A DNA stretch of 64,000 nt from Bacillus sp. Marseille-P3661 (lineage in GTDB: Bacteria; Bacillota; Bacilli; Bacillales; Bacillaceae_J), in contig NZ_LT965955.1 of NCBI RefSeq assembly GCF_900240995.1, forward strand, positions 384,638 to 448,637. Reading direction: 5' to 3'. Made by a program: the position numbers and the translations under genes. Shown here one piece after another: positions 1 through 64,000 of this stretch. How positions within the stretch are numbered: position 1 is the stretch's first letter; every line of letters starts with the position of its first letter. The notes beneath the pieces were generated by a model. It saw nothing but the letters and a program-made list of their open reading frames with translations. It had not been told where the DNA came from and did not search any database.

Positions 1-36
1 AACTTCCATATCTAGGTTAAACTGTAACTGAGTCAT
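1..36 (-). CDS. Start of a probable transposase (partial, runs off window)
   Basis: Reading the minus strand from 36 to 1 gives ATG and eleven further codons, MTQLQFNLDMEV, preceded by a purine-rich GGAAGAGAGG ribosome binding site. This N-terminus looks like that of IS256/Mutator-type transposases. Upstream, at about 103-129, is an A/T-rich stretch with TTTTTACACAATTATACGG that resembles the terminal inverted repeat of such elements. Only 12 residues are visible, so the family call is tentative. Confidence 0.4.
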   Translation of the reverse strand, partial: MTQLQFNLDMEV

Positions 37-137
37 CTCTATTCCTCTCTTCCTTGTTTTTCGTGGTTGTTAAACATTGTAGACAAGAAGGAATAAAATG
101 ACTCATTTTCTTTTTACACAATTATACGGACTTAATC

Positions 138-853
138 GTAAACTCTAAAAAGCAGGCAATTTTATAAGAATAACGAACTATATGTCCGGCAAAAAATCGG
201 ACGGCTGATCACAAAAATAGCAAATGTACCAAACTGTAAAGTGCCAAGTGACAGGCACTTCCCGGAATTTGTCGAATGGAACAAGCCGATTAGGTGCTGG
301 TGATCTCAAGCGAAATTATCCGGACATATAATCCCTTATTTGCTTAAAAAAGGCACATTTTACGACTTTTCCGGACATTGAAGCTCTTATTTAAGGTTAA
401 TCATCAATATTTGGGCCAATTTCTTTGAAATAAGGGATCAAATGTCCGGTAAACTCTAAAAAACAGGCAATTTTATAAGAATAACGAACTATATGTCCGC
501 TAAAAAAAGGACTGCTGATTACAAATAGCAAATGTATCAAACTGTAAAGTGCCAAGTGACAGGCACTTCCCGGAATTTGTCGAATGGAACAGGCTGATTA
601 GGTGCTTGGTGATCTCAAGCGAAATTATCCGGACATATAATCCCTTATTTGCATAAAAAAGGCCCATTTTACAACTTTTCCGGACATTGAAGCTCTTATT
701 TAAGGTTAATCATCAATATTTGGGCCGATTTCTTTGAAATAAGGGATCAAATGTCCGGTAAACTCTAAAAAACAGGCATTTTTATAAGAATAACGAACTA
801 TATGTCCGCTAAAAAATCGGACGGCTGTTCACAATTAGCAAATGTACCAAACT
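138..853. repeat. Tandem direct repeats of about 310 bp (two full copies and a partial third)
   Basis: The sequence starting GTAAACTCTAAAAA recurs at 138, 449 and 758, giving units of 311 and 309 bp and a third copy that stops near 853. The two full copies differ only at scattered bases and small indels. Each full unit carries GTGCCAAGTGACAGGCAC (241-258 and 549-566), a relative of the dispersed palindrome seen at 23180, 23373, 23449 and 25761, and several TCCGGACAT / ATGTCCGG words. No open reading frame with a ribosome binding site was found. This accounts for most of the gene-free 37-890 stretch. Confidence 0.9.
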
Positions 854-890
854 TGTATAGTACGGGGATGGATCTAAAGGAGGTGTTCAT

Positions 891-1556
891 TTGTTTTGGC
901 TGCGAAATTCAATAACAATTCCACTGGATGATACACTTCCATTGTCTACGCCTATTCGGGATACTCCGTTTACAGTTTACGATACAGAAACAACCGGCTT
1001 TCAAATGGCAACTACTGACCGATTAATCGAAATTGGAGCGGTACATATGAGAGGATATGAAGTGCTTGGACATCATACATACCAAACATACGTCAAGCCA
1101 AAGCGTGCTATTCCTCCGGAAATAACTGAACTAACAGGCATTAACGATCACAAGGTGAAAAGCGCACCTGAATCGCTCGATGCGATTGGTAACTTTCTTG
1201 ATTTTATTAAAAGCAACAACAGCGTGGCACTGGTCGGACATTATGTGGCATTTGATATGCTGGTGTTAAAACAAGAGCTCCGCCGTGCCAAACAAGTTTT
1301 AAAAAAAGCGAAAACAATTGATACATTAGATATGATTGGTTTTTTAAGTCCAACAGCAAAAGATATGCGCGATTTAGAGCAATATGCGATCGCCTTCGGA
1401 ACGCGAATTTATGAGCGCCATTCTGCTTTAGGCGATGCACTAACGACAGCATTTTTGTATAGTGAGCTGCTGCAGCAGTTCATCGATCGCGGTTATAAAA
1501 CATGGGGAGAATTAATTCAATATAGTGGTGCTGAAACGAGGATGCTTTCGTTTTAG
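891..1556 (+). CDS. DnaQ/PolC-like 3'-5' exonuclease (DEDDh)
   Basis: A 221-residue exonuclease of the DnaQ (DNA polymerase III epsilon-like) superfamily. The DEDDh motifs are visible: DTETTG with D31 and E33 (Exo I), a middle block around GHYVAFD (Exo II), and HSALGDA (Exo III) carrying the catalytic His and last Asp. These residues bind two metal ions and hydrolyse DNA or RNA 3' ends. There is no polymerase or PHP domain, so it is a stand-alone repair or RNA-processing enzyme rather than PolC. The start is TTG at 891, seven bases after a perfect AAAGGAGG (876-883). It is a single gene flanked by the direct repeats upstream and a gene-poor stretch downstream. Confidence 0.88.
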   Translation: MFWLRNSITIPLDDTLPLSTPIRDTPFTVYDTETTGFQMATTDRLIEIGAVHMRGYEVLGHHTYQTYVKPKRAIPPEITELTGINDHKVKSAPESLDAIGNFLDFIKSNNSVALVGHYVAFDMLVLKQELRRAKQVLKKAKTIDTLDMIGFLSPTAKDMRDLEQYAIAFGTRIYERHSALGDALTTAFLYSELLQQFIDRGYKTWGELIQYSGAETRMLSF

Positions 1557-1558
1557 CT

Positions 1559-1602
1559 GAAAGGGAGGAGCGGTTTACTTGTTCTTCTCTTTTTTTTATT
1601 AT
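1559..1602 (+). terminator. Possible weak terminator of the exonuclease gene
   Basis: AAAGGGAGGAG can pair with CTTCTCTTTTT (several G-U pairs) across a 13-base loop, followed by more T residues. The stem is weak. Confidence 0.3.
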
Positions 1603-1927
1603 GAGGATGAGCTAGTTGTAAATAGTGCGTGTATTTTTGTCACTAAATATGAGGAAAATTACCACACACATGGGCGTACCGCATTACCCTAAAACCGGCC
1701 TTTAAAATTCACTAAAAAGGGACGCAGGTTAGAGCTGAGGATAGATCCTTAATGGAGCAGCTCCAACCAAACCGCTTGCAAATTCTAAAATCCGCTTAGA
1801 AATCAAAAATTTGGATTATAAATGGCCTGAAATGGACTATAAATCTAGAAATTCCGCTTAGAAGCAGCATGTAAGTTAATGAAGGGCCATTATTGTATTA
1901 AAATATGTAAATCACATATCATCCCTA
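1603..1927. other. Gene-free stretch
   Basis: No coding sequence is supported between the exonuclease gene and the convergent membrane-protein gene. A short word CCGCTTAGAA occurs twice (about 1792 and 1855) in similar A/T-rich context. Nothing else was recognised. Confidence 0.5.
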
Positions 1928-2413
1928 TTACGCCCGAACTGCTGAATTTCGACTCTCCATCCTCTTTCCTCGTATAAACCTTTTGTAATAGGTCACCAGA
2001 ATAAAAAATAATATCGGATTAAGTATAACCGAGTGCCAAATAGTCCACCATCCATAATGAAAATAGCCCCATGGTTCAGGTAGCAATGCTATTGTTTCGT
2101 AAATTAAAATGATAATGACCCAAATCGCAATATAGCCTGCTTGTTTCCAGTAAGAGCTTTTAAACGGATACCAGTTGATAAACATCATATTTACCGGAGG
2201 TAGCAAAACAGTATGTGCTAGTAGACCACCCCAATCAATATCCTTTGTAAAATACCAATATCCCGTGTACTTAATATCAACAAAGATGTCAAAAAGATTT
2301 TGAAAAGCAAGTGTAAATGCCCAAATATGCGCAATTTGAGTCCTCGATAGAGTGGTATTTGTTTTAAAAGCTAATAGATTAAAAATTAAAATAGCAGTTA
2401 ATAAACCGATCAT
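1928..2413 (-). CDS. CBO0543-type integral membrane protein
   Basis: A small polytopic membrane protein of about 161 residues with four or five hydrophobic segments and conserved aromatic/acidic blocks such as DIKYTGYWYF and PEPWGYFHYGWW. This pattern fits the CBO0543 family found in Bacillus and relatives, whose function is unknown. I place the start at the ATG at 2413, directly after GGGAGAGAG, because family members begin with the first membrane helix. A TTG at 2479 in the same frame would add 22 residues but has a poorly spaced ribosome binding site. The protein ends in a basic tail (KRFIRGKR). It stands alone, convergent with the exonuclease gene. Confidence 0.75.
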   Translation of the reverse strand: MIGLLTAILIFNLLAFKTNTTLSRTQIAHIWAFTLAFQNLFDIFVDIKYTGYWYFTKDIDWGGLLAHTVLLPPVNMMFINWYPFKSSYWKQAGYIAIWVIIILIYETIALLPEPWGYFHYGWWTIWHSVILNPILFFILVTYYKRFIRGKRMESRNSAVRA

Positions 2414-3356
2414 ATCTCTCTCCCATAAAATTCCATATAATATGTCTACAGTTTTACCAATCTTCAAAAAATTAAACAACTAAAAATAATACCTCTTACA
2501 TATCACGGTATTGTTCTATCGTTACCTATGTCCCCAAAATAGTAATTAATAGCTTTTGATTAGCGCTAGAAAATACAAATTAATATAGAAAATGACACGA
2601 TCCCATTATAATCTTCGAAAAAATTTCCGTTCTGGGATATGTGTCGAATAAATATAGTATTCAACTATATGGGTGTTGTATATAATAGTTTTTAGGGCAA
2701 TAGAACTATAATTTATTTGGAAAAATGATAGGTTGTTAATTTTTGAGTGTCAATTGCACTAGATTTGATTAGTGCAAAAGGGATGCAGTGTTTAAAAGTA
2801 TGGAAGATAGGAGTTGGTACCATGGGAATCTAAAGTGAGTAAAAAAAGTATTCTTTTAAAAAAATCGTTAAACCTCAAAACTAGATTTTATTGAAATGTT
2901 TACAACTACTACCTCCGCAAAAAAAGGTAAAAACAAAATGAATGGCTATAAAACTCCACATTATCTCTCCTTACTAGCATTAGTATTAATAGAGTTGAGC
3001 TTTACACTTAACTTGATATTGCCTGAACGAGCCTTTCTAGGCATGTATTCAGGATTCAGTGGGTTTTCATACATAATGGTGAAATAGCAGCTTTTTTTAG
3101 ATAATAAAAATTTATTTGCAATAGAATAATACTAAAACTATTAGATATGTAGACTCAGTTTCATAGGGATAAAAGGATAGATAATAAAGAAAAGGGTTTG
3201 AAGTAATGAGGGATATAGAATTAGTGCATTTATTTTATTGAGTCATTTCAAAATTTGAAAAGTGAGTTTTTCTAAAATATTCATGACTAAAAGTCACTAC
3301 GCAATAAGTAATCAGTAAATTAAAATTATTTAAAAAAGTAAATAAGGGGGAAAAAA
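2414..3356. other. Long intergenic region ahead of the giant SLH gene
   Basis: About 940 bases, A/T-rich. An 8-bp inverted repeat TTGCACTA / TAGTGCAA lies at 2754-2777. A reading frame at 2896-3087 has no usable ribosome binding site and is not called. The region presumably contains the divergent promoters for the flanking genes and a leader for the giant gene, but no -35/-10 pair with good spacing stood out. Confidence 0.5.
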
Positions 3357-6300
3357 ATGACTGGTAGGCCTTATAAAAAATTAATACGGAAGAAACGGCG
3401 ACTCATCAATATGCTGCTTGTAAGTTTGTTGTTTATCAACTTTCTTCAACCCTTATCAAGTGTTCAAGCGGCACGTACAACTATTGATATTAATGATCTA
3501 AGTTCATGGAATAATGTGAGTGTATTTTATCCTGACTCAACTAGCGATGCTGGGGGTGGGGGATATGAACTCACAAAATTTTATGTGGCGAACGATGCTA
3601 ATGCAATCTATTTTAGATGGGATGTTCAGCTTGACAACAAAACTGCTGAATTAGCTTCAACCAATCTAGGGGCTGCGTTATCAACCAGCGAGAGTGGGGC
3701 AACAGCCAATGCGATGGTATGGCTGTTATTTGATTCTAAAAGTACACTTAGTTCTTCAGTTGTAAACCTAACTGGGTCAGGTAGTGTTTCCATAGATCAA
3801 TCAGATATAACTCGGTTTGGTGAAGGAACTAAAGAGTCACTAGTAAGTGTAGTTGCAAGGGTTGACTTTTCTTTATTTCAAGATTTAGGATTTGGGGCTA
3901 ATTTCAATGCGGACGCAACATTTCCGTTATGGGCCCAAACAAATGCCAGTCAACAACCGACAGCCAGAGATAAAGATAGAATTCCTGATTCAGGCTATTT
4001 TAAGTATGATGCCCTAAATGGTACCGCAGACCTGATAGGTTCGGGCGCAACAGCACCAAGTCCGCCGACTGCAACAGCAGGGTCTGGTACAGTGATTGTA
4101 AGTGGGCAACCGAATGCGATTATAAAGTTATATGATTCAGATGGGACTATCGTTCAAACAGGAACGGCAGATGGAAATGGCAATTATACATTTATAGACG
4201 TTGCGGACGGGACTTATACAGTAACGCAAACAGTTAATATGGTAGAAAGTGCAAAATCTAGTCCAGTAACGGTCGTGTCAGGTGATTTAGATGCACCTAT
4301 CATAACGCTAAACGGTGATAGCTCAATAAGGATTATCGAGGGAGCGACCTATAACGATGCAGGCGCTACAGCTCAAGACGAAACAGATGGTGATATTAGC
4401 GGTAATATTGATGTAACCGGGTTACCAGCTGATACAAATACTATAGGTACTTATACTATTCGGTACAATGTGAGTGACTCAGCAGGAAATGCAGCGCAAG
4501 AAGTAACTCGGACCTTAACAATAGCACCTAAAGCTCCTAATGCTACGAGTGGTGCAGGCACTGTAATTGCAAGTGGAGCGAATCCTAATGCAACGTTAAA
4601 ATTATACAATGCAGATGGAAATGCAGTTCAAACAGGAACTGCGGATAGCGATGGAACGTTTACATTTACAGGTGTAGCGGGCGGGAACTATACGGTCAAG
4701 CAAACTGTTATTGATATCGAAAGTGATGCATCTAATACGGTTACAGTAGAAACTGCAGATTCAGATGCACCTATTATTACTTTAAATGGTAATAGCTCGG
4801 TAAGGATTATAGCAGGGGCAGCATATACAGATGCAGGAGCAACTGCATCAGATATAAAGGATGGTGACCTTACTAATAAAATCAAAGTTACAGGGTTACC
4901 AGCAGACACTTCTGTACCTGGAACATATACAATTCGCTACAATGTGAGTGATTCAGCGGGCAATGCAGCACCAGAAGTAACACGGACGTTTACGATAGCA
5001 CCAGCTGCTCCGACTGGAACCGGAAGTTCAGGGACAGTGAATGTAACTGGGGCAACTGCAGATGCCATAGTAACTTTATACGATTCAGATGGAGAAGTCG
5101 TAAAAACAGGCACGGCAAATGGAGATGGAACGACAACATTTACCGGAGTTGCGGACGGTACTTATACGGTCAAGCAAACTGTTAATGGTATTGAAAGTGA
5201 TGCATCTAATACGATTACAGTAGATACCACTGATACAGATGCACCAGTCATTACTTTAAATGGTAATAGCTCGATAAGGATTGTAGCGGGAGCAGCATAT
5301 ATAGATGCAGGAGCAACAGCATCAGATATAAAGGATGGTGACCTTACTAATAAAATCAAAGTTACAGGGCTACCAGTAGATACTTCTGTTCCGGGAACTT
5401 ATACAATCCGTTACAATGTCAGCGATACAACAGGCAATGCAGCACCAGAAGTAACCCGTACGTTGACCATAGCACCAGCTGCGCCGACTGGAACCGGAAG
5501 TTCCGGAACGGTGAATGTAACTGGGGCAATGCCAAATGCTCCGGTGAAACTTTACAATGCAGATGGTGAGGTTGAACAAACAGGAACAGCTGATGGCAAT
5601 GGAACGTTTACATTTACAGACGTAGCGGACGGAACTTATACGGTGAAACAAACTGTTAATGGGGTAGAAAGTGATGAATCTAATACGATAACGGTTGTAA
5701 CAGCAGATGTAGACGCACCAGTTATCACGTTAAAAGGTGATAACTCAATAAGGATAATAGCAGGTGCGAAATATTCTGATGCAGGAGCTACCGCATTAGA
5801 CGAAAAAGATGGAGATTTAACTAATAAAATTACCGTTACAGGAGAACCAACTAACACAACAGCACCAGGGACCTACACAATCCGTTATAATGTAAGCGAT
5901 ACAGCAGGAAATCCAGCGCAAGAAGTAACCCGTACGTTGATAATAGCACCAGCAGCACCAACTGGAACCGGAAGTTCAGGTAAAGTGGATGTAACTGGTG
6001 CAACACCAAATGAAACGGTAACGTTGTACGATGCAAATGGTAATGTCGTAACGACAGGAACAGCGGATGACAACGGAAGAATAACATTTACAGACCTTAC
6101 AAGTGGTAATTATACGGTTAAGCAAACTGTAAATGGTGTTGATAGTGATGAATCAAGCCAGATAAATGTAGATTCAACAAAACCGGTGATTACGCTAGTT
6201 GGTGATCCAGCCGTAAGAATCATAGCAGGAACTACTTATACTGATGCAGGGGCAACTGCAACAGACGAAACGGATGGCGACTTAACAAATAATATTACCG

Positions 6301-9300
6301 TTTCAGGATTACCTGATAACATTAATACACCAGGCACTTACACAATTCGTTACAACGTCAGCGATGAAGGTGGTAATACTGCGCAGGAAGTAACCCGTAC
6401 GTTGACCATAGCGCCACCTGCACCGAGCGGAACAGGAAGTTCAGGAACCGTGAATGTAACTGGTGCAATGCCAAATGAGACGGTAACGTTATATGATGCA
6501 GAGAATAATATCGTAAAAACAGGACTAGCAAATGATGATGGGACGATAACATTTACCGGAGTATCAGATGGGACTTATACAGTAAAGCAAACTGTTAATA
6601 GCATTGAGAGTGATGGGAATCAGGTAAATGTAGTAACAATAGACTCATATTCGCCAGTGATCACGCTAGTTGGTGATTCATCCGTCCGAATCATTGTAGG
6701 GGCAATTTATACGGATGCAGGAGCAACTGCGACGGACGAAAAAGATGGTGACTTAACTAATAAAATTAACGTCGCAGGGGTACCAACGGATACAACGGCA
6801 CCAGGGACATACACAATTCGTTACAACGTCAGCGATGCAGCCGGGAATACGGCGCAAGAAGTAACCCGTACGCTAACAATAGCGCCAGCCGCACCAAGCG
6901 GAATGGGAAGCTCAGGTAAAGTAGATGTAACGGGGGCGATGCCAGATGCAACAGTAACACTATACGATGCAAATGTTAATGAGGTAACAACAGGACTAGC
7001 AGATGGTGAAGGAAGGATAACATTTACAGACCTTTCAAGTGGAAATTATACGGTTAAGCAAACTGTAAATGGCATTGATAGCGATAAATCTGGCCAGATA
7101 TATGTAGATTCAACAAAACCGGTGATCACGCTGGTTGGTGATACTGCAGTCCGAATCATTGCGGGAGCTACTTATACTGATGCAGGAGCTAACGCGACAG
7201 ATGAAACGGATGGAGACTTAACAAATAATATTAACGTAACAGGATTACCTGATAACATTAATACACCAGGCACTTATACAATTCATTACAACGTTAGCGA
7301 TATGGCTGGGAATCAAGCTCAGGAAGTAACGCGTAAGCTAACAATAGCGCCAGCCGCACCAACCGGAACTGGAAGTTCAGGTAAAGTGGATGTCACGGGT
7401 GCAACACCAAATGAAATGGTAACGTTGTACGATGTAAATGGTGATGAGGTAACAACAGGAACAGCGGATGACAACGGAAGGATAACATTTACAGACCTTA
7501 CAAGTGGTACCTATACGGTTAAGCAAACTGTAAATGGTATTGATAGTGATACTTCAAACCCAATACAAGTAGATTCAACAGTACCAGTGATTACGCTGGT
7601 TGGTGATCCAGCTGTCCGAATCATTGCGGGAGCAACTTACACTGATGCAGGAGCTAACGCGACAGATGAAACGGATGGAGACTTAACAAATAATATTAAC
7701 GTAACAGGAATACCAGAAAACATTAATACACCAGGCACTTACACAATTCGTTACAACGTCACCGATACAGCGGGCAACGCAGCGCAAGAAGTAACGCGAA
7801 CGTTAACTATAGCGCCAGCTGCACCAATCGGAACTGGAAGTTCAGGTAAAGTGGATGTAACGGGTGCAACACCAAATGAAACGGTAACGTTGTACGATGC
7901 AAATGGTGATGAGGTAACAACAGGAACAGCTGACAACGACGGAACGATAACATTTACAGATCTTACAAGCGGAAACTATACTGTTAAGCAAACTGTAAAT
8001 GGTGTTGAAAGTGATGCATCGAGCCAAATATATGTAGATTCAACAAAACCGGTGATCACGCTAGTTGGTGATCCAGCTGTCCGAATCATAGCGGGAGCAA
8101 CTTACACTGATGCAGGAGCTAACGCGACAGATGAAACGGATGGAGACTTAACAAATAATATTAACGTAACAGGATTACCTGATAACATTAATACACCAGG
8201 CACTTACACAATTCATTACAACGTTAGCGATATGGCTGGGAATCAAGCTCAGGAAGTAACGCGTACGCTAACCATAGCCCCAGCTGCACCAATCGGAACT
8301 GGAAGTTCAGGAAAAGTTGATGTAACGGGAGCCATGCCAGATGCAACAGTAACGTTGTACGATGCAAGTGGTAATGAGGTAACAACAGGAACAGCAGATG
8401 GTGAAGGAAGTATAACATTTACAGATCTTACAAGTGGAAATTATACGGTTAAGCAAACTGTAAATGGAGTGGATAGTGATGAATCCAACCAGATATATGT
8501 AGATTCAACAAAACCAGTGATCACGCTAGTTGGTGATCCAGCTGTTCGAATCATAGCAGGAGCAACTTACACTGATGCAGGTGCTAACGCGATAGATGAA
8601 ACGGATGGAGACTTAACAAATAAAATTACTATCACAGGAGTGCCAGATACCACAACAGCACCAGGGATTTACACAATTGGTTACAATGTCAGTGATACAG
8701 CAGGCAATGCAGCGCAAGAAGTAACCCGTACGCTGACAATAGCGCCAGCGACACCTACCGGAATAGGAAGTTCAGGGGAAGTGAATGTCACTGGAGCAAT
8801 GCCAAATGCGACTGTAACACTATACGATACCAATGGTGATGTTGTAACAACAGGAACTGCAAATGGCGAAGGCCATCTAACATTTACAGATCTTACAAGT
8901 GGTAATTATACAGTTAAGCAAACTGTAAATGGAGTGGATAGTGATGAATCCAACCAGATAAATGTAGATTCAACAAAACCGGTGATCACGCTAGTTGGTG
9001 ATCCAGCTGTCCGAATCATTGCGGGAGCAACTTACACTGATGCAGGAGCTAACGCGACAGATGAAACGGATGGAGACTTAACAAATAATATTAACGTAAC
9101 AGGAATACCAGAAAACATTAATACACCAGGCACTTACACAATTCGTTACAACGTCACCGATACAGCGGGCAACGCAGCGCAAGAAGTAACGCGAACGTTA
9201 ACTATAGCGCCAGCTGCACCAATCGGAACTGGAAGTTCAGGTAAAGTGGATGTAACGGGTGCAACACCAAATGAAACGGTAACGTTGTACGATGCAAATG

Positions 9301-12300
9301 GTGATGAGGTAACAACAGGAACAGCTGACAACGACGGAACGATAACATTTACAGATCTTACAAGCGGAAACTATACTGTTAAGCAAACTGTAAATGGTGT
9401 TGAAAGTGATGCATCGAGCCAGATATATGTAGATTCAACAAAACCGGTGATCACGCTAGTTGGTGATCCAGCTGTCCGAATCATTGCGGGAGCAACTTAC
9501 ACTGATGCAGGAGCTAACGCGACAGATGAAACGGATGGAGACTTAACAAATAATATTAACGTAACAGGATTACCTGATAACATTAATACACCAGGCACTT
9601 ACACAATTCATTACAACGTTAGCGATATGGCTGGGAATCAAGCTCAGGAAGTAACGCGTACGCTAACCATAGCCCCAGCTGCACCAATCGGAACTGGAAG
9701 TTCAGGAAAAGTTGATGTAACGGGAGCCATGCCAGATGCAACAGTAACGTTGTACGATGCAAATGGTAATGAGGTAACAACAGGAACAGCAGATGGTGAA
9801 GGAAGTATAACATTTACAGATCTTACAAGTGGAAATTATACTGTTAAGCAAACTGTAAATGGAGTGGATAGTGATGAATCCAACCAGATATATGTAGATT
9901 CAACAAAACCGGTGATCACGCTAGTTGGTGATCCAGCTGTCCGAATCATTGCGGGAGCAACTTACACTGATGCAGGAGCTAACGCGACAGATGAAACGGA
10001 TGGAGACTTAACAAATAATATTAACGTAACAGGAATACCAGAAAACATTAATACACCAGGCACATACACAATTCTTTACAACGTCAGCGATGCAGCCGGC
10101 AATGCTGCGCAGGAAGTAACGCGGACGTTAACAATAGCGCCAGCAGCACCAACCGGAACTGGAAGTTCAGGTAAAGTGGATGTAACGGGTGCAACGCCAA
10201 ACGCAACGGTAACACTATACGATGCAAATGGTAATGAGGTAACAACAGGAACAGCAGATGGTGAAGGAAATATAACATTTACAGATCTTACAAGTGGAAA
10301 TTATACTGTTAAGCAAACTGTAAATGGAGTGGATAGTGATGAATCCAACCAGATATATGTAGATTCAACAAAACCGGTGATCACGCTGGTTGGTGATCCT
10401 GCAGTCCGAATCATTGCGGGAGCTACTTATACTGATGCAGGAGCAACTGCAATAGACGAAAAAGATGGAGATCTAACAAATAAACTTAGCGTAAATGGAA
10501 TACCAGCAGATACAGCAACACCAGGCATTTACACAATTCGCTACAACGTTAGCGATACAGCTGGAAACCAAGCGCAAGAAGTAACCCGAACGTTAACAAT
10601 TGCACCAACGACTCCAACCGGAACAGGCAGCTCAGGTAAAGTGGAAGTAACAGGTGCAACGCCAAACGCAACGGTAACGTTATATGATGAGGATGGCAAT
10701 GCCGTTAAAACGGGAACAGCAGATAACGATGGAACGATAACTTTTACAGATCTTCCAGAAGGTACCTATACAGTTAAGCAAACTGTTAACGGTGTCGAAG
10801 GTGACGCCACTGGCCCAATCTTTGTAGATACTACAGGCCCAGTGATCACACTAGTTGGTGATCCAGCCGTGCGAATTATAGCTGGAGCTACTTACACCGA
10901 TGCCGGAGCATCTGCAACAGACGAAACCGATGGCGACATAAGCAACAATATCGTCATCGCAGGAATACCAGCAGACACAACAACACCAGGCACTTACACA
11001 ATTCGCTTCAATGTTAGCGATGCAGCTGGAAATCAAGCGCAGGAGGTAACCCGTACGTTGACCATAGCGCCAGCAGCACCAACTGGAACAGGAAGTTCTG
11101 GCAAAGTAGATGTAACGGGTGCAACACCAAACGCAACGGTAACGTTGTACGATGCAAATGGTAATGAGGTAACAACAGGAACAGCTGACAACGACGGAAC
11201 GATAACATTTACAGACCTTACAACTGGTAATTATACAGTTAAGCAAACTGTAAATGATGTTGAGAGTGATGCATCGAGCCAGATATATGTGGATTCAACT
11301 AAACCAGTGATCGCGCTAGTTGGTGACCCGGCCGTACGAATCGTAGCAGGAGCAACTTACACGGATTCAGGAGCTAACGCAACAGACGAAACCGATGGCG
11401 ACATAAGCAACAATATCGTCATCACAGGAATACCAGCAGATACAGCAACACCAGGCATTTACACAATTCGCTACAACGTTAGCGATACAGCTGGAAACCA
11501 AGCGCAAGAAGTAACCCGAACGTTAACAATTGCACCAACGACTCCAACCGGAACAGGCAGCTCAGGTAAAGTGGAAGTAACAGGTGCAACGCCAAACGCA
11601 ACGGTAACGTTATATGATGAGGATGGCAATGCCGTTAAAACGGGAACAGCAGATAACGATGGAACGATAACTTTTACAGATCTTCCAGAAGGTACCTATA
11701 CAGTTAAGCAAACTGTTAACGGTGTCGAAGGTGACGCCACTGGCCCAATCTTTGTAGATACTACAGGCCCAGTGATCACACTAGTTGGTGATCCAGCCGT
11801 GCGAATTATAGCTGGAGCTACTTACACCGATGCCGGAGCATCTGCAACAGACGAAACCGATGGCGACATAAGCAACAATATCGTCATCGCAGGAATACCA
11901 GCAGACACAACAACACCAGGCACTTACACAATTCGCTTCAATGTTAGCGATGCAGCTGGAAATCAAGCGCAGGAGGTAACCCGTACGTTGACCATAGCGC
12001 CAGCAGCACCAACTGGAACAGGAAGTTCTGGCAAAGTAGATGTAACGGGTGCAACACCAAACGCAACGGTAACGTTGTACGATGCAAATGGTAATGAGGT
12101 AACAACAGGAACAGCTGACAACGACGGAACGATAACATTTACAGACCTTACAACTGGTAATTATACAGTTAAGCAAACTGTAAATGATGTTGAGAGTGAT
12201 GCATCGAGCCAGATATATGTGGATTCAACTAAACCAGTGATCGCGCTAGTTGGTGACCCGGCCGTACGAATCGTAGCAGGAGCAACTTACACGGATTCAG

Positions 12301-15300
12301 GAGCTAACGCAACAGACGAAACCGATGGCGACATAAGCAACAATATCGTCATCACAGGAATACCAGCAGACACAACAACACCAGGCACTTACACAATTCG
12401 CTTCAATGTTAGCGATGCAGCTGGAAATCAAGCGCAGGAGGTAACCCGTACGTTGACCATAGCGCCAGCAGCACCAACTGGAACAGGAAGTTCTGGCAAA
12501 GTAGATGTAACGGGTGCAACACCAAACGCAACGGTAACGTTGTACGATGCAAATGGTAATGAGGTAACAACAGGAACAGCTGACAACGACGGAACGATAA
12601 CATTTACAGACCTTACAACTGGTAATTATACAGTTAAGCAAACTGTAAATGATGTTGAGAGTGATGCATCGAGCCAGATATATGTGGATTCAACTAAACC
12701 AGTGATCGCGCTAGTTGGTGACCCGGCCGTACGAATCGTAGCAGGAGCAACTTACACGGATTCAGGAGCTAACGCAACAGACGAAACCGATGGCGACATA
12801 AGCAACAATATCGTCATCACAGGAATACCAGCAAACACCACAACACCAGGCACTTACACAATTAACTACAACGTTAGCGATACAGCTGGGAATCAAGCGC
12901 AAGAAGTAACTCGTACGCTGACAATTGCGCCAGTAGCACCAACCGGAACTGGAAGTTCAGGTAAAGTGGAAGTAAAAGGTGCAACGCCAAACGCAACGGT
13001 AACACTATACGATGCAAATGGTAATGAGGTAACAACAGGAACAGCAGATGATAGCGGAAGGATAACATTTACAGATCTTACTAGTGGGAACTATACAGTA
13101 AAGCAAACTGTAAATAGCGTCGAAAGTGATCTATCCAACCAGATATATGTAGATTCAACAAAGCCAGTGATCACACTAGTTGGTGATCCAGCCGTGCGAA
13201 TTATAGCTGGAGCTACTTACACCGATGCCGGAGCATCTGCAACCGACGAAACCGATGGCGACATAAGCAACAATATCGTCATCGCAGAAATACCAGCAGA
13301 CACAGCAACACCAGGCACTTACACAATTCGCTACAACGTTAGCGATACAGCTGGGAATCAAGCGCAAGAGGTAACCCGTACGTTGACCATAGCGCCAGCA
13401 GCACCAACTGGAACAGGCAGCTCTGGTAAAGTGGAGGTAACGGGTGCAACGCCAAACGCAACGGTAACACTATACGATGCAGTTGGTAATGAGGTAACAA
13501 CAGGAACAGCGGATAACGACGGAAGTATAACATTTACAGACCTTACAAGTGGTAATTATACGGTTAAGCAAACTGTAAATGGTATTGAAAGCGATACTTC
13601 AAACCTAATACAAGTCGATTCAACAAAACCAGTGATCTCGCTAGTTGGTGATCCAGCCGTACGGATCATAGCTGGAACTGCTTACACCGATGCAGGAGCA
13701 ACTGCAACAGACGAAACCGATGGCGACATAAGCAACAATATCGTCATCGCAGGAATACCAGCAGACACAGCAACACCAGGCACTTACACAATTCGCTACA
13801 ACGTTAGCGATACAGCTGGGAATCAAGCTCAAGAGGTAACCCGAACGTTAACAATCGCACCAACCACACCAACCGGAACTGGAAGCTCTGGTAAAGTGGA
13901 TGTAACAGGTGCAACGCCAAACGCAACCGTAACGTTGTACGATGAAGAAGGTAATGTTGTAAAAACGGGAACAGCAGATAACGATGGAACAATAACTTTT
14001 ACAGATGTTCCAGAAGGAACCTACACAGTTAAGCAAACCGTTAACGATGTCGAAGGTGATGCTACAGGCCCAATCTATGTAGATACTACAGGCCCAGTGA
14101 TCACGCTAGTTGGTGATCCAGCCGTACGGATCATAGCTGGAACTGCTTACACCGATGCAGGAGCAACTGCAACAGACGAAACCGATGGCGACATAAGCAA
14201 CAATATCGTCATCGCAGGAATACCAGCAGACACAGCAACACCAGGCACTTACACAATTCGCTACAACGTTAGCGATACAGCTGGGAATCAAGCTCAAGAG
14301 GTAACCCGAACGTTAACAATCGCACCAACCACACCAACCGGAACAGGCAGCTCTGGTAAAGTGGATGTAACAGGTGCAACGCCAAACGCAACCGTAACGT
14401 TGTACGATGAAGAAGGTAATGTTGTAAAAACGGGAACAGCAGATAACGATGGAACAATAACTTTTACAGATGTTCCAGAAGGAACCTACACAGTTAAGCA
14501 AACCGTTAACGATGTCGAAGGTGATGCTACAGGCCCAATCTATGTAGATACTACAGGCCCAGTGATCACGCTAGTTGGTGATCCAGCCGTACGGATCATA
14601 GCTGGAACTGCTTACACCGATGCAGGAGCAACTGCAACAGACGAAACCGATGGCGACATAAGCAACAATATCGTCATCGCAGGAATACCAGCAGACACAG
14701 CAACACCAGGCACTTACACAATTCGCTACAACGTTAGCGATACAGCTGGGAATCAAGCTCAAGAGGTAACCCGAACGTTAACAATCGCACCAACCACACC
14801 AACCGGAACTGGAAGCTCTGGTAAAGTGGATGTAACAGGTGCAACGCCAAACGCAACCGTAACGTTGTACGATGAAGAAGGTAATGTTGTAAAAACGGGA
14901 ACAGCAGATAACGATGGAACAATAACTTTTACAGATGTTCCAGAAGGAACCTACACAGTTAAGCAAACCGTTAACGATGTCGAAGGTGACGCCACTGACC
15001 CAATCCATGTAGATACTACAGGCCCAGTGATCTCGCTAGTTGGTGATCCAGCCGTACGGATCATAGCAGGAGCAACTTACACGGATGCAGGAGCAAATGC
15101 GACAGATGAAACCGATGGCGACATCAGCAATAATATCGTCATCACAGGAATACCAGCAGATACTGCAACACCAGGCACTTACACAATTCGCTACAATGTT
15201 AGTGATACAGCTGGGAATCAAGCTCAAGAGGTAACCCGAACGTTAACAATCGCACCAACCACTCCAACTGCAACAGGCAGCTCAGGTAAAGTGGAAGTAA

Positions 15301-18125
15301 CAGGTGCAACGCCAAACGAAACAGTAACGTTGTATGATGAAGAAGGTAATGGGGTAAAAACGGGAACAGCAGATAACGATGGAACGATCACATTTACAGA
15401 TCTTCCGGAAGGGGATTACACAGTTAAGCAAACTGTTAATGATATTGAAAGTGATGTCACAGGTCCAATCCATGTGGATAATACTGTTCCAGTAATCACG
15501 CTAGTTGGCGAACCATCTGTACAAATCATAGCGGGAACTACTTACACTGATGCAGGAGCCACCGCAACAGACGAAACCGATGGCGACATAAGCAACGATA
15601 TCGTCACCACCGGAATACCGGCGGACACAGCAACACCAGGCGTCTACACAATCCGCTACAATGTCAGTGATGCAGCCGGCAATGCCGCGCAAGAAGTAAC
15701 GCGGAGCTTGACAATTATACCAAGTGCTCCGGCAATTACAGCTACCACTGACGGCTCTGGTTCAGTTACTGTTCATGGTTCCATTCCGGGAGCAGAGGTC
15801 ATTTTATACGACAAAGATGGTAATGAAGTTGGCAAGATTACTGCAGATCAGAATGGAAGTGCAACCTTTAACGATGTTCCGGCAGGCATTAATTATACGG
15901 TTACTCAATCAATCAATGGGCAAACAAGTGGGAAATCGAATAATGTGAATGTCCTAAAGGCTATAGGAAGTGAAGATGGAGTCAAAACTGTTACAGTTCA
16001 TGGAGCGACACCAGGATCAACTGTAAGTCTTTATAATAATAAAGACGTGATCATCAAGACTGGAACTCCAAATGAAGAGGGGATCCTTCAGTTTACAGAC
16101 GTTCCTGAAGGAATTGACTATTATGTAACAGAAACAGTGGCTGGTAACGAAGGAGATCCTTCTAATAAAGTTAATGTTTACCCTAAAGTAGCCGTTCGTT
16201 ATTCTGAAGGTGATATTTGGGAAAGTGTTACTAAACCCGTATTTCTTGTTAAAGATCAATCCGATACTACTATTACATGGACATCTGATAAACCAAATGT
16301 AGTTGAGGTTGGAACAGGATTTATAATAGAAGAAGGAAGAATCTTCCCGGAATACACTGCTACTGTACACCGCCAGCCGAATGATACGAGTGTCATTTTG
16401 ACTGCAAAAGGTACGAAGAATGGCAACGAGTACGAACGAACATTTTTACTGATTGTAAAAGGTACATTGTATAAAACAGAAAAAGAGACAAAACCGAGTA
16501 CAAATGATGTTCAAGTTGAAAGTGGAAATATCAGTAATGCTGGTATAGAAGTCACTCGAACATCCCTTACAAGTAATGATAATGCTGTAAGTGGACAGTT
16601 AGTGGATAAACTTCTAGTTAAAGGGGATGCTTTACCAGCTGCTCAAGACGATGTGGAAATCTCATTTGATGATAAGCCAAATGGGTCGAATGTAAGAGCA
16701 GATGAAATCGGTGTTGAAATCTTGGCAGGTGCATTAGGTCAAATCAATAATACACTGAAGGTAAATACACCAGAAGCATCAATTAACATTCCTGCGGCTT
16801 CGTTGACTGGAATGAAGAATGCTGGAATCGACTTGTTCTTCCATATCGTTCCGATTCGGTCTCAGGAAAAAAGGAATGAAGTGATTCAACGAACTAGAAA
16901 TGAAATGCAGAATGAAGCGGGGAATAATTCGTTAGAAGTTTTAGATATTCCTAGGGAAATAGAAACGAATTATACCGGCTATTCAACAGAGATCACTTTA
17001 CCACTAGACAATGTAAATATAACAGCTAATGAAGTGAGTCGATTGCGCCTACTCATAGAACATACAGATGGAACCATTGAAATTATTACGCCAAATCAAA
17101 ATGGTACGATTGTAGTTGATGGTAATGGGCGTCCGATTGGTTTAACTTTTAGTATTAGCAAATTTAGTACCTTTACGTTCTTTAAAGTTGTACCACCACA
17201 ACCACCAAGCGGAGGTGGCGGAGGTTCATCATCAAGTAGCACAAATGAACTTAAAGTCACCATAACAGACCATGAAATATCGGAAAACGAGCTTAAAATC
17301 AATGGAGAAACAGTTCCGAATAAAGAAGTTACGATTTATCTTGACGAAAAATCTATTGGTACTGTAAAAGCTGATTCTCAAGGAGAATTTACTTACTCCA
17401 TAGATATTTCCTTGTTAAAGGAAGGAGTTCATGATATTTATGCAACTGTAAAAGATTCAGATGGTGATTCTGTTAAAAGTAATGGTATAAAATTTGCGCT
17501 GCATTTCGAACATCTAAGATATGTTAATGGTTATCCTGATGGACAATTTAAGCCTTTAAACAACATTACAAGAGCCGAGATGGCAGCTATACTTTCGCGT
17601 ATTCTAGAGGTAGAAGACGCGCCAATGACGGATGTTTCATATCCAGATGTTCCTAAATCATTCTGGGGATCAGATGCGATCAAGATTATGAATAATGCCA
17701 AATTGATGGTCGGCTATGAGGATGGAAATTTCTATCCGAATAAGCCAATCACAAGAGGTGAAATGGCAGCTACGATTCTTAGATATATGAAGGATACTAA
17801 TCAAGGATATTCTGAATACTCCTTCAAGGATATAACGTCACATTGGGCAAGAAATGATATCGAAAAATTACAAGAAAAAGGTATTATGAAAGGCTATCCA
17901 GACGGATTATTTTACCCATCAAAGAATTTAACGAGAGAAGAAGCGGTTGTGATTATTAATAGGGTATTAAACAGAGGTGGGTTGTATGGTGAGTTTACAC
18001 CAACATGGCCTGATGTTAAACCTAGTCAATGGTCCTATCATGATATTGAAGAAGCTTCAACTAGTCACGAAGGGTACTATCGTCCTGATGGAAATGAAGC
18101 ATGGATTCGTTTTATAGAAGAATAA
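3357..18125 (+). CDS. Giant modular SLH-anchored surface protein (4,922 aa)
   Basis: A secreted wall-bound protein. Residues 1-38 are a signal peptide (basic KKLIRKKRR, hydrophobic core, VQA cleavage site). Residues about 40-230 form a unique N-terminal domain. Residues about 234-4120 hold about 25 copies of a 155-residue module; each has a short beta-sandwich of the SdrD-B/carboxypeptidase-regulatory kind (GSSGKVDVTGATPNATVTLY) followed by a DUF5011-type Ig-like domain ending EVTRTLTI. Two more divergent short domains, a larger beta-rich region and a Gly/Ser linker follow. The C-terminus has SLH motifs (GYPDGQFKP...ITRAEMA, GYEDGNFYPNKPITRGEMA, GYPDGLFYPSKNLTREEA); the first unit has only its second half and the last (WPDVKPSQW) only its first. 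SLH domains bind wall polymers, so a stalk or adhesin role is likely. The start follows AAGGGGG by six bases. No catalytic domain was seen. Confidence 0.93.
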   Translation: MTGRPYKKLIRKKRRLINMLLVSLLFINFLQPLSSVQAARTTIDINDLSSWNNVSVFYPDSTSDAGGGGYELTKFYVANDANAIYFRWDVQLDNKTAELASTNLGAALSTSESGATANAMVWLLFDSKSTLSSSVVNLTGSGSVSIDQSDITRFGEGTKESLVSVVARVDFSLFQDLGFGANFNADATFPLWAQTNASQQPTARDKDRIPDSGYFKYDALNGTADLIGSGATAPSPPTATAGSGTVIVSGQPNAIIKLYDSDGTIVQTGTADGNGNYTFIDVADGTYTVTQTVNMVESAKSSPVTVVSGDLDAPIITLNGDSSIRIIEGATYNDAGATAQDETDGDISGNIDVTGLPADTNTIGTYTIRYNVSDSAGNAAQEVTRTLTIAPKAPNATSGAGTVIASGANPNATLKLYNADGNAVQTGTADSDGTFTFTGVAGGNYTVKQTVIDIESDASNTVTVETADSDAPIITLNGNSSVRIIAGAAYTDAGATASDIKDGDLTNKIKVTGLPADTSVPGTYTIRYNVSDSAGNAAPEVTRTFTIAPAAPTGTGSSGTVNVTGATADAIVTLYDSDGEVVKTGTANGDGTTTFTGVADGTYTVKQTVNGIESDASNTITVDTTDTDAPVITLNGNSSIRIVAGAAYIDAGATASDIKDGDLTNKIKVTGLPVDTSVPGTYTIRYNVSDTTGNAAPEVTRTLTIAPAAPTGTGSSGTVNVTGAMPNAPVKLYNADGEVEQTGTADGNGTFTFTDVADGTYTVKQTVNGVESDESNTITVVTADVDAPVITLKGDNSIRIIAGAKYSDAGATALDEKDGDLTNKITVTGEPTNTTAPGTYTIRYNVSDTAGNPAQEVTRTLIIAPAAPTGTGSSGKVDVTGATPNETVTLYDANGNVVTTGTADDNGRITFTDLTSGNYTVKQTVNGVDSDESSQINVDSTKPVITLVGDPAVRIIAGTTYTDAGATATDETDGDLTNNITVSGLPDNINTPGTYTIRYNVSDEGGNTAQEVTRTLTIAPPAPSGTGSSGTVNVTGAMPNETVTLYDAENNIVKTGLANDDGTITFTGVSDGTYTVKQTVNSIESDGNQVNVVTIDSYSPVITLVGDSSVRIIVGAIYTDAGATATDEKDGDLTNKINVAGVPTDTTAPGTYTIRYNVSDAAGNTAQEVTRTLTIAPAAPSGMGSSGKVDVTGAMPDATVTLYDANVNEVTTGLADGEGRITFTDLSSGNYTVKQTVNGIDSDKSGQIYVDSTKPVITLVGDTAVRIIAGATYTDAGANATDETDGDLTNNINVTGLPDNINTPGTYTIHYNVSDMAGNQAQEVTRKLTIAPAAPTGTGSSGKVDVTGATPNEMVTLYDVNGDEVTTGTADDNGRITFTDLTSGTYTVKQTVNGIDSDTSNPIQVDSTVPVITLVGDPAVRIIAGATYTDAGANATDETDGDLTNNINVTGIPENINTPGTYTIRYNVTDTAGNAAQEVTRTLTIAPAAPIGTGSSGKVDVTGATPNETVTLYDANGDEVTTGTADNDGTITFTDLTSGNYTVKQTVNGVESDASSQIYVDSTKPVITLVGDPAVRIIAGATYTDAGANATDETDGDLTNNINVTGLPDNINTPGTYTIHYNVSDMAGNQAQEVTRTLTIAPAAPIGTGSSGKVDVTGAMPDATVTLYDASGNEVTTGTADGEGSITFTDLTSGNYTVKQTVNGVDSDESNQIYVDSTKPVITLVGDPAVRIIAGATYTDAGANAIDETDGDLTNKITITGVPDTTTAPGIYTIGYNVSDTAGNAAQEVTRTLTIAPATPTGIGSSGEVNVTGAMPNATVTLYDTNGDVVTTGTANGEGHLTFTDLTSGNYTVKQTVNGVDSDESNQINVDSTKPVITLVGDPAVRIIAGATYTDAGANATDETDGDLTNNINVTGIPENINTPGTYTIRYNVTDTAGNAAQEVTRTLTIAPAAPIGTGSSGKVDVTGATPNETVTLYDANGDEVTTGTADNDGTITFTDLTSGNYTVKQTVNGVESDASSQIYVDSTKPVITLVGDPAVRIIAGATYTDAGANATDETDGDLTNNINVTGLPDNINTPGTYTIHYNVSDMAGNQAQEVTRTLTIAPAAPIGTGSSGKVDVTGAMPDATVTLYDANGNEVTTGTADGEGSITFTDLTSGNYTVKQTVNGVDSDESNQIYVDSTKPVITLVGDPAVRIIAGATYTDAGANATDETDGDLTNNINVTGIPENINTPGTYTILYNVSDAAGNAAQEVTRTLTIAPAAPTGTGSSGKVDVTGATPNATVTLYDANGNEVTTGTADGEGNITFTDLTSGNYTVKQTVNGVDSDESNQIYVDSTKPVITLVGDPAVRIIAGATYTDAGATAIDEKDGDLTNKLSVNGIPADTATPGIYTIRYNVSDTAGNQAQEVTRTLTIAPTTPTGTGSSGKVEVTGATPNATVTLYDEDGNAVKTGTADNDGTITFTDLPEGTYTVKQTVNGVEGDATGPIFVDTTGPVITLVGDPAVRIIAGATYTDAGASATDETDGDISNNIVIAGIPADTTTPGTYTIRFNVSDAAGNQAQEVTRTLTIAPAAPTGTGSSGKVDVTGATPNATVTLYDANGNEVTTGTADNDGTITFTDLTTGNYTVKQTVNDVESDASSQIYVDSTKPVIALVGDPAVRIVAGATYTDSGANATDETDGDISNNIVITGIPADTATPGIYTIRYNVSDTAGNQAQEVTRTLTIAPTTPTGTGSSGKVEVTGATPNATVTLYDEDGNAVKTGTADNDGTITFTDLPEGTYTVKQTVNGVEGDATGPIFVDTTGPVITLVGDPAVRIIAGATYTDAGASATDETDGDISNNIVIAGIPADTTTPGTYTIRFNVSDAAGNQAQEVTRTLTIAPAAPTGTGSSGKVDVTGATPNATVTLYDANGNEVTTGTADNDGTITFTDLTTGNYTVKQTVNDVESDASSQIYVDSTKPVIALVGDPAVRIVAGATYTDSGANATDETDGDISNNIVITGIPADTTTPGTYTIRFNVSDAAGNQAQEVTRTLTIAPAAPTGTGSSGKVDVTGATPNATVTLYDANGNEVTTGTADNDGTITFTDLTTGNYTVKQTVNDVESDASSQIYVDSTKPVIALVGDPAVRIVAGATYTDSGANATDETDGDISNNIVITGIPANTTTPGTYTINYNVSDTAGNQAQEVTRTLTIAPVAPTGTGSSGKVEVKGATPNATVTLYDANGNEVTTGTADDSGRITFTDLTSGNYTVKQTVNSVESDLSNQIYVDSTKPVITLVGDPAVRIIAGATYTDAGASATDETDGDISNNIVIAEIPADTATPGTYTIRYNVSDTAGNQAQEVTRTLTIAPAAPTGTGSSGKVEVTGATPNATVTLYDAVGNEVTTGTADNDGSITFTDLTSGNYTVKQTVNGIESDTSNLIQVDSTKPVISLVGDPAVRIIAGTAYTDAGATATDETDGDISNNIVIAGIPADTATPGTYTIRYNVSDTAGNQAQEVTRTLTIAPTTPTGTGSSGKVDVTGATPNATVTLYDEEGNVVKTGTADNDGTITFTDVPEGTYTVKQTVNDVEGDATGPIYVDTTGPVITLVGDPAVRIIAGTAYTDAGATATDETDGDISNNIVIAGIPADTATPGTYTIRYNVSDTAGNQAQEVTRTLTIAPTTPTGTGSSGKVDVTGATPNATVTLYDEEGNVVKTGTADNDGTITFTDVPEGTYTVKQTVNDVEGDATGPIYVDTTGPVITLVGDPAVRIIAGTAYTDAGATATDETDGDISNNIVIAGIPADTATPGTYTIRYNVSDTAGNQAQEVTRTLTIAPTTPTGTGSSGKVDVTGATPNATVTLYDEEGNVVKTGTADNDGTITFTDVPEGTYTVKQTVNDVEGDATDPIHVDTTGPVISLVGDPAVRIIAGATYTDAGANATDETDGDISNNIVITGIPADTATPGTYTIRYNVSDTAGNQAQEVTRTLTIAPTTPTATGSSGKVEVTGATPNETVTLYDEEGNGVKTGTADNDGTITFTDLPEGDYTVKQTVNDIESDVTGPIHVDNTVPVITLVGEPSVQIIAGTTYTDAGATATDETDGDISNDIVTTGIPADTATPGVYTIRYNVSDAAGNAAQEVTRSLTIIPSAPAITATTDGSGSVTVHGSIPGAEVILYDKDGNEVGKITADQNGSATFNDVPAGINYTVTQSINGQTSGKSNNVNVLKAIGSEDGVKTVTVHGATPGSTVSLYNNKDVIIKTGTPNEEGILQFTDVPEGIDYYVTETVAGNEGDPSNKVNVYPKVAVRYSEGDIWESVTKPVFLVKDQSDTTITWTSDKPNVVEVGTGFIIEEGRIFPEYTATVHRQPNDTSVILTAKGTKNGNEYERTFLLIVKGTLYKTEKETKPSTNDVQVESGNISNAGIEVTRTSLTSNDNAVSGQLVDKLLVKGDALPAAQDDVEISFDDKPNGSNVRADEIGVEILAGALGQINNTLKVNTPEASINIPAASLTGMKNAGIDLFFHIVPIRSQEKRNEVIQRTRNEMQNEAGNNSLEVLDIPREIETNYTGYSTEITLPLDNVNITANEVSRLRLLIEHTDGTIEIITPNQNGTIVVDGNGRPIGLTFSISKFSTFTFFKVVPPQPPSGGGGGSSSSSTNELKVTITDHEISENELKINGETVPNKEVTIYLDEKSIGTVKADSQGEFTYSIDISLLKEGVHDIYATVKDSDGDSVKSNGIKFALHFEHLRYVNGYPDGQFKPLNNITRAEMAAILSRILEVEDAPMTDVSYPDVPKSFWGSDAIKIMNNAKLMVGYEDGNFYPNKPITRGEMAATILRYMKDTNQGYSEYSFKDITSHWARNDIEKLQEKGIMKGYPDGLFYPSKNLTREEAVVIINRVLNRGGLYGEFTPTWPDVKPSQWSYHDIEEASTSHEGYYRPDGNEAWIRFIEE
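4060..15715 (+). repeat. Array of about 25 coding repeats, period 465 bp
   Basis: The EVTR-TLTI block recurs 25 times between about 4500 and 15700, mostly exactly 465 bp apart; the first few modules are slightly longer. Copies near the 5' end are divergent, copies in the 3' half are almost identical. Blocks of two modules repeat at an offset of 1395 bp (about 7600-8520 with 8995-9915) and 930 bp (about 10500-11430 with 11430-12360), and one module is present three times in a row between about 13660 and 15060. Confidence 0.95.
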
Positions 18126-18146
18126 AAGTTTAAAATAAACAAACTA

Positions 18147-18188
18147 AGCCGATTTTTCCCCATAAGGGTTAAAATCGGCTGTTTTTAT
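18147..18188 (+). terminator. Rho-independent terminator of the giant SLH gene
   Basis: Stem AGCCGATTTT (18147-18156) pairs perfectly with AAAATCGGCT (18171-18180) and is followed by GTTTTT. Confidence 0.85.
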
Positions 18189-18281
18189 TATATCTAAGTA
18201 GGTATTGATATTACTGGGATAATCCTGGATATACAGAGTATTTATTGGCGAAAATACTTCATATTATTTTCTTGGAAAATT

Positions 18282-19157
18282 TTACCTCACCACAATTTTA
18301 TGCCCCTTACTGCCACTGACCGCACCTTCTACTTGATAACTCTTATGTAGTCCTGTTTTGCACCAAATTGCAAAATGCTCGCAGTTATTGAAAGCAAGGT
18401 TATATCCATTACAGCCTATTTTACTTTTTGCTCGCTGTACTGTTTCAGAAGGCGAGTATAGCTTCATAAGATATTTATCTGGGATTTTAGGAGTTGGTGG
18501 AGCAAATTCAGAAGAAACAGGGACTTTAGTTGGCTGATCATCATCACCGTAAATCATTTCTTCAAAATCTAAGATAAAAAACGATGTTTGATCTTTTAAG
18601 AAGTGGGCCATATCCGTTTCCATGATTTCGTTATCGTTCGATGTATCAGAATCCATCGATGTAAAATGAATGACGCGATTGTTGCCAACATACACACCAT
18701 AATGCTCATAAAGCCCACCCATTCTTGAAATGCCGATCACATCACCGTACTCGACTTTTGTTTTGGACCTGTTTGTGGTTTTCTTCATTGAAGAAGTGAG
18801 TGCTTTTTTACGTTGTTCAGCAGTTGCGTATTTATAGTCTCCAGTTCCTAGTGCTGCATCAGCTTTATCGCCGATATCCTCAAGCGTATCTCCGAGCTTA
18901 TCCCGTATTAACGGGCAGTAATGATTCCCTTTCCGAATTTCAATTGAAAGTATATCGAAATTGGGAATCAACTGCCCGTAAAAACCCGATTAGTTCAACT
19001 AACCATCAGTGGAAAACCACCACTGATGGAGTTTCACTGTATCAAGCTTGTGATTTACTTTTTTATCAAGCTTATCTAATTTTTCATTTTGCGAATCGGC
19101 CCAATCTGCAATGAAATCAAAGGCACCTTTGTCTCTTAATTTTCTAAAAAAACTCAC
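18282..19157 (-). pseudogene. LRAT-domain protein gene, interrupted in frame by a palindromic insertion
   Basis: The 3' part (18282 to about 18900) encodes an LRAT-type (NlpC/P60-related) thiol acyltransferase/hydrolase fold: GDVIG, HYGVYVGNNRVIHF with the catalytic His, and NNCEHFAIWCKTG with the catalytic Cys. The 5' part starts at GTG 19157, nine bases after AAGGAG, and reads SFFRKLRDKGAFDFIADW... for 52 codons to TAG (19001-18999). Both parts are in the same frame and are separated by about 137 bp of palindromic DNA (18901-19037) that adds TAG and TAA stops. The longest frame for the 3' part starts at a TTG (18971) inside the insertion, without a ribosome binding site. I infer an originally continuous gene of about 245 codons, now broken. 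LRAT proteins in bacteria are poorly characterised; the substrate is unknown. Confidence 0.65.
18901..19037. mobile_element. Palindromic REP/MITE-like insertion inside the LRAT gene
   Basis: Two hairpins lie side by side: CCATCAGTGG / CCACTGATGG (19003-19029, 7-base loop), and ACGGGCAGTAATGATTCCC (18911-18929) opposite GGGAATCAACTGCCCGT (18963-18979), with one 2-base bulge. The flanking DNA reads as a continuous LRAT-gene frame if the element is removed, which sets the approximate borders. It encodes nothing. No second copy was found in this window. Confidence 0.65.
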
Positions 19158-19394
19158 GATGGTCGTCTCCTTATATTTGTTTTATAAAACTAACTATATA
19201 TTACTATTCAACAATAGAAATCTGATTTCCTGTTACGAAAGTAGTTTGTTAAGATAGCATTCATTTTAAAGATTTATAAATTTTGCGGAAGTAATAAGAA
19301 ACTAACATAAAATAGGTAAAATAAATTGAAGTGAATTTTTTGAAGAATCTTGACTGTTTTATGGGAGCTATTAGGGGTAACCATTAATAATACG

Positions 19395-19688
19395 TTATTG
19401 GTTTAAATTGTTTAGTACTCTTGCGCTATGCATAATCCTTACTATTTCTATTGTATCAACCTTTAGTCGGTATATAATGCGATAATGATTAATTAGTTTT
19501 TCTCTAATTGTTTTCTTTTTTATCTCCGGAACTATTCTACCTGCGTATGGGAAGTCGTATAAACCATCAATAGTATCAATAATCTTTTTTGCAAATTGTC
19601 TTGCATCCTCTTCAGAATCTTTAGAAATGTAGTTACATATTTCTTCTAAATCTTTAACTGCAGAGGGAGACCATATTAAATGAGCCAT
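19395..19688 (-). CDS. Type II toxin, RelE/ParE family
   Basis: A 97-residue protein with the RelE/ParE fold signature: IWSPSAVKDLEEICNYI at the N-terminus, then FPYAGRIVPE, then YRIIYRLKVDTIEIVRIMHSAR near the C-terminus. Members either cleave mRNA at the ribosome (RelE) or poison gyrase (ParE); the GRIVPE and HSAR blocks are closer to the ParE branch, but I cannot assign the target. Its ATG lies inside the end of the upstream antitoxin gene (13-base overlap), the usual translationally coupled toxin-antitoxin arrangement. It reads away from the divergent lipoprotein gene. Confidence 0.88.
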   Translation of the reverse strand: MAHLIWSPSAVKDLEEICNYISKDSEEDARQFAKKIIDTIDGLYDFPYAGRIVPEIKKKTIREKLINHYRIIYRLKVDTIEIVRIMHSARVLNNLNQ

Positions 19689-19858
19689 TTCTTTAACTTT
19701 TCCTTTACATCATCGTGAGTAATAAATGTTCCACTGTTTAATTCTTTAATCCCTTTATCGATTTTTGCATGGACATAAAGCTCCTCCATAATATCTTCAA
19801 TTGTAGCGTCATCAGGTAAATTTTTTATCATTTTGATAACTTCCTCTTTTGTACTCAT
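19676..19858 (-). CDS. Antitoxin partner of the RelE/ParE toxin
   Basis: A 60-residue acidic/helical protein (MSTKEEVIKMIKNLPDDATIE at its start) with the form of small antitoxins that precede ParE-type toxins: an N-terminal helix-turn segment VIKMIKNLPDDATIEDIM and a C-terminal charged tail HDDVKEKLKKWL that would wrap the toxin. It starts at ATG 19858, nine bases after AAAGGAGG, and overlaps the toxin gene by 13 bases. A palindrome just upstream (19875-19903) is a candidate autoregulatory operator. Confidence 0.82.
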   Translation of the reverse strand: MSTKEEVIKMIKNLPDDATIEDIMEELYVHAKIDKGIKELNSGTFITHDDVKEKLKKWLI

Positions 19859-19874
19859 ACAATAAGCCTCCTTT

Positions 19875-19903
19875 ATGATTTCTCATTATATATTATAAAT
19901 CAT
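19875..19903 (-). promoter_or_regulatory. Candidate operator of the toxin-antitoxin operon
   Basis: ATGATTT and AAATCAT form 7-bp inverted arms around an A/T-rich centre containing TATAAT-like words, immediately upstream of the antitoxin ribosome binding site. Antitoxins commonly bind such palindromes to repress their own operon. Confidence 0.4.
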
Positions 19904-19928
19904 AGTTAACCTCAAGTGCTAACGTTTA

Positions 19929-19957
19929 TTGTTTTTATATTTTAAGTCCACTATATT
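19929..19957 (+). promoter_or_regulatory. Possible sigma-A promoter of the lipoprotein gene
   Basis: TTGTTT, 17 bases, TATATT. The -35 is weak. Confidence 0.3.
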
Positions 19958-20028
19958 TTGGAAAAACTATATGTTAGAGTTTGTATCAGCTTGTGAAATT
20001 AGTATTACTTTAATGAAGGAGAATAATA

Positions 20029-20580
20029 ATGAATAAACTATTACTAAAATTAGTCGTGCTTTTGTTGGCTTTATCAATTGCAGTGTTTGGCTGCAATCGA
20101 GCAGAGGAAAATCAAGAACCTGTTGCTGAAAATCCTGAAAAATCTCAAGAGGAGACAATACCGGAGACGCCACCAACTGCGTATTCGGAAGAGCAAATGA
20201 TGACTGTAAGCCATGATATTTTAAATGTTTGGTATGTAGAGCGGTTAGGTGCTGCAACACGTGAGGAGCTTGAGCCTGTATATGATATTTTTAAGGATCC
20301 AGCACCTTACGTAACGGGGATAGAGGCGTTTTTTGATAATGGTATTGCGGGTCTGTTCGATGACATAAAATTGGAAACGGATAATGAGAAAGTAATGGGT
20401 ATTGATGAAAAAAGCTTCTATTATCAAGGGGACGTAACTGTTTCTGGACATAATAAAGAAACAGACAAAGTGGAGACTTTTAATGAAACGGTTAAAATGG
20501 CAATTGAGGAAGTAGAAGAAGGTTCTTTTAAAATTCATACAATTCAAGCTGAAATGAAGGGTGAAGAAGGGGCTCAATAA
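20029..20580 (+). CDS. Small secreted lipoprotein of unknown function
   Basis: A 183-residue exported protein. Residues 1-21 are a lipoprotein signal (LLKLVVLLLALSIAVFGC) with Cys22 as the predicted lipidated residue; the lipobox VFGC has an unusual Phe at -2. Residues 23-55 are a Glu/Pro-rich spacer, and the rest is a compact acidic domain (NVWYVERLGAATREELEPVY, then EKSFYYQGDVTVSG) that I do not recognise. It starts seven bases after GAAGGAG and is transcribed alone, divergently from the toxin-antitoxin operon. Confidence 0.75.
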   Translation: MNKLLLKLVVLLLALSIAVFGCNRAEENQEPVAENPEKSQEETIPETPPTAYSEEQMMTVSHDILNVWYVERLGAATREELEPVYDIFKDPAPYVTGIEAFFDNGIAGLFDDIKLETDNEKVMGIDEKSFYYQGDVTVSGHNKETDKVETFNETVKMAIEEVEEGSFKIHTIQAEMKGEEGAQ

Positions 20581-20612
20581 GGTATAACCTCCTGACTTAA
20601 AAAACTTAATCC

Positions 20613-20654
20613 AATGTACAACAGCCGCTCCAATTGGAACGGCTGTTGTACATT
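20613..20654. terminator. Strong hairpin between convergent genes
   Basis: AATGTACAACAGCCG pairs perfectly with CGGCTGTTGTACATT (15-bp stem, 12-base loop). No T-run follows directly on the plus strand; on the minus strand T-rich sequence comes a few bases later. It probably ends transcription of the lipoprotein gene and the convergent Uma2 gene. Confidence 0.6.
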
Positions 20655-20678
20655 ATAAAGCTATGTTTTATGCTGTAA

Positions 20679-21275
20679 TTAAATAAAAATCTTATCTAGC
20701 TCAATCTTTAATCCTTCAACTGTAATTACCTCGACATAATCCTCTTTAGAATATACACCGCTTAACTGATAGACCCCACCATCATTTAATAAAAAAATTT
20801 CGACTGTCTCGTTATGAACATCTACAATCCAGTACTCTCGAACTCCAGATTTTTCATACAATTTATATTTTCGCCAGCGATCATGTTTTGTAGTGGATGG
20901 TGACAAGACCTCAAGGATAAAATTCGGACTACCGTTGCAACCACGATCATCTAATTTGGATGGGTCGCATACAATAGTTAAGTCGGATTGGACAACATTG
21001 AAGACTTTATCATCCTTTTTACTTTCACTTAACAACCTTACATCAAAGGGAGCAATAAATACTTTGCATTTTTTATCACGTAAGAAGGTATTAAATTCAG
21101 TAAACAATTCGCCAAGGATTTCTTGATGCCTTCTAGATGGGGAGGGTGTCATATCATAAACTTCCCCATCAATGAGTTCAACACGTACTGATTCATCCCA
21201 TTTACAATAATCATAATAGCTAAAACTAGGTATGGCTAATGCCCCCCTTAATATGAAAATAAGACTATAGCCCAT
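20679..21275 (-). CDS. Uma2 family (DUF820) endonuclease-fold protein
   Basis: A restriction-endonuclease-fold protein of the Uma2/DUF820 family. The family core is present: VELIDGEVYDM followed by SRRHQEILGEL, an acidic VQSDLTIVCDP (the D of the PD-(D/E)xK core), PNFILEVLSPST (ExL of the core), RWRKYKLYEKSGVREYWIVD. Such proteins are numerous in cyanobacteria and Bacillaceae and their biological role is unclear. The start is uncertain: ATG at 21275 has no good ribosome binding site, whereas AAGGGGGG at 21249-21242 is ideally spaced from an in-frame ATA at 21233, where family members usually begin. Either translation starts upstream or the true start codon has mutated. Confidence 0.82.
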   Translation of the reverse strand: MGYSLIFILRGALAIPSFSYYDYCKWDESVRVELIDGEVYDMTPSPSRRHQEILGELFTEFNTFLRDKKCKVFIAPFDVRLLSESKKDDKVFNVVQSDLTIVCDPSKLDDRGCNGSPNFILEVLSPSTTKHDRWRKYKLYEKSGVREYWIVDVHNETVEIFLLNDGGVYQLSGVYSKEDYVEVITVEGLKIELDKIFI

Positions 21276-21637
21276 GTTTTATTACTTAGAATTATGTCTA
21301 TTTTCACCTTCAATTACCCATATTATAGCGTGTTCTCCTCAAAATTATAAAAAAATTCAAACAAATCCCTTGTCCCTCTTGACTTTTTAGCATAATAACT
21401 CTTGTTCGCTAATAAACATATACAAACCATGTTAAGAGAGTGTTTGGAGTGAGCGTAATACGTGAGTTGACTTCGGAGGTTTTAAGAGCAATCAGGTTAG
21501 GTTCTGTGAGTTGGGGCAAGGCCCTTGTCAACATTAGGTGCTTTTTTCACAGATAAAACAATGGCCTGGCGTCCTCTTCGTAGTGTTCACTAGTCTCATT
21601 TCACACTTCTCACATCCAATTTGGGGAGGCGAGTGGT
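21276..21637. other. Intergenic region ahead of spoIIID
   Basis: About 360 bases. In Bacillus subtilis spoIIQ precedes spoIIID; no trace of it was seen here. CATATACA at 21417-21424 resembles the -10 of sigma-E promoters, but the only upstream ATAATA word is spaced too far for a confident call. Confidence 0.45.
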
Positions 21638-21922
21638 GTGCACGATTACATCAAAGAGCGTACTATCAAGATTGGCAAGTATATCGTGGAGACAAAGAAA
21701 ACAGTTCGCGTAATCGCGAAAGAATTTGGCGTTTCCAAAAGTACTGTCCATAAGGATCTGACGGAGCGTTTACCAGACATTAATCCCGAACTAGCAAACG
21801 AAGTAAAGGAAATACTCGATTATCATAAATCTATACGTCATTTACGCGGCGGTGAAGCGACTAAAATGAAATATAAGTCAGATACAAGTGATTCAACAAC
21901 GAAAGGTGAGCTTGTTAAATAA
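21638..21922 (+). CDS. spoIIID: Sporulation transcriptional regulator SpoIIID
   Basis: A 94-residue DNA-binding protein matching SpoIIID: MHDYIKERTIKIGKYI at the N-terminus, a helix-turn-helix TVRVIAKEFGVSKSTVHKDL, then NPELANEVKEILDYHKSIRH and the basic C-terminal RGGEATKMKYK. SpoIIID acts in the mother cell after engulfment starts, activating and repressing sigma-E-dependent genes and preparing the switch to sigma-K. It starts at GTG 21638, eight bases after GGGGAGG (21623-21629). It heads the conserved spoIIID-mbl-flhO-flhP block. A same-strand frame at 21538-21753 overlaps it and is not coding. Confidence 0.96.
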   Translation: MHDYIKERTIKIGKYIVETKKTVRVIAKEFGVSKSTVHKDLTERLPDINPELANEVKEILDYHKSIRHLRGGEATKMKYKSDTSDSTTKGELVK

Positions 21923-22096
21923 TAAGAATTTTATATTACAAAAATTCGAAAAATCGTAATGAAAATGACATGAAATGGTAGTCAAAAAACTTTTCAACAA
22001 AAAATGACTTATCCCTACAACATATGTTAATATATATAATTAGATAAATTTGTACTCGTACAGATATGGAACGATTTTAAGGAGGATAACAAGTTG

Positions 22097-23098
22097 ATGA
22101 TTGCTAGGGATATCGGAATTGACTTAGGAACTGCCAATGTTTTGATTCATGTTAAAGGCAAAGGTATCGTTCTGAATGAGCCTTCTGTTGTAGCGATTGA
22201 TCGAAATACAGGTCGAGCACTAGCGGTTGGTGAAGAAGCTAGACGAATGGTTGGTCGTACACCTGGAAATATTGTGGCGATCCGCCCGCTGAAGGATGGA
22301 GTTATTGCTGATTTTGATGTTACTGAATCAATGCTAAAATATTTTATCGAAAAAATAAATGTAAAAGGCTTTTTATCAAAGCCGCGGATCTTAATTTGCT
22401 GCCCAACGAACATAACATCTGTTGAAAGAAAAGCAATTAAAGAGGCAGCTGAAAAAAGTGGCGGTAAAAAAGTATATCTTGAAGAAGAACCGAAAGTTGC
22501 TGCCATTGGGGCAGGGATGGATATCTTCCAGCCTAGTGGAAACATGGTTGTAGATATTGGCGGTGGAACGACGGATGTTGCCGTGCTTTCAATGGGCGAT
22601 ATTGTCACCGCCTCTTCTATTAAGATGGCAGGGGACAAGTTTGATAACGAAATCCTTCAGTATGTAAAGAAACAGTACAAATTGCTGATCGGTGAACGTA
22701 CAGCTGAAGATATTAAACTAAGTGTAGCGACAGTATTTCCAGGTGCACGAAACGAATCCATTGATATTCGTGGACGTGATATGGTTTCCGGTTTGCCACG
22801 TACGATTACAATACACTCTGAAGAAATTGAGAAAGCATTACGTGAGTCTGTGGCTATGATTGTACAAGCCTCTAAAAGCGTACTTGAACGTACACCACCA
22901 GAGCTATCAGCGGACATCATTGACCGCGGTGTAATCTTAACTGGCGGCGGCGCGTTATTACACGGCATCGATACACTTCTAGCTGAAGAGCTTAAAGTAC
23001 CAGTTCTAATCGCAGAAAATCCAATGGACTGCGTAGCGATCGGAACAGGAATCATGTTAGACAATATGGACAAAATCCCAAACAAACGCTGGGGATAA
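22097..23098 (+). CDS. mbl: Rod-shape protein Mbl (MreB-like actin)
   Basis: A 333-residue bacterial actin of the MreB/Mbl type. Visible actin signatures are phosphate 1 GIDLGTANVLIH, connect 1 and phosphate 2 DIGGGTTDVAVLS, the adenosine block LTGGGALLHGID, and NPMDCVAIGTG. Mbl forms membrane-associated filaments that direct the elongasome and lateral-wall synthesis. It follows spoIIID, the Bacillus gene order, which favours Mbl over MreB or MreBH. I use the ATG at 22097, eleven bases after TAAGGAGG; a TTG immediately before (22094) would add one residue. Downstream REP-like palindromes separate it from the flagellar genes. Confidence 0.95.
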   Translation: MIARDIGIDLGTANVLIHVKGKGIVLNEPSVVAIDRNTGRALAVGEEARRMVGRTPGNIVAIRPLKDGVIADFDVTESMLKYFIEKINVKGFLSKPRILICCPTNITSVERKAIKEAAEKSGGKKVYLEEEPKVAAIGAGMDIFQPSGNMVVDIGGGTTDVAVLSMGDIVTASSIKMAGDKFDNEILQYVKKQYKLLIGERTAEDIKLSVATVFPGARNESIDIRGRDMVSGLPRTITIHSEEIEKALRESVAMIVQASKSVLERTPPELSADIIDRGVILTGGGALLHGIDTLLAEELKVPVLIAENPMDCVAIGTGIMLDNMDKIPNKRWG

Positions 23099-23160
23099 AA
23101 AGGACAAGCAATGTGTGAGCCTAAGATGACTCTACACTTTACAATGCCTGTCCATTTAGC

Positions 23161-23201
23161 GGTGCCTGGCACTTTTCATGGTGCCTGTCACTTGTCGATG
23201 T
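23161..23201 (+). repeat. REP-like palindrome, family A, single copy
   Basis: GGTGCCTGTCACTTGTCGA at 23180-23198, preceded by the short palindrome GTGCCTGGCAC (23162-23172). Same word as at 23373. Confidence 0.75.
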
Positions 23202-23286
23202 GTGTCGAAACGGTATAAACAAACGCTTTGTTTAAAACATGGACGAGCGTAAGGTTTGCCTTAAATCGCTTGGATTGTATTTCCAA

Positions 23287-23314
23287 TAAAGTTTATTATT
23301 AAACCTGCCGATAT
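23287..23314 (+). promoter_or_regulatory. Sigma-D (SigD) promoter of flhO-flhP
   Basis: TAAAGTTT at 23287-23294 and GCCGATAT at 23307-23314. TAAA, 16 bases, GCCGATAT is a full match to the flagellar sigma-D consensus. In Bacillus subtilis flhO-flhP is sigma-D-dependent. The leader from here to the flhO start is about 200 nt. Confidence 0.85.
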
Positions 23315-23372
23315 AAAGATGGATCGTAAAAGATCACTTCCTATGATTGATTGTTTAATTCGATCGATCGGC

Positions 23373-23468
23373 AGGTGCCTGTCACTTGTCGAATGCAGAT
23401 GATATAATAAATTAAAAGATTACTATCTTTTTGCATGTTCGACAACTGTCGACAAGTGACAGGCACCT
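23373..23468. repeat. Inverted pair of REP-like palindromes, family A
   Basis: AGGTGCCTGTCACTTGTCGA (23373-23392) and its exact reverse complement (23449-23468) face each other across 56 bases; the adjoining bases GAATGCA / TGCATGTTC extend the symmetry. The pair lies between the sigma-D promoter and the flhO start, so it would form a long hairpin in the flagellar mRNA leader. Confidence 0.85.
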
Positions 23469-23524
23469 TATAAAGAAGAACGGGCACTTTATAAATAAAC
23501 ACATTAAATGAAAGGGGAGTTTTT

Positions 23525-24370
23525 ATGCTTCGTGGGTTTTATTCAGCAGCAGCGGGGATGATTGCGCAGCAGCGTCGTCAGGAAATGTTAACGAATAACT
23601 TAGCCAATGCGAATACGCCAGGTTTTAAAGAGGACCAAGCATCACTAAGAGCATTCCCGGAAATGCTGATCACAAGCATGAATACGGAAACTCTTCCTGT
23701 AAATAAAAAATTTCAAACAAAAGGCGCATATACAGTTGGTCCGATTAATACCGGCGTGTATTTGCAAGAGGCTCTTCCGAAGTTTAAGCAAGGTGATATT
23801 CGCGAAACGGGAAATCAAACGGATCTTGCTTTAGTTGACGTGAATCTTCCTATTAATGAAGAAACAAATCAACAGGGCGCACTTTTCTTTGAAGTATTAA
23901 ACGAAAATGGTGAACCACGCTATACGCGGAACGGCAACTTTACACTTGATGGTGAAGGCTACCTCACAACAAATGAAGGGTTATACGTAACCGATACAGC
24001 TGGACAACCTATTATAATCTTTGGTAACGAATTTACCGTGACGAATGATGGTCGAATTTTTGAAGGCGACGAAGACACAGGCCAACAAATCAATGTCGCG
24101 TATGCAGATAATCCAGCAGACCTAATTAAAGAAGGTAGCGGGTTATACCGACTTGATGGTGAAAACGAAGGTCTGCCAACTGCGTTGGACAACCCTGATA
24201 TTGCATACTCGATGAAACAAAACTTTGTTGAATCTTCAAATGTTAATATAGAACAAAGTATGACGGGAATGATGATGGCTTATCGAACGTTCGAAGCCAA
24301 TCAACGCATACTTAAAGCGTACGATCAAAGTATGGAAAAAGCAGTGAATGAAATTGGCCGTATAAGATAA
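23525..24370 (+). CDS. flhO: Flagellar hook-basal body protein FlhO (FlgF/FlgG type)
   Basis: A 281-residue flagellar rod/hook-family protein. The N-terminal motif MLTNNLANANTPGFK is the classic flagellar basal-body rod signature, and the C-terminus (SSNVNIEQSMTGMMMAYRTFEANQR) carries the paired helix that assembles into the rod. In Bacillus subtilis FlhO and FlhP form distal rod parts that allow hook assembly. It starts eight bases after GAAAGGGGAG, is 17 bases upstream of flhP, and is preceded by a sigma-D promoter. Length is normal for the family. Confidence 0.95.
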   Translation: MLRGFYSAAAGMIAQQRRQEMLTNNLANANTPGFKEDQASLRAFPEMLITSMNTETLPVNKKFQTKGAYTVGPINTGVYLQEALPKFKQGDIRETGNQTDLALVDVNLPINEETNQQGALFFEVLNENGEPRYTRNGNFTLDGEGYLTTNEGLYVTDTAGQPIIIFGNEFTVTNDGRIFEGDEDTGQQINVAYADNPADLIKEGSGLYRLDGENEGLPTALDNPDIAYSMKQNFVESSNVNIEQSMTGMMMAYRTFEANQRILKAYDQSMEKAVNEIGRIR

Positions 24371-24387
24371 GGTAGGGGGATAAAACC

Positions 24388-25224
24388 ATGAACCGTGCAA
24401 TGTTAACTGCATCTGTAACGATGGGACAACTTCAGAAGAAGATGGATACAATTGGTCACAACCTTGCCAATTCTAATACGGTAGGTTATAAAAAAAGAGA
24501 GACAAGCTTTAGCGATTTGCTCACACAGCAAATGAATAACCAGCCTGTTGAAAATCAGGAAGTCGGTCGCGTTACTCCAAATGGTATTCGTGTAGGCTCA
24601 GGTGCAAAACTTTCTGAAACAAATATTAGGTTGGAACAAGGCAGTGTTGAAGTGACAAACCGACCTTTAGATCTTGCGCTTACGAATCCTAATCATTTTT
24701 TTCAAATATATGTTGAAGAAAATGGACAAGGCTCTCTGCGTTATACAAGAGATGGAGCGTTTTACTTATCACCAGATGAAATGGGTGATTTAGCGCTTGT
24801 AACGGGCGATGGACATTATGTCCTGGATGGCAATGACGAACCAATCTATATTCCTGAAAACCAAAAGGAAATAAAAGTAACTCGAACTGGGGAAATTATT
24901 GTTACAACAACAGACGGTGAAGAAATGTCAGTCGGACAGCTGCAATTAGTTGGCATGCTTAGACCTCAGCTTTTACTAGCAGTGGGTGACAACCAATATG
25001 CGCTGCCGGACCTTGAAGAGCTAAACTTAGTTGATGAAGAAGTTTTTGAATATGTTCCAGGTAATGTAGAGTCCGTTCAACAAGGTGCGCTTGAAATGTC
25101 CAATGTTGACGTGGGAACTGAAATGACAGAGCTGTTAACAGCACAACGCTCATATCAAATTAATGCGAAGTCTATTTCGATTGCAGATCAAATGTCCGGC
25201 CTAGTTACGTCGTTGCGATCATAA
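24388..25224 (+). CDS. flhP: Flagellar hook-basal body protein FlhP
   Basis: A 278-residue paralogue of FlhO, with the N-terminal rod motif DTIGHNLANSNTVGYKKRE and the C-terminal helix GTEMTELLTAQRSYQINAKS. It is expected to form the distal rod with FlhO and to act as the cap onto which the hook is built. It follows flhO by 17 bases with its own GGGGGAT ribosome binding site and is read from the same sigma-D promoter. Nothing is missing compared with the family. Confidence 0.95.
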   Translation: MNRAMLTASVTMGQLQKKMDTIGHNLANSNTVGYKKRETSFSDLLTQQMNNQPVENQEVGRVTPNGIRVGSGAKLSETNIRLEQGSVEVTNRPLDLALTNPNHFFQIYVEENGQGSLRYTRDGAFYLSPDEMGDLALVTGDGHYVLDGNDEPIYIPENQKEIKVTRTGEIIVTTTDGEEMSVGQLQLVGMLRPQLLLAVGDNQYALPDLEELNLVDEEVFEYVPGNVESVQQGALEMSNVDVGTEMTELLTAQRSYQINAKSISIADQMSGLVTSLRS

Positions 25225-25269
25225 CTTGAAGGACAAGCATAGTGAAATTGTTTAAAAGGAGCTGTAAAC

Positions 25270-25593
25270 ATGGCAGGTGAATTACAAGATATGATTGAAT
25301 CAAAACCGAATACACGTCAAGAACGTCGCCAACAAAAAGAGCTGGAGCGTACTGAAAGAATTAAAGACGCTACTCAAAAAAAGGAATCCGTTCGTAAGCG
25401 ACGTGGCCAAATTCGTCTGATTCCCATCTGGCTTCGCTTGTTAATTATTACGGTTCTAGTATGTCTTAGTATCCTTGCGGGCTTAATGGTCGGCTACGGC
25501 GTAATCGGCGACGGAAAAGCGGCCGATGCTTTGAAGGTCTCAACATGGCAACATCTAGTTGATCTTGTGCTGAAAGATGTCTCTGATAAATAA
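25270..25593 (+). CDS. EpuA-family small membrane protein (often annotated RNA polymerase subunit beta)
   Basis: A 107-residue protein with a highly charged N-terminal half (about residues 10-55, RQERRQQKELERTERIKD...KRRGQIR), one transmembrane helix (LRLLIITVLVCLSILAGLMVG, about 56-78 with the flanking residues) and a short outer tail. It matches the DUF4811/EpuA-type family usually found between flhP and fabZ in Bacillaceae; databases often label it DNA-directed RNA polymerase subunit beta because a related tail is fused to RpoB in some species. The function is not established. It starts after AAAAGGAG and ends at a terminator. Confidence 0.8.
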   Translation: MAGELQDMIESKPNTRQERRQQKELERTERIKDATQKKESVRKRRGQIRLIPIWLRLLIITVLVCLSILAGLMVGYGVIGDGKAADALKVSTWQHLVDLVLKDVSDK

Positions 25594-25606
25594 ATTTAAA
25601 ATAGCC

Positions 25607-25643
25607 AAAACCACCTTCTTATTATATTGAAGGTGGTTTTGTT
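25607..25643 (+). terminator. Terminator after the EpuA-like gene
   Basis: AAAACCACCTTC (25607-25618) pairs with GAAGGTGGTTTT (25629-25640) across a 10-base loop, ending in TTTTG. Confidence 0.8.
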
Positions 25644-25760
25644 GCATATTAGGGAATTCTAAAACTATATACAAGTTACAGATACCCAATAAAATATGCT
25701 ATAATTTGTAAATACATAAAAATTCAAAATGGACAAATTCGAAAATTCAACAATTCGAAT

Positions 25761-25780
25761 TCGACAAGTGACAGGCACCT
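25761..25780 (-). repeat. REP-like palindrome, family A, just upstream of fabZ
   Basis: TCGACAAGTGACAGGCACCT, identical to 23449-23468, followed by GTCGA. It ends only about 10 bases before the fabZ ribosome binding site, so it lies in the fabZ leader. Confidence 0.85.
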
Positions 25781-25805
25781 GTCGATTTAAAAGGAGTCGA
25801 TATTA

Positions 25806-26240
25806 TTGTTAGATATTAATGAAATAAAAAAGATTATTCCGCATCGTTATCCGTTTTTGTTGGTGGATCGTATTTTGGAAGTGGAAGATGGTAAGCGTGC
25901 AGTGGGTTATAAGAACGTGACGGCTAATGAAGAGTTCTTTAATGGACATTTTCCTGATTATCCTGTTATGCCTGGGGTATTAATTGTTGAAGCCCTTGCA
26001 CAAGTTGGTGCAGTGGCGATGTTAAAGCTGCCTGACAACCAAGGACGTCTTGCTTTCTTTGCAGGTATCGATAATTGCCGCTTTAAAAGACAAGTTGTAC
26101 CTGGCGATCAATTGCGCTTAGAAGTGGAAATGACGCGTGTAAAAGGTAAGATTGGTAAAGGAAAGGCTGTTGCTACTGTTGATGGTGAAATAGCATGTGA
26201 AACGGAAATTATGTTTGCGTTAGGTGATAAGCAATCTTAA
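25806..26240 (+). CDS. fabZ: (3R)-hydroxyacyl-[ACP] dehydratase FabZ
   Basis: A 144-residue hot-dog-fold enzyme of type II fatty acid synthesis that dehydrates 3-hydroxyacyl-ACP to trans-2-enoyl-ACP. The signature is complete: [13 protein letters not shown] at the N-terminus, then [16 protein letters not shown] with the catalytic His, and VEALAQVGA with the catalytic Glu. The start is TTG at 25806, nine bases after AAGGAG. It ends the conserved spoIIID-fabZ block, as in Bacillus subtilis, and is followed by a strong terminator. Confidence 0.96.
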
Positions 26241-26288
26241 TTTTTTATACTACTAATCATCTCTTAAAAGAACTTAATAGTAATAAAG

Positions 26289-26318
26289 GGCATGCATCCA
26301 CTGGAGCATGCCTTTTTT
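26289..26318 (+). terminator. Terminator of fabZ
   Basis: GGCATGC (26289-26295) pairs with GCATGCC (26306-26312), followed by six T residues. Confidence 0.85.
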
Positions 26319-26590
26319 GTTTGATGATATTATTAATGATTAGATCCTCTTCATAATAAAAAGAAAACACCCTCACCTTAGTATTTAATAACTCCCTCCC
26401 GATATTGGAAAGCGTAATATAACATTTTTTTTGTATTAATTTAAAACGAATCAATTTTTAGGCCTTCTTACACATATCTTAAGTATAGAGATTTTACAAT
26501 AAATACCCATATTAAAAAGAACACTGGATAATATATCCTGAATTTTAGGTACAAGGAACAGGAAATTTTTATATTTATAATAATAACATC

Positions 26591-26599
26591 ATGTTATAA
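26591..26599 (+). promoter_or_regulatory. Candidate extended -10 promoter of the protease-cohesin cluster
   Basis: TGTTATAAT gives a perfect TATAAT (26594-26599) with a TGn extension; the -35 region (ATATTT at 26571) is poor. It would leave a leader of about 70 nt before the protease start. The rest of 26319-26674 holds no supported gene. Confidence 0.45.
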
Positions 26600-26674
26600 T
26601 ATTGATAAATTACAAATAAATACTATTTTCCCATTACTTTGGCAATGGAAATGGTTTTATTGGAGGAATTGAAA

Positions 26675-28330
26675 TTGAGAATTTCCAGTTCTCTAATTGT
26701 CTTACTCTTTTTTCTATTTTGCCAATTCCTTTATCCGGTTGAAATAAGCGGTAAGGGAAAAGTCGTACATATAGACCAGGAAGAATCGACAGTTAGCAAG
26801 GGGAACGCAAAAGGCTATATTGTGAAGTATAAAGCACCGAAATATTCGAGAATGTCATTGTCGAGCAGAGGTCAATTTAAGAACATATCATTTACTTCGA
26901 AAGATGAAGAAAAACAGAAACTTGAAGATCTACTTAATGACCCAACTGTTGAGTATGTTGTTCCTAACTACATAAGAACAACGCAAACATATAATGACCC
27001 ACTATACAAGGATCAATGGGCTATTCCAGCTATTAACTTAGATGATATACAAACAATAGACTTAAAGAATGATATAGTTGTGGCTGTCTTGGATACAGGG
27101 GTGGATTGTTCACATGAAGATCTTATTAATAGGTGTGTAGCTGGATATGATTTTGTAAATTTAGATACGGACCCAAGTGATGATTCTGCAGCAAGTCATG
27201 GAACGATGGTTGCTGGAATCATTTCTGCGGTTTCAAATAATAATACAGGAATAGTTGGGAGTGCACAAAATGCAAGTATCATGCCATTAAAGGTATTGGA
27301 TAAATACGGAAATGGCGATGATGCAACGATTATTCAAGCTATTCACTATGCAGCAGATTATGGAGCTGACATCATTAACTTAAGCTTAGGTGGTCCCGAG
27401 TTTTCAGAAGCTCTATGGGATGCAGTTAAATATGCCTACAATCACGGAGTGACTGTTGTTGCTGCATCTGGTAACAAAGGCAGATCCAGCGTGGACTATC
27501 CTGCAGGCTACCCAGAAGTAATGGCGGTTGGCAGTTTAAGCTCAAATGGATATAGATCGACATTTTCAAACTTTGGTCCTGCACTTGATCTAGTAGCACC
27601 TGGGGCAAATGTGATGACAACAGCAAGGTTTAGTGGCTATAAATTTGGAAGTGGGACATCTTTTTCATCTCCATATATAGCTGCAGCAGCAGCGATTATT
27701 AAGGGACAGCGTGGGGAGATTTCTCCGTCCGAAATAATGTGGGTTCTTGAAAAAGGCTCAACTGACCTAGGAATAGCAAACAGGGATAACGAGTATGGAT
27801 ATGGTGGGCTAAATCTATTAACAGCAACTATAGATCAGTCAAAACCTAATAGCATAGAGGAGCCAAATGAATCTATAGGTACCGCTTTTCCTCTAGAATA
27901 TGAACAAATCTATAATTTTAGTTTACAACAACCTAATGATGAAGATTGGTATAGGTTTGATATAAACTCGGGAGAATCATTGAAACTACAGGTATCGATG
28001 CCAGAGGACAATCTTCAAACTGATCTAGCAATTGTAAACTCTAGCGGAGAAATCGTTAATCAGATTACTACCTCTGATAAAAGTTTAATAAGTCTTCCTT
28101 TAAAGAAAGGTACATATACTATTAGGCTGAAAGAAAGGTATGGACATTGGTCCAAAGAAAACTATTCATTGCAATTAAGCAAGAATACAATTGACTTTAA
28201 CTTAGATCAAGAGATTGATATAAAAGACATTATTTTAGCTTCGAAAAAATTAGATTCTGACACAGAAATAAACTCAACGAATGACATAAAAAATGTGATT
28301 TCCCATTATGGTTATATATACCCAAAGTAA
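26675..28330 (+). CDS. Secreted subtilisin-like (S8) serine protease with PPC and degenerate dockerin domain
   Basis: About 551 residues. A signal peptide (RISSSLIVLLFFLFCQFLYP) is followed by an inhibitor-I9-like propeptide (about 25-110, ending VEYVVPNYI) and the S8 catalytic domain with D140 (VLDTGVD), H175 (SHGT) and S329 (GTSFSSP), so the triad is intact. Residues about 390-490 form a PPC-type beta domain (DEDWYRFDINSGESLKLQV). The last 50 residues (DFNLDQEIDIKDIILA and a shorter second unit ending IKNVISHYG) look like a dockerin whose first calcium loop is kept and whose second is eroded. The TTG start at 26675 follows TGGAGG by eight bases; an upstream in-frame TTG at 26639 lacks a ribosome binding site. 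The next gene begins 88 bases later and is probably cotranscribed. Confidence 0.87.
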   Translation: MRISSSLIVLLFFLFCQFLYPVEISGKGKVVHIDQEESTVSKGNAKGYIVKYKAPKYSRMSLSSRGQFKNISFTSKDEEKQKLEDLLNDPTVEYVVPNYIRTTQTYNDPLYKDQWAIPAINLDDIQTIDLKNDIVVAVLDTGVDCSHEDLINRCVAGYDFVNLDTDPSDDSAASHGTMVAGIISAVSNNNTGIVGSAQNASIMPLKVLDKYGNGDDATIIQAIHYAADYGADIINLSLGGPEFSEALWDAVKYAYNHGVTVVAASGNKGRSSVDYPAGYPEVMAVGSLSSNGYRSTFSNFGPALDLVAPGANVMTTARFSGYKFGSGTSFSSPYIAAAAAIIKGQRGEISPSEIMWVLEKGSTDLGIANRDNEYGYGGLNLLTATIDQSKPNSIEEPNESIGTAFPLEYEQIYNFSLQQPNDEDWYRFDINSGESLKLQVSMPEDNLQTDLAIVNSSGEIVNQITTSDKSLISLPLKKGTYTIRLKERYGHWSKENYSLQLSKNTIDFNLDQEIDIKDIILASKKLDSDTEINSTNDIKNVISHYGYIYPK

Positions 28331-28418
28331 TGTTTCTAAAAAATGTGGAGTGGAGGCGATGGTTTAAAATAATTATCAAAAATTCAACTAAATAATTTAG
28401 AAAAAAGGAGGTCTACGA

Positions 28419-31400
28419 ATGGCAAAAAAGATTGTTTTATTACTAATGGTTTTTATGTTAAACCTAGGTGTAATTGTGCCTAGTGGTGCTTTTGCAGTCG
28501 GAGAGTCTTCGTCCACAGGCAATGGAAGACACTCTTCCGAAAAACCTTCTGCAAAAGAGAGAAGTAAAAGTGAGCGAACCCAAAACTATAGTGCCAATAG
28601 CTCTGGTACATTGGTGTGGGTTGAGAGCTCTAAAAAGTTTGTTAAGGCAGGAGATACATTTTCTGTATATGTAGGTGTACAGAATGTATATGATTTATTT
28701 GGGGCTTCACTTGATATGAAGTTTAATCCTAATGAGGTAACAGCTTTAAACGTAACTCCAGGTGAGATATTTGGTGAATTAACGTCTGTTGATAGTCTTC
28801 CAGATGATTCTACAACATTTGATCGGGGTTATTTTTATAGCAAAACGGATAATGAAACAGGTGAGCTAACCTTTTTAAGCTTTTTAACGGGTAATGAACC
28901 TTCAATAAATGATGGGGGGCTTTTCGTTAAAATAGATTTCCAAGCTAATGCAGCTATTTCAACAGGGCAATTTCTAGCAACACTTACAGACTCACGTACA
29001 GCGTTTGACTCAGGGGAATATAATACGCTCATCCAACTTTCTGATTCTAATGCAGCTTCAATTTATTATGATGGAAATGCAGAATACTCCGAAGTAAATA
29101 TTACAGACGCGATTATAGCTGGAACAGTTTATGAGGAAACGACGAGTAATTTTAATATAGCAAAAGATGTATCCGTGAATTTATATAATAGTTCATCTGA
29201 ATTTGTTGATACAACTTCAGCTGATGACAATGGAAACTTCTATTTTAGTAATCCATCCATTACAGCAGGAACATATTATATAGAAGTAATAGGACAAAAT
29301 TATGAGCCGTATTTCTTTGACCTAGAGTTAACAGATACATCAACGGTGCATGAGGAACATATTTACCTTACTCCAAAAGGATTATATACGATTAATCTAA
29401 CTTGGGGAAGTTCGACGGTTACAGAGGACTTAGAGCTTGATTTACGTGTAAAAGTGCTTGACCGTTCAACTGGTGCATTTATAGACGAGATTAGTTGGAA
29501 CAATTCTGGTGCAACATATTTATCTCCATATCTAACACATCTTCAAGATACACATGGACCAAGCGGACATGAAATTGTTGCGGTTCATAGTCCAACAGAT
29601 TACTTATATGAAGTTACTGCTGTAAACTACTATGGAGAATTTTCAGCAGTAGAAGACGCTAATGTTAAAGTTACCGTTAATGATTATAATGGTGTAATTC
29701 TTGAAGAATATACTTATGATGGTGCAGCGCAAGGTAGTACATGGAGTGCTGTTCAATTTACATTTGATAGTTTAGGCGATATTCAATTACCAGATGGTGA
29801 AGGGCCACAACCACAAGATGCTGCTCTTTCTACCAATAGCATAAATGGAGATACGATTGCATTTGATATTTACGGTCAAGGGTTCTCAACTGCTCAAGAT
29901 GTTGAAGTTTGGTTATACCGTGATTATTCAAGCTACAACCAGTACTCAAGCAGTAGTTCCGAAGATCAAGAGGTTATCGAGTTAGTAAAAGAAGAAGATG
30001 GAGTCACTTCAACAGTACCGATGAAAAATCCTTCTTTAAGAACAAGCAGCGGTTATGACGATCAGGGTAGATATGCAGCAACAATTGGTGAAATTACCGA
30101 TACGTCTATTTCCGTAACAGGTGTTGAAGGTGCGAAACATGGCGATTATTTCGTAGAGGTTTATTTAGATGGTCAACATTTAACGCTTCAGAATGATCAT
30201 TTACGTTACCGTCCTGCGGGAATTTATGTGGAAGAGCTTATTAACGCTGGCAACTATCCATATGTTTTACCGCTAAATTATGATTCATATGACACTGATT
30301 ATTATCCAGCAGAGTTTCATGTTTACAATCTTCCAACAGCTTCACCAACCTTTGAGGTTGCTTTTGTAAATGCTGCTACAGGAACTGATGAGATCGTTGT
30401 CGATGGAGTAACTAGTGGTATCGGTGATCCAGGTCAATCGTATTTTACGTTTAATTTCCCTACTGATTTGTCAAAAGGGACGTACGAACCTGAAATAAGA
30501 GTCCTATCAGGTGCCGAAACATTAGCGACAATCCCACTTCCTTTAGTAATGGTTGGAGAACCATTTATAGAATGGGTAGATCTATATAAATTTCCATTGG
30601 GGGAAACTGAGTTTAGTTTTTATTTAGGAGCTAAGAATTTAAGTGGTTCTGACACTGTATCCTTAGAACTTTATCAAAGGGGCAGCACTACACCGACATT
30701 TACTGCAGTAGGGAACGTCGTGTATTCTGATTCGTATTTAACTCAAATTCGTTATAATTTCTCAAGTTTTCCTACAGGTTTACCAGAAGGCGATTATGAG
30801 CTTGTTATGAATGTAAACGGTGAAAAGAGCCTACCATATAAACTAAAAGGAACCTATAGTCCAATCTTACAGCATGTAACACCTCCTGCATATAAAGCGA
30901 ATGTCACGTCATTTTATGCATGGGTAAAAGGTTATAATATGAATTCAACTGATTTTAATGCAGAATTAGTTAATTTTTCTAATGAAATTATAGCAACAAG
31001 TCAAGAATCAGCTATAGTAGATGGCAACTATGGAAATGAAAAGTTGTTACAGTTTAAGATGACAGCTGATTCACCAATATTGTCAGGAGGTTATTTCCTG
31101 CGGATCTATGATTCTGCTGGGGAAGGAGTGACGGAGCTTTACATGAATGTTACGGAAACATTAAATGTATTTGGTTATCCATACTCCCTAAGTTACCCGG
31201 CAAGTATCGAAAATAGCTTTTATTTAAATGGTGTAAACCTTGATCAAGGAAACTGGGAATTAACATTAACAGATGCAAGTACTGGAAGTGTTGTACCTGA
31301 CGTAGTCCCAGTAACCAATGTGACAGTTGATGATTTTGGCCATGAAAAGCTAAATATCATTATTCCTGCACTATTGGAGGGTCAATATTATTTAGTAATT

Positions 31401-33872
31401 AGCAATACAGCATTATCGAATCCAATTACAATAACATTGAATGTCGGCGCAGCTACTGGGCCATTTGTACACTCCGTTCATATTGATGGACCGGATGAAG
31501 TGTTAAAGCCTTTAGCTGATTCAGCAAGCCATGAATTCATTGGAAGTGTCTTAGATCAATATGGACATGAAATGACGAATGAAGATGTGACCTGGTCAAT
31601 TGAGGAAACGGTTGAAGGTATTTCAATTGACTCAGTGACAGGAACATTAACAGTTCAAAATACGGCGGCAGCGAATTCCATCGTAACAATTAAAGCTACA
31701 TCAATCACACATCCAATGATTTATGCAACTAAGACAGTTACGATTAAAGAACAAGTTACTTCACCAATTGTTAATAGCATAGTTGTGGATGGTCCAATAA
31801 GTATTACCGTGCCACAATTAAGTAACGCAGTACAATACAATGCAACGGTTTATGATCAAGATGGAAACGTTATGTCAGGTGAACAAGTAGAGTGGTCACT
31901 TGCATACCCTGTTCAAGGTGTAAGCGTGAATAATACATCTGGTTTAGTGACTGTTCTTAATACAGCGAGTATAGGTTCATTTGAACTTATGGCTACATCG
32001 ATAACAGATTCAAGTAAGAGCGGGAATTTAGTTATCTCGTTGGTGAGTGGAATGCCTACAGATACAACACCGCCAGCAGTACCAACAGTCAATCCAGTAG
32101 ATAGTGATGATACGGTTGTAACAGGAACAGCAGAACCAGGTTCAGCAGTAAAAATAACTGTAAACGGCTATGAAATTGGCTATGACATCACCGATGGAAC
32201 TGGAGTCTATTCAGCAGCGATAGCGGCGCAAGCTACAGGTACAGAGCTAACCATAACGGCTACAGATGCAGCGGGAAATGAAAGTGAACCTGCAACGATA
32301 ATAGTTACAGAATCGACTACAAACCCTGTAGATGATACACCGCCGGCAGTGCCAACGGTAAATGCAGTGGATAGCGATGATACGGTCGTAACGGGAACAG
32401 CTGAACCAAATGCAGCAATAAAAATAAGTATTATGGGTTATGAAATAGGCTATGACTTCGCAGATGTAACAGGAGCGTTTTCAGTTGCAATTAACCCGCA
32501 AGCTGCAGGTACAGAGTTAATCATTACGGCCACAGATGCAGCAGGAAATGAAAGTGAGTCAGCATTCGTAACTGTATCGGAAGCAATTGTAAATCCGCCA
32601 GAAGATACAACACCGCCAGCTGTACCAGTGATTAATCCGGTGGATAGCGATGATACGGTCGTAACCGGAACATCAGAACCTGAATCTACTTTAGTTGTAA
32701 CGGTTAATAGTCTTGTAATTGGATTTACTTTTGCTGATGAAACAGGCGCATATTCAGCTGCGATTATGCCACAAGCTGCAGGAACTGAGATCACTGTGAC
32801 TGCAAAAGATGCAACAGGAAATGAAAGTGAACCAGCAAAGATAACTGTAACAGAAGCAAATCCACCGGTGGATACGACACCACCAGCAGCACCAACAGTC
32901 AATCCGGTAGATAGCGATGATACGGTTGTAACGGGAATGGCAGAAGCTGAATCTACAATAAAAGTAACCGTTTCGGGTAGTGTGATCGCAACGGGAACAG
33001 CAAATGAATATGGGGCCTTCTCAGTAGCAATTACACCACAAAATGCTGATACAGTCTTAGAAGTAACAGCAACAGACGCAGCCGAAAATGAAAGTGAGCC
33101 AGTATTTATTACCGTTAAGATAGCTGAAATAGAAACTGGCAATAATGGTGAATTTGCAAACGGAAAGATTATTGTTGATGGAAGAAATGTGAGTGGTAAA
33201 GTTAAACTTGATATAACGTATAATGAATTACCTGCCAATGTATCTGGTATTCAAATTGATATTCCTGTACCGCAAAATGCAGGGCTTAGCAATCCGGATA
33301 TTATATTAAACGAGGCCATAGGTCTAACTGAAGATGATATCCAAATAAATCAAGTTTCCAATAATGTTTATACGTTGTTAGTAGGTGGTAGTGAATTAGT
33401 GGCGAATCCATTACCTACTTCAGGTAAGATTGGTACGATTACATTCGATACAGCTTCTACTGAGAATATAGATTTAAGGTTCAATAAATTGATATTTACC
33501 TTAAAGTCTCTTGAAACGCCGCAGATTGCTGTTTCGAATGTAAGTATGGTGGTTAAATCTCTTATTCCAATACCTGAAAACCACTATGTATATGATGTGA
33601 ATAGAGATGGAAATATCGATATTACAGATGGGTCAATGATTCTTTATTGGCTTACAAATGAAATGGATATCCAAAATCAAATACCAAGTATTACTGTAAT
33701 CGACAGAAGTATAGATTATGGTGAGTTAGATGAATTGCGCTATTTCTATGACGTAAATCTTGATGGCGATATAAACGTTACAGATTACACGACGGTACTG
33801 TTCTGGCTCACAAATGAAATGGATATCCAAACTCAAAGACCACACTTTGATGGGATCCCAAATGTAAACTAA
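28419..33872 (+). CDS. Large secreted cohesin- and dockerin-containing Ig-like protein (1,817 aa)
   Basis: Residues 1-26 are a signal peptide (GAFA cleavage). Residues about 63-220 resemble a cohesin domain (VKAGDTFSVYVGVQNVYDLF, then GASLDMKFNP). Next come a carboxypeptidase-regulatory-like domain (about 225-310), a long beta-rich region to about 1010, two Big_2-like domains (about 1015-1205), and four Big_6-type Ig repeats (about 1214-1567, each with VDSDDTVVTG). A second cohesin-like domain (about 1576-1710, LPANVSGIQIDIPVPQNAG) precedes a textbook C-terminal dockerin with two calcium loops, DVNRDGNIDITD and DVNLDGDINVTD (about 1722-1811). Carrying both partners of a cohesin-dockerin pair, it could act as an adaptor scaffold. 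No catalytic domain was seen. It follows AAAGGAGG and sits between the protease and CFI-box genes. Confidence 0.88.
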   Translation: MAKKIVLLLMVFMLNLGVIVPSGAFAVGESSSTGNGRHSSEKPSAKERSKSERTQNYSANSSGTLVWVESSKKFVKAGDTFSVYVGVQNVYDLFGASLDMKFNPNEVTALNVTPGEIFGELTSVDSLPDDSTTFDRGYFYSKTDNETGELTFLSFLTGNEPSINDGGLFVKIDFQANAAISTGQFLATLTDSRTAFDSGEYNTLIQLSDSNAASIYYDGNAEYSEVNITDAIIAGTVYEETTSNFNIAKDVSVNLYNSSSEFVDTTSADDNGNFYFSNPSITAGTYYIEVIGQNYEPYFFDLELTDTSTVHEEHIYLTPKGLYTINLTWGSSTVTEDLELDLRVKVLDRSTGAFIDEISWNNSGATYLSPYLTHLQDTHGPSGHEIVAVHSPTDYLYEVTAVNYYGEFSAVEDANVKVTVNDYNGVILEEYTYDGAAQGSTWSAVQFTFDSLGDIQLPDGEGPQPQDAALSTNSINGDTIAFDIYGQGFSTAQDVEVWLYRDYSSYNQYSSSSSEDQEVIELVKEEDGVTSTVPMKNPSLRTSSGYDDQGRYAATIGEITDTSISVTGVEGAKHGDYFVEVYLDGQHLTLQNDHLRYRPAGIYVEELINAGNYPYVLPLNYDSYDTDYYPAEFHVYNLPTASPTFEVAFVNAATGTDEIVVDGVTSGIGDPGQSYFTFNFPTDLSKGTYEPEIRVLSGAETLATIPLPLVMVGEPFIEWVDLYKFPLGETEFSFYLGAKNLSGSDTVSLELYQRGSTTPTFTAVGNVVYSDSYLTQIRYNFSSFPTGLPEGDYELVMNVNGEKSLPYKLKGTYSPILQHVTPPAYKANVTSFYAWVKGYNMNSTDFNAELVNFSNEIIATSQESAIVDGNYGNEKLLQFKMTADSPILSGGYFLRIYDSAGEGVTELYMNVTETLNVFGYPYSLSYPASIENSFYLNGVNLDQGNWELTLTDASTGSVVPDVVPVTNVTVDDFGHEKLNIIIPALLEGQYYLVISNTALSNPITITLNVGAATGPFVHSVHIDGPDEVLKPLADSASHEFIGSVLDQYGHEMTNEDVTWSIEETVEGISIDSVTGTLTVQNTAAANSIVTIKATSITHPMIYATKTVTIKEQVTSPIVNSIVVDGPISITVPQLSNAVQYNATVYDQDGNVMSGEQVEWSLAYPVQGVSVNNTSGLVTVLNTASIGSFELMATSITDSSKSGNLVISLVSGMPTDTTPPAVPTVNPVDSDDTVVTGTAEPGSAVKITVNGYEIGYDITDGTGVYSAAIAAQATGTELTITATDAAGNESEPATIIVTESTTNPVDDTPPAVPTVNAVDSDDTVVTGTAEPNAAIKISIMGYEIGYDFADVTGAFSVAINPQAAGTELIITATDAAGNESESAFVTVSEAIVNPPEDTTPPAVPVINPVDSDDTVVTGTSEPESTLVVTVNSLVIGFTFADETGAYSAAIMPQAAGTEITVTAKDATGNESEPAKITVTEANPPVDTTPPAAPTVNPVDSDDTVVTGMAEAESTIKVTVSGSVIATGTANEYGAFSVAITPQNADTVLEVTATDAAENESEPVFITVKIAEIETGNNGEFANGKIIVDGRNVSGKVKLDITYNELPANVSGIQIDIPVPQNAGLSNPDIILNEAIGLTEDDIQINQVSNNVYTLLVGGSELVANPLPTSGKIGTITFDTASTENIDLRFNKLIFTLKSLETPQIAVSNVSMVVKSLIPIPENHYVYDVNRDGNIDITDGSMILYWLTNEMDIQNQIPSITVIDRSIDYGELDELRYFYDVNLDGDINVTDYTTVLFWLTNEMDIQTQRPHFDGIPNVN

Positions 33873-33878
33873 TGGATA

Positions 33879-33907
33879 AGAGAGCTTAAGTGTTGCTTAA
33901 GCTCTCT
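33879..33907 (+). promoter_or_regulatory. Perfect intercistronic hairpin without T-run
   Basis: AGAGAGCTTAAG pairs perfectly with CTTAAGCTCTCT across 5 bases. Because no T-run follows and the next ribosome binding site is about 15 bases on, it may stabilise or partly terminate the operon mRNA. Confidence 0.55.
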
Positions 33908-33932
33908 GTCAAATTGTAATGGGAGGAAAAAA

Positions 33933-35324
33933 ATGAAACCAATTAGAATGTACCTTGCCATTATTTTAGCGTTTTTTATATGTAGTCCAATCGTACACAC
34001 TGCAAGTGCAGCGAACGATATTGTCGTAACAGAGAAGACAATTAACGACATTCTAACAATAACCGGTAAAAATGATGGAGAAACTTTAGAACTTAACTTC
34101 AAATACAATAATTTAGCTGGAGAATTTACGGCAGCACAAATAGAAGTGAATTCAAATTCAAAGATGAATATGGATGGTACCTTTACGATTGGTGCGAATC
34201 TTGAGAGTGGAGATATCCAAAGTAGCCAAATAGTGGATACAGTTTATCAAGTAATAATAAGTGGATCTCGGTTAACGAAAACACCATATCCAGGGGGCAA
34301 ATCAGGCGAAATTGGCACGATTCGTTTTCAGATGTCTGAACCTGGTGATGTGGCAATTGAATTTAAATCACTCATTGTTAATCAAAGGTCACTATCGAAT
34401 GCCGCGCCGGTTAACATAAATGATCAGGATAATTATGTAGTCAATTTTCCAGGTCCATCTGCAAGTGGAGGAGATACAACACCACCATCACCACCAACTG
34501 TAAATCCAGTGGATAGCGATGATACGGTCGTAACTGGAACCGCAGAAGCGGGTTCAACTGTAAAAGTTAGTGTGAATGGAACAATAATTGGGACAGGTGC
34601 AGCTACATCAGCTCAATCATATTCGGTATCTATTCCAGCTCAAAACGCAGGCACAGAATTAGCTGTAACCGCAACGGATGCTGCTAACAACGCAAGTCAA
34701 CCGACAATGATTGTAGTGTCAGATGCAACACCGGAAGTGACATATACTATTACAGTTGTTCCAGTAGTTGCAACGGATTCTAAAGTTTCAGGGCTTATTC
34801 AGGTTGAAGGATTGGCTGCGTTACCTACAGGATTATCAGTTCAGCTAAAGCAAGGGAATAGCTCGTTAGGAAATGGAAATGTTAATCAAGATGGATCATT
34901 TGAAATACCTGTATCAAGCAATCTTGTTGCCGGAGCGTACAAGGTAGAGCTTCTTAATGCAGCTAAGGAAAAGTTAGCTGAAAATTCATTTGAGGTATTA
35001 GTGGATGAATGTTTCATTGCAACAGCATCTTTTGGTTCAAAATTTGAACCATCGGTTACATTGCTGCGTAATTTCCGTGATGATGTACTATTACAATCGA
35101 CTGCAGGGGAAACGTTTGTTAAATTCTATTATAGCCATTCACCAAAGGTCGCAAATGTAATAGCGGATAGTGACACCTTAAAGACTGTTACGCGAGTTGC
35201 TCTTACTCCAGTAATTGCAGCAGTATACTTAACATATAATCCTGTATGGATTGTGTTATTGGTAGTGGCTTTTGCTGCTCTATGGATGGTAAGACGTAAT
35301 CGTAGAAGTAATATTCAAGCATAA
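33933..35324 (+). CDS. Cohesin-like, Ig-like protein with CFI-box C-terminal region and membrane anchor
   Basis: A 463-residue exported protein. Signal peptide about 1-27 (HTASAA). Residues about 28-175 form a cohesin-like beta-sandwich (LELNFKYNNLAGEFTAAQIE, then SGEIGTIRFQM) similar to the second cohesin-like domain of the preceding protein. A Big_6 repeat (about 184-268) shares the VNPVDSDDTVVTGTAE word with that protein. After another beta domain, C360 opens CFIATASFGSKFEPSVTLLR, the CFI-box found in a family of C-terminal regions of exported proteins. The protein ends with a helix (VWIVLLVVAFAALWMV) and the basic tail RRNRRSN, so it should be fixed in the membrane with the cohesin outside. 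It starts after GGGAGG and ends at a short terminator. The CFI-box function is not known. Confidence 0.85.
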   Translation: MKPIRMYLAIILAFFICSPIVHTASAANDIVVTEKTINDILTITGKNDGETLELNFKYNNLAGEFTAAQIEVNSNSKMNMDGTFTIGANLESGDIQSSQIVDTVYQVIISGSRLTKTPYPGGKSGEIGTIRFQMSEPGDVAIEFKSLIVNQRSLSNAAPVNINDQDNYVVNFPGPSASGGDTTPPSPPTVNPVDSDDTVVTGTAEAGSTVKVSVNGTIIGTGAATSAQSYSVSIPAQNAGTELAVTATDAANNASQPTMIVVSDATPEVTYTITVVPVVATDSKVSGLIQVEGLAALPTGLSVQLKQGNSSLGNGNVNQDGSFEIPVSSNLVAGAYKVELLNAAKEKLAENSFEVLVDECFIATASFGSKFEPSVTLLRNFRDDVLLQSTAGETFVKFYYSHSPKVANVIADSDTLKTVTRVALTPVIAAVYLTYNPVWIVLLVVAFAALWMVRRNRRSNIQA

Positions 35325-35335
35325 TAAATGAAAAG

Positions 35336-35364
35336 CGGGCTCCCTAAGGGGAGTCTGTTTTAAT
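35336..35364 (+). terminator. Probable terminator of the protease-cohesin cluster
   Basis: CGGGCTCCC pairs with GGGGAGTCTG (some G-U) across a 3-base loop, followed by TTTTAA. Confidence 0.55.
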
Positions 35365-35556
35365 GAGTATATTGTTCACCTCTACATTATTATAGAAGAA
35401 ACATATATTTTTTAAAAAGGAATCAAGTATGAATAATGTTAGAGTTGAAGCAGGAAAATAGGTTGTGCAGATGAATTTTGTGGTGATAACATTTAATGAA
35501 TAAATTCATGATTATGGTTATCCATTTAAGTCCTAATTATACAGAGAGGATTTTTA

Positions 35557-35646
35557 ATGCGTGGAATAAAAAACTATTTTAATGAAGAAGATTGTTTCTT
35601 TAATATAGAACGACGTTTTCAGGAATTAGGGGAATACTCATACTAA
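35557..35646 (+). CDS. Possible 29-residue small protein
   Basis: ATG at 35557 lies seven bases after AGAGAGGA and opens 29 codons (MRGIKNYFNEEDCFFNIERR at the start) ending at TAA 35644-35646. The peptide is charged and aromatic, with no relative that I recognise. The ribosome binding site is the only support; it could be a chance frame or a gene remnant. Confidence 0.25.
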   Translation: MRGIKNYFNEEDCFFNIERRFQELGEYSY

Positions 35647-36024
35647 AACCCTTTGAATACTATTGCATTAATAATAAAATACGTTAATTAATGCAAAAAA
35701 ATTATTGTTAAAGCGAAGTAAATATAAAATAGATACCTTTTGTATTTGTAGATCTCCCTTTTTTATGTAACATAATTGTAATTAAATGTAGTGAATTTAA
35801 GTGCATAAATTAAATCAGTCGTAACTATATATAGATATTGTGAGTGAACTACTATTATTTCATAACTCATAGAAGTGAATCTACCAGCAGATTTCCAGAT
35901 GAACAACTGAATAAGAGATACATAGTATCGAATGTAATAGATATTAAAATACCAAAAAACCATTTTGGTAACATAAGAAAAGTTTTCTTTCATTATTACA
36001 ATTGTGTAACAGTGCAGAAATTTG

Positions 36025-36054
36025 TTGCTTCCTGTGGTCCATTCAGCCTATAAT
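36025..36054 (+). promoter_or_regulatory. Candidate upstream promoter (P2) of the S-layer-like gene
   Basis: TTGCTT, 18 bases, TATAAT. The -10 is perfect, the -35 is half-matched. Confidence 0.4.
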
Positions 36055-36155
36055 ATGAATGTACCAACGAGGTACACGATAAGTTATTGAGTGAGTGACC
36101 GGTAATAAATTGTAAGGAATCTATAAAACTTCTATAATAACAATAGAAGATTTGG

Positions 36156-36184
36156 TTGACAATTACAGTATTCGGTAATATACT
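36156..36184 (+). promoter_or_regulatory. Strong sigma-A promoter (P1) of the S-layer-like gene
   Basis: TTGACA (36156-36161), 17 bases, TATACT (36179-36184): a perfect -35, ideal spacing and a 5/6 -10. Predicted leader of about 140 nt. Confidence 0.7.
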
Positions 36185-36223
36185 ACACAATGTAACTTAT
36201 AATCTTGGATTTTACTAACCCAA

Positions 36224-36261
36224 GTGCGGCAATTCTATTATTTTAATAGTATATATCGCAC
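36224..36261 (+). promoter_or_regulatory. Hairpin in the S-layer-like gene leader
   Basis: GTGCG / CGCAC close an interrupted stem that includes TCTATTA / TAATAG. It may protect the mRNA 5' region. Confidence 0.4.
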
Positions 36262-36331
36262 GTGATGAATTTGCCAATTTGGTTTAGTGAAAATATAAAA
36301 ATTTTAACCAATCATAGGGAGGAAAAGAAAC

Positions 36332-38539
36332 ATGAATAAAGGTTTAAAAATCACTACTTCTGCAGCATTATTAGCTGGTGTAGTTGCTCCTGTAGCAGTA
36401 TCTTCAGTTGACGCAGCAGCTAGCACAGCATCAATCTCATCTTTAACAGTTCCAACAGTAAAGGCTACAACTGCTCAAACTACTGGTGTAGTTAAGATCG
36501 TTGTTCCTGGTGGAGCTAGAACATCTGGTGAAACATTAATCTTAGATTTAGGTGACGCTAAGATCGCAGGATTCAGTACAGTTGGTGCTGCTAACGTAGG
36601 TACAGTAGGTACTACTCAATCTCCATCTGGAGTAACTACACAACCAACTGTTGACCTTCAACTTAACGAAGATTCAACATTCACAGCATCTACAGATGTT
36701 TCTGTAAGTGCAGAAGAAAAGAAAGTTAAAATTCAATTCAACACAGATGTAGCTTATACAAGCGAAGCTGTATTATATGTTGAACTTAAAAATCTAGATA
36801 TGACAGATGTAGCATCTGGTGAATATAAAGTTAAATTATCAGCATCACCTAACAGTGGTCTTCCAACAGGCGATGTAACTGTTGCTAACGTATTTGGTGA
36901 AGATGAAGATAAAGTTACTGTAACTTCAGGATCATTAGATACACACAACAGCACATTTGAATTCAAATTAGGTTTCAAAGAAGATTCTTTAAAATCTATC
37001 AAGGCTGGCGACTATGTTAAAGTTAAATTACCAGCTGGTTACAAGTGGACTACAGCATCAAATTCAAGCATTGGTTTCAGCAAAGTCTATGGTGATACTT
37101 TCACAACTAGTCAATTCACTGTAACTCCTGAAAGTGATGAGCGAGTATTAAAAATTGAATTCACAACTGATACAACTGTATCTTCAAACTTCGAAATCTC
37201 AAACTTACGTTTCTTAGTAGATGATCAAGATCTAGCTAAAAACGGCGAAATCATTGCTGATATCGATGCAGAAGGTTTTGATATCGGTGTATCTGAAATT
37301 AAAGTTGGAACTTACGGTCAATTTGGAACAACTATCTCAGCTAAAGATGATGAAAAAGTTGTAGTTTCTGGTCAAACTGATCAAAAAGTAAACGATATTA
37401 CTATTAAAGAATCAATTAAAGAATCATTAGTTGCTGGTAGAACAGTAGTTATCGAATTACCAGACGGCGTTAAATTTACTGATGTTGACACTAACACAAT
37501 CACTGATAACGGTGTAACATTAAATGGAAATACTTCAATTTCTTCAGCTAAAGACAAGTTAACTTTAACAGTTAGTGGTCAATCTTCAAAAGCTGCTGAA
37601 CTTAAGATCAAAGGATTGAAAGTATCTGCAAAAGCTGGATTCACTGGCGATGTTATCGCTAAGATCTCTGGTACTGCAGGTGTTGAAGGCGAAGTTAAGA
37701 TTGCTGAAGCTAAGCCTGCTGTAACTGCAACAGTTGAAAAGGCTAATGATGTTATCATCGGTCTTGGAGCACAAAAAGTTGCTGACATCGAAATCACAGA
37801 GTCTGTTAAAGAAGCTTTCTTAAACACAACATCTGGTACAGTTCAATTAGTATTACCAGAAGGCGTACACTTCGAAAAACTTCCTACTCTTGAAGTTGAT
37901 GGCGACTTAGACCTTGACGATGTAAACTGGGGTTCTGATAAGAGCACAGTAACATTCGATGTTGATGCACAATCTATTAAAGCTAGCAAAATCACAGTTA
38001 AAGACGTAAGCCTACGCGTTTACCGTGATGTTCCAGAAGGAAACATCGAGTTATCAATCAAAGGTGGAGATCTTGTAAACAATACTGCAGACTTCACTGC
38101 TAATGATGACACAGCTGCTAAAGTTGTTATCGCTCGCGTTGCAACTCCAGCTGAAGGTAAAGGTCTTGCTGGTGAAGTAGTATTCACAGTTGGCGCTACA
38201 ACTTATGTTGCTAATGGCGTTGAAAAGACTATGGATGTTGCTCCATTCATCGAAGGTGGACGTTCTTACATGCCAATCCGTTATGTAGCTGAAGCTGTAG
38301 GTGCAGATTTCATCACTTGGGATCAAGCAACTCAAACTGCTACAATTATGAAAGGCGACCGTGTAGTTCAACTTACTGCTGGTAGCAAGGCATTAAAAGT
38401 TAACGGTGCATCAATCTCTATGGATGCTGCTGCACAAGTTAAAGAAGGCCGTACAGTTCTTCCTGTTCGTTTTGTAGGTCAAGCTTTAGGTGCAAACGTT
38501 GACTGGAACGAAGCTGATCAAACAGTAACAGTAAAATAA
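36332..38539 (+). CDS. S-layer-like surface protein with C-terminal stalk (copper amine oxidase N-like) domains
   Basis: A 735-residue exported protein. Residues 1-30 are a signal peptide (LAGVVAPVAVSSVDAAA). Residues about 31-610 are several beta-rich repeats of similar form (for example DDEKVVVSGQTDQKVNDITI and later ANDVIIGLGAQKVADIEI). Residues about 615-735 hold a stalk-type domain pair named after copper amine oxidase N-termini: GGRSYMPIRYVAEAVGADFI and EGRTVLPVRFVGQALGANVD. No enzyme domain is present, so the oxidase name does not describe its function. The strong promoter, long leader, good AGGGAGG site (nine bases before ATG) and own terminator suggest abundant expression, as for an S-layer subunit. 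It lies directly upstream of the glycan locus and could be its glycosylation target (inference). Confidence 0.82.
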   Translation: MNKGLKITTSAALLAGVVAPVAVSSVDAAASTASISSLTVPTVKATTAQTTGVVKIVVPGGARTSGETLILDLGDAKIAGFSTVGAANVGTVGTTQSPSGVTTQPTVDLQLNEDSTFTASTDVSVSAEEKKVKIQFNTDVAYTSEAVLYVELKNLDMTDVASGEYKVKLSASPNSGLPTGDVTVANVFGEDEDKVTVTSGSLDTHNSTFEFKLGFKEDSLKSIKAGDYVKVKLPAGYKWTTASNSSIGFSKVYGDTFTTSQFTVTPESDERVLKIEFTTDTTVSSNFEISNLRFLVDDQDLAKNGEIIADIDAEGFDIGVSEIKVGTYGQFGTTISAKDDEKVVVSGQTDQKVNDITIKESIKESLVAGRTVVIELPDGVKFTDVDTNTITDNGVTLNGNTSISSAKDKLTLTVSGQSSKAAELKIKGLKVSAKAGFTGDVIAKISGTAGVEGEVKIAEAKPAVTATVEKANDVIIGLGAQKVADIEITESVKEAFLNTTSGTVQLVLPEGVHFEKLPTLEVDGDLDLDDVNWGSDKSTVTFDVDAQSIKASKITVKDVSLRVYRDVPEGNIELSIKGGDLVNNTADFTANDDTAAKVVIARVATPAEGKGLAGEVVFTVGATTYVANGVEKTMDVAPFIEGGRSYMPIRYVAEAVGADFITWDQATQTATIMKGDRVVQLTAGSKALKVNGASISMDAAAQVKEGRTVLPVRFVGQALGANVDWNEADQTVTVK

Positions 38540-38565
38540 TTTAAGTTAACACTTAGATAATAATG

Positions 38566-38594
38566 AAAAGAACCTCTATATGAGGTTCTTTTCT
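38566..38594 (+). terminator. Terminator of the S-layer-like gene
   Basis: AAAAGAACCTC pairs perfectly with GAGGTTCTTTT across a 5-base loop. Confidence 0.75.
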
Positions 38595-38636
38595 GCGTTT
38601 ATGGAGATTATTGGCAATCTGTTAGTATGTAAACAC

Positions 38637-38665
38637 TTGATTTAATAGTATAAATAAATTAAAAT
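38637..38665 (+). promoter_or_regulatory. Candidate promoter of the glycan locus
   Basis: TTGATT, 17 bases, TAAAAT; about 60 bases before the first gene of the locus. Confidence 0.5.
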
Positions 38666-38726
38666 TTAGAGGTTCGTGCATTTAATGTTGTTCTCTATTT
38701 GGAATTAATATTAAAGGAGTAGGAGT

Positions 38727-39203
38727 ATGAGAAATAGTTTAGTAAATTATATTTTCTTTGCAATGATCGGTTTTATTATCCTCATTATTATAATCAGTAA
38801 TACACAAGCTAAAAACCAAAACGAAGTGTTTTTAGATGATTTTAAGACTTACAGTACGGCCCTTAATTTATTAAGTGAGGAAGACTATGAAAGAAGTAAA
38901 AACATGCTGACACAGTTATACGATAAGTATCCAGATAACTATACTATTAGCTATTCATTGGCTAAAGCGTATGTTATGTTAGATGATTATCAAGAAGCAG
39001 CTCGTTTGTATGAAGAAGCGATTGAAAAGTTTCCTTTTTTTCAACTAGATCCAGATTATTGCTCTGAATATGGTAAAACTCTTTTGCAGCTAAATGAGAA
39101 GGAAAAGGGCAAGGCGTATTTGTTAAAAGCAAGAGAATTATTCACTGAGTTTGGACAAGAAAAAGAAGCAAATGAAATTACTAAGGTTCTAAATAGTATT
39201 TAA
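38727..39203 (+). CDS. Membrane-anchored tetratricopeptide repeat protein
   Basis: A 158-residue protein with one N-terminal membrane helix (IFFAMIGFIILIIIISN, about 9-25) and two or three TPR units outside or inside the membrane (SYSLAKAYVMLDDYQEAARL, YEEAIEKFPFF, YGKTLLQLNEKEKGKAYLL). TPRs mediate protein-protein contact. It is the first gene of the locus and its stop is 19 bases from the next start, so the two are co-transcribed. Proteins of the ligase/polymerase family encoded next often carry a TPR domain fused at their C-terminus; here it appears as a separate gene. A shared complex is an inference. Confidence 0.8.
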   Translation: MRNSLVNYIFFAMIGFIILIIIISNTQAKNQNEVFLDDFKTYSTALNLLSEEDYERSKNMLTQLYDKYPDNYTISYSLAKAYVMLDDYQEAARLYEEAIEKFPFFQLDPDYCSEYGKTLLQLNEKEKGKAYLLKARELFTEFGQEKEANEITKVLNSI

Positions 39204-39222
39204 AGAAGGAGGTTTAAAAAGG

Positions 39223-40824
39223 ATGTATTATCAGAAACGATACAAGTCATACGACAAATCATATAGCATAAAGTTAGATCGAGATACGAAAGAAGATTCT
39301 TTCGAATCTAGTAAAGTTGATAAATTACTTTTTATAATGTTTGGCATTATATTATTAGTAGTACCGATCATCATGTTTTCAAGTGTTCGATTATTTATAA
39401 GTCCTGAAATTGATTTAGCAGCATCACTTCAAACTGGAGAAAAATATAATCTTTTCGACTTCTATAAGTATGTTTCATTAGTTATCTTCACGATAGGAAC
39501 CGTATTAATCTTTCTATATAAATTATTATTTCTTAATAATCAATTGAAACCCACAATGTTTAACATCATATTCGGGGTATTAGCTGTTTTTATTTTACTA
39601 TCATTGTTATTCTCCCCATATAAAACGATTGCTCTTCATGGAATGTATACAAGATATGAAGGGGCAATAACCTATCTTTGTTATATTATTTTAGCATTTA
39701 TTGCTGCAAATATAGTCTTTAATAAAGACAAAATGAAGTGGCTCTTTTATATGCTAATTCCATTTATATTGATCAATACAACCTTAATTCTACTTGATTT
39801 CTTCGGCGTTAATATCTTAGATTTTAAATGGGTTCAGGATTTTCTGTTTTCATCTATTGAAGGTGCAAACATGAACAGTGATTCAAAAATATTATCGACC
39901 TTATCAAACCCGAACTATGTCAGTGGTGTTGGAGCAATCATAACTGTTTTATTCTTTTACCTAGGCTTATTTGAAAGCCGATTCTTGGCTAGCTTTATAT
40001 ATTATATTTTTGCTCTGTTAGGGTTTGTGTTAGTCATTACAAGCTTTTCTACAAGCGGCTTTTTAACATTAATAGCAACATTTCCAATTACATTAATTCT
40101 TGCATTACTCCTATTTAAAAATAGTATAAAGAAACCAGTGAAAGTACTATTTTTCTTTGTCGGAATGATTATTATTTATTGTGGGATGTACTTTTATAAT
40201 CCTGCAATTTGGAATGAAACGCTTGGTTTTTTTATCCCTGCAGAAAGTGAAAATACGATCCACACGGATAGCAATACTGAACAAGGAAAATCTATCGTTT
40301 CAAATGATGAAATTCAATCGGAAAGTGGTTATGCATTGGAAGAATTACCTGAACCAGCTTGGGGAGCAGGTACAGGTCGTGTATACATCTGGGAAAAAAC
40401 CGTTGAATTAGTAAAAGATAAACCTTTATTAGGATATGGATTAGATACACTACCTTTTATCTTTCCGCAGGAAGATCCAGAAAAGATAGCAAATCTTAGT
40501 ACACATTCAGTAATAGTGGATAAACCCCATAATATTTTTATAGGTCTATTATATGGTTCAGGGTTGTTGACATTACTAGCATTTTTAGCTTTTATAATAG
40601 TGCTTTTTGTACATCTAATAAAGTTTTTCATAAAACATAGAAAAACAATGGATACTAAACAAATAAGTATTGTGTATAGTATAGCGGTAGCGCTTGTTGC
40701 TTACCTAATTCAAGGGTTATTTAATGATTCTGTCATTGGTATTTCTGTGATTATTTGGATACTTTTGGGTGTGTTGATATCTGTAACAACAAATATGGAA
40801 GAACAAACCGAAAACAATAGTTAA
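39223..40824 (+). CDS. O-antigen ligase/polymerase family membrane protein (Wzy or O-oligosaccharyltransferase)
   Basis: A 533-residue polytopic protein with about 11 membrane helices. A large outer loop (about 355-425) contains GAGTGRVYIWEKTVELVKDK, PLLGYGLDT and the conserved HNIFIGLLYGSG, the Wzy_C pattern. Members either polymerise lipid-linked oligosaccharides (Wzy), ligate O-antigen (WaaL) or transfer glycans to protein (PglL, and WsfB/WsaB of S-layer glycosylation). Sequence alone does not separate these roles. Its position right behind an S-layer-like gene and a TPR gene favours glycan transfer to protein or polymerisation of that glycan. It starts after AAGGAGG at 39206. Confidence 0.85.
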   Translation: MYYQKRYKSYDKSYSIKLDRDTKEDSFESSKVDKLLFIMFGIILLVVPIIMFSSVRLFISPEIDLAASLQTGEKYNLFDFYKYVSLVIFTIGTVLIFLYKLLFLNNQLKPTMFNIIFGVLAVFILLSLLFSPYKTIALHGMYTRYEGAITYLCYIILAFIAANIVFNKDKMKWLFYMLIPFILINTTLILLDFFGVNILDFKWVQDFLFSSIEGANMNSDSKILSTLSNPNYVSGVGAIITVLFFYLGLFESRFLASFIYYIFALLGFVLVITSFSTSGFLTLIATFPITLILALLLFKNSIKKPVKVLFFFVGMIIIYCGMYFYNPAIWNETLGFFIPAESENTIHTDSNTEQGKSIVSNDEIQSESGYALEELPEPAWGAGTGRVYIWEKTVELVKDKPLLGYGLDTLPFIFPQEDPEKIANLSTHSVIVDKPHNIFIGLLYGSGLLTLLAFLAFIIVLFVHLIKFFIKHRKTMDTKQISIVYSIAVALVAYLIQGLFNDSVIGISVIIWILLGVLISVTTNMEEQTENNS

Positions 40825-40877
40825 AAGTAGTATAAAATTAAATAGTAAACGTTGGTTACAATGTTTTTTGATGAGTA

Positions 40878-40919
40878 CAATAAATGTAGAGTTATTTCCT
40901 AATAACTCTACATTTATTG
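40878..40919. promoter_or_regulatory. Perfect 19-bp palindromic hairpin between glycan genes
   Basis: CAATAAATGTAGAGTTATT (40878-40896) is followed by TCCT and its exact reverse complement (40901-40919). There is no T-run, so it is not a standard terminator. It may be a regulator site or an RNA-processing/stability element. Confidence 0.6.
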
Positions 40920-40975
40920 TATATAAACGAATTTCAATGAAAACTTTAATTATATGTAAAAGTGTGGTTAACAAA

Positions 40976-42097
40976 ATGAAAAAAATCTTATTTGCTGCAA
41001 CAGTCTATACGCACTTAGCTAATTTTCATAAACCATTTATGAAACTACTTCAACAACAGGGATATAAAATACATGCTATAGCGAATCCGGATCACGGAAG
41101 AAAAGAAGAGATCGAAGAATTAGGAGTTATTTGCTTGGATATTCCTTTTCCTAGGTCTCCTTTTAATATTGTTCAAATATTAAAGTCCATTAGTATGATG
41201 AAACAGTATTTCAGCCAGCATTACTTTGACCTAATTCATGTACATACTCCCATTGCAGCATTTTTAGTTAGGCTTATGGGGAAACGATATAAGCAGCCAA
41301 TCATTCTCTATACAGCACACGGGTTCCATTTTTATAAAGGAGGAAAGCTTATTACCAACCTGATCTATTACACCATGGAAAAAATCGCAGTTAGATGGAC
41401 AAATGGCTTAATCGTGATCAACGAGGAAGATTTAACCGCAGCTAAAAAAATGGGGTTAAAAGAAGGTCAGACCGTTTTTCTAACACATGGTGTTGGGGTA
41501 GATACAGAAATATTTACCAGTAAAACTGCAATGCAGCTAAGGCAAGAATTATCTATACCTGATACAGATGTCATTATCACATGTGTAGCGGAGCTAAATA
41601 AAAATAAGAATCATTTGTTCTTATTAAACAACTGGAGAGCTATATTAGCTAAGCAGCCTCATACACATTTTATACTAGTTGGTAATGGTAGTGATGAAGA
41701 ATTCCTAAAAAACTTTGTTCATGAAAATAGACTAAATAATATACACTTTCTAGGTTTTAGAAGCGATGTTTCGAATATTCTACAATCCAGTGACATTGTC
41801 ACATTATTATCACTGCGTGAAGGTCTGCCTAAAAGTATGATGGAAGCAATGGCCACAGGTAAACCAGCTGTTGTAACAAATGTCCGTGGTTCACGTGATT
41901 TAATTGAACATGGTATGAACGGTTTCGTCGTAGAAATAGGGGATAATGAACAGTTAGTAAAATGCCTCCTACAACTCATTGAACATCCAGAGTTAAGGGA
42001 AAAGATGGGACAACATGCTCGAGAAAAAGTAAAACGTTATAGTTTAGACGATGTGATCCAAGAAGTGGATTCCATTTATAGAAAGTTTTTGGATTGA
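40976..42097 (+). CDS. Glycosyltransferase family 4 (EpsD-like)
   Basis: A 373-residue GT-B glycosyltransferase. The N-terminal half has KKILFAATVYTHLANFHKP and HVHTPIAAFLVRL with TAHGFHFYKGG, a form typical of EpsD-type enzymes of exopolysaccharide clusters. The C-terminal half has the GT4 donor-binding region LGFRSDVSNILQSSDIVTLL and SLREGLPKSMMEAMATGKP, with the EX7E-like glutamates. The enzyme should transfer a sugar from a nucleotide donor to the growing lipid-linked glycan. I start it at ATG 40976, where homology begins, rather than at an ATG at 40871 or earlier, which lies inside the palindromic hairpin. The ribosome binding site is weak. Confidence 0.86.
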   Translation: MKKILFAATVYTHLANFHKPFMKLLQQQGYKIHAIANPDHGRKEEIEELGVICLDIPFPRSPFNIVQILKSISMMKQYFSQHYFDLIHVHTPIAAFLVRLMGKRYKQPIILYTAHGFHFYKGGKLITNLIYYTMEKIAVRWTNGLIVINEEDLTAAKKMGLKEGQTVFLTHGVGVDTEIFTSKTAMQLRQELSIPDTDVIITCVAELNKNKNHLFLLNNWRAILAKQPHTHFILVGNGSDEEFLKNFVHENRLNNIHFLGFRSDVSNILQSSDIVTLLSLREGLPKSMMEAMATGKPAVVTNVRGSRDLIEHGMNGFVVEIGDNEQLVKCLLQLIEHPELREKMGQHAREKVKRYSLDDVIQEVDSIYRKFLD

Positions 42098-42157
42098 ATT
42101 TTTTCAAACGCTATCATCAGTTGTTAGTAAAGTATAGTTTTCAAGGAGTGTGCTGTA

Positions 42158-43165
42158 ATGAAGATCCTTGTCACAGGTGGTACGGGTTATATAGGCAGTC
42201 ATACATGTGTCCAGTTAGTAGAAGCTGGCTATGATATCGTAATTGTGGATAATCTATCAAATAGCAATAGAAAGGTTTTAGACCGCATAAAGAGCATTAC
42301 TGGGAAAGATGTAAAGTTCTACGAGGTTAACTTATTAGATAAGGTTGAATTGGATTCCGTGTTTGCAAAACATCAACCAGATGCAGTTATTCATTTTGCT
42401 GGTTTAAAAGCTGTAGGTGAATCTGTGCAAATGCCCCTTCATTATTATCATAATAATATGACTGGTACATTGGTACTATGTGAAGTAATGGAAAAGCACA
42501 ATGTTCGTAAAATGGTTTTTAGCTCATCGGCAACAGTCTATGGTACACCTGAATCTGTGCCAATTACAGAAGAATCACCAATTAGAGCAACCAATCCATA
42601 TGGTCGTTCAAAGTTAATGATTGAAGAAATTTTACGTGATCTTTATGTTTCCAATAATAAATGGAGTATTTCAATATTACGATATTTTAACCCAATTGGG
42701 GCCCATGAAAGTGGCTTAATTGGTGAAAATCCAAATGGTATACCGAATAACTTAATGCCATATATTACACAAGTTGCGATCGGTAAGTTAGACTATCTTA
42801 AAGTTTTTGGAGATAATTATCCAACAGTGGATGGAACAGGTGTAAGAGATTATATTCATGTTGTCGACCTGTCTGAAGGTCATTTAAAGTCACTTGAAAA
42901 GCTATTGTATGAAACAGGTGTTTTTACGTACAATCTTGGAACGGGTAGCGGCTATAGTGTTTTACAATTAGTAAAAGCATTTGAAGAAGTCTCGGGAAAA
43001 AAAGTTCCGTATAAAATCGTTGCACGTCGTCCTGGAGATATCGCGACTTGTTATGCGGATGTTACGAAAGCGAAATACGAACTAGGCTGGACTTCACAGC
43101 GAGGGATCACAGAAATGTGCCTGGATGCATGGCGGTGGCAGCATTATAACCCAAATGGGTATTAA
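42158..43165 (+). CDS. galE: UDP-glucose 4-epimerase GalE
   Basis: A 335-residue short-chain dehydrogenase/reductase. The NAD-binding motif VTGGTGYIGSHT is at the N-terminus, the catalytic YGRSK (YxxxK) is near residue 148, SSSATVYG provides the catalytic Ser/Thr, and NPIGAHESGLIGE is the GalE substrate block. It interconverts UDP-glucose and UDP-galactose, and some members also act on the N-acetyl forms, so it could feed Gal or GalNAc to the glycosyltransferases here. Good AAGGAG nine bases before ATG. Confidence 0.92.
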   Translation: MKILVTGGTGYIGSHTCVQLVEAGYDIVIVDNLSNSNRKVLDRIKSITGKDVKFYEVNLLDKVELDSVFAKHQPDAVIHFAGLKAVGESVQMPLHYYHNNMTGTLVLCEVMEKHNVRKMVFSSSATVYGTPESVPITEESPIRATNPYGRSKLMIEEILRDLYVSNNKWSISILRYFNPIGAHESGLIGENPNGIPNNLMPYITQVAIGKLDYLKVFGDNYPTVDGTGVRDYIHVVDLSEGHLKSLEKLLYETGVFTYNLGTGSGYSVLQLVKAFEEVSGKKVPYKIVARRPGDIATCYADVTKAKYELGWTSQRGITEMCLDAWRWQHYNPNGY

Positions 43166-43257
43166 GAGAGTGAAAACGAAGCTTTCATATCATATAAAAT
43201 AAGTCTAAAGTTCTATTTTAACTAATATTTTACATCCCTGTACGATAGTAAATATGG

Positions 43258-43263
43258 TATAAT
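43258..43263 (+). promoter_or_regulatory. Candidate extended -10 promoter of the phosphoglycosyl transferase gene
   Basis: TGGTATAAT, a perfect TATAAT with a TGn extension; no good -35 at 17 bases. Confidence 0.45.
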
Positions 43264-43302
43264 AGGCAAGGAATTTAAGTATGTTAAGGAGTGCTGCTTA
43301 TT

Positions 43303-44706
43303 ATGCGTACTAATTCAAGAACGAAATTTTCAACGGTCATAATTGGTTTAATGGATTTAATGATCATAAATTTAGGTTTTTATTTTGCCTTTAATATTAG
43401 AATATATTTCTCTGGTATTGAAAGCTCCATTTATTCATATACACAGTTGTTACCATGGATTAGTGGTCTTTCATTTGTTACGTTTTATATGTTTGATTTA
43501 TATACCAATTGGCAGCGCAAAAGCTATCATAATTTAGTTTATTCCATTATGTTATCATTATTATTTGTTTTGATCTTCTCTATGGCTTTAACATATTTTT
43601 ATCCTAGCTTTATTTTTGCACGCAGTGTTGTATTTATTTCATTTCTTCTACAGCTTGCAGGTATTGTGATGGCTAGATCACTTATTTGGAGTGTTTCCAA
43701 GAAATTGTACGGCAGTAAAGATATTTTGATCATTGCCGAAGATTTAAATAGTGGACTTAAGCTAGCGAACAAATTTTTAAAACATACGAATGGTTGGTTT
43801 AATGTAAAAGGGTTTTTACCCATTGCTGATCGTAAAAATATGAAAGATAAATTAGCTGAAATTGATGCTATTCTGATTAGCCCTAATTTAAAAGAAAGTG
43901 ACAAAGGTGAAATCATTAGTTACTGCTCATATTATGGTATTGAAGTTATTCTTGTCCCTGAATTGTTCGAGCTGTTTTTATTAGACGCAGAGCCGCAGCA
44001 AATTGATGATATGCTTGTATTATCGATTAGACCGCCGATGTTATCGGCGGGTCAGCGCTTCGTAAAAAGAACGTTCGATTTAATAGTGTCTCTGTTAATA
44101 TTAATAGTGACAAGCCCAATCATGCTACTGTTAACGATACTAATACCATTAACTTCAAAAGGACCTGCTATCTTCAAACAAGAGCGTGTTGGAAGAAATG
44201 GTACTAGTTATAATGTTTACAAGTTTCGTAGTATGATAAATGATGCTGAGAAACAGACTGGCCCAGTGTTGGCAACGGATAAGGACCCTAGAATCACCCC
44301 GATTGGTCATTTTATTCGGGCAACTAGATTAGACGAGTTACCACAAATCATCAATGTTCTTAAAGGTGAGATGAGTCTTGTAGGTCCACGACCTGAACGT
44401 GATTACTTTATTAGAAAATTTGAAGAAGATATGCCTAATTATAAATATCGTATGACAGTTAAACCTGGAATTACTGGACTGGCCCAAGTAATGGCTAAGT
44501 ATAGTACAACAGTTGAAGATAAACTGAGATTTGATTTAATGTATATTCGCAACTACTCTTTTGCTTTAGACATAAAAATATTACTGCAAACCATTCGTGT
44601 TGTTCTACAACTTGAGCAGGCAAAAGGAGTAGAGGAAGACGATACTAGTAGAGATGAATTAATACAGCTATTTGGATTTAATGAGATTGCTAGTACAAAA
44701 AAATAA
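43303..44706 (+). CDS. Polyprenyl phosphoglycosyl transferase (initiating enzyme, WbaP/WsaP-like)
   Basis: A 467-residue membrane enzyme with four or five N-terminal helices, a Rossmann-like central region, and a C-terminal Bac_transf domain: KRTFDLIVSLLILIVTSP, KQERVGRNGTSYNVYKFRSM, TRLDELPQIINVLKGEMSLV, GPRPERDYF and KPGITGLAQV. These enzymes load the first sugar-1-phosphate onto undecaprenyl phosphate and so start the repeat unit. The length fits full-size WbaP/WcaJ-type members and the S-layer-glycan starters WsaP/WsfP. ATG 43303 is spaced 11 bases from AAGGAG; the GTG at 43291 overlaps that site and is rejected. A terminator follows, making it the end of a transcription unit. Confidence 0.92.
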   Translation: MRTNSRTKFSTVIIGLMDLMIINLGFYFAFNIRIYFSGIESSIYSYTQLLPWISGLSFVTFYMFDLYTNWQRKSYHNLVYSIMLSLLFVLIFSMALTYFYPSFIFARSVVFISFLLQLAGIVMARSLIWSVSKKLYGSKDILIIAEDLNSGLKLANKFLKHTNGWFNVKGFLPIADRKNMKDKLAEIDAILISPNLKESDKGEIISYCSYYGIEVILVPELFELFLLDAEPQQIDDMLVLSIRPPMLSAGQRFVKRTFDLIVSLLILIVTSPIMLLLTILIPLTSKGPAIFKQERVGRNGTSYNVYKFRSMINDAEKQTGPVLATDKDPRITPIGHFIRATRLDELPQIINVLKGEMSLVGPRPERDYFIRKFEEDMPNYKYRMTVKPGITGLAQVMAKYSTTVEDKLRFDLMYIRNYSFALDIKILLQTIRVVLQLEQAKGVEEDDTSRDELIQLFGFNEIASTKK

Positions 44707-44730
44707 ATTAGAAACTGATATATCTTTTTT

Positions 44731-44767
44731 AAAAAATTGGTAACCTTTAAGATTACCAATTTTTTTA
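44731..44767 (+). terminator. Terminator after the phosphoglycosyl transferase gene
   Basis: AAAATTGGTAA pairs with TTACCAATTTT across a 9-base loop, then TTTTATT. Confidence 0.8.
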
Positions 44768-44924
44768 TTTATTTAGATTAGCAGAGTAATATATTCCAGT
44801 ATATTGACATTTTAGATGAATTGAGTAAAAATATTACTCGTAAAAGTCATTTGTAGATGTCTGATTAATAAGTTAACAATACCCATTTCTAAAGTTCTAG
44901 GCATCATAATAAGGAGTGGCTAGT

Positions 44925-45485
44925 TTGTTAGATAGTTTAATAACTTCAAAGACAAGAATAAAATTATTGTTAAAGTTTTTTCTGAATCCAAATACCCAAG
45001 GTTACCTTCGAGGTCTTGCTGAGGAATTTGGTGAATCGACCAATGCCATTCGGGTTGAGTTAAATCGCTTGGCAAAAGCGGACCTTTTAGAGTCTAAAAC
45101 CGATGGTAGAATAAAATTTTATCAAGCCAATCAAAAACATATTTTATATGCAGAACTTCATAGTATCGTTAAAAAGTTTCTTGGTATAGATCAAGTAATT
45201 GAGGGCGTAATAAAAAAACTGGGTAATATAGAGCTTGCCCTAATTACGGGAGATTATGCGATCGGTGTTGATTCAGGTGTGATTGATTTAGTCATTGTAG
45301 GTGAAGTAGATCATGAGTATTTACAAGCGTTAGTTGAAAGATCTGAATCACTGATTCACCGGAAAATAAAGACTTTAGTTATTGATGAAAAGGAATTTGA
45401 GCAAATTAAAGAAGAACAGTTTCAAGATGATCGCGCCATAATACTATGGCATGTAAATGAAAGTGAAGGAACGCAAAGAGCCTAA
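44925..45485 (+). CDS. Winged-helix regulator with nucleotidyltransferase-like domain
   Basis: A 186-residue protein. Residues 1-70 form an ArsR-like winged helix (LLLKFFLNPNTQGYLRGLAE, STNAIRVELNRLAKADLLES, then a DGRIKFYQAN wing). Residues about 85-180 resemble a minimal nucleotidyltransferase fold (ELALITGDYAIGVDSGVIDL, VIVGEVDHEYLQ, VIDEKEFEQI) but the GSxARG...DxD catalytic motif is reduced to GDYAIGVDSG..DL, so catalysis is doubtful. Similar regulators often stand next to tviB/tviC-type genes in polysaccharide loci of other phyla. The start is TTG 44925, eight bases after AAGGAG; the GTG at 44916 overlaps that site. It probably controls the second half of the locus (inference). Confidence 0.75.
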   Translation: MLDSLITSKTRIKLLLKFFLNPNTQGYLRGLAEEFGESTNAIRVELNRLAKADLLESKTDGRIKFYQANQKHILYAELHSIVKKFLGIDQVIEGVIKKLGNIELALITGDYAIGVDSGVIDLVIVGEVDHEYLQALVERSESLIHRKIKTLVIDEKEFEQIKEEQFQDDRAIILWHVNESEGTQRA

Positions 45486-45573
45486 ATATAAAATAATAAT
45501 TAAAACGTTTCACCTGCTTGCTTTTTTAAAATCTGGACATTCATAGTCCCTATTTGTAGGAGGAATCATACGA

Positions 45574-46953
45574 ATGAATTTATTTGAAAAGATCGTTACT
45601 AAAGAAGAAAAAGTATCACTAGTAGGACTTGGCTATGTAGGAATGCCAATCGCTGTTGCATTTGCTAAAAAAGTGGATGTAATTGGATTTGATGTAAATA
45701 AAGAAAAAATTGATCTATATAAAAGCGGTATAGACCCTACAAAAGAGGTAGGTAATGATGTAATCAAGAATACAACGGTTGACTTTACTTCAGATGAATC
45801 AAGATTGAAGGAAGCGAAATTCCATATAGTAGCAGTCCCTACACCTGTAAAGGAAGATCGTACACCTGATTTAACACCGGTTGAATCAGCAAGCCGTACG
45901 CTAGGTCGAAACTTAACGAAAGGCTCGATCGTTGTTTTTGAATCAACAGTTTATCCAGGTGTGACGGAAGATATATGTGTACCTATTTTGGAAGAAGAAT
46001 CTGGCTTAAAATGTGGTATTGATTTTAAGGTTGGATATTCTCCTGAAAGAATAAACCCTGGGGATCAAGAACATAGGCTAGAAACGATTATTAAAGTAGT
46101 TTCTGGTATGGATGAAGAGACATTAGATATTATTGCGAAGGTGTATGAATTAGTAGTAGATGCCGGAGTGTATAGAGCTGAAAGCATTAAAGTAGCTGAA
46201 GCAGCTAAGGTTATTGAAAATGCCCAACGTGACATTAATATTGCTTTTATGAACGAGCTATCGATCATTTTTAATAAAATGGGGATCGACACTAAAGCTG
46301 TGTTAGAAGCGGCGGGAACAAAATGGAACTTCCTAAAGTTTTTCCCTGGACTTGTAGGTGGTCACTGTATTGGGGTGGATCCATATTATTTAACATATAA
46401 AGCAGAACAAATGGGTTACCACTCACAGATTATTCTGTCAGGAAGAAAGATCAATGATGATATGGGTAAGTATGTGGCTGAAAGTACGGTTAAGAAAATG
46501 ATCAAGACAAATAAGCAAATCAATGGCTCAAGAGTGGCGATCTTTGGAGTTACCTTTAAAGAAAACTGTCCGGATGTTCGAAATACAAAAGTAGTAGATG
46601 TAATTAAGGAATTAGAGGAATACGGCGTAGAAGTGAAAGTCGTGGATCCTGTCGCAGATAAAGAAGATTTATGGCGAGAGTATAGAATAAATCCTAGCAA
46701 TGTCGAAGAAATTAAAGACATGGATGCAGTTATCTTCGCTGTTCCACATGAGGAATTTAAAGCGATCAGCTTAGAAGATATAAAAGGAATGTATCGATCA
46801 ACACATTTCGATTTTGAAGCAATGAATGAAGTGGCAGCAGCATCTGAGCAAGGCGCGGAATTTGTTGGTAAAGACAGTGTTTTGATTGACTTAAAAGGGT
46901 TGTTTAATCGAAACGATGCAGAAAACATGGGCTATGCATATTGGAGGCTATAA
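45574..46953 (+). CDS. tviB: UDP-N-acetylglucosamine 6-dehydrogenase (TviB/WbpO type)
   Basis: A 459-residue UDP-sugar dehydrogenase. It has the NAD-binding GLGYVGMPIAVAFAKK, STVYPGVTED, the central YSPERINPGD, AKVIENAQRDINIAF and the catalytic Cys in GGHCIGVDPYYL, plus the C-terminal nucleotide-binding GVTFKENCPDVRNTK. It oxidises C6 of UDP-GlcNAc (or UDP-GalNAc) in two NAD-dependent steps to the uronic acid. Its pairing with a TviC-type epimerase one base downstream matches the Vi-antigen route to UDP-GalNAcA, and favours this over UDP-ManNAc dehydrogenase. Good TAGGAGGA nine bases before ATG. Confidence 0.9.
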   Translation: MNLFEKIVTKEEKVSLVGLGYVGMPIAVAFAKKVDVIGFDVNKEKIDLYKSGIDPTKEVGNDVIKNTTVDFTSDESRLKEAKFHIVAVPTPVKEDRTPDLTPVESASRTLGRNLTKGSIVVFESTVYPGVTEDICVPILEEESGLKCGIDFKVGYSPERINPGDQEHRLETIIKVVSGMDEETLDIIAKVYELVVDAGVYRAESIKVAEAAKVIENAQRDINIAFMNELSIIFNKMGIDTKAVLEAAGTKWNFLKFFPGLVGGHCIGVDPYYLTYKAEQMGYHSQIILSGRKINDDMGKYVAESTVKKMIKTNKQINGSRVAIFGVTFKENCPDVRNTKVVDVIKELEEYGVEVKVVDPVADKEDLWREYRINPSNVEEIKDMDAVIFAVPHEEFKAISLEDIKGMYRSTHFDFEAMNEVAAASEQGAEFVGKDSVLIDLKGLFNRNDAENMGYAYWRL

Positions 46954-46954
46954 A

Positions 46955-47932
46955 ATGGGGTATGAGAATTTAAAGTTTGAAGAGGGTACTAAGTTCTTAG
47001 TAACCGGTGCAGCAGGATTTATTGGTTCTAATTTAGTTGAGGCTATTCTTAAATTAGGCTATCAAGTGAGAGGATTAGATAACATTTCTACAGGTCATAA
47101 ACTAAATGTAGAACAATTTATGAATCATCCTAATTATGAATTCTTTGAAGGGGATATTCGTGACCTTGACACATGTATGAGTGTTTGCGAAGGGATCGAT
47201 TATGTTTCACATCAAGCTGCATGGGGAAGTGTACCGAGAAGTATTGAAATGCCACTGCTATATGAAGAAATTAATATAAAAGGTACATTAAATATGATGG
47301 AAGCTGCTAGACAAAATAACGTGAAGAAATTTGTCTATGCATCTAGCTCATCCGTATACGGTGATGAACCTAACTTACCTAAGCAAGAAGGAAGAGAAGG
47401 AAATCTACTTTCTCCCTATGCCCTTACGAAGATGGTGAATGAAGAGTATGGGAAACTTTATTCGAAACTTTATGACCTTGATACGTATGGGCTACGTTAT
47501 TTTAATGTCTTTGGTAGAAGACAGGATCCTAACGGTGTTTACGCAGCGGTCATCCCAAAATTTATTAAACAACTGCTTAATGATGAAACACCAACCATTA
47601 ATGGTGATGGAAAGCAAAGCCGAGACTTTACCTACATTGAGAATGTAATTGAAGCGAACTTGAAGGCATGTAAAGCACCTAAGGAAGCCGCAGGACAAGC
47701 TTATAATATTGCCTATGGTGGTAGAGAATATTTAATCGATATTTATCATGAGTTATGTTCGGCATTAGGAAAAGATATTCAACCGATTTTTGGACCTGAG
47801 CGTAAAGGTGATATTAAACACAGCAACGCTGACATTAGTAAAGCGAAAGAGCTGCTTGGCTATAATCCGGAATGGAGCTTTGAACGGGGGATAAAAGCTG
47901 CGATTGAATGGTACAAGGAGAACCTTAAGTAG
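46955..47932 (+). CDS. tviC: UDP-N-acetylglucosamine(uronate) 4-epimerase (TviC/WbpP type)
   Basis: A 325-residue extended SDR: NAD motif LVTGAAGFIGSNLV, catalytic YALTK (YxxxK) with SSSSVYGDEP, and the family blocks AAWGSVPRSIEMP, NVFGRRQDPNGVYAAVIP and DGKQSRDFTYIENVI. Members convert UDP-GlcNAc or UDP-GlcNAcA to the galacto form; next to TviB the product should be UDP-GalNAcA. The start is ATG 46955 after TTGGAGG, a single base after the tviB stop, so the genes are translationally coupled. An ATG-like upstream start at 46916 would overlap tviB and is not needed. Confidence 0.9.
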   Translation: MGYENLKFEEGTKFLVTGAAGFIGSNLVEAILKLGYQVRGLDNISTGHKLNVEQFMNHPNYEFFEGDIRDLDTCMSVCEGIDYVSHQAAWGSVPRSIEMPLLYEEINIKGTLNMMEAARQNNVKKFVYASSSSVYGDEPNLPKQEGREGNLLSPYALTKMVNEEYGKLYSKLYDLDTYGLRYFNVFGRRQDPNGVYAAVIPKFIKQLLNDETPTINGDGKQSRDFTYIENVIEANLKACKAPKEAAGQAYNIAYGGREYLIDIYHELCSALGKDIQPIFGPERKGDIKHSNADISKAKELLGYNPEWSFERGIKAAIEWYKENLK

Positions 47933-48034
47933 TTTGTATTAGTATCATTAGTTCTAGCCATATATGATGTCGGAGCTATTGTTTTTTAGTTTTATCATGT
48001 TTAACAAAATAATCAGAAGTATAAGGAAATAAAA

Positions 48035-49417
48035 ATGAAGAATTACTACAATAAGATAATTAACAACCTAGAAATGAATAAAAACAAAGATAGGTCAATT
48101 AATCGTCGTATTTTTTCAGCTGGAATGACAATAGCCATTTTTACGATATTAGTAAAACTATTTGCTACAATTAAAGATTTGGTAATTGCCCATCAAATGG
48201 GTGCAAGTGACTATTTGGATGCTTTTTTAATTGCAACACTCCTCCCTACTTTTATTATTAGTGTAGTAGCGGGCTCATTTAATGCAGCGTTTATCCCAAC
48301 TTTTATAAAAATTAGAGAAAATGAGGGAGAAGAGGTTGCAAACAAGCTATTTAATAATGTCGTTATTTTTAGCACAGCTCTTTTGTTATTATTATCGTTA
48401 ATATTAGTAACAATTGGTCCTTATTCATTAAGATATTTAGCATTAGGCTTTGATTATGAAAAATATGAATTGACGAAATCGTTATTTTATTTTTTATTAC
48501 CTAGTATAATATTAAGCGGTGTTACTACAATATTTTCTGCCACTTTAAATTCTAGTGAAAGATTTGCAATAACATCAATAGTGCCGGTAGTTACACCGCT
48601 TGTTATCATTATTTTATTACTAACAAATGGAGGATTACTTAGTATTTACGCCTTAGTAATAGGTACTATCTTAGGGATGATAATTGAATTACTTATATTA
48701 GCCTGGGTGTTAGTGAAAAAAGGAATTAAAATTTATATAAAATGGAACAAAAATGTTCCAGGAATGGATCAAGTAATAAAGCAATATGTACCGATGGTTG
48801 TAGGATCATTTCTAATGAGTGGTACTTTCTTGGTCGATCAATCAATGGCAGCTATGCTTAAGTCAGGTAGCGTATCTGTGTTGAATTATGGAAATAAAGT
48901 AGCTACCTTAATATTAAGTATAAGTTCCTTAGCACTTGGCAATGCTGTATTACCTTACTTTTCTAACTTGGTTTCTAAAAAGAAATGGTCCGAAATTAAC
49001 AATACAGTAAGGTTTTATTCAATATTAATTATTGCAACAACTGTACCTTTAGTTTTATTATTAATTTTTATTTCGGAGGATGTTGTTAGACTTTTATTTG
49101 AAAGAGGTGCCTTTACTGAAACAGTAACGATACAGGTTGCAAAGGTACAAGCACTATATTTAATCCAAACTCCCTTTTATTTATTAGGAATATTGTTTGT
49201 GAGATTGTTGTCAGCGTTATTATTAAATCGAATATTAATGTGGTCAACATTAATATCACTAGTATGCAATATTGTTTTCAATTATATATTTATTAAATTA
49301 ATTGGGGTGGCAGGTATCGCCCTTTCTACCTCTATAGTTTATATATTCTCGTCAATTTTCTTATATATAATGTTGGTACATTATATAAAAAAGGAAAAAT
49401 ATAAGTTAAATGAATAA
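48035..49417 (+). CDS. MurJ/MviN-like lipid-linked oligosaccharide flippase
   Basis: A 460-residue MOP-superfamily membrane transporter with about 12-14 helices. MurJ/MviN-type signatures include [33 protein letters not shown] and [17 protein letters not shown] with LLFERGAFT. Family members flip undecaprenyl-linked saccharides; MurJ flips lipid II. Here, placed in a glycan locus beside the initiating transferase and GTs, it most likely serves as the Wzx-equivalent for this glycan. It starts seven bases after AAGGA. AT-rich coding with many TTA/ATA codons. Confidence 0.85.
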
Positions 49418-49544
49418 TTTTTATTTACACTGGTAAATTATTTTCTAAAAATAATGAAATGTTAAATTTAAACTATGCATAAAAAATTCTGTGTACTTAC
49501 TCTACCTTATTAAAAACATTAGGTATATTTATTTGGAGGAAAGA

Positions 49545-50231
49545 ATGGAACAAGAAAAGATATGGGAATATTATCAAAATGAAGCAATAGAAAGTTTTGA
49601 AGGTAGCAAAGGGAGACTTTCTTATTTATTAAAAAATATTAAACCTAACTCAAAGGTTTTGAATATTGGCGTTGGCGGGGGAATATTTGAAATAATGGCT
49701 ATAAAGGAAGGTATAGATATTTATAGTCTTGATCCTGATAAAAGTGCCATAACTAATTTAAGGGACAGGTTAAACATAGATGAGAATAAGGCTAAGGTGG
49801 GGTATAGTCAAGAAATTCCTTTCCCTGATAATACTTTTGACTATGTTGTAATGTCCGAAGTGATAGAGCATTTAACTGATGAGATAATAAGTGACTCTTT
49901 AAAAGAGGTGAAACGTGTTTTAAAAGAAGATGGTAATTTTATTGGAACGGTTCCGTCTAGGGAGGATTTAAAAGCACAAGAAGTTATATGTCCATGTTGT
50001 GCAAACAAATTCCATAGATGGGGTCATGTTCAGTCATTTACCCCTGTCTCATTGGATAAACTTTTGTCAAAAACGTTTACAGTCGAAAAGATTATTGAAA
50101 AATCTTTTATAACATGGGAAAGCTTAAATTATAAAGGAAAGACGGTAGCAATGATAAAAAGTATTCTATCTAACCTTGGTATACATGGCTCAGGAGAGAA
50201 TATATATTTTTGCGTAAAAAAAACATCGTAG
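49545..50231 (+). CDS. SAM-dependent class I methyltransferase
   Basis: About 228 residues. Motif I VLNIGVGGGIFEIMA, an acidic post-I residue in YSLDPDK, and EIPFPDNTFDYVVMSEVIEH are typical of Rossmann methyltransferases. A CPCCANKFHRWGHVQSF block (about residue 150) with two close Cys and His residues could bind a metal; the same block is common in methyltransferases of glycan loci. It may methylate a sugar of the repeat unit or a cap. The start is ATG 49545 five bases after GGAGGA; upstream in-frame codons from 49491 have no ribosome binding site. Confidence 0.82.
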   Translation: MEQEKIWEYYQNEAIESFEGSKGRLSYLLKNIKPNSKVLNIGVGGGIFEIMAIKEGIDIYSLDPDKSAITNLRDRLNIDENKAKVGYSQEIPFPDNTFDYVVMSEVIEHLTDEIISDSLKEVKRVLKEDGNFIGTVPSREDLKAQEVICPCCANKFHRWGHVQSFTPVSLDKLLSKTFTVEKIIEKSFITWESLNYKGKTVAMIKSILSNLGIHGSGENIYFCVKKTS

Positions 50232-50363
50232 TAAAAGACGACTAACTTATTTAGCATGGATGTTCCCTTCCTCATAAAATAAGTATCATAGCTGCTTACG
50301 AGGTGTTTTAGATGCATAATAAATATTAATCCTATATATACTAATTAAAATTATGGAGGATTT

Positions 50364-51464
50364 ATGAGGGTCACAATGGTTATTTCATCTTTATCATCTG
50401 GCGGGGCAGAACGGGTTATGTCAACGATGGCTAATTATTGGGTAGAAAAAGGTTGGGAGATAACATTTATAACATTAGATACTACAAGTAGCGATTTTTA
50501 TAAGCTTAGTGATAAAATCAAAAGAATTGCACTAGGTGTGATTACTGAAGAACCTACTAATATAGTTAAATCCATCTCAACCAATCTTCAAAGAATTATG
50601 AAGGTACGTACGGCTATTATGCGCAGTAAGCCAGACGTTGTCATTAGTTTTATGGACAAAACAAATGTTTTAGTATTGCTGGCAACGAAAGGGGTATCTA
50701 TTCCTATTATAGTTTCCGAGCGATCAGACCCTCGAAAGCAAGATGTCGGAAAAGTTTATGATAGGCTGCGCAGATGGTTATACCCTAGTGCTAAGCAAGT
50801 GATTGTCCAAACGAATAGTGTAAAAACGTGGGCTGAGCAATTTATCTCTCAAGAAAAAGTGACAACCATACCAAACCCTGTTTCTATAATTAACCAAGGT
50901 AATAAAAAAGCAGCAGAAAGTGAAAAAGTATTAATTGCTCTTGGTAGATTATCAAGGGAAAAAGGGTATGATCTCTTATTAAAAGCATTTGCCAAGTGTA
51001 GTCAAACATTTATGGACTGGACATTAAATATAGTCGGTGAAGGACCTGAGAGAAAGAACCTGGAGCAACTTGCGAAAGACTTAGGAGTAGAAAAAAGAGT
51101 TAGGTTTATTGGACGGGTCCATAATCCGGAGCAATACCTTTTAGAATCAGATTTATTTGTGATGGCATCTAGATATGAAGGTTTTCCAAATGCTTTACTA
51201 GAAGCCATGGCCTGCGGATTACCTGCGATTTCAACGAATTGTCTAAGTGGTCCGAGTGATATCATCGACAATGGAAAAAGTGGCATATTAGTTGAAAATG
51301 AAAATATAGACTCGTTAGCAGATGCACTCAAAGAATTAATGGGCAATAAGCAAACAAGACAAATGTTGGCTGCTAATGCAAAGGAAGCAGTCAGAAAATT
51401 TGACCTAGATGAGGTTATGAAGACTTGGGAGAAAGTCGTATGTAAAGCAGCTAAAAAGCAATAA
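50364..51464 (+). CDS. Glycosyltransferase family 4
   Basis: A 366-residue GT-B enzyme. It begins with VISSLSSGGAERVMSTMANY, the acceptor-side motif of GT4 enzymes such as PglH/PglA that extend undecaprenyl-linked amino sugars. The donor side has LIALGRLSREKGYDLLLKAF, NIVGEGPER and SRYEGFPNALLEAMACGLP with the conserved glutamates. The sugar donor cannot be read from sequence; UDP-GalNAc or UDP-GalNAcA are plausible given the neighbours. A close GGAGGA site precedes the ATG. Confidence 0.87.
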   Translation: MRVTMVISSLSSGGAERVMSTMANYWVEKGWEITFITLDTTSSDFYKLSDKIKRIALGVITEEPTNIVKSISTNLQRIMKVRTAIMRSKPDVVISFMDKTNVLVLLATKGVSIPIIVSERSDPRKQDVGKVYDRLRRWLYPSAKQVIVQTNSVKTWAEQFISQEKVTTIPNPVSIINQGNKKAAESEKVLIALGRLSREKGYDLLLKAFAKCSQTFMDWTLNIVGEGPERKNLEQLAKDLGVEKRVRFIGRVHNPEQYLLESDLFVMASRYEGFPNALLEAMACGLPAISTNCLSGPSDIIDNGKSGILVENENIDSLADALKELMGNKQTRQMLAANAKEAVRKFDLDEVMKTWEKVVCKAAKKQ

Positions 51465-51545
51465 AACAAAATTGTCCGTGGCTAAAAAGATATTTTGTTA
51501 CGTAATCATTAATTTTTCTATTTATTATAGGGGATTATTATAGTT

Positions 51546-52622
51546 ATGAAGAAAAAACTTTTATTTATTATTCCATCATTGTCCGGTGGTGGAGCAGAGC
51601 GAGTGATCGTGACTTTATTGAAGAGACTTAGCAGAGAGAAATTCGACATGAAGCTGGTATTATTAGTGAAAGAGGGGACATACCTCAAAGAAATACCAAA
51701 CGATATAGAGATTATTAATTTGAATGTGCAACGAGTTCGAAGTGCTGTATATCCACTATTATCAACCATTTGGAAGGTCAAACCAGATGTAATCTTTTCT
51801 ACATTAGGTCACTTAAACCTTGCTCTAATCCTACTAAAATTTTTATTTCCTAAAAAGTCCAAATTGGTCGTTAGAGAAGGAAGTATTGTATCCAGAAATA
51901 TATTAGCAAATAAATTCCCAAAAATATGGGCTTTATTATATAAATATTTTTATAAAAATGCGGATCTTATTATTTGTCAATCTCAATTTATGAGAGACGA
52001 TTTAATGAGCAATTTTAATGTCCCATCTAAAAAGATGCACATTATCTATAATCCTGTTGATATTACGGTTATAGAGGCAAAAAGTAATCAGGACCCTAGG
52101 CCCTCTCCAATGAAAGAAGAAAATGTGAATATTATTGCGATCGGCAGGTTAAGTCAGGAAAAGGGATATGAGCGCATTATTGAAGCGTTCCCAAATTTGC
52201 TTGAAAAGAAACCAAACAGCAAATTGTTTTTTTTAGGAATGGGGCCAAAGGAACAACAATTAAAAGAAAAATGCCGTAGTATGGGTATACAAGAATCAGT
52301 CCAATTTATAGGCTTTCAGGAAAACCCATATGTCTGGTTAAAATATGCAGACTTATTCATTATTTCATCATATTACGAGGGCTTACCAAATGTCCTCCTA
52401 GAAGCAATTGCATGTAAATGTCCATCCGTTAGTTTAGTCCATCCAGGAGGGACAAGAGAGATATTCGAATTAACGGGGCAAGAAAATCGTTTTGTAAATA
52501 ATTTAAGCTGGGAAGAAGAGTGGTTTTCGAAACCGCAAGAAGATATCGTCAACCGACTAGCAGAACATTTTGGTGTGACTAAAATTATCGCCGAATATAC
52601 AAAGGTATTTGATCATAGTTAA
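51546..52622 (+). CDS. Glycosyltransferase family 4
   Basis: A 358-residue GT-B enzyme related to the preceding one: FIIPSLSGGGAERVIVTLLK at the start, NIIAIGRLSQEKGYERIIEA in the middle and SSYYEGLPNVLLEAIACKCP with the donor-site glutamates. It is expected to add another sugar to the lipid-linked chain. The ribosome binding site (GGGG at 51530) is rather far from the ATG. It is followed 13 bases later by the next transferase, so the pair is an operon. Confidence 0.86.
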   Translation: MKKKLLFIIPSLSGGGAERVIVTLLKRLSREKFDMKLVLLVKEGTYLKEIPNDIEIINLNVQRVRSAVYPLLSTIWKVKPDVIFSTLGHLNLALILLKFLFPKKSKLVVREGSIVSRNILANKFPKIWALLYKYFYKNADLIICQSQFMRDDLMSNFNVPSKKMHIIYNPVDITVIEAKSNQDPRPSPMKEENVNIIAIGRLSQEKGYERIIEAFPNLLEKKPNSKLFFLGMGPKEQQLKEKCRSMGIQESVQFIGFQENPYVWLKYADLFIISSYYEGLPNVLLEAIACKCPSVSLVHPGGTREIFELTGQENRFVNNLSWEEEWFSKPQEDIVNRLAEHFGVTKIIAEYTKVFDHS

Positions 52623-52635
52623 GGAAGTGTAGTCC

Positions 52636-53778
52636 TTGAGTTATAAAGTGGTTCATATTATTACAGGCCTATCAACAGGTGGAGCAGAAACAATGCTATA
52701 CAAACTGCTTGCTGCAATGAAGGATGGTAACTCTGATCACCTAGTAATATCTTTGATTGATAAAGGCACGCTGGGTGACGAAATAGAGAAATTAGGGTAC
52801 CCTGTTTATACATTGGACTTAAAAAAAGGGGTATCATTCCATAAGGCAATAAAAAAGTTAAACAACATTATTAGTGAGAACAAGCCTGATATGATCCAGG
52901 GCTGGATGTATCATGGTAACTTTGCTGCATTCATAGCAAATATGTTTCAAAAGAAAAAAGTGCCTCTAGTTTGGAATGTTAGACAATCTATTTATAGCAT
53001 TGCAAATGAAAAAAAACTAACGCAACTATTAATAAAACTAGGGGGAAGTCTATCAAGATTTCCTCATAAAATTATATATAATGCCAAAATAAGTGCGTCT
53101 CAGCATGAAACATCAGGCTATTCTCCCAAAAAAACAATTATTATTCCAAATGGATTTGACACGAATGTGTTTAAGCCTTCTGAAGAGAACAAAAAATTAA
53201 TAAGAGAAGAATTAGGCTTATCCCAAAATACAAAACTTATTGGGATGATAGCTAGGTATGACCCTATTAAAAACCATCATAACTTTTTGAAGGCAGCTCA
53301 TGAGGTTATAAAGGATTTTCCTGATGTCCAATTCATTATGGCCGGTAGGGACATTGATTTAAAAAATGAGAAAATAAGAAATGATATCGAAACTCTTAAC
53401 CTCCAAGAAAAGGTTCATGTATTAGGAGAAAGAAAAGATATTGCTAAAATCCATTCTGGGCTGGATGTCTCTGTTTTGCCTTCAGACTCTGAAGGTTTTC
53501 CTAATGTAATTGGTGAATCGATGGCATGTGCAGTCCCATGCGTAGCGACAGATGTTGGAGATTCTAGCTGGGTAGTTGCAGACACAGGTATCATGGTTCC
53601 GCCTTTTGATCAGGATGCACTAGCAGACGGGATCAAACAGCTGCTCCATCTTTCAGATGAAGAACGTCGGGAATTAGGAAATCGTGCAAGGTCACGCATT
53701 GTTCATCATTTCTCTATTCATTCTATCGCGGAACAATATGATGATTTATATAGAAGACTACTTAAAGCCAACTTATAG
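52636..53778 (+). CDS. Glycosyltransferase family 4
   Basis: A 380-residue GT-B enzyme. N-terminus VVHIITGLSTGGAETMLYKL, middle LIGMIARYDPIKNHHNFLKA, donor site LPSDSEGFPNVIGESMACAV. Third member of a run of consecutive GT4 genes, so the repeat unit should need at least four glycosyl transfers including the EpsD-like enzyme and the initiating step. The start is TTG 52636, eight bases after AAGGAAG, and the stop overlaps the ribosome binding site of the amidotransferase gene. Confidence 0.87.
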   Translation: MSYKVVHIITGLSTGGAETMLYKLLAAMKDGNSDHLVISLIDKGTLGDEIEKLGYPVYTLDLKKGVSFHKAIKKLNNIISENKPDMIQGWMYHGNFAAFIANMFQKKKVPLVWNVRQSIYSIANEKKLTQLLIKLGGSLSRFPHKIIYNAKISASQHETSGYSPKKTIIIPNGFDTNVFKPSEENKKLIREELGLSQNTKLIGMIARYDPIKNHHNFLKAAHEVIKDFPDVQFIMAGRDIDLKNEKIRNDIETLNLQEKVHVLGERKDIAKIHSGLDVSVLPSDSEGFPNVIGESMACAVPCVATDVGDSSWVVADTGIMVPPFDQDALADGIKQLLHLSDEERRELGNRARSRIVHHFSIHSIAEQYDDLYRRLLKANL

Positions 53779-53789
53779 GAGCGTATAAA

Positions 53790-55730
53790 ATGTGTGGAAT
53801 AACAGGGTTTATTGATTACCATGTTAATAGAGATAGTATGGAAGCCATTATTAAACAAATGAATGAAACCATTGTGCATCGTGGTCCGGATGAAGGTGGG
53901 GTTTGGCTTGATCGAGAGAACGGTCTTGCCTTAGGTCATCGACGTCTAGCCATTGTTGATTTGTCACCAGAGGGAAATCAGCCAATGTTATCACCTTCTG
54001 GCCGATTTTCATTAGTATTTAATGGTGAAATTTATAATCATCATCTATTAAGAAAAGAGCTATCTGAAGATTTTACGTTTAGAGGTCATTCAGATACAGA
54101 AGTAATGTTAGCAGCTATTGAAAAATGGGGTATAAAAAGTGCCGTGCAGCGGTTTATAGGAATGTTTGCATTTGCACTATTTGATCGAAAAGAAAATGCT
54201 TTATATCTTGTGAGAGATCGAGTAGGGGAAAAGCCTTTATATTATGGTATGAATAAAGGAGTTTTTTTATTTGGCTCTGAACTAAAAACTATATGCTCCT
54301 ATCCTTCTTTTGAAAGAAAAATTAATAGAAATGCTTTAGCATTGTTTATGAGACACAATTATATACCAGCTCCCTATTCAATTTATGAGTCTATACAAAA
54401 GGTTGTACCTGGAACAATAGTGAAGGTTGAATTAAGAAATAGCGAGTTTGAGATAAGTGAGGAAAAGTATTGGAGTTTACACGATGCTGTTGAGAAAGGT
54501 AAGAAAATACCTTTCCAGGGAACTGAAAAGGAAGCAATAGATAAGTTAAATTTATTGTTAAAGGATGTCATCTCTCAAGAAATGATTGCAGATGTTCCTT
54601 TAGGGGCATTTTTATCAGGCGGCATAGATTCTTCTTTAGTTGTTTCATTAATGCAAGAGCAAAATACACAGCCTGTAAAGACATTTACCATTGGATTTAA
54701 TGAAGAAAATTATAATGAAGCAAAACATGCTAAATTAGTAGCTAAGCATTTAGGAACAGAGCATACTGAACTATATGTATCTCCGCAGGATTCTCTGAAT
54801 GTAATTCCAAAACTACCACAATATTATGATGAACCTTTTGCGGATTCTTCGCAAATTCCGACATTTCTTGTGTCTGCATTAGCAAAAAAAGACGTAACCG
54901 TCTCGTTATCTGGTGATGCAGGTGATGAGCTATTTGGAGGGTATGATCGATATTTTTGGGGTGAAGGAATTTGGGGAAAGGTTGGTACATTCCCTTACAG
55001 TTTAAGAGCTCTTGGAGCAAAAGGAATCAAGTCCGTTTCCCCACAACATTGGAACAATATGTTCAAGATTGCGAAACCGTTAGTACCAAATAAGTACGGT
55101 CAACAAGTTTCAGGTGACAAGATGCATAAGCTTGCTGAGATGTTGGGGGTAAAAAATCAAGAGGAGCTGTATAGAGGATTAGTATCTCTATGGAGCAATC
55201 CATCTTCGATTATACAAGGGTCCGTTGAACCTGAGACTATTTTTTCACGTCCTTTAACAGATTTTGATAACTTCACAGAAAAAATGATGTACTTAGATAC
55301 CCTAACGTATCTGCCTGACGATATTCTTGTAAAAGTAGACCGAGCTGCAATGAGCGTAAGTTTAGAGACTCGAGTACCTTTTCTTGATCATAGGGTCATT
55401 GAGTTTGCTTGGAGTTTACCTATGTCTATGAAAGTAAAAGCGGGAAAAGGAAAGTGGATTTTAAGAGAATTACTTTATAAATATGTACCAAAGGGTATTA
55501 TAGATAGACCAAAAATGGGTTTCGGTGTCCCGATTGATCAATGGTTAAGAGGACCATTAAAAGAGTGGGCAGAAGAGTTGTTAGACGAAAAACGTTTAAA
55601 TGAAGAAGGATATTTTAATACAAGTATGGTTAGACAAACATGGCACGAACATTTAAATGGGAGCAGAAATTGGCAATATAAATTATGGCCAATTTTAATG
55701 TTCCAATCGTGGTTAGATGAGAATTTTTAA
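53790..55730 (+). CDS. asnB: Glutamine-dependent asparagine synthase-like amidotransferase
   Basis: A 646-residue class II amidotransferase. Cys2 of MCGITGFIDY is the nucleophile of the glutaminase domain, with HRGPDEGG and FNGEIYNH. The synthetase domain has the PP-loop LSGGIDSSLV near residue 277 and LSGDAGDELFGGYDRY. The reaction moves ammonia from Gln onto an AMP-activated carboxylate. Housekeeping AsnB makes asparagine, but members inside glycan loci with uronic acid genes (WbpS type) amidate sugar carboxylates. Next to tviB/tviC this gene may convert GalNAcA to its amide (inference). Start eight bases after TAGGAG; last gene of the locus, with a terminator. Confidence 0.88.
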   Translation: MCGITGFIDYHVNRDSMEAIIKQMNETIVHRGPDEGGVWLDRENGLALGHRRLAIVDLSPEGNQPMLSPSGRFSLVFNGEIYNHHLLRKELSEDFTFRGHSDTEVMLAAIEKWGIKSAVQRFIGMFAFALFDRKENALYLVRDRVGEKPLYYGMNKGVFLFGSELKTICSYPSFERKINRNALALFMRHNYIPAPYSIYESIQKVVPGTIVKVELRNSEFEISEEKYWSLHDAVEKGKKIPFQGTEKEAIDKLNLLLKDVISQEMIADVPLGAFLSGGIDSSLVVSLMQEQNTQPVKTFTIGFNEENYNEAKHAKLVAKHLGTEHTELYVSPQDSLNVIPKLPQYYDEPFADSSQIPTFLVSALAKKDVTVSLSGDAGDELFGGYDRYFWGEGIWGKVGTFPYSLRALGAKGIKSVSPQHWNNMFKIAKPLVPNKYGQQVSGDKMHKLAEMLGVKNQEELYRGLVSLWSNPSSIIQGSVEPETIFSRPLTDFDNFTEKMMYLDTLTYLPDDILVKVDRAAMSVSLETRVPFLDHRVIEFAWSLPMSMKVKAGKGKWILRELLYKYVPKGIIDRPKMGFGVPIDQWLRGPLKEWAEELLDEKRLNEEGYFNTSMVRQTWHEHLNGSRNWQYKLWPILMFQSWLDENF

Positions 55731-55745
55731 ATTTGACCTACTCTA

Positions 55746-55970
55746 CTATTCGCCATGTACACATATCTGAGGCTGGTTACCTAAAAAAGGTGACCAGCCT
55801 TTTTGGACATAGGTGGACATGGGGACGGTTCTCGTGTCTGGCCGATCACCTTGTACTTTTGCTCTGAAAGTTTGTGATGGATCACTCAGTTCGATATTCG
55901 TCTGAATACCTACGATTAAATCACCATAGAATGCCCCGAAAATTGAGCAAATTAAAAGAAACAAGTACAT
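55746..55970 (-). CDS. Possible small membrane protein or gene remnant
   Basis: A 74-codon frame starting at ATG 55970 after AGAGGGA, with a hydrophobic start (YLFLLICSIFGAFYGDLIVG). Its 3' half runs through the family B palindrome at 55821-55836 and the glycan-locus terminator, so only the first 45 or so codons could be native. No relative recognised. Confidence 0.2.
   Translation of the reverse strand: MYLFLLICSIFGAFYGDLIVGIQTNIELSDPSQTFRAKVQGDRPDTRTVPMSTYVQKGWSPFLGNQPQICVHGE
55770..55805 (+). terminator. Terminator of the glycan locus
   Basis: AGGCTGGTTACC pairs with GGTGACCAGCCT (one G-U) across a 7-base loop, then TTTTT. Confidence 0.82.
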
Positions 55971-56136
55971 GCTTTCCCTCTGTTTCTTCCTTAATACATA
56001 TTTCTATAATTGATTTTAAAATCATATACTTTGATAGTGCATGTATTAGTTAAAAATGCCTAGTTGCTTGAAAGCCAAATTTACAAAGTGTGGAATAAAT
56101 GTAGATTAATAGTTTTGAACCATGAGAACCGTCCCC
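55821..56136. repeat. Inverted pair of GGGGACGGTTCTC palindromes (REP-like family B)
   Basis: GGGGACGGTTCTCGTG (55821-55836) and CATGAGAACCGTCCCC (56121-56136) are reverse complements with one mismatch, facing inward about 284 bases apart. This word is a widely dispersed repeat in Firmicutes, of the sort linked to REP-associated transposases. The DNA between holds no supported gene. Confidence 0.75.
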
Positions 56137-56184
56137 GCGGTTTAAAATTTTAGTTAAAACGACCTACAAAAAGGCAAAATTTAG

Positions 56185-56214
56185 TTGACAAAATATTATG
56201 ATTACATGGATATT
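56185..56214 (+). promoter_or_regulatory. Candidate promoter of the large dockerin protein gene
   Basis: Perfect TTGACA (56185-56190), 18 bases, GATATT; about 40 bases upstream of the start. Confidence 0.5.
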
Positions 56215-56254
56215 ATTAACTATAAGTGAATTTTATATTTAGGGAGGCGAAGCG

Positions 56255-59200
56255 ATGAGGCGGTTTGCGGCGGGTATTTTTAGTACTTTAATACTGATCC
56301 TAATGGTTCCAATGCTGGTATTTGCGTGGGACGATACGGGGCAAGGAATTGAGGTTTCAATTGAGACTGGATCTATACAAGGTAAGTTAGATAAGGTAAT
56401 TTCGACAGTAGAAGTATATCGGAATGGAGAGTTACTTGATAGGAAAGAATTGGGTGAGGACTATGGCTATATAACGACAGAAGAATTTAATTATAGTCTG
56501 CCATTTGATTATTACAGTGGTATTGGCCTATATGGCAATCCGTTTTTACCAGGTGACAGAATCGTATTATTAAACCACAACACATCAGATGCTGTTGTAA
56601 CAAAGACACCAACGATTGTATATGAGTTTACAGTTCCGAAGTTAACTTCGACTGTTACAAAAAATGAAGATGAAGGACTTACGGTAATCAATGGTGAAAC
56701 ATCACCGAATAAAACAATTGGAATTTATACGATGGAAGGATATTACGATTGGGCATTAACAGGTGAAAGTGTTGCCGATTCGAATGGTCAGTTCCAATTT
56801 AACCTTCGTCCAGGACTTGGCACAGATGAAAGCGTAAAAATACAATATGATGATAGCGTAGGAACAATAAAAGTTGCTTATAGTATTGAACGATCACATC
56901 CTGAACATGTAGAGGCTGCCATTCACGTACCTTATGGTAATGACTATCGTCACATTGTAAATCAATCTATTCCACTAAAAGTAAGAGTTCTTAACAATAA
57001 TAATGAAAACGAACTCGTCACAAATGTACAATGGTCTGTTGAATCAGAAGATGGGCAACCAACAACAGGGGCATCCGTGGACAGTAGCGGGACTTTTGCA
57101 GCGACAGCTCCAGGTGGTTATAAAGTGATTGCTATATTGTCAGATTACAATAATCAAAAGCTAGAAAATTTTATATATATTAACGCACTTGGAGAACCAA
57201 CGGAGATTTACTTTTACCCAGTAAATAATGCTTCAACGTACTCGTATTCGGTTGGTGAACCGATTGAATTTGACGTAGATTTACGGGACGAATTTTCCAA
57301 CAGATTACTTTACAATGGCGGCTTTCACTGGGAAATTGAAAAATATGATAAAAATTTGTACTACGACGATCCTAGAGATCCAGATCATGATAAATTCATT
57401 CCATCCTTTGATGCAACCATGTCAGTCGATAGGGTGTTTACCGCTTCGGCAGATGGACATTATCGAATTACATTAACATCAGATGAATATCCGGATTTAC
57501 CTCCAGCCGTATATACTGTATTAGTTGTAGGAGATTTACAAGCAGCAAAACTCGAAACAGATAAAACAATCATCAACGTAGGCGAGAGTATAGACTTAGA
57601 CTTTGGAATTTATGACTCGAATTATAACGAGCTCCCATTAGAATATAATGATGGCTACGATTTGGATAACAGCAAGTACCAATATGACTGGGTTATTGGC
57701 TATCGCAGCACTGGTTATACACATTGGGGAGCACCTAGTGATACGTATACGTATATCGATCGACCAGAAGGTGTCATTCAATTCGATAAGCCCGGAAAAT
57801 ATACGATCTTTTTCCGTGTAACTAAACAAGTGAATTATTACGCTACGGATACATGGGGCGGGCTACAATCCTATGTAGATATTGAGGTAAAAGACCCTGC
57901 ACTTGAACAAGTAAAGGATATCAGAATTACTCAGGTAGATTACCCCGAGGTAAAAAGCCCTGACTATGTTGAAAACTATGCATCATTTAAAGTAGAAGCA
58001 ATCGATGAGAATGGTGATGTAGTTCCAGGGGTAGATTTCACGTATGAAGGAAGCAATTGGTATGATAGCGTAATTGAGGCAAATGGCAATGTTAGTGTAA
58101 GAATCTATGGAATGTGGGACGGCTATTTCTTGAAGGCAACGGTTACTGATAAGCCGGAAATAACGAAAACGCATTATTTTTCCGTATTCTCACCTAATTA
58201 CGAGAATATAGGAAGTGTTGAGCTTCAGCGCGAAAGTGATAATGGACCTGATGCATCGACGATTTATACAAGATATGACCAAATTGGTTTCATTGAACAA
58301 AGTCTTCAAAGCTATCCATTAAAAATGACAGTTAAAGATATAAATGGAGAGGTGATTCCGCCTGGAGACTATAATAGTAATTACCAAGGAACAACCTATT
58401 TATATGCTGAAACATTAGATGGAAAGCCTACAGAAAATATTCAGTTTGTGAATAGCGAATTTACAGCATCGACACTTTTTTATGCGACAAAGCCTGGCGA
58501 TTATAAAATCATTGCAAAATCAGCCGAAAATCCAGAAATACAGGATGAAATGGTGATTCATGTAATCGATCGAGCACAAGCGATTAGAAGTGCTGCCATT
58601 AGCATTGACGACGAACAAAAGCCATATACGAGTGATCGTTTGAATTTTATAGGTAATGCCTATGATATCACGGGTACAGAAATTCCAAATGAGGTATTTA
58701 CATGGGCAGTATATAATGAAGATGGTTCAAAGGCCGATGATGTAATCGCAATGGAATGGGATAGTCCTGTATCATTGGATTACTATTATAAGCATTCCAT
58801 CGACTTAGTATTCCCAAGGCCAGGTCAATACAAAATTGTTGCAAAATCTACAGCCAATCCTTTAATTAAAACTTCTTATGATATTTTAATAGAAAGTAAG
58901 CCTGCATTGGCAGGGGTTAATTATCATCTATTAGATAAAAGTATTGAAGGTTATGTAAGCGAAGGAATTAACGATTTAACCATTAAGGTAATTCGTGACA
59001 ATGTAGAAATAGATTCACATGCTGTTACGATCGATTATGGTGGACATTTTTATCATTATAATTGGACAAATGAGCCACTGCCAGGAGATACCATTGTCCT
59101 AGAATATGATAATGGTTCATCAGATTCTTTCGTTATTGAAGATATTCAGGCCATTTATGATGTGAAAAACCATTCTATCGTTGGAAAAACAGAGCCTAAT

Positions 59201-60517
59201 CGAGATGTAGAAGTTTTGGTTTATGTGCCTGACGACACGCTTACTAATAAAGGGACATCTACAGAGACGGGGACATTTGAAATCGCTCTAGATACAACTG
59301 ACCAAGACACAATATTTGATTATTCTGTATCAACTATTTCCGAGGAAGGTGTGACCTTTACATCACGGTTTTATCCAGTTGAGCTACAGCTTGACACATA
59401 TTGGAGAAATTTAAATGGTTGGCTGCCTGAAGGTGTGGATAGTACGGTAACGATCACGAAATCAGATGGTACGGTTGTCGTAGACCAACATTTACTTGAT
59501 CCTAGTAATTATGGGAACTATCTGCAAGTATGGGAATTAAATGATGGAGATATCGTAACCGTAAATATCGGTGATTTCTATGAAGAATCCATTACAGTGC
59601 TAACGGAATTACCAGTCTATATAGATAATACTACGAAGACTATTTCAGGATTTATACCGGGTGATTATGATATGACCCTCAGCATTGGATGGCAACCTTA
59701 CGAAGTTGCGGTAGATGAATTAGGTTTCTTCAATTTTAGTTTTGAAGGGTTAACTGACTATAATGGTTTTCCAATTAATTCATTAACGATAAATGATTTT
59801 GATATTTATCTTGGTAATTCATTAATTGAAATGATGGTTGAACCGATTGAAGGGAATGTAGAACCACCACCTTTAGAGGGCGATTATGATCACAATGATG
59901 ACGGTGTAGTCGATGCAACGGATTTGAAAATGGTAATAGTTGAGTATGGATCAAATTCTGCTACATCTTCTACAGATATTGATTCCAATGGAACGGTTGA
60001 TATTTATGATGTTGTTCTACAAGCGATACAGCTTGGTTATTCACCAATTTCAGGAGTTTCAAGCGGCAGTGGTGGAGGAAGTTCACCAACGAATTCTGAT
60101 ACGACATATGAGTCTTCGAGTACGATAGAAGAACATGATGGTGAGACAATCATAATAGAAACGTATTCTCCAAGATCTCGACTGGAAGATAGAAATGAAC
60201 GTCGAATACCGCGTGAAGAACAAAGCACCGACGTTCAAGAAGAACCAGACAGCATTACTGACCAAGAGCAATCAGAAGTTACAGAAGAGGAAAGCGGTGA
60301 AACTACAGCAGAGATGTCGGAAATAACAGAAGAGGAGCAAAGTAGTGAATCTACGGTAAAGCAGTCGAATATGACAGAAGAGCAAAGCAATGAACCTGCT
60401 CCAGAGCAGACAGAAGTGACAGAAGAGCAATCTATACCTGAACAGTCAGATGCTGCTGTAGTTGCAGAGCAGAGTGCTGAACCTACACAGGAACATGGAG
60501 ATGTAGTTGAAGAATAG
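56255..60517 (+). CDS. Large secreted Ig-like protein with internal dockerin and acidic tail (1,420 aa)
   Basis: A signal peptide (AAGIFSTLILILMVPMLVFA, about 1-24) is followed by about 1,180 residues of beta-rich Ig-like domains, several with the form VKVEAIDENGDVVPGVDFT or the related Big-type pattern. Residues about 1209-1265 are a dockerin with two calcium loops, DHNDDGVVDATD and DIDSNGTVDIYD. Unlike most dockerins it is not C-terminal: a Gly/Ser linker (SSGSGGGSSPTN) leads to a 130-residue Glu/Gln/Ser/Thr-rich tail with repeated VTEEQS-like words. The tail could be a wall-spanning or calcium-binding extension. No catalytic domain was seen. It follows AGGGAGG by seven bases, and a terminator follows. 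It may dock on the cohesin-like proteins of 28419-35324 (inference). Confidence 0.85.
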   Translation: MRRFAAGIFSTLILILMVPMLVFAWDDTGQGIEVSIETGSIQGKLDKVISTVEVYRNGELLDRKELGEDYGYITTEEFNYSLPFDYYSGIGLYGNPFLPGDRIVLLNHNTSDAVVTKTPTIVYEFTVPKLTSTVTKNEDEGLTVINGETSPNKTIGIYTMEGYYDWALTGESVADSNGQFQFNLRPGLGTDESVKIQYDDSVGTIKVAYSIERSHPEHVEAAIHVPYGNDYRHIVNQSIPLKVRVLNNNNENELVTNVQWSVESEDGQPTTGASVDSSGTFAATAPGGYKVIAILSDYNNQKLENFIYINALGEPTEIYFYPVNNASTYSYSVGEPIEFDVDLRDEFSNRLLYNGGFHWEIEKYDKNLYYDDPRDPDHDKFIPSFDATMSVDRVFTASADGHYRITLTSDEYPDLPPAVYTVLVVGDLQAAKLETDKTIINVGESIDLDFGIYDSNYNELPLEYNDGYDLDNSKYQYDWVIGYRSTGYTHWGAPSDTYTYIDRPEGVIQFDKPGKYTIFFRVTKQVNYYATDTWGGLQSYVDIEVKDPALEQVKDIRITQVDYPEVKSPDYVENYASFKVEAIDENGDVVPGVDFTYEGSNWYDSVIEANGNVSVRIYGMWDGYFLKATVTDKPEITKTHYFSVFSPNYENIGSVELQRESDNGPDASTIYTRYDQIGFIEQSLQSYPLKMTVKDINGEVIPPGDYNSNYQGTTYLYAETLDGKPTENIQFVNSEFTASTLFYATKPGDYKIIAKSAENPEIQDEMVIHVIDRAQAIRSAAISIDDEQKPYTSDRLNFIGNAYDITGTEIPNEVFTWAVYNEDGSKADDVIAMEWDSPVSLDYYYKHSIDLVFPRPGQYKIVAKSTANPLIKTSYDILIESKPALAGVNYHLLDKSIEGYVSEGINDLTIKVIRDNVEIDSHAVTIDYGGHFYHYNWTNEPLPGDTIVLEYDNGSSDSFVIEDIQAIYDVKNHSIVGKTEPNRDVEVLVYVPDDTLTNKGTSTETGTFEIALDTTDQDTIFDYSVSTISEEGVTFTSRFYPVELQLDTYWRNLNGWLPEGVDSTVTITKSDGTVVVDQHLLDPSNYGNYLQVWELNDGDIVTVNIGDFYEESITVLTELPVYIDNTTKTISGFIPGDYDMTLSIGWQPYEVAVDELGFFNFSFEGLTDYNGFPINSLTINDFDIYLGNSLIEMMVEPIEGNVEPPPLEGDYDHNDDGVVDATDLKMVIVEYGSNSATSSTDIDSNGTVDIYDVVLQAIQLGYSPISGVSSGSGGGSSPTNSDTTYESSSTIEEHDGETIIIETYSPRSRLEDRNERRIPREEQSTDVQEEPDSITDQEQSEVTEEESGETTAEMSEITEEEQSSESTVKQSNMTEEQSNEPAPEQTEVTEEQSIPEQSDAAVVAEQSAEPTQEHGDVVEE

Positions 60518-60570
60518 GGCGATGTTTCAAAAGAGAACGGATAATAAAATAAAATACAGTAGAAAAAAGA

Positions 60571-60614
60571 AAAAAGTTCGACAAGTGCACTGGCACTTGT
60601 CGAACTTTTTTTTT
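60571..60614 (+). terminator. Terminator of the dockerin protein gene, built from a REP-like sequence
   Basis: GTTCGACAAGTGC (60576-60588) pairs perfectly with GCACTTGTCGAAC (60593-60605), extended by AAAAA / TTTTT, with nine T residues. The arm contains TCGACAAGTG, the core of the family A repeat. Confidence 0.87.
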
Positions 60615-61122
60615 CTGTAATGATGGAAGTAAATATAGTAAATCTATGTCTAGAAAAATAGTAAATATTTTAGTAACTATGAACATATATTTTTAATTAG
60701 TTACTTAGTCATGGGTTGTTTGGGCATATTACGCAATAACTGCTAAGTTAAGACTAACGGCTTATAATTATGGTAATTACGCCCAAGGATACAGTTACAA
60801 AATTTTGAAAATAAAGGGTTTCCCAGAAATTAAAATATGTTAAAATATAGTATATTAAACCTACTATTGTAAAATGGGGATACTATATTAGATATCCAAT
60901 CTACTAGAAAAGTAGACTATCTTCATAGATTAAATGAAGATTATGGGTCGTTTATAAGCAGAAACTATTATTTTACTGTAATCGGATGAACCTTGTTGAC
61001 GGTTGGGGGACGATAGGGTGGAATGCTTTTGTTATGGGAGGGAAGGCCTATAAGTAGTAGGACCTAATGAAATGTATGAATTTGTAAGTTAACTCATTAA
61101 TGATTAGATTGGGGGCAATTAT
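60615..61122. other. Long leader of the SLH protein gene
   Basis: About 500 gene-free bases. No -35/-10 pair with good spacing is obvious; A/T-rich blocks around 60800-60890 are the likely promoter area. Long leaders are usual for S-layer genes. Confidence 0.4.
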
Positions 61123-64000
61123 GTGTCGAAGAAGAGTAAAAATTCTCACAAAAAGTTTGTAGCAACAACAATTTCAACAGCGGTTGTGGCTTCAGCGGCG
61201 TCTGCTGTAGCAGTACCTGCAATCGATGCAGCTAGTAATTTCAGCGATGTTTCAAAAGGGGCTTTCTATGAAGAGGCAGTGAATGCTCTTGCACAAAAAG
61301 GAGTTCTTGGCGGCTATGAAGATGGCACGTTCAAACCTGCAAAACACGTAACACGTGCGGAAGCGGCAAAGATCTTAGCGTATGACTTAGGCCTAAGCTC
61401 TCAAAGCGCTACCTCTACATTCAGTGATGTGAAAACTGGTGATTGGTTCTATCAACCTGTGAGTGCATTATCACAAGCAGGCGGTATTGGCGGTTATGAA
61501 GATGGAACGTTTCAACCAAATAAAACAATCACTCGTGCTGAAATGGCAAGTATGCTTGTTAAGGCATATGGCTTAAAAGTAGAAGAAGAAGTTAGTCTTC
61601 CATTTACAGATGTATCTTCTACTAGTTGGTATGTTTCAGCTGTAGAAGCATTATATGCTAATAATATTACTTCAGGAAAATCAGCGACTAGCTTTGCTCC
61701 AAATGATGTGGTGACTCGTGGAGAAATCGCAGCGTTTGTATATCGCGCTAGTAAGCTAACTGAAACGCCAGTCATTAAAGGCTCTACAATCGAAAATATT
61801 ACAGATACGGATATTACAATTTCGGGTGTTACCTATACGGTAACGGATAGCGTTAAAAATATTTTAGGTTCACACAATGCGGCTGTTTTAGCAGGTGCAT
61901 CTGTGCAGTTTGAAGAAACAAATGGTGTGATCTCGAAGGTAACAGGACTACAGCTTAATGCTAGTGGTAAATCAGCAACAACTGAGTTTGCTAGCAATGT
62001 AGTGTTAGATGGAAAAGGTTCAACAATTTCTGGCAATGTAGTTATCAATGGTGATTACATATCTTTGAAAAATGTAACAGTTGATGGCGATTTAACGATT
62101 TCTGAAAAGTTAGCAAATGATTTCTATTCTGAAAAATTAACTGTAAAAGGTGACACAGTTGTAAACGGTGGCGATGACAATACAGTTGTTTTCAAAGATT
62201 CAAAGCTTGAAAATGTCAAAGTAAATAAAGCGGACGTTCGGGTCGAAGCAAAAGGTTCAACGACTGTGAAAGAAATTACAATTTCAAAAGACGCGACGAT
62301 TGTGTCTGATATCACAATCACAAAGATTAAGGTTGAAAAAGACGTGAAGCTTTCGTTAGGCAATGATACTAAAGTTGATAACATCGAGTTACCTGAAGGT
62401 GTGGAACTGAAAGATGTAGTAACAAGTAGTTCTGCTAGAAAAAACATAAAAGAAGTCAACGATTCGAGAAATTCAGAGTATAGCTCTGGTAGTGGCGGCG
62501 GCGGTGGTGGAGGTAGCAGTAGTTCTCCAAGTACACCAACTCCAGGTAATACTCACCCACCTGTAGCTAAGCCGAGTTTAGATAGAGAAGTAGCAGAAGG
62601 AGCAGCTAATTTAGTATTTAATGCTTCGGATTTAGCGACCGATGCTGACGGCAGCGCATTATCATTTACTGGTGCTCCTATTAGTTCTAACGGAACAGCC
62701 GCTACTGTGTCACTAGTTAACGGCCAATTAGTTGTTAATGTTGCAGATGATATCCTATCTGATGATGTAACGACAATAACTGTAGATGTAACAGATGGTA
62801 AAGCAACTACTACGATATCGTTTGATATTACAGTAACAAATGAATTTATGAATATTACTGGAAACTACGATGGAAACAACGAAACAATTACTGTTCCGGT
62901 TAATGTTTTAGCTACAGCAGTAGTGAGTAATATGGAAGTATTAGGCGATTTAATTATCGATCCAGGTGATGATGGTGAAGTTACGTTAGATAACGTTACG
63001 GCACAGAACATTATTGTAAGATCAGGTAGTATGAGTTCTGTTATTTTAAATAATACAAGTGTTAGTGGAAACTTAAAAGTTGAAAACGATGATGATGTTC
63101 GAATCGAATTTGGTGCAGGTACAGTAGTTAATAAAACAACTGTTAATACAACGGCTAATTTAGAGGTGAATCCTGCAGCTGTAGGTGCAAATGCTCCAAT
63201 TATTTCAGAAATTGAAATTGCTCCTTCTAATGTCAGTACAACAAATGACTCTGTAACATTAGCGGGGGACTTTGGGAACTCAAAAGTAAAGGTTACTAAG
63301 GCTGCAAAAGTTACAGCTGCAACTGAAGATGCACAAGGAAATCCAGTGACTTCTAAGATTAATAGTTTGGAAGTAAACATCCCAGAAGGCGGCGATAATA
63401 CAGTTGAATTAACAGGGGAGAAGTTTGCAGAAACAAAAGTTAACATTTCAAGTGGTGCCAAGTTAACGGGTACGAAGGTTGATAAAGTCACAGTAAGTGC
63501 TGACTCAGGTGCTGTAGAAGTTGATGTTCCTTCAAATGAGGTAGAAGCTGCTGGTAATGCAGTAGTAGCAATTCAACAAGCAACAACTACGATTACACAA
63601 ATCAAGGCTCAAATTAAGATCTTAGAAGACTTACTAGCTCAAATTACTAAATTAGTGGGTACAGACTTAAGTAAGATTGTTGCATCAGATGAAACTGGAA
63701 GTGAAACTCAAACCAATGTATCTGATACAGTTAGGGAAAATCCTGGAGCGCAAGTTACTGAAGTGCCGCTATCTGATTTACTTGCCATTTCAAACATGCA
63801 AGTTTCTAACGGCGAAATAAAATTAATGTTTAATATTGCGCGTGAAGAACTTGAAGATGATTTTGCACTTACAGATGTAACATTTGAAGGTTTGGCTGGT
63901 ACACCTGTACTTCAAGACTATACTGGCAAAACAGCAACGTATACGTTTGATAGAATTGAGCGAGGAACTACACAACAAACGGTTATTATTTCAGCTAGTT
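61123..64000 (+). CDS. SLH-domain S-layer protein (partial, runs off window)
   Basis: An open frame of 959 codons without a stop at the window edge. The start is GTG 61123, seven bases after GGGGG. Residues 1-38 are a signal peptide (KKFVATTISTAVVASAAS, cleavage near AIDAA). Three SLH domains follow (about 40-210): FSDVSKGAFYEEAVNALAQK with GYEDGTFKPAKHVTRAEA, then FSDVKTGDWFYQPVSALSQA with GYEDGTFQPNKTITRAEM, then FTDVSSTSWYVSAVEALYAN with FAPNDVVTRGEI. The rest is beta-rich repeats (for example GNVVINGDYISLKNVTVDGD), a poly-Gly/Ser linker near residue 460 and a Big-type domain. SLH domains bind pyruvylated wall polymer. This is likely a second S-layer or S-layer-associated protein. Confidence 0.92.
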   Translation, partial: MSKKSKNSHKKFVATTISTAVVASAASAVAVPAIDAASNFSDVSKGAFYEEAVNALAQKGVLGGYEDGTFKPAKHVTRAEAAKILAYDLGLSSQSATSTFSDVKTGDWFYQPVSALSQAGGIGGYEDGTFQPNKTITRAEMASMLVKAYGLKVEEEVSLPFTDVSSTSWYVSAVEALYANNITSGKSATSFAPNDVVTRGEIAAFVYRASKLTETPVIKGSTIENITDTDITISGVTYTVTDSVKNILGSHNAAVLAGASVQFEETNGVISKVTGLQLNASGKSATTEFASNVVLDGKGSTISGNVVINGDYISLKNVTVDGDLTISEKLANDFYSEKLTVKGDTVVNGGDDNTVVFKDSKLENVKVNKADVRVEAKGSTTVKEITISKDATIVSDITITKIKVEKDVKLSLGNDTKVDNIELPEGVELKDVVTSSSARKNIKEVNDSRNSEYSSGSGGGGGGGSSSSPSTPTPGNTHPPVAKPSLDREVAEGAANLVFNASDLATDADGSALSFTGAPISSNGTAATVSLVNGQLVVNVADDILSDDVTTITVDVTDGKATTTISFDITVTNEFMNITGNYDGNNETITVPVNVLATAVVSNMEVLGDLIIDPGDDGEVTLDNVTAQNIIVRSGSMSSVILNNTSVSGNLKVENDDDVRIEFGAGTVVNKTTVNTTANLEVNPAAVGANAPIISEIEIAPSNVSTTNDSVTLAGDFGNSKVKVTKAAKVTAATEDAQGNPVTSKINSLEVNIPEGGDNTVELTGEKFAETKVNISSGAKLTGTKVDKVTVSADSGAVEVDVPSNEVEAAGNAVVAIQQATTTITQIKAQIKILEDLLAQITKLVGTDLSKIVASDETGSETQTNVSDTVRENPGAQVTEVPLSDLLAISNMQVSNGEIKLMFNIAREELEDDFALTDVTFEGLAGTPVLQDYTGKTATYTFDRIERGTTQQTVIISAS

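What the first reader, a model, noticed from the sequence alone, without database searches (positions are those of the whole stretch)
3357..18125. 4,922-residue SLH protein with about 25 near-identical modules
A single frame of 14.8 kb encodes a wall-anchored fibre of alternating small beta domains and DUF5011-type Ig domains. At about 3,900 residues of repeat it could extend far from the cell, as giant adhesins do.
Basis: partly seen in the sequence, partly recalled or inferred. Interest (0 to 1): 0.7.

Follow-up and report, generated by a model that had tools for sequence, protein, structure and literature searches.

The report
Giant wall-anchored rod of repeated domains
This gene encodes one very long bacterial surface protein, an unknown tip on a stalk of 25 repeated two-domain units held to the cell wall by S-layer homology domains; it is a clear but ordinary example of the known fibrillar adhesin or 'periscope' type of protein, and its binding partner and length variation are untested.

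Summary
One open frame (3357-18125, 4,922 aa) has a ribosome-binding site, signal peptide, a 198-aa N-terminal region of no known family, a stalk of 25 Ig-like (PF16403, formerly DUF5011) domains alternating with prealbumin-like domains (155-aa period), pre-anchor domains, three SLH domains and a strong terminator. 'Near-identical' is too strong: modules share 65-100% of DNA. Synonymous differences are about four times non-synonymous ones, so this is a selected coding array with local recent duplications (one exact 944-bp block). Ten full 16S genes resolved in 11 contigs suggest a long-read assembly, so an artefact is unlikely. AlphaFold folds one module confidently (pLDDT 95.9); nearest solved folds include the Bap C region, Big_3, SiiE and GhpA. 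The genome has csaB, needed for SLH anchoring. In 396 other genomes of the order no comparable array appeared; relatives read in full carry one to three Ig domains, under SLH or LPXTG anchors. Most likely it is a fibrillar-adhesin or periscope-type stalk, roughly 0.2 micrometre long, lifting an unidentified tip past the S-layer and capsule. Adhesion and length variation are unproven. New member of a known kind; low to moderate interest.

The parts
3344..3350 (+). ribosome-binding site AAGGGGG, six bases before ATG
   Evidence: sequence read directly
3357..3470 (+). signal peptide, residues 1-38 (basic KKLIRKKRR stretch, hydrophobic core, SSVQA|A)
   Evidence: read from the translation; no signal-peptide program was available
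3471..4064 (+). N-terminal region, residues 39-236, putative distal head, no known family
   Evidence: no Pfam or NCBIfam match; no homologue in 397 other phylum genomes, only two marginal ones in 381 other order genomes; AF2 model low confidence, beta-rich; weak likeness to the N-terminal domain of other giant proteins, hhalign E 0.0044, probability 7.8%
4065..4280 (+). first prealbumin-like stalk domain, residues 237-308
   Evidence: own profile, 83 bits
4296..15953 (+). 25 tandem modules, each an Ig-like domain (PF16403) plus a prealbumin-like domain; 155-158 aa period
   Evidence: AF2 of one module pLDDT 95.9, pTM 0.85
10497..12370 (+). 944-bp block 10497-11440 repeated exactly two modules later at 11427-12370 (recent duplication)
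15987..16178 (+). last prealbumin-like stalk domain, residues 4211-4274
16185..16460 (+). atrophied bacterial Ig domain (aBig_2, PF20578), residues 4277-4368
16494..17186 (+). pre-anchor domain, about residues 4380-4610, shared by SLH-anchored and LPXTG-anchored surface proteins of the order
17190..17240 (+). Pro/Gly/Ser linker (PPQPPSGGGGGSSSSS)
   Evidence: sequence
17265..17492 (+). Big_13/Big_6-like domain, residues 4637-4712
17502..18122 (+). three SLH domains and short tail (wall anchor)
   Evidence: PF00395, three stretches; related to S-layer proteins Sap and SbsB in PDB; 47% identical to the SLH end of a 3,280-aa protein of another family
18147..18187 (+). intrinsic terminator: hairpin plus T run
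   Evidence: -19.7 kcal/mol, z -5.75

Best explanation
The gene makes a secreted, SLH-anchored fibrillar protein. The three C-terminal SLH domains bind pyruvylated secondary cell-wall polymer. The pre-anchor domains cross the wall and S-layer zone. The 25 Ig/prealbumin pairs form a stiff rod, roughly 0.2 micrometre if fully extended, that carries the 198-aa N-terminal head beyond the S-layer and capsule to contact a surface, polymer or another cell. Recombination between modules in register changes the rod length without breaking the frame, so it should behave as a 'periscope' protein. Alternating two unrelated domains means that almost no two neighbouring domains are alike in sequence, which may avoid the misfolding risk of identical neighbours while keeping long DNA identity for recombination. 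Shown here by computation: architecture, confident predicted fold of one module, csaB in the genome, purifying selection, local duplication history. Inferred: rod stiffness and length, adhesive function of the head, length variation.
For: Architecture from Pfam and own profiles. Module model pLDDT 95.9, pTM 0.85, made only from the protein's own repeats. Foldseek's best match is the S. aureus Bap C region (7dm0), with GhpA, SiiE, Big_3 (2kpn) and BcpA also listed. VIA-align gives Z 10-11 for single domains (BT2262 for the Ig, Bap residues 861-945 for the prealbumin-like) and Z 9.8 to the Bap C region across both, at rmsd 5.2. CsaB 311.7 bits against a cut-off of 213.1. dN/dS about 0.19 among modules with pS above 0.1. 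DNA identity falls with distance along the array, from 0.87 for neighbours to 0.77 twelve modules apart, with exact blocks at whole-module offsets, as expected from unequal recombination. Linkers TIAPxxP and VDSTKP are short and hold proline; neighbouring domains share near chance-level identity (24% against 22% shuffled), while next-nearest neighbours share 79-87%. Papers: fibrillar adhesins of Firmicutes carry the adhesive domain at the N-terminus, repeated stalk domains and an anchor that can be SLH (PMC8286594, PMC9210967); [quoted passage not shown]).
Against: No known adhesive domain is found in the head, and its structure could not be predicted. No second strain was available, so length variation is untested. 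Many modules differ by 15-35% of DNA, so recombination between most of them should be slower than in classic periscope genes; only part of the array is nearly identical. The global score of Ig against prealbumin domains is above shuffled (11.8 against -5.1), so the two may share a remote beta-sandwich likeness. Adhesion, expression and surface display are not observed.
Confidence: 0.62

Rival explanations
1. The protein has no ligand-binding head. It is a structural or shielding component: a long brush or matrix scaffold that spaces the S-layer, capsule and neighbouring cells, and masks other surface proteins.
For: The head matches no adhesive family. Other SLH and Ig-repeat proteins and an exopolysaccharide cluster lie in the same stretch. 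Long periscope proteins such as SasG can act by spatial competition (PMC9704523), and Bap with one C-repeat still makes biofilm (PMC7785521).
Against: A separate 198-aa N-terminal region is kept at the distal end, where Firmicutes fibrillar adhesins carry their adhesive domain.
Confidence: 0.27
2. The head is a carbohydrate- or polymer-binding domain and the protein is a substrate-attachment or nutrient-capture arm rather than a cell-cell adhesin.
For: Weak resemblance of the head to the N-terminal domain of other giant surface proteins of the order (YVANDANAIYFRWDV against YVASDGSNFFVRLRL; hhalign E 0.0044, probability 7.8%). The unreliable head model is a beta fold.
Against: Low confidence throughout; no Pfam carbohydrate-binding family matches; the function of the other giant proteins' domain is unknown too.
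Confidence: 0.2
3. The module number is an assembly artefact (collapse or false expansion of a shorter or longer array).
For: Exact repeats of 944, 479 and 461 bp exist, longer than short reads.
Against: Ten full 16S genes on five contigs are resolved in an 11-contig assembly. Most modules carry many synonymous differences (pS 0.40). Module length differences keep the frame.
Confidence: 0.05

Closest known systems
Periscope proteins (SasG, Rib, Sgo_0707; PMC8201768, PMC9704523)
   Same: wall-attached; N-terminal unique region; tandem array of folded domains with near-identical blocks; short linkers with proline; signs of in-register recombination
   Different: SLH anchor, whereas SasG and Rib are sortase-anchored (own knowledge); two different domain families alternate (SasG also alternates E and G5 domains); many modules only 65-90% alike; no strain comparison
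Staphylococcus aureus Bap (C-repeats)
   Same: best Foldseek match of the module is the Bap C region; long array of beta domains behind an N-terminal region; C-repeat number varies (PMC7785521)
   Different: Bap has 86-aa repeats identical at the nucleotide level and an LPXTG anchor (PMC7785521); no annotated relative of the Bap N-terminal region found here
Fibrillar adhesin-like proteins of Firmicutes (PMC8286594, PMC9210967)
   Same: N-terminal unannotated region, stalk of stalk-type domains, SLH anchor as listed for 72 members of that class
   Different: no known adhesive domain recognised
3,280-aa SLH protein of genome G047 (L045)
   Same: C-terminal part from the last stalk domains on 27-35% and SLH end 47% identical; N-terminal region perhaps distantly alike
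   Different: a different stalk; only two prealbumin-like domains and no PF16403 domain
LPXTG-type proteins with the same pre-anchor domain (L042, L077, L078, L079)
   Same: pre-anchor domain 35-41% identical; L042 has one Ig plus two prealbumin-like domains
   Different: sortase-type C-terminus (LPxTx, hydrophobic stretch, basic tail) in place of SLH; different heads and stalks
Giant1-5 surface proteins of Apilactobacillus kunkeei (3,000-8,000 aa; PMC12863079, abstract only)
   Same: very large extracellular proteins of Firmicutes
   Different: architecture not compared here

Membership tests
Periscope protein | tandem array of highly similar folded domains | tested here: met
   25 modules, some pairs 98-100% identical; confident predicted fold of one module
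Periscope protein | attachment to the cell surface | tested here: met
   by sequence only: signal peptide, three SLH domains, csaB in the genome
Periscope protein | short linkers, some proline-rich, that favour a straight rod | tested here: met
   TIAPxxP and VDSTKP junctions, about four to six residues between strands; straightness itself not measured
Periscope protein | repeat number varies between strains | not testable with these tools
   one genome per species held; recent in-register duplications seen inside the array
Periscope protein | N-terminal ligand-binding domain | tested here: inconclusive
   unique N-terminal region present, function unknown
Fibrillar adhesin | known adhesive domain | tested here: inconclusive
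   no Pfam match in residues 38-235 at E up to 10; this cannot exclude a new adhesive domain
Fibrillar adhesin | repeated stalk domains and a surface anchor | tested here: met
SLH-anchored surface protein | three SLH domains at one end | tested here: met
   PF00395, three stretches
SLH-anchored surface protein | host makes pyruvylated wall polymer (CsaB) | tested here: met
   gene only: TIGR03609, 311.7 bits, cut-off 213.1; polymer not tested
PF16403 (Bact_surface_Ig-like, formerly DUF5011) | profile match over the curated cut-off | tested here: met
   25 domains, each 60-76 bits against 27
Bap family | Bap N-terminal A/B region and C-repeats by sequence | tested here: inconclusive
   fold likeness of the module to the Bap C region; no annotated relative of the head; no direct alignment with Bap made
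CnaB/SpaA-type domain with isopeptide bond | Lys-Asn cross-link with catalytic Glu or Asp | not tested
   the usual Glu of the YxVxE motif (own knowledge) reads Gln (YTVKQ or YTVTQ) in every module of the alignment, which speaks against it; coordinates were not examined

The most novel reading that the evidence does not exclude
The alternation of two different domains is itself the adaptation: it lets the gene keep long DNA identity between modules, hence fast length change, while neighbouring domains stay dissimilar, which removes the misfolding penalty that periscope proteins otherwise risk. The orphan N-terminal region would be a new adhesive domain family.
Probability: 0.2. Interest if true: 0.5.

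Novelty: new member of a known kind. Interest (0 to 1): 0.3.

Why it matters
It adds an SLH-anchored case with a two-domain repeat to a class whose best-studied members are sortase-anchored. The 25-fold alternating array is a convenient natural test of whether alternating domains avoid misfolding between identical neighbours. The shared pre-anchor domain found under both SLH and LPXTG-type anchors suggests that head, stalk and anchor are exchanged as separate parts in this order. If the head binds something, it is a new adhesive domain. None of this overturns current views.

Tried and rejected
Assembly artefact: judged unlikely. Chance repeats: excluded by the TRF score and 25 profile matches. 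Head identity: Pfam and NCBIfam at E up to 10, PDB sequences (only E of 1 or more), plasmids, 398 phylum genomes and 382 order genomes (two marginal matches at 0.004 and 0.04, the first in a frame with stops) gave nothing firm; the single genome-contig scan found only distant Ig-domain relatives in Clostridia. Head structure from a mixed alignment gave pLDDT 52.7 and its Foldseek list has no match at E below 0.001, so it is not used. The first module alignment A1 had one row out of register and was replaced by A2. A paper search for DUF5011 with SLH found nothing. Rfam found no RNA in the window. The organism could not be named; seven genomes of its family are held, in an order that shows at least 47 families.

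Full report
Observation. The frame 3357-18125 on the + strand is open for 4,922 codons. It starts six bases after AAGGGGG and ends before a strong hairpin terminator at about 18147-18187 (-19.7 kcal/mol, z -5.75), so it probably ends its transcript there. The translation begins with a basic stretch, a hydrophobic core and SSVQA|A, a normal signal peptide (read by eye).

Anatomy. Residues 39-236 match nothing. From 237 to 4274 prealbumin-like and Ig-like domains alternate: 27 prealbumin-like and 25 PF16403 domains, the last two prealbumin-like ones adjacent (Pfam). The period is 155-158 residues. Then come aBig_2 (4277-4368), a pre-anchor domain (about 4380-4610), a Pro/Gly/Ser linker, a Big_13/Big_6-like domain and three SLH domains. 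Every PF16403 domain of the 5.37-Mb genome lies in this one gene.

How alike are the modules. Pairwise DNA identity is 65-100% and protein identity 58-100%. Nearly identical groups are 8-9 with 11-12, 15 with 17, and 21-23. The longest exact block is 944 bp at an offset of exactly two modules; other exact blocks lie at one to six modules. Identity falls with distance in the array, from 0.87 for neighbours to 0.77 at twelve modules. This is the pattern of repeated local, in-register duplication. Among the 20 modules of 155 residues, pS is 0.40 and pN 0.10, with dN/dS about 0.19 for pairs with pS above 0.1, so the protein sequence has been under selection.

Is the count real. Exact repeats of 944 bp cannot be resolved by short reads. 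But the assembly holds ten full-length 16S genes on five contigs within 11 contigs, which short reads would normally collapse. I take the module number as probably right, with at most a few modules in doubt in the identical blocks.

Structure. AlphaFold2, given only the protein's own modules, folds one module with pLDDT 95.9 and pTM 0.85 as two beta domains. Foldseek's best match is the Bap C region, followed by others that include GhpA, SiiE, Big_3 and pilin domains. VIA-align gives Z 11.3 at 1.4 Angstrom for the Ig domain (BT2262), Z 11.0 at 2.0 Angstrom for the prealbumin-like domain (Bap residues 861-945), and Z 9.8 with rmsd 5.2 over both domains to the Bap C region. Beta sandwiches match many things, so this supports a common rod-type fold, not kinship of function. 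A PDB sequence search gives ZmpB, the B. anthracis collagen adhesion protein (6fwv), Big_3 and SdrD. Junctions are short and hold proline. At 3.5-4 nm per domain, 52 domains would span about 180-210 nm; that figure is inference.

Anchoring. The SLH end is related by sequence to S-layer proteins Sap and SbsB. The genome has csaB at 311.7 bits against a cut-off of 213.1 and 57 SLH matches in all, so SLH anchoring is in wide use. Pyruvylated wall polymer is the known ligand of SLH domains (abstract of PMC6030368).

Relatives. Among 397 genomes of the order, 31 have a match to the module at E below 1e-10, but none other than this genome shows a comparable array: the relatives read in full carry one to three Ig domains and up to six prealbumin-like ones. 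An Ig followed by a prealbumin-like domain recurs in several families, and in L046 three such pairs stand in a row, so the pair is an old unit that was amplified here. The pre-anchor domain is shared with a 3,280-aa SLH protein and with LPXTG-type proteins that have other heads and stalks. Head, stalk and anchor therefore seem to move as separate parts. Frames of up to 7,162 aa occur in the same order, with an N-terminal domain like that of L045, so the length of 4,922 aa is not exceptional.

Head. It matches no family, no solved sequence and no convincing homologue. A profile of the N-terminal domain of other giant proteins aligns to it weakly over 44 residues (E 0.0044, probability 7.8%). 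Its model is not reliable (pLDDT 52.7). Its role is open.

Mechanism. The best reading is a fibrillar-adhesin or periscope-type protein. Papers define the class by similar folded tandem domains, surface attachment, an N-terminal functional domain and strain-to-strain variation in repeat number (PMC8201768, PMC9704523), and describe N-terminal adhesive domains and SLH anchors among Firmicutes fibrillar adhesins (PMC8286594, PMC9210967). The array, anchor and linkers fit; the head's function and length variation are untested. One feature stands out: neighbouring domains are nearly unrelated in sequence (24% identity against 22% for shuffled), while domains two places apart are 79-87% identical. 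That could reconcile fast recombination with safe folding, but it is a hypothesis, and SasG alternates E and G5 domains in a similar way.

Verdict. A real, well-built example of a known kind. It is worth recording for its two-domain repeat and SLH anchor, not as a new system.

Noticed in passing
138-861: Noncoding tandem repeat, period 309, 2.3 copies, rich in ATGTCCGG/CCGGACAT; one further near copy lies about 1.7 kb before the window start (G000:C3:382917) and about 50 partial matches are scattered in the genome. Looks like a family of intergenic repeats.
   Followed up: partly
61109 to beyond the window end (G000:C3:445745-452911): A second giant protein, 2,389 codons, with three SLH domains at its N-terminus and blocks of nearly identical repeats of about 180 residues near the C-terminus.
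   Followed up: partly
L048/L049, G000:C3:454495-461469: A third giant, 2,325 codons, ending in SLH domains; its pre-anchor domain is 36% identical to that of the window protein.
   Followed up: partly
39223-55730: Exopolysaccharide or capsule cluster (O-antigen ligase-like, glycosyltransferases, sugar transferase, MurJ-like flippase, asparagine synthase) between surface-protein genes.
   Followed up: no
26639-35324: Subtilase followed by two Big_6 repeat proteins of 1,817 and 463 aa; the larger has a 270-bp tandem repeat.
   Followed up: no
36332-38539: 735-aa protein with C-terminal copper amine oxidase N1 domains and a sub-threshold BslA match.
   Followed up: no
L092, L094, L106 (genomes G167, G191, G116): Frames of 6,778 to 7,162 aa that begin with a shared N-terminal domain unknown to NCBIfam (and, for the L045 form, to Pfam); the one read in part (L119) seems to start without a signal peptide and runs on with weakly prealbumin-like repeats.
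   Followed up: partly
18282-18971 (-): LRAT/NlpC-P60-type protein convergent with the giant gene.
   Followed up: no

Follow-up and report, generated by a model that had tools for sequence, protein, structure and literature searches.

Three adjacent open reading frames on the plus strand of a bacterium of spore-forming type raise the question of whether a cohesin-dockerin complex, familiar mostly from machines that digest cellulose, can be built on a cell surface for a task other than cellulose breakdown. An earlier note, made from the letters alone, had suggested such a complex for positions 26675-35324 of the window (the whole stretch of 64,000 nucleotides that was analysed). The three frames indeed lie side by side there and encode a subtilase, a scaffold-like protein of 1,817 residues and a protein of 463 residues with a membrane helix. 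We lean, with a little more confidence than doubt, towards reading them as a small, membrane-anchored, non-cellulosomal cohesin-dockerin scaffold that would display a protease together with adhesin-like proteins. Functions of cohesins and dockerins beyond polysaccharide degradation have been listed in genomes but seldom tested. The present set is compact, comprising three neighbouring genes, a single anchor, one unambiguous cohesin, two unambiguous dockerins and a handful of tagged proteins. The positions of all features are given in Table 1.

Table 1. Features of the cluster and of related proteins; positions refer to the window unless a contig is named.
Feature	Position	Strand	Evidence
Secreted subtilase, 551 aa: signal peptide, S8, PPC, half-dockerin tail	26675..28330	+	PF00082 8e-55, PF04151 3e-6, start site, N-terminus
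Half-dockerin tail of subtilase: one EF loop DFNLDQEIDIKD, then second helix ending ISHYG	28184..28327	+	form common to four other C-terminal tails
Secreted scaffold-like protein, 1,817 aa: cohesin, undefined region, Ig repeats, cohesin-fold domain, dockerin	28419..33872	+	
Cohesin 1, residues 73-203	28635..29027	+	PF00963, 46.9 bits as isolated domain, curated cut-off 24.1
Four Big_6 Ig repeats, spacer	32046..33128	+	PF17936 3.6e-71, 4 stretches
Cohesin-fold domain 2 (probable), sequence orphan, directly before dockerin	33156..33548	+	homology to domain 3; low-confidence model
Dockerin of 1,817-aa protein, two near-identical F-hand repeats, loops 33594-33629 and 33750-33785	33591..33797	+	PF00404
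Perfect 11-bp hairpin, loop of 5, no T-run, between scaffold and anchor genes	33880..33906	+	read from sequence
Anchor protein, 463 aa: signal peptide, cohesin-fold domain, Ig domain, CFI-box, membrane helix, basic tail	33933..35324	+	
Cohesin-fold domain 3 (predicted)	34026..34430	+	AlphaFold2, Foldseek, VIA-align
CFI_box_CTERM, then membrane helix to about 35294 and RRNRR	35010..35216	+	NF041770; hydropathy
Secreted Ig-like protein, 1,420 aa, internal dockerin, Glu/Ser-rich tail	56255..60517	+	PF00404
Dockerin of 1,420-aa protein	59885..60016	+	genome-wide profile search, 24 bits
Beta-propeller protein, 935 aa, C-terminal half-dockerin tail			tail-profile search, own genome
PPC protein, 858 aa, C-terminal half-dockerin tail			tail-profile search, own genome
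DUF5050/DUF6273 protein, 1,347 aa, C-terminal half-dockerin tail			tail-profile search, own genome
Low-complexity protein, 257 aa, C-terminal half-dockerin tail			tail-profile search, own genome
Half-dockerin gene loci	L078 (G000:C1:48000-64000) 3916-14383; L107 (G000:C1:8000-20000) 2709-6749		

Modules of the cluster and dockerin-like tails elsewhere in the genome

The 1,817-residue protein carries a cohesin near its N-terminus (cohesin 1) and a dockerin at its C-terminus. Cohesin 1 is missing from a Pfam scan of the whole protein and appears only once the domain is cut out, when it scores above the curated cut-off; in a genome-wide profile search it reached 45.1 bits (3.9e-11). The dockerin scored 26.4-28.6 bits with PF00404 (cut-off 22.9). 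Its two repeats, each with a calcium loop, are identical at 22 of 34 positions and spaced by 52 residues, and the EF-loop motif occurs twice in the protein compared with 0.006 expected from shuffles. The earlier note had described a clear dockerin and two cohesin-like domains in this protein. The dockerin was confirmed and the first of the two domains is a true Pfam cohesin; the second (domain 2, see below) has a cohesin fold only according to a low-confidence model. About 900 residues following cohesin 1 (residues ~205-1130) are without a confident domain assignment.

The protein of 463 residues ends as the earlier note had read it. Its CFI-box scored 92.9 bits with NF041770 (curated cut-off 40) and is followed, as judged by hydropathy, by a hydrophobic helix and the basic tail RRNRR. 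It is the only CFI-box protein found in its own genome, and a literature search for the CFI-box returned no paper. In a genome from another family of the order (G010), where several CFI-box matches but no cohesin were detected, a GH13-like protein (locus L012) ends in a CFI-box and a membrane helix. The CFI-box may thus also anchor enzymes directly. The hairpin between the scaffold and anchor genes is possibly an attenuator or an mRNA stabiliser and could set the relative expression of the two genes. Since promoter-like sites are no commoner in the sequence than in shuffles, an operon structure can only be inferred from gene spacing and ribosome sites.

For the subtilase, TTG at position 26675 is the better start, with GGAGG 8 bases upstream. 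A Pfam scan identified an S8 domain and a PPC domain, the D, H and S motifs are all there (DTGVD, HGTMVAG and GTSFSSP), and the N-terminus is hydrophobic. The tail has a single loop instead of two calcium-loop repeats and no match to PF00404 at E 10, and it aligns with four C-terminal tails encoded elsewhere in the same genome. A tail profile built without the subtilase ranked the 1,420-residue protein first in the window, the subtilase second and the 1,817-residue protein third; the subtilase had an E-value of 0.19 in this search, which alone is not significant. The other tail-profile searches took in the subtilase tail, so that their scores for the subtilase itself are circular. Of the dockerin-like-tailed subtilisin claimed before, the subtilase and the dockerin-like nature of its tail stand; the tail is, however, half a dockerin and not a Pfam dockerin.

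The protein at 56255, which the earlier note had also linked to the cluster, does bear a dockerin with two loops (PF00404, 25.1 bits, cut-off 22.9). With a profile of half-dockerin tails we found four further secreted-looking proteins that end in one loop and the second helix, and a protein of 215 residues with such a loop near its N-terminus. All five genes (257, 935, 858, 1,347 and 215 residues) are located within about 52 kb on another contig of the same genome. The half-dockerins are devoid of the second calcium loop. In a search of 397 genomes of the order, the complete tail turned up in this genome only; the remaining matches are for the most part confined to the loop. In total, eight proteins with a dockerin or a half-dockerin were found, and all of them start with signal-peptide-like stretches as read from the translations.

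None of these eight proteins has a carbohydrate-enzyme Pfam domain, in line with the context other than cellulose breakdown proposed at the outset. Likewise, the cluster contains no glycoside hydrolase, as the earlier note had stated, and no carbohydrate-binding module (CBM), and neither do the other window reading frames scanned. The 1,817-residue protein, with one Pfam cohesin, one probable cohesin-fold domain and no CBM, differs from a scaffoldin with several cohesins, and the anchor consists of a CFI-box and a membrane helix instead of a cellulosomal SLH or sortase signal. A cellulosome was therefore rejected: dockerin-borne carbohydrate enzymes, a CBM scaffoldin and an SLH or sortase anchor are all missing.

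Predicted fold of domains 2 and 3

Domain 2 of the 1,817-residue protein and domain 3 of the anchor protein are homologues that share 31% identity (E 3e-9). At the level of sequence neither is a Pfam cohesin: the isolated domains gave no match to PF00963 at E 10, and no Pfam family scored over its cut-off. Searches of PDB sequences with phmmer and hmmsearch, using domain 3 and a domain 2/3 profile, returned nothing. Comparison of the domain 2/3 profile with 17 cohesins by hhalign aligned a strand adjoining the cohesin start, with E-values of 0.06-0.07 that are not significant.

An AlphaFold2 model of domain 3 was calculated from a two-row alignment (pLDDT 66.8, pTM 0.65). In a Foldseek search with this model the top 19 hits were all cohesins, the best with an E-value of 5e-5. 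With VIA-align cohesins filled the first 26 rows, and superposition with a Clostridium perfringens cohesin (PDB entry 2vo8) gave Z 11.8 for 126 residues at 2.7 Å. Unrelated pilin and adhesin sandwiches reached about Z 9.5-9.6 and lower. By prediction, domain 3 thus has a cohesin fold, which agrees with the cohesin-like domain claimed for the 463-residue protein despite the lack of a PF00963 match. The earlier note had also considered that its cohesin-like domains might turn out to be unrelated beta-sandwiches; for domain 3 the structural ranking points the opposite way. The model of domain 2 has a pLDDT of 46.6 overall, and the first 22 VIA-align rows are all cohesins (Z 8.9-7.8). Domain 2 therefore probably has the same fold, albeit at low model confidence. 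In a model of domain 2 together with the dockerin, the dockerin half had a pLDDT of 22-38 and was left out of use.

The searches for relatives of these domains cover samples of genomes. Among 397 genomes of the order domains 2 and 3 were detected in their own genome only, apart from one weak match (G085, E 0.008), and among 300 genomes of the class in their own genome only. Two peptide-pattern scans of genome contigs, one for domains 2 and 3 and one for the 1,817-residue protein, detected no relative; both are weak negatives given the few patterns used. The existence of such orphan domains suggests that the Pfam profile can miss cohesin folds and that surveys may therefore undercount them.

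Proposed assembly and comparison with known systems

Based on these modules we propose the following arrangement. The 463-residue CFI-box protein would reside in the membrane and present its cohesin-fold domain outward. The 1,817-residue protein would dock onto it via the C-terminal two-repeat dockerin and be held off the surface by its Ig repeats. Its N-terminal Pfam cohesin would then capture secreted proteins tagged with a dockerin or a half-dockerin, namely the adjacent subtilase, the 1,420-residue Ig protein and probably also those tailed proteins whose genes lie elsewhere in the genome. As a result, a protease and adhesin-like proteins would be placed on the cell surface, where they would serve in attachment or the digestion of proteins and not in carbohydrate breakdown. 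Speaking against this reading are the missing second calcium loop of the half-dockerins, the non-significant profile matches of domains 2 and 3 to cohesins, the poor model of domain 2 and the location of the other half-dockerin genes on another contig. Other wirings would fit as well. In a more specific version, which we regard as rather unlikely, the scaffold has two tiers with separate couplings: at the membrane, the orphan cohesin-fold family would bind the two-repeat dockerin, and the Pfam cohesin would read the one-loop tags on at least five secreted proteins. The half-dockerin would then be a minimal C-terminal address tag of a proteolytic, non-carbohydrate surface complex. If one-loop tails do bind, the known minimum for a dockerin would be lowered and a small display tag for Gram-positive bacteria gained.

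With a cohesin near its N-terminus, a dockerin at its C-terminus and a stalk of Ig repeats in between, the 1,817-residue chain might instead polymerise head to tail into a fibre starting from the 463-residue protein, its dockerin binding the following molecule at cohesin 1 or domain 2 and the subtilase serving as processing or release enzyme. Scaffoldins, however, usually keep two cohesin-dockerin specificities apart, which prevents self-polymerisation, and a fibre would leave the half-dockerin proteins unexplained; we consider it improbable. The position of domain 2 next to the dockerin suggests another arrangement, in which this domain folds against the dockerin, as the X module does in X-dockerins, and the cohesin and dockerin modules stabilise single proteins without forming a complex. 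Subtilases with a cohesin and a dockerin in one chain, which occur in other genomes of the order, would suit such a clamp. Domain 3, the homologue of domain 2, however, sits in another protein that has no dockerin, and the two-repeat dockerin is well kept, as seen from the identity between its repeats, so that we attach little credence to this arrangement.

We consider it similarly improbable that no cohesin-dockerin pairing takes place at all, with the cohesin-fold domains being ordinary surface beta-sandwiches and the loops calcium stabilisers of adhesins. Domains 2 and 3 do lack cohesin sequence signatures, and the Z of 9.5 reached by unrelated pilin and adhesin sandwiches against the domain 3 model is in line with this idea. 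On the other hand, cohesin 1 is a clear Pfam cohesin with a real dockerin on the same protein, and cohesins alone occupy the top 26 rows of the structural ranking for domain 3.

The membrane-anchored scaffold favoured here has counterparts within the order. Of the 397 genomes, 54 contain cohesin matches with E-values of 0.01 or lower. In one of them a subtilase with cohesin and dockerin adjoins a cohesin-SLH gene (L082), in another locus a nuclease/phosphoesterase-type protein with cohesin and dockerin does so (L084), and at three further loci (L088, L089 and L090) dockerin genes adjoin cohesin genes. The combination of an enzyme with an anchored cohesin thus recurs in the order. L082 resembles the present cluster in that an S8 protease, a dockerin and an anchored cohesin are encoded by neighbouring genes; there, however, cohesin and dockerin are part of the protease and the anchor is of the SLH type, whereas here the two modules belong to a scaffold distinct from the protease, and the anchor is a membrane helix. 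A genome of the same family (G003) contains a three-cohesin reading frame of at least 2,247 residues that is truncated by the end of the contig (L059, G003:C122:18000-31228, 378-13227). Its neighbours, as read from translations, are secA-like, O-antigen-ligase-like, TPR-like and glycosyltransferase genes.

The literature, too, already describes cohesin-dockerin pairing as a means of displaying enzymes for purposes other than cellulose breakdown. Non-cellulosomal cohesin-dockerin systems were treated by Peer et al. 2009 (as cited in PMC2930009 and PMC9012536), and archaeal scaffoldin-like proteins are described in PMC9012536. The cluster shares with the known non-cellulosomal systems the presence of cohesins and dockerins on secreted proteins, the absence of dockerin-bearing cellulases, scaffold-like proteins with both modules and attachment to the surface. 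It differs from them in the CFI-box membrane anchor, the orphan cohesin-fold family and the half-dockerin tails on protease, propeller and PPC proteins. The closest solved folds to domain 3 come from the non-cellulosomal complexes of Clostridium perfringens (PMC12997984; PDB entries 2vo8 and 2jh2). In that organism single cohesins are found on the secreted proteins themselves, some of which are glycoside hydrolases, whereas our cluster has no carbohydrate enzyme and a separate anchor.

According to the account of Chen et al. 2024 given in PMC12484212, an S8 protease of C. thermocellum has a double dockerin with a preference for a cell-bound scaffoldin. It is likewise a subtilase tied to a cell-bound cohesin; in that account, however, it has full dockerins and is part of a cellulosome. 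The Limousia mucinolysome (PMC12997984) is also a cohesin-dockerin machine not directed at cellulose and includes dockerin-bearing peptidases, but it consists mostly of carbohydrate enzymes and uses a sortase anchor. Findings that go beyond the earlier note are the four further secreted-looking proteins with half-dockerin tails, encoded elsewhere in the genome, and the absence of carbohydrate enzymes among the dockerin-bearing proteins found. The CFI-box anchor and the shortened dockerins are unusual among non-cellulosic uses.

Neighbouring genes and the surface layer

Upstream of the cluster we identified mbl by scanning and, from translations, two flagellar rod/hook-type genes and a fabZ-like gene. 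Farther away, positions 3357-18125 encode a protein of 4,922 residues with alternating Ig-type repeats and three C-terminal SLH domains. Downstream of the cluster follow an Ig/stalk-domain protein of 735 residues and then a glycan cluster. The 735-residue protein (36332-38539) comprises Big_8 and Cu_amine_oxidN1 'stalk' domains and no SLH domains, and a strong promoter-like site (36156-36184, 11 of 12) lies upstream of its gene. It is a candidate for the major surface-layer protein.

The earlier note had offered S-layer processing or the building of a proteinaceous coat as the function of the complex. Long homologues of the 735-residue protein are present in several genomes of the family; five of these six homologue-bearing genomes are without Pfam cohesins and all are without the 463-residue anchor protein. 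Because relatives possess the homologue without the anchor, the cluster is not generally needed for that layer, and we dropped S-layer processing as an explanation; coat building is likewise unsupported.

The glycan cluster (38727-55730) adjoins the 735-residue gene. It encodes a TPR protein, a Wzy_C ligase, GalE, a sugar-phosphate transferase, a nucleotide-sugar dehydrogenase, a MurJ-type flippase, glycosyltransferases and an asparagine-synthase-like protein, and may glycosylate the putative surface protein next to it.

Follow-up and report, generated by a model that had tools for sequence, protein, structure and literature searches.

A CFI-box protein with a cohesin-fold domain in Bacillus sp. 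Marseille-P3661: a candidate membrane anchor for a cohesin/dockerin assembly

What does a CFI-box contribute to a protein that begins with a cohesin-like domain? The question is raised by a 463-amino-acid protein (P0001) encoded at 33933..35324 on the + strand of the stretch of DNA analysed here (the window, 64 000 nucleotides of contig NZ_LT965955.1). A sequence-only reading had recognized in it the CFI-box pattern of exported proteins, from the peptides CFIATASFGSKFEPSVTLLR and RRNRRSN, and had proposed that it anchors a complex in the membrane and that its conserved cysteine may be modified or cleaved. Both peptides were located exactly where they had been reported, on the + strand.

Layout of P0001 and of its gene row

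P0001 was divided into seven parts, all on the + strand. The signal peptide MKPIRMYLAIILAFFICSPIVHTASA (33933..34010) was read off the translation. It is followed by a cohesin-like domain (residues 27-174, 34011..34454), a Big_6 Ig domain (residues 185-264, 34485..34724, Pfam 79.5 bits) and an Ig-like beta domain for which the model is of low confidence (residues about 268-357, 34734..35003). The CFI-box domain (residues 360-428, 35010..35216) matched profile positions 1-69 of 69 of the NCBIfam model NF041770 (CFI_box_CTERM), with E 7.8e-27 and 92.9 bits, more than twice the curated cut-off of 40 bits; a match this far beyond chance confirms the family assignment. It starts 104 residues ahead of the stop, as expected for a C-terminal region. 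It is all-helical by prediction (model pLDDT about 73-95 over this stretch). After it come the transmembrane helix (TM) VWIVLLVVAFAALWMV (residues 438-453, 35244..35291), taken from the translation and the model and also seen in relatives, and the basic cytoplasmic tail RRNRRSNIQA (35292..35321), read from the translation. The mature protein has one cysteine only, that of the CFI motif. LPXTG is absent from the sequence, so P0001 does not look like an LPXTG sortase substrate, and SLH gave no match.

The CFI-box is an already catalogued domain, with an annotation name and without a function. The term CFI-box and the motif CFIATA retrieved no paper in the open library searched. A sequence search of solved structures with the CFI part gave no match, and Foldseek with the CFI model gave nothing under 0.001, the match list being filled by the Ig-like part and not by the helical part. 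P0001 is the only NF041770 match in its own genome.

P0001 is the last of three genes on the + strand, separated by gaps of 88 and 60 bases in which no terminator-like sites were found, and the three probably form one operon. The first gene (26639..28330) encodes an S8 subtilase with a PPC domain. Its C-terminus carries a single dockerin-type loop, DFNLDQEIDIKDIILASK (28193..28246), that is, half a dockerin, scoring 15.7 bits with the profile against 14.0 for the best of 2000 shuffles. The second gene (28419..33872) encodes a scaffold-like protein of 1817 amino acids with a cohesin, four Big_6 domains, a cohesin-like domain and a dockerin. The scaffold cohesin (residues 67-224, 28617..29090) was over the cut-off of Pfam Cohesin in the six-frame search (E 3.9e-11); it also scored 105 bits with a home-made profile, in which the domain itself had been included. 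The second, cohesin-like domain (33135..33554) is a relative of the P0001 N-terminal domain. The dockerin (33549..33812) consists of two Ca-loop motifs, DVNRDGNIDITD and DVNLDGDINVTD, with unusually wide spacing. It scored 16.3 bits with Pfam Dockerin I (PF00404, gathering score 22.9) and 34.1 bits with a home-made profile built from 25 dockerins, all from other genomes. A dockerin-like pair is also present at 59885..60013 (+ strand) in ORF 56255-60517, a possible further client of the complex. Near the operon, at 36332-38539 and 61123-63999 of the window, surface-layer-type proteins were noted, with a copper amine oxidase N-domain and with SLH-like repeats, the latter recognized by eye.

The N-terminal domain and the anchor model

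The earlier description of P0001 as cohesin-like held for the predicted fold and failed for the sequence. Pfam Cohesin (PF00963) gave no match in P0001 in six-frame and protein searches, a home-made profile from 13 cohesins gave -1.1 bits, and hhalign gave a probability of 1.5%; a cohesin assignment by sequence was rejected. The only homologue found lies towards the C-terminus of the scaffold encoded upstream (31% identity over P0001 residues 38-156, 27-31% over the domain); a search of 299 genomes from the class gave none outside the window. For residues 27-174 AlphaFold, working from an alignment of two sequences, predicted a beta sandwich (pTM 0.69, mean pLDDT 73). Foldseek with this model returned a list dominated by cohesins (E 3.5e-5). 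The best VIA-align match was 2jh2 (Z 12.2, rmsd 2.5, 123 residues); other beta-sandwich folds were listed too, at Z 9-10. At the level of predicted fold, the domain is a cohesin jelly-roll beta sandwich.

The gene order was then compared with that of other CFI-box loci. The survey of CFI-box proteins for cohesin domains suggested by the sequence-only reading gave a cohesin in the same ORF in three of the 84 other CFI ORFs from genome contigs (L061, L062 and L090), and cohesins were present in 19 of the 39 CFI genomes searched. L061 and L062 are near-copies on one contig of a Dethiobacter MAG and L090 is from an Omnitrophota MAG, which makes two independent lineages beyond the window. The gene just upstream has a dockerin at its end in all three cases; for L090 it encodes a cohesin and then a terminal dockerin, as in the window. 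In L090 the CFI-box is also paired with an NCBIfam choice-of-anchor domain.

From these elements a model was drawn up in which P0001 would be exported through its signal peptide and retained in the cytoplasmic membrane by the CFI-box domain, the transmembrane helix and the basic tail. The two Ig-like spacers would hold up the cohesin-fold domain, which most likely binds the C-terminal dockerin of the scaffold encoded directly upstream. The scaffold's own cohesin could take dockerin-type tails, for example that of the S8 protease or that of ORF 56255. The product of the operon would be a small membrane-tethered non-cellulosomal cohesin/dockerin complex. What the analysis shows directly is the CFI-box match, the predicted fold of the N-terminal domain, the upstream cohesin and dockerin motifs, and a gene order that recurs in other genomes; the binding pairs, the membrane retention and a CFI domain lying on the membrane are what we infer here. 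Taken as a whole, P0001 is probably the CFI-box/TM membrane anchor of such a complex.

The anchor role, as proposed earlier, is supported by the TM helix and basic tail, the lack of LPXTG and the dockerin ending the gene directly upstream. The cohesin and CFI ORFs with a dockerin-ended upstream gene (L061, L062, L090) and the topology suggested by three fusion proteins described below (L104, L110, L113) also speak for it. Counted against it were the missing cohesin sequence signal, a fold derived from two aligned sequences, the fact that a cohesin fold alone is no proof of dockerin binding, the scaffold dockerin lying below the Pfam gathering score with its motifs far apart, and the half dockerin of the protease. 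Some of these points would also suit an Ig-like spacer that merely resembles a cohesin, P0001 then binding no dockerin: the sequence carries no cohesin signal and the VIA-align list extends to other beta sandwiches at Z 9-10. Such a spacer is unlikely, since in both Foldseek and VIA-align cohesins dominate and the best score stands out clearly, the homologue of the domain adjoins a dockerin in the protein encoded upstream, and the gene order recurs with true cohesins.

Exported and cytosolic-looking CFI-box proteins

Of the 84 long-form relatives, 81 carry a TM downstream of the box and 81 end in a net-positive tail, a uniformity due in part to selection, because they were gathered by patterns requiring CFIATA or a neighbouring motif and with a TM-containing query. 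Signal peptide and TM were both scored in 59 of the 70 long forms with a complete 5' end, using a simple hydrophobicity rule for the signal peptide. Conservation lies in the 69-aa domain; the TM itself is variable. A Gly-rich stretch precedes the cysteine in 45 of the 84 relatives. In L104, L110 and L113 the CFI-TM-basic loop is followed by a second, signal-like hydrophobic segment (e.g. PASA/LDINNF), which ends in a signal-peptidase-like site, and then by a beta-barrel-like protein; the L104 tail gave a weak match to an outer-membrane protein model, below the cut-off of that model. Because the second part of these fusions must be exported, the CFI domain has to lie outside and the basic loop inside. 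In other exported proteins the CFI tail accompanies GDSL lipase, M6 or M10 peptidase, nuclease or fn3 domains and thus serves varied cargo.

Clustering of the 2156 ORFs around CFI genes gave lineage-specific neighbours only, and the candidate of a conserved neighbour acting as CFI processing enzyme was dropped. S8 proteases were present at 5 of 80 CFI loci (raw count). Genes resembling pilM, pilN, pilO, pilP and pilQ were noted near a family of CFI-box proteins at L057, L064, L092, L095, L098, L103 and L111, mostly in Geobacteraceae. Matches to NF041770 below the cut-off (profile about 10-63) were seen within S8 subtilases of Bacilli (L028-L051, e.g. L028:1501-1635), after the N-terminal part and ahead of the catalytic domain. 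Their cysteine lies about 19-20 residues before LR, which is the CFI-box spacing, and from the sequence this stretch is possibly a divergent CFI-like domain inside proteases.

Domains of the NF041770 type without TM were found in plasmid, phage and viral records, at 73-87 bits for the short forms scanned. They end a cold-shock protein of Burkholderia anthina (L200), an Mrr and WYL protein of the archaeon Haloquadratum (L201) and a TPR protein of Acinetobacter lwoffii (L202). The CFI-box is thus not confined to exported proteins. Other cases are a 571-aa CFI protein encoded in line with an Hsp70 gene (L203), as well as proteins of about 140 aa beside PD-(D/E)XK or Cas4-like nuclease genes (L206, L207, L210, L211, L214, L217). 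The genes of the latter mostly overlap the adjoining nuclease gene, and their N-terminus (ELATLGLCEQQA..., GTASHE) resembles the beginning of a nuclease of the Cas4 type, as though the enzyme had been split. In the plasmid set (n=20), 19 proteins had neither signal peptide nor TM and one had a TM only. The cysteine is kept in all of these proteins, and the box stands near the C-terminus in every example read. In 27 short forms the final helix carries a positive charge (+1 to +6, mostly +2 to +4) and is amphipathic, with a mean moment of 0.46 and a mean z over shuffles of 1.4.

These cytosolic-looking forms, as read from their sequences, argue against the CFI-box as a sorting or cleavage tag restricted to export. 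A C-terminal sorting tag of the MYXO-CTERM kind, with the invariant cysteine lipidated and the tail cut by an intramembrane protease, would fit the Gly-rich stretch and the broad order of cysteine motif, TM and arginine-rich tail (PMC11980579). In MYXO-CTERM, however, the short motif is next to the TM, the tag occurs in dozens of copies per genome and a dedicated protease is present (PMC11980579). The CFI-box has no motif directly before the TM, as MYXO, GlyGly and PEP tags do: in P0001 the cysteine is about 75 residues ahead of the helix, and the 69-aa conserved domain lies in between. The present genome has a single copy and Geobacteraceae genomes with CFI have between one and three, not dozens. 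Exosortase models gave no match in the genome and rhombosortase models none over the cut-off, in a search for processing enzymes that covered these two families. A cysteine cut or lipidated on the export side only fits poorly, because the TM-less short forms, with strong NF041770 matches, all keep it. The sorting tag is accordingly very improbable, and the modification or cleavage of the cysteine put forward at the outset found no support in these results.

Short and long forms are best joined by a helical domain that could dock on either face of the membrane, with an optional TM that is added on export. Three observations are consistent with such docking: nearly all plasmid relatives lack signal peptide and TM, whereas most long forms carry the two; the last helix of the short forms is basic and amphipathic; and the box keeps its position near the C-terminus. 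Amphipathic basic helices are nevertheless common in soluble domains and nucleic-acid binders, and DNA-linked genes account for several of the short forms; binding of nucleic acid or of protein would be equally possible for the box, and docking from either face is less likely than not. The more inclusive proposal is rather doubtful: instead of a sorting signal, the CFI-box would be a helical domain that docks on the membrane and has an invariant cysteine; it would end cytosolic proteins of bacteria and of an archaeon (cold-shock, restriction-endonuclease, TPR) and, once a TM is added, exported ones, and in the window it would anchor a cohesin/dockerin assembly.

Comparison with known systems

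The pairing with a cohesin gives the CFI-box a testable job, the anchoring of a cohesin/dockerin complex by a route that uses neither LPXTG nor SLH. Its occurrence on cytosolic proteins narrows the possible roles of its cysteine and helices and allows membrane docking to be tested against sorting in small constructs. Compared with the catalogued NF041770 family, P0001 shows no difference in the domain itself or in the TM and basic tail that follow; its cohesin-fold N-terminal partner is unusual, given the three cohesins in 84 other CFI ORFs. In cellulosomes, cell-surface anchoring scaffoldins are cohesin proteins that SLH or sortase signals attach to the surface. P0001 resembles them as a surface-held cohesin beside a dockerin-ended scaffold. 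It differs by its CFI-box and TM anchor, with no LPXTG and no SLH match, by a very divergent cohesin, and by an operon with a protease and no cellulase. In fold, its N-terminal domain comes closest to cohesin modules of Clostridium perfringens that are likewise non-cellulosomal (2jh2, 2vo8, 2w1n; Z 11.5-12.2), at about 10% identity; there the module belongs to a glycoside hydrolase. MYXO-CTERM, which shares the invariant cysteine, TM helix and basic tail, is the nearest described tag to the CFI-box; the latter differs in length (a 69-aa domain), in position, in its few copies per genome and in being found also without a TM.
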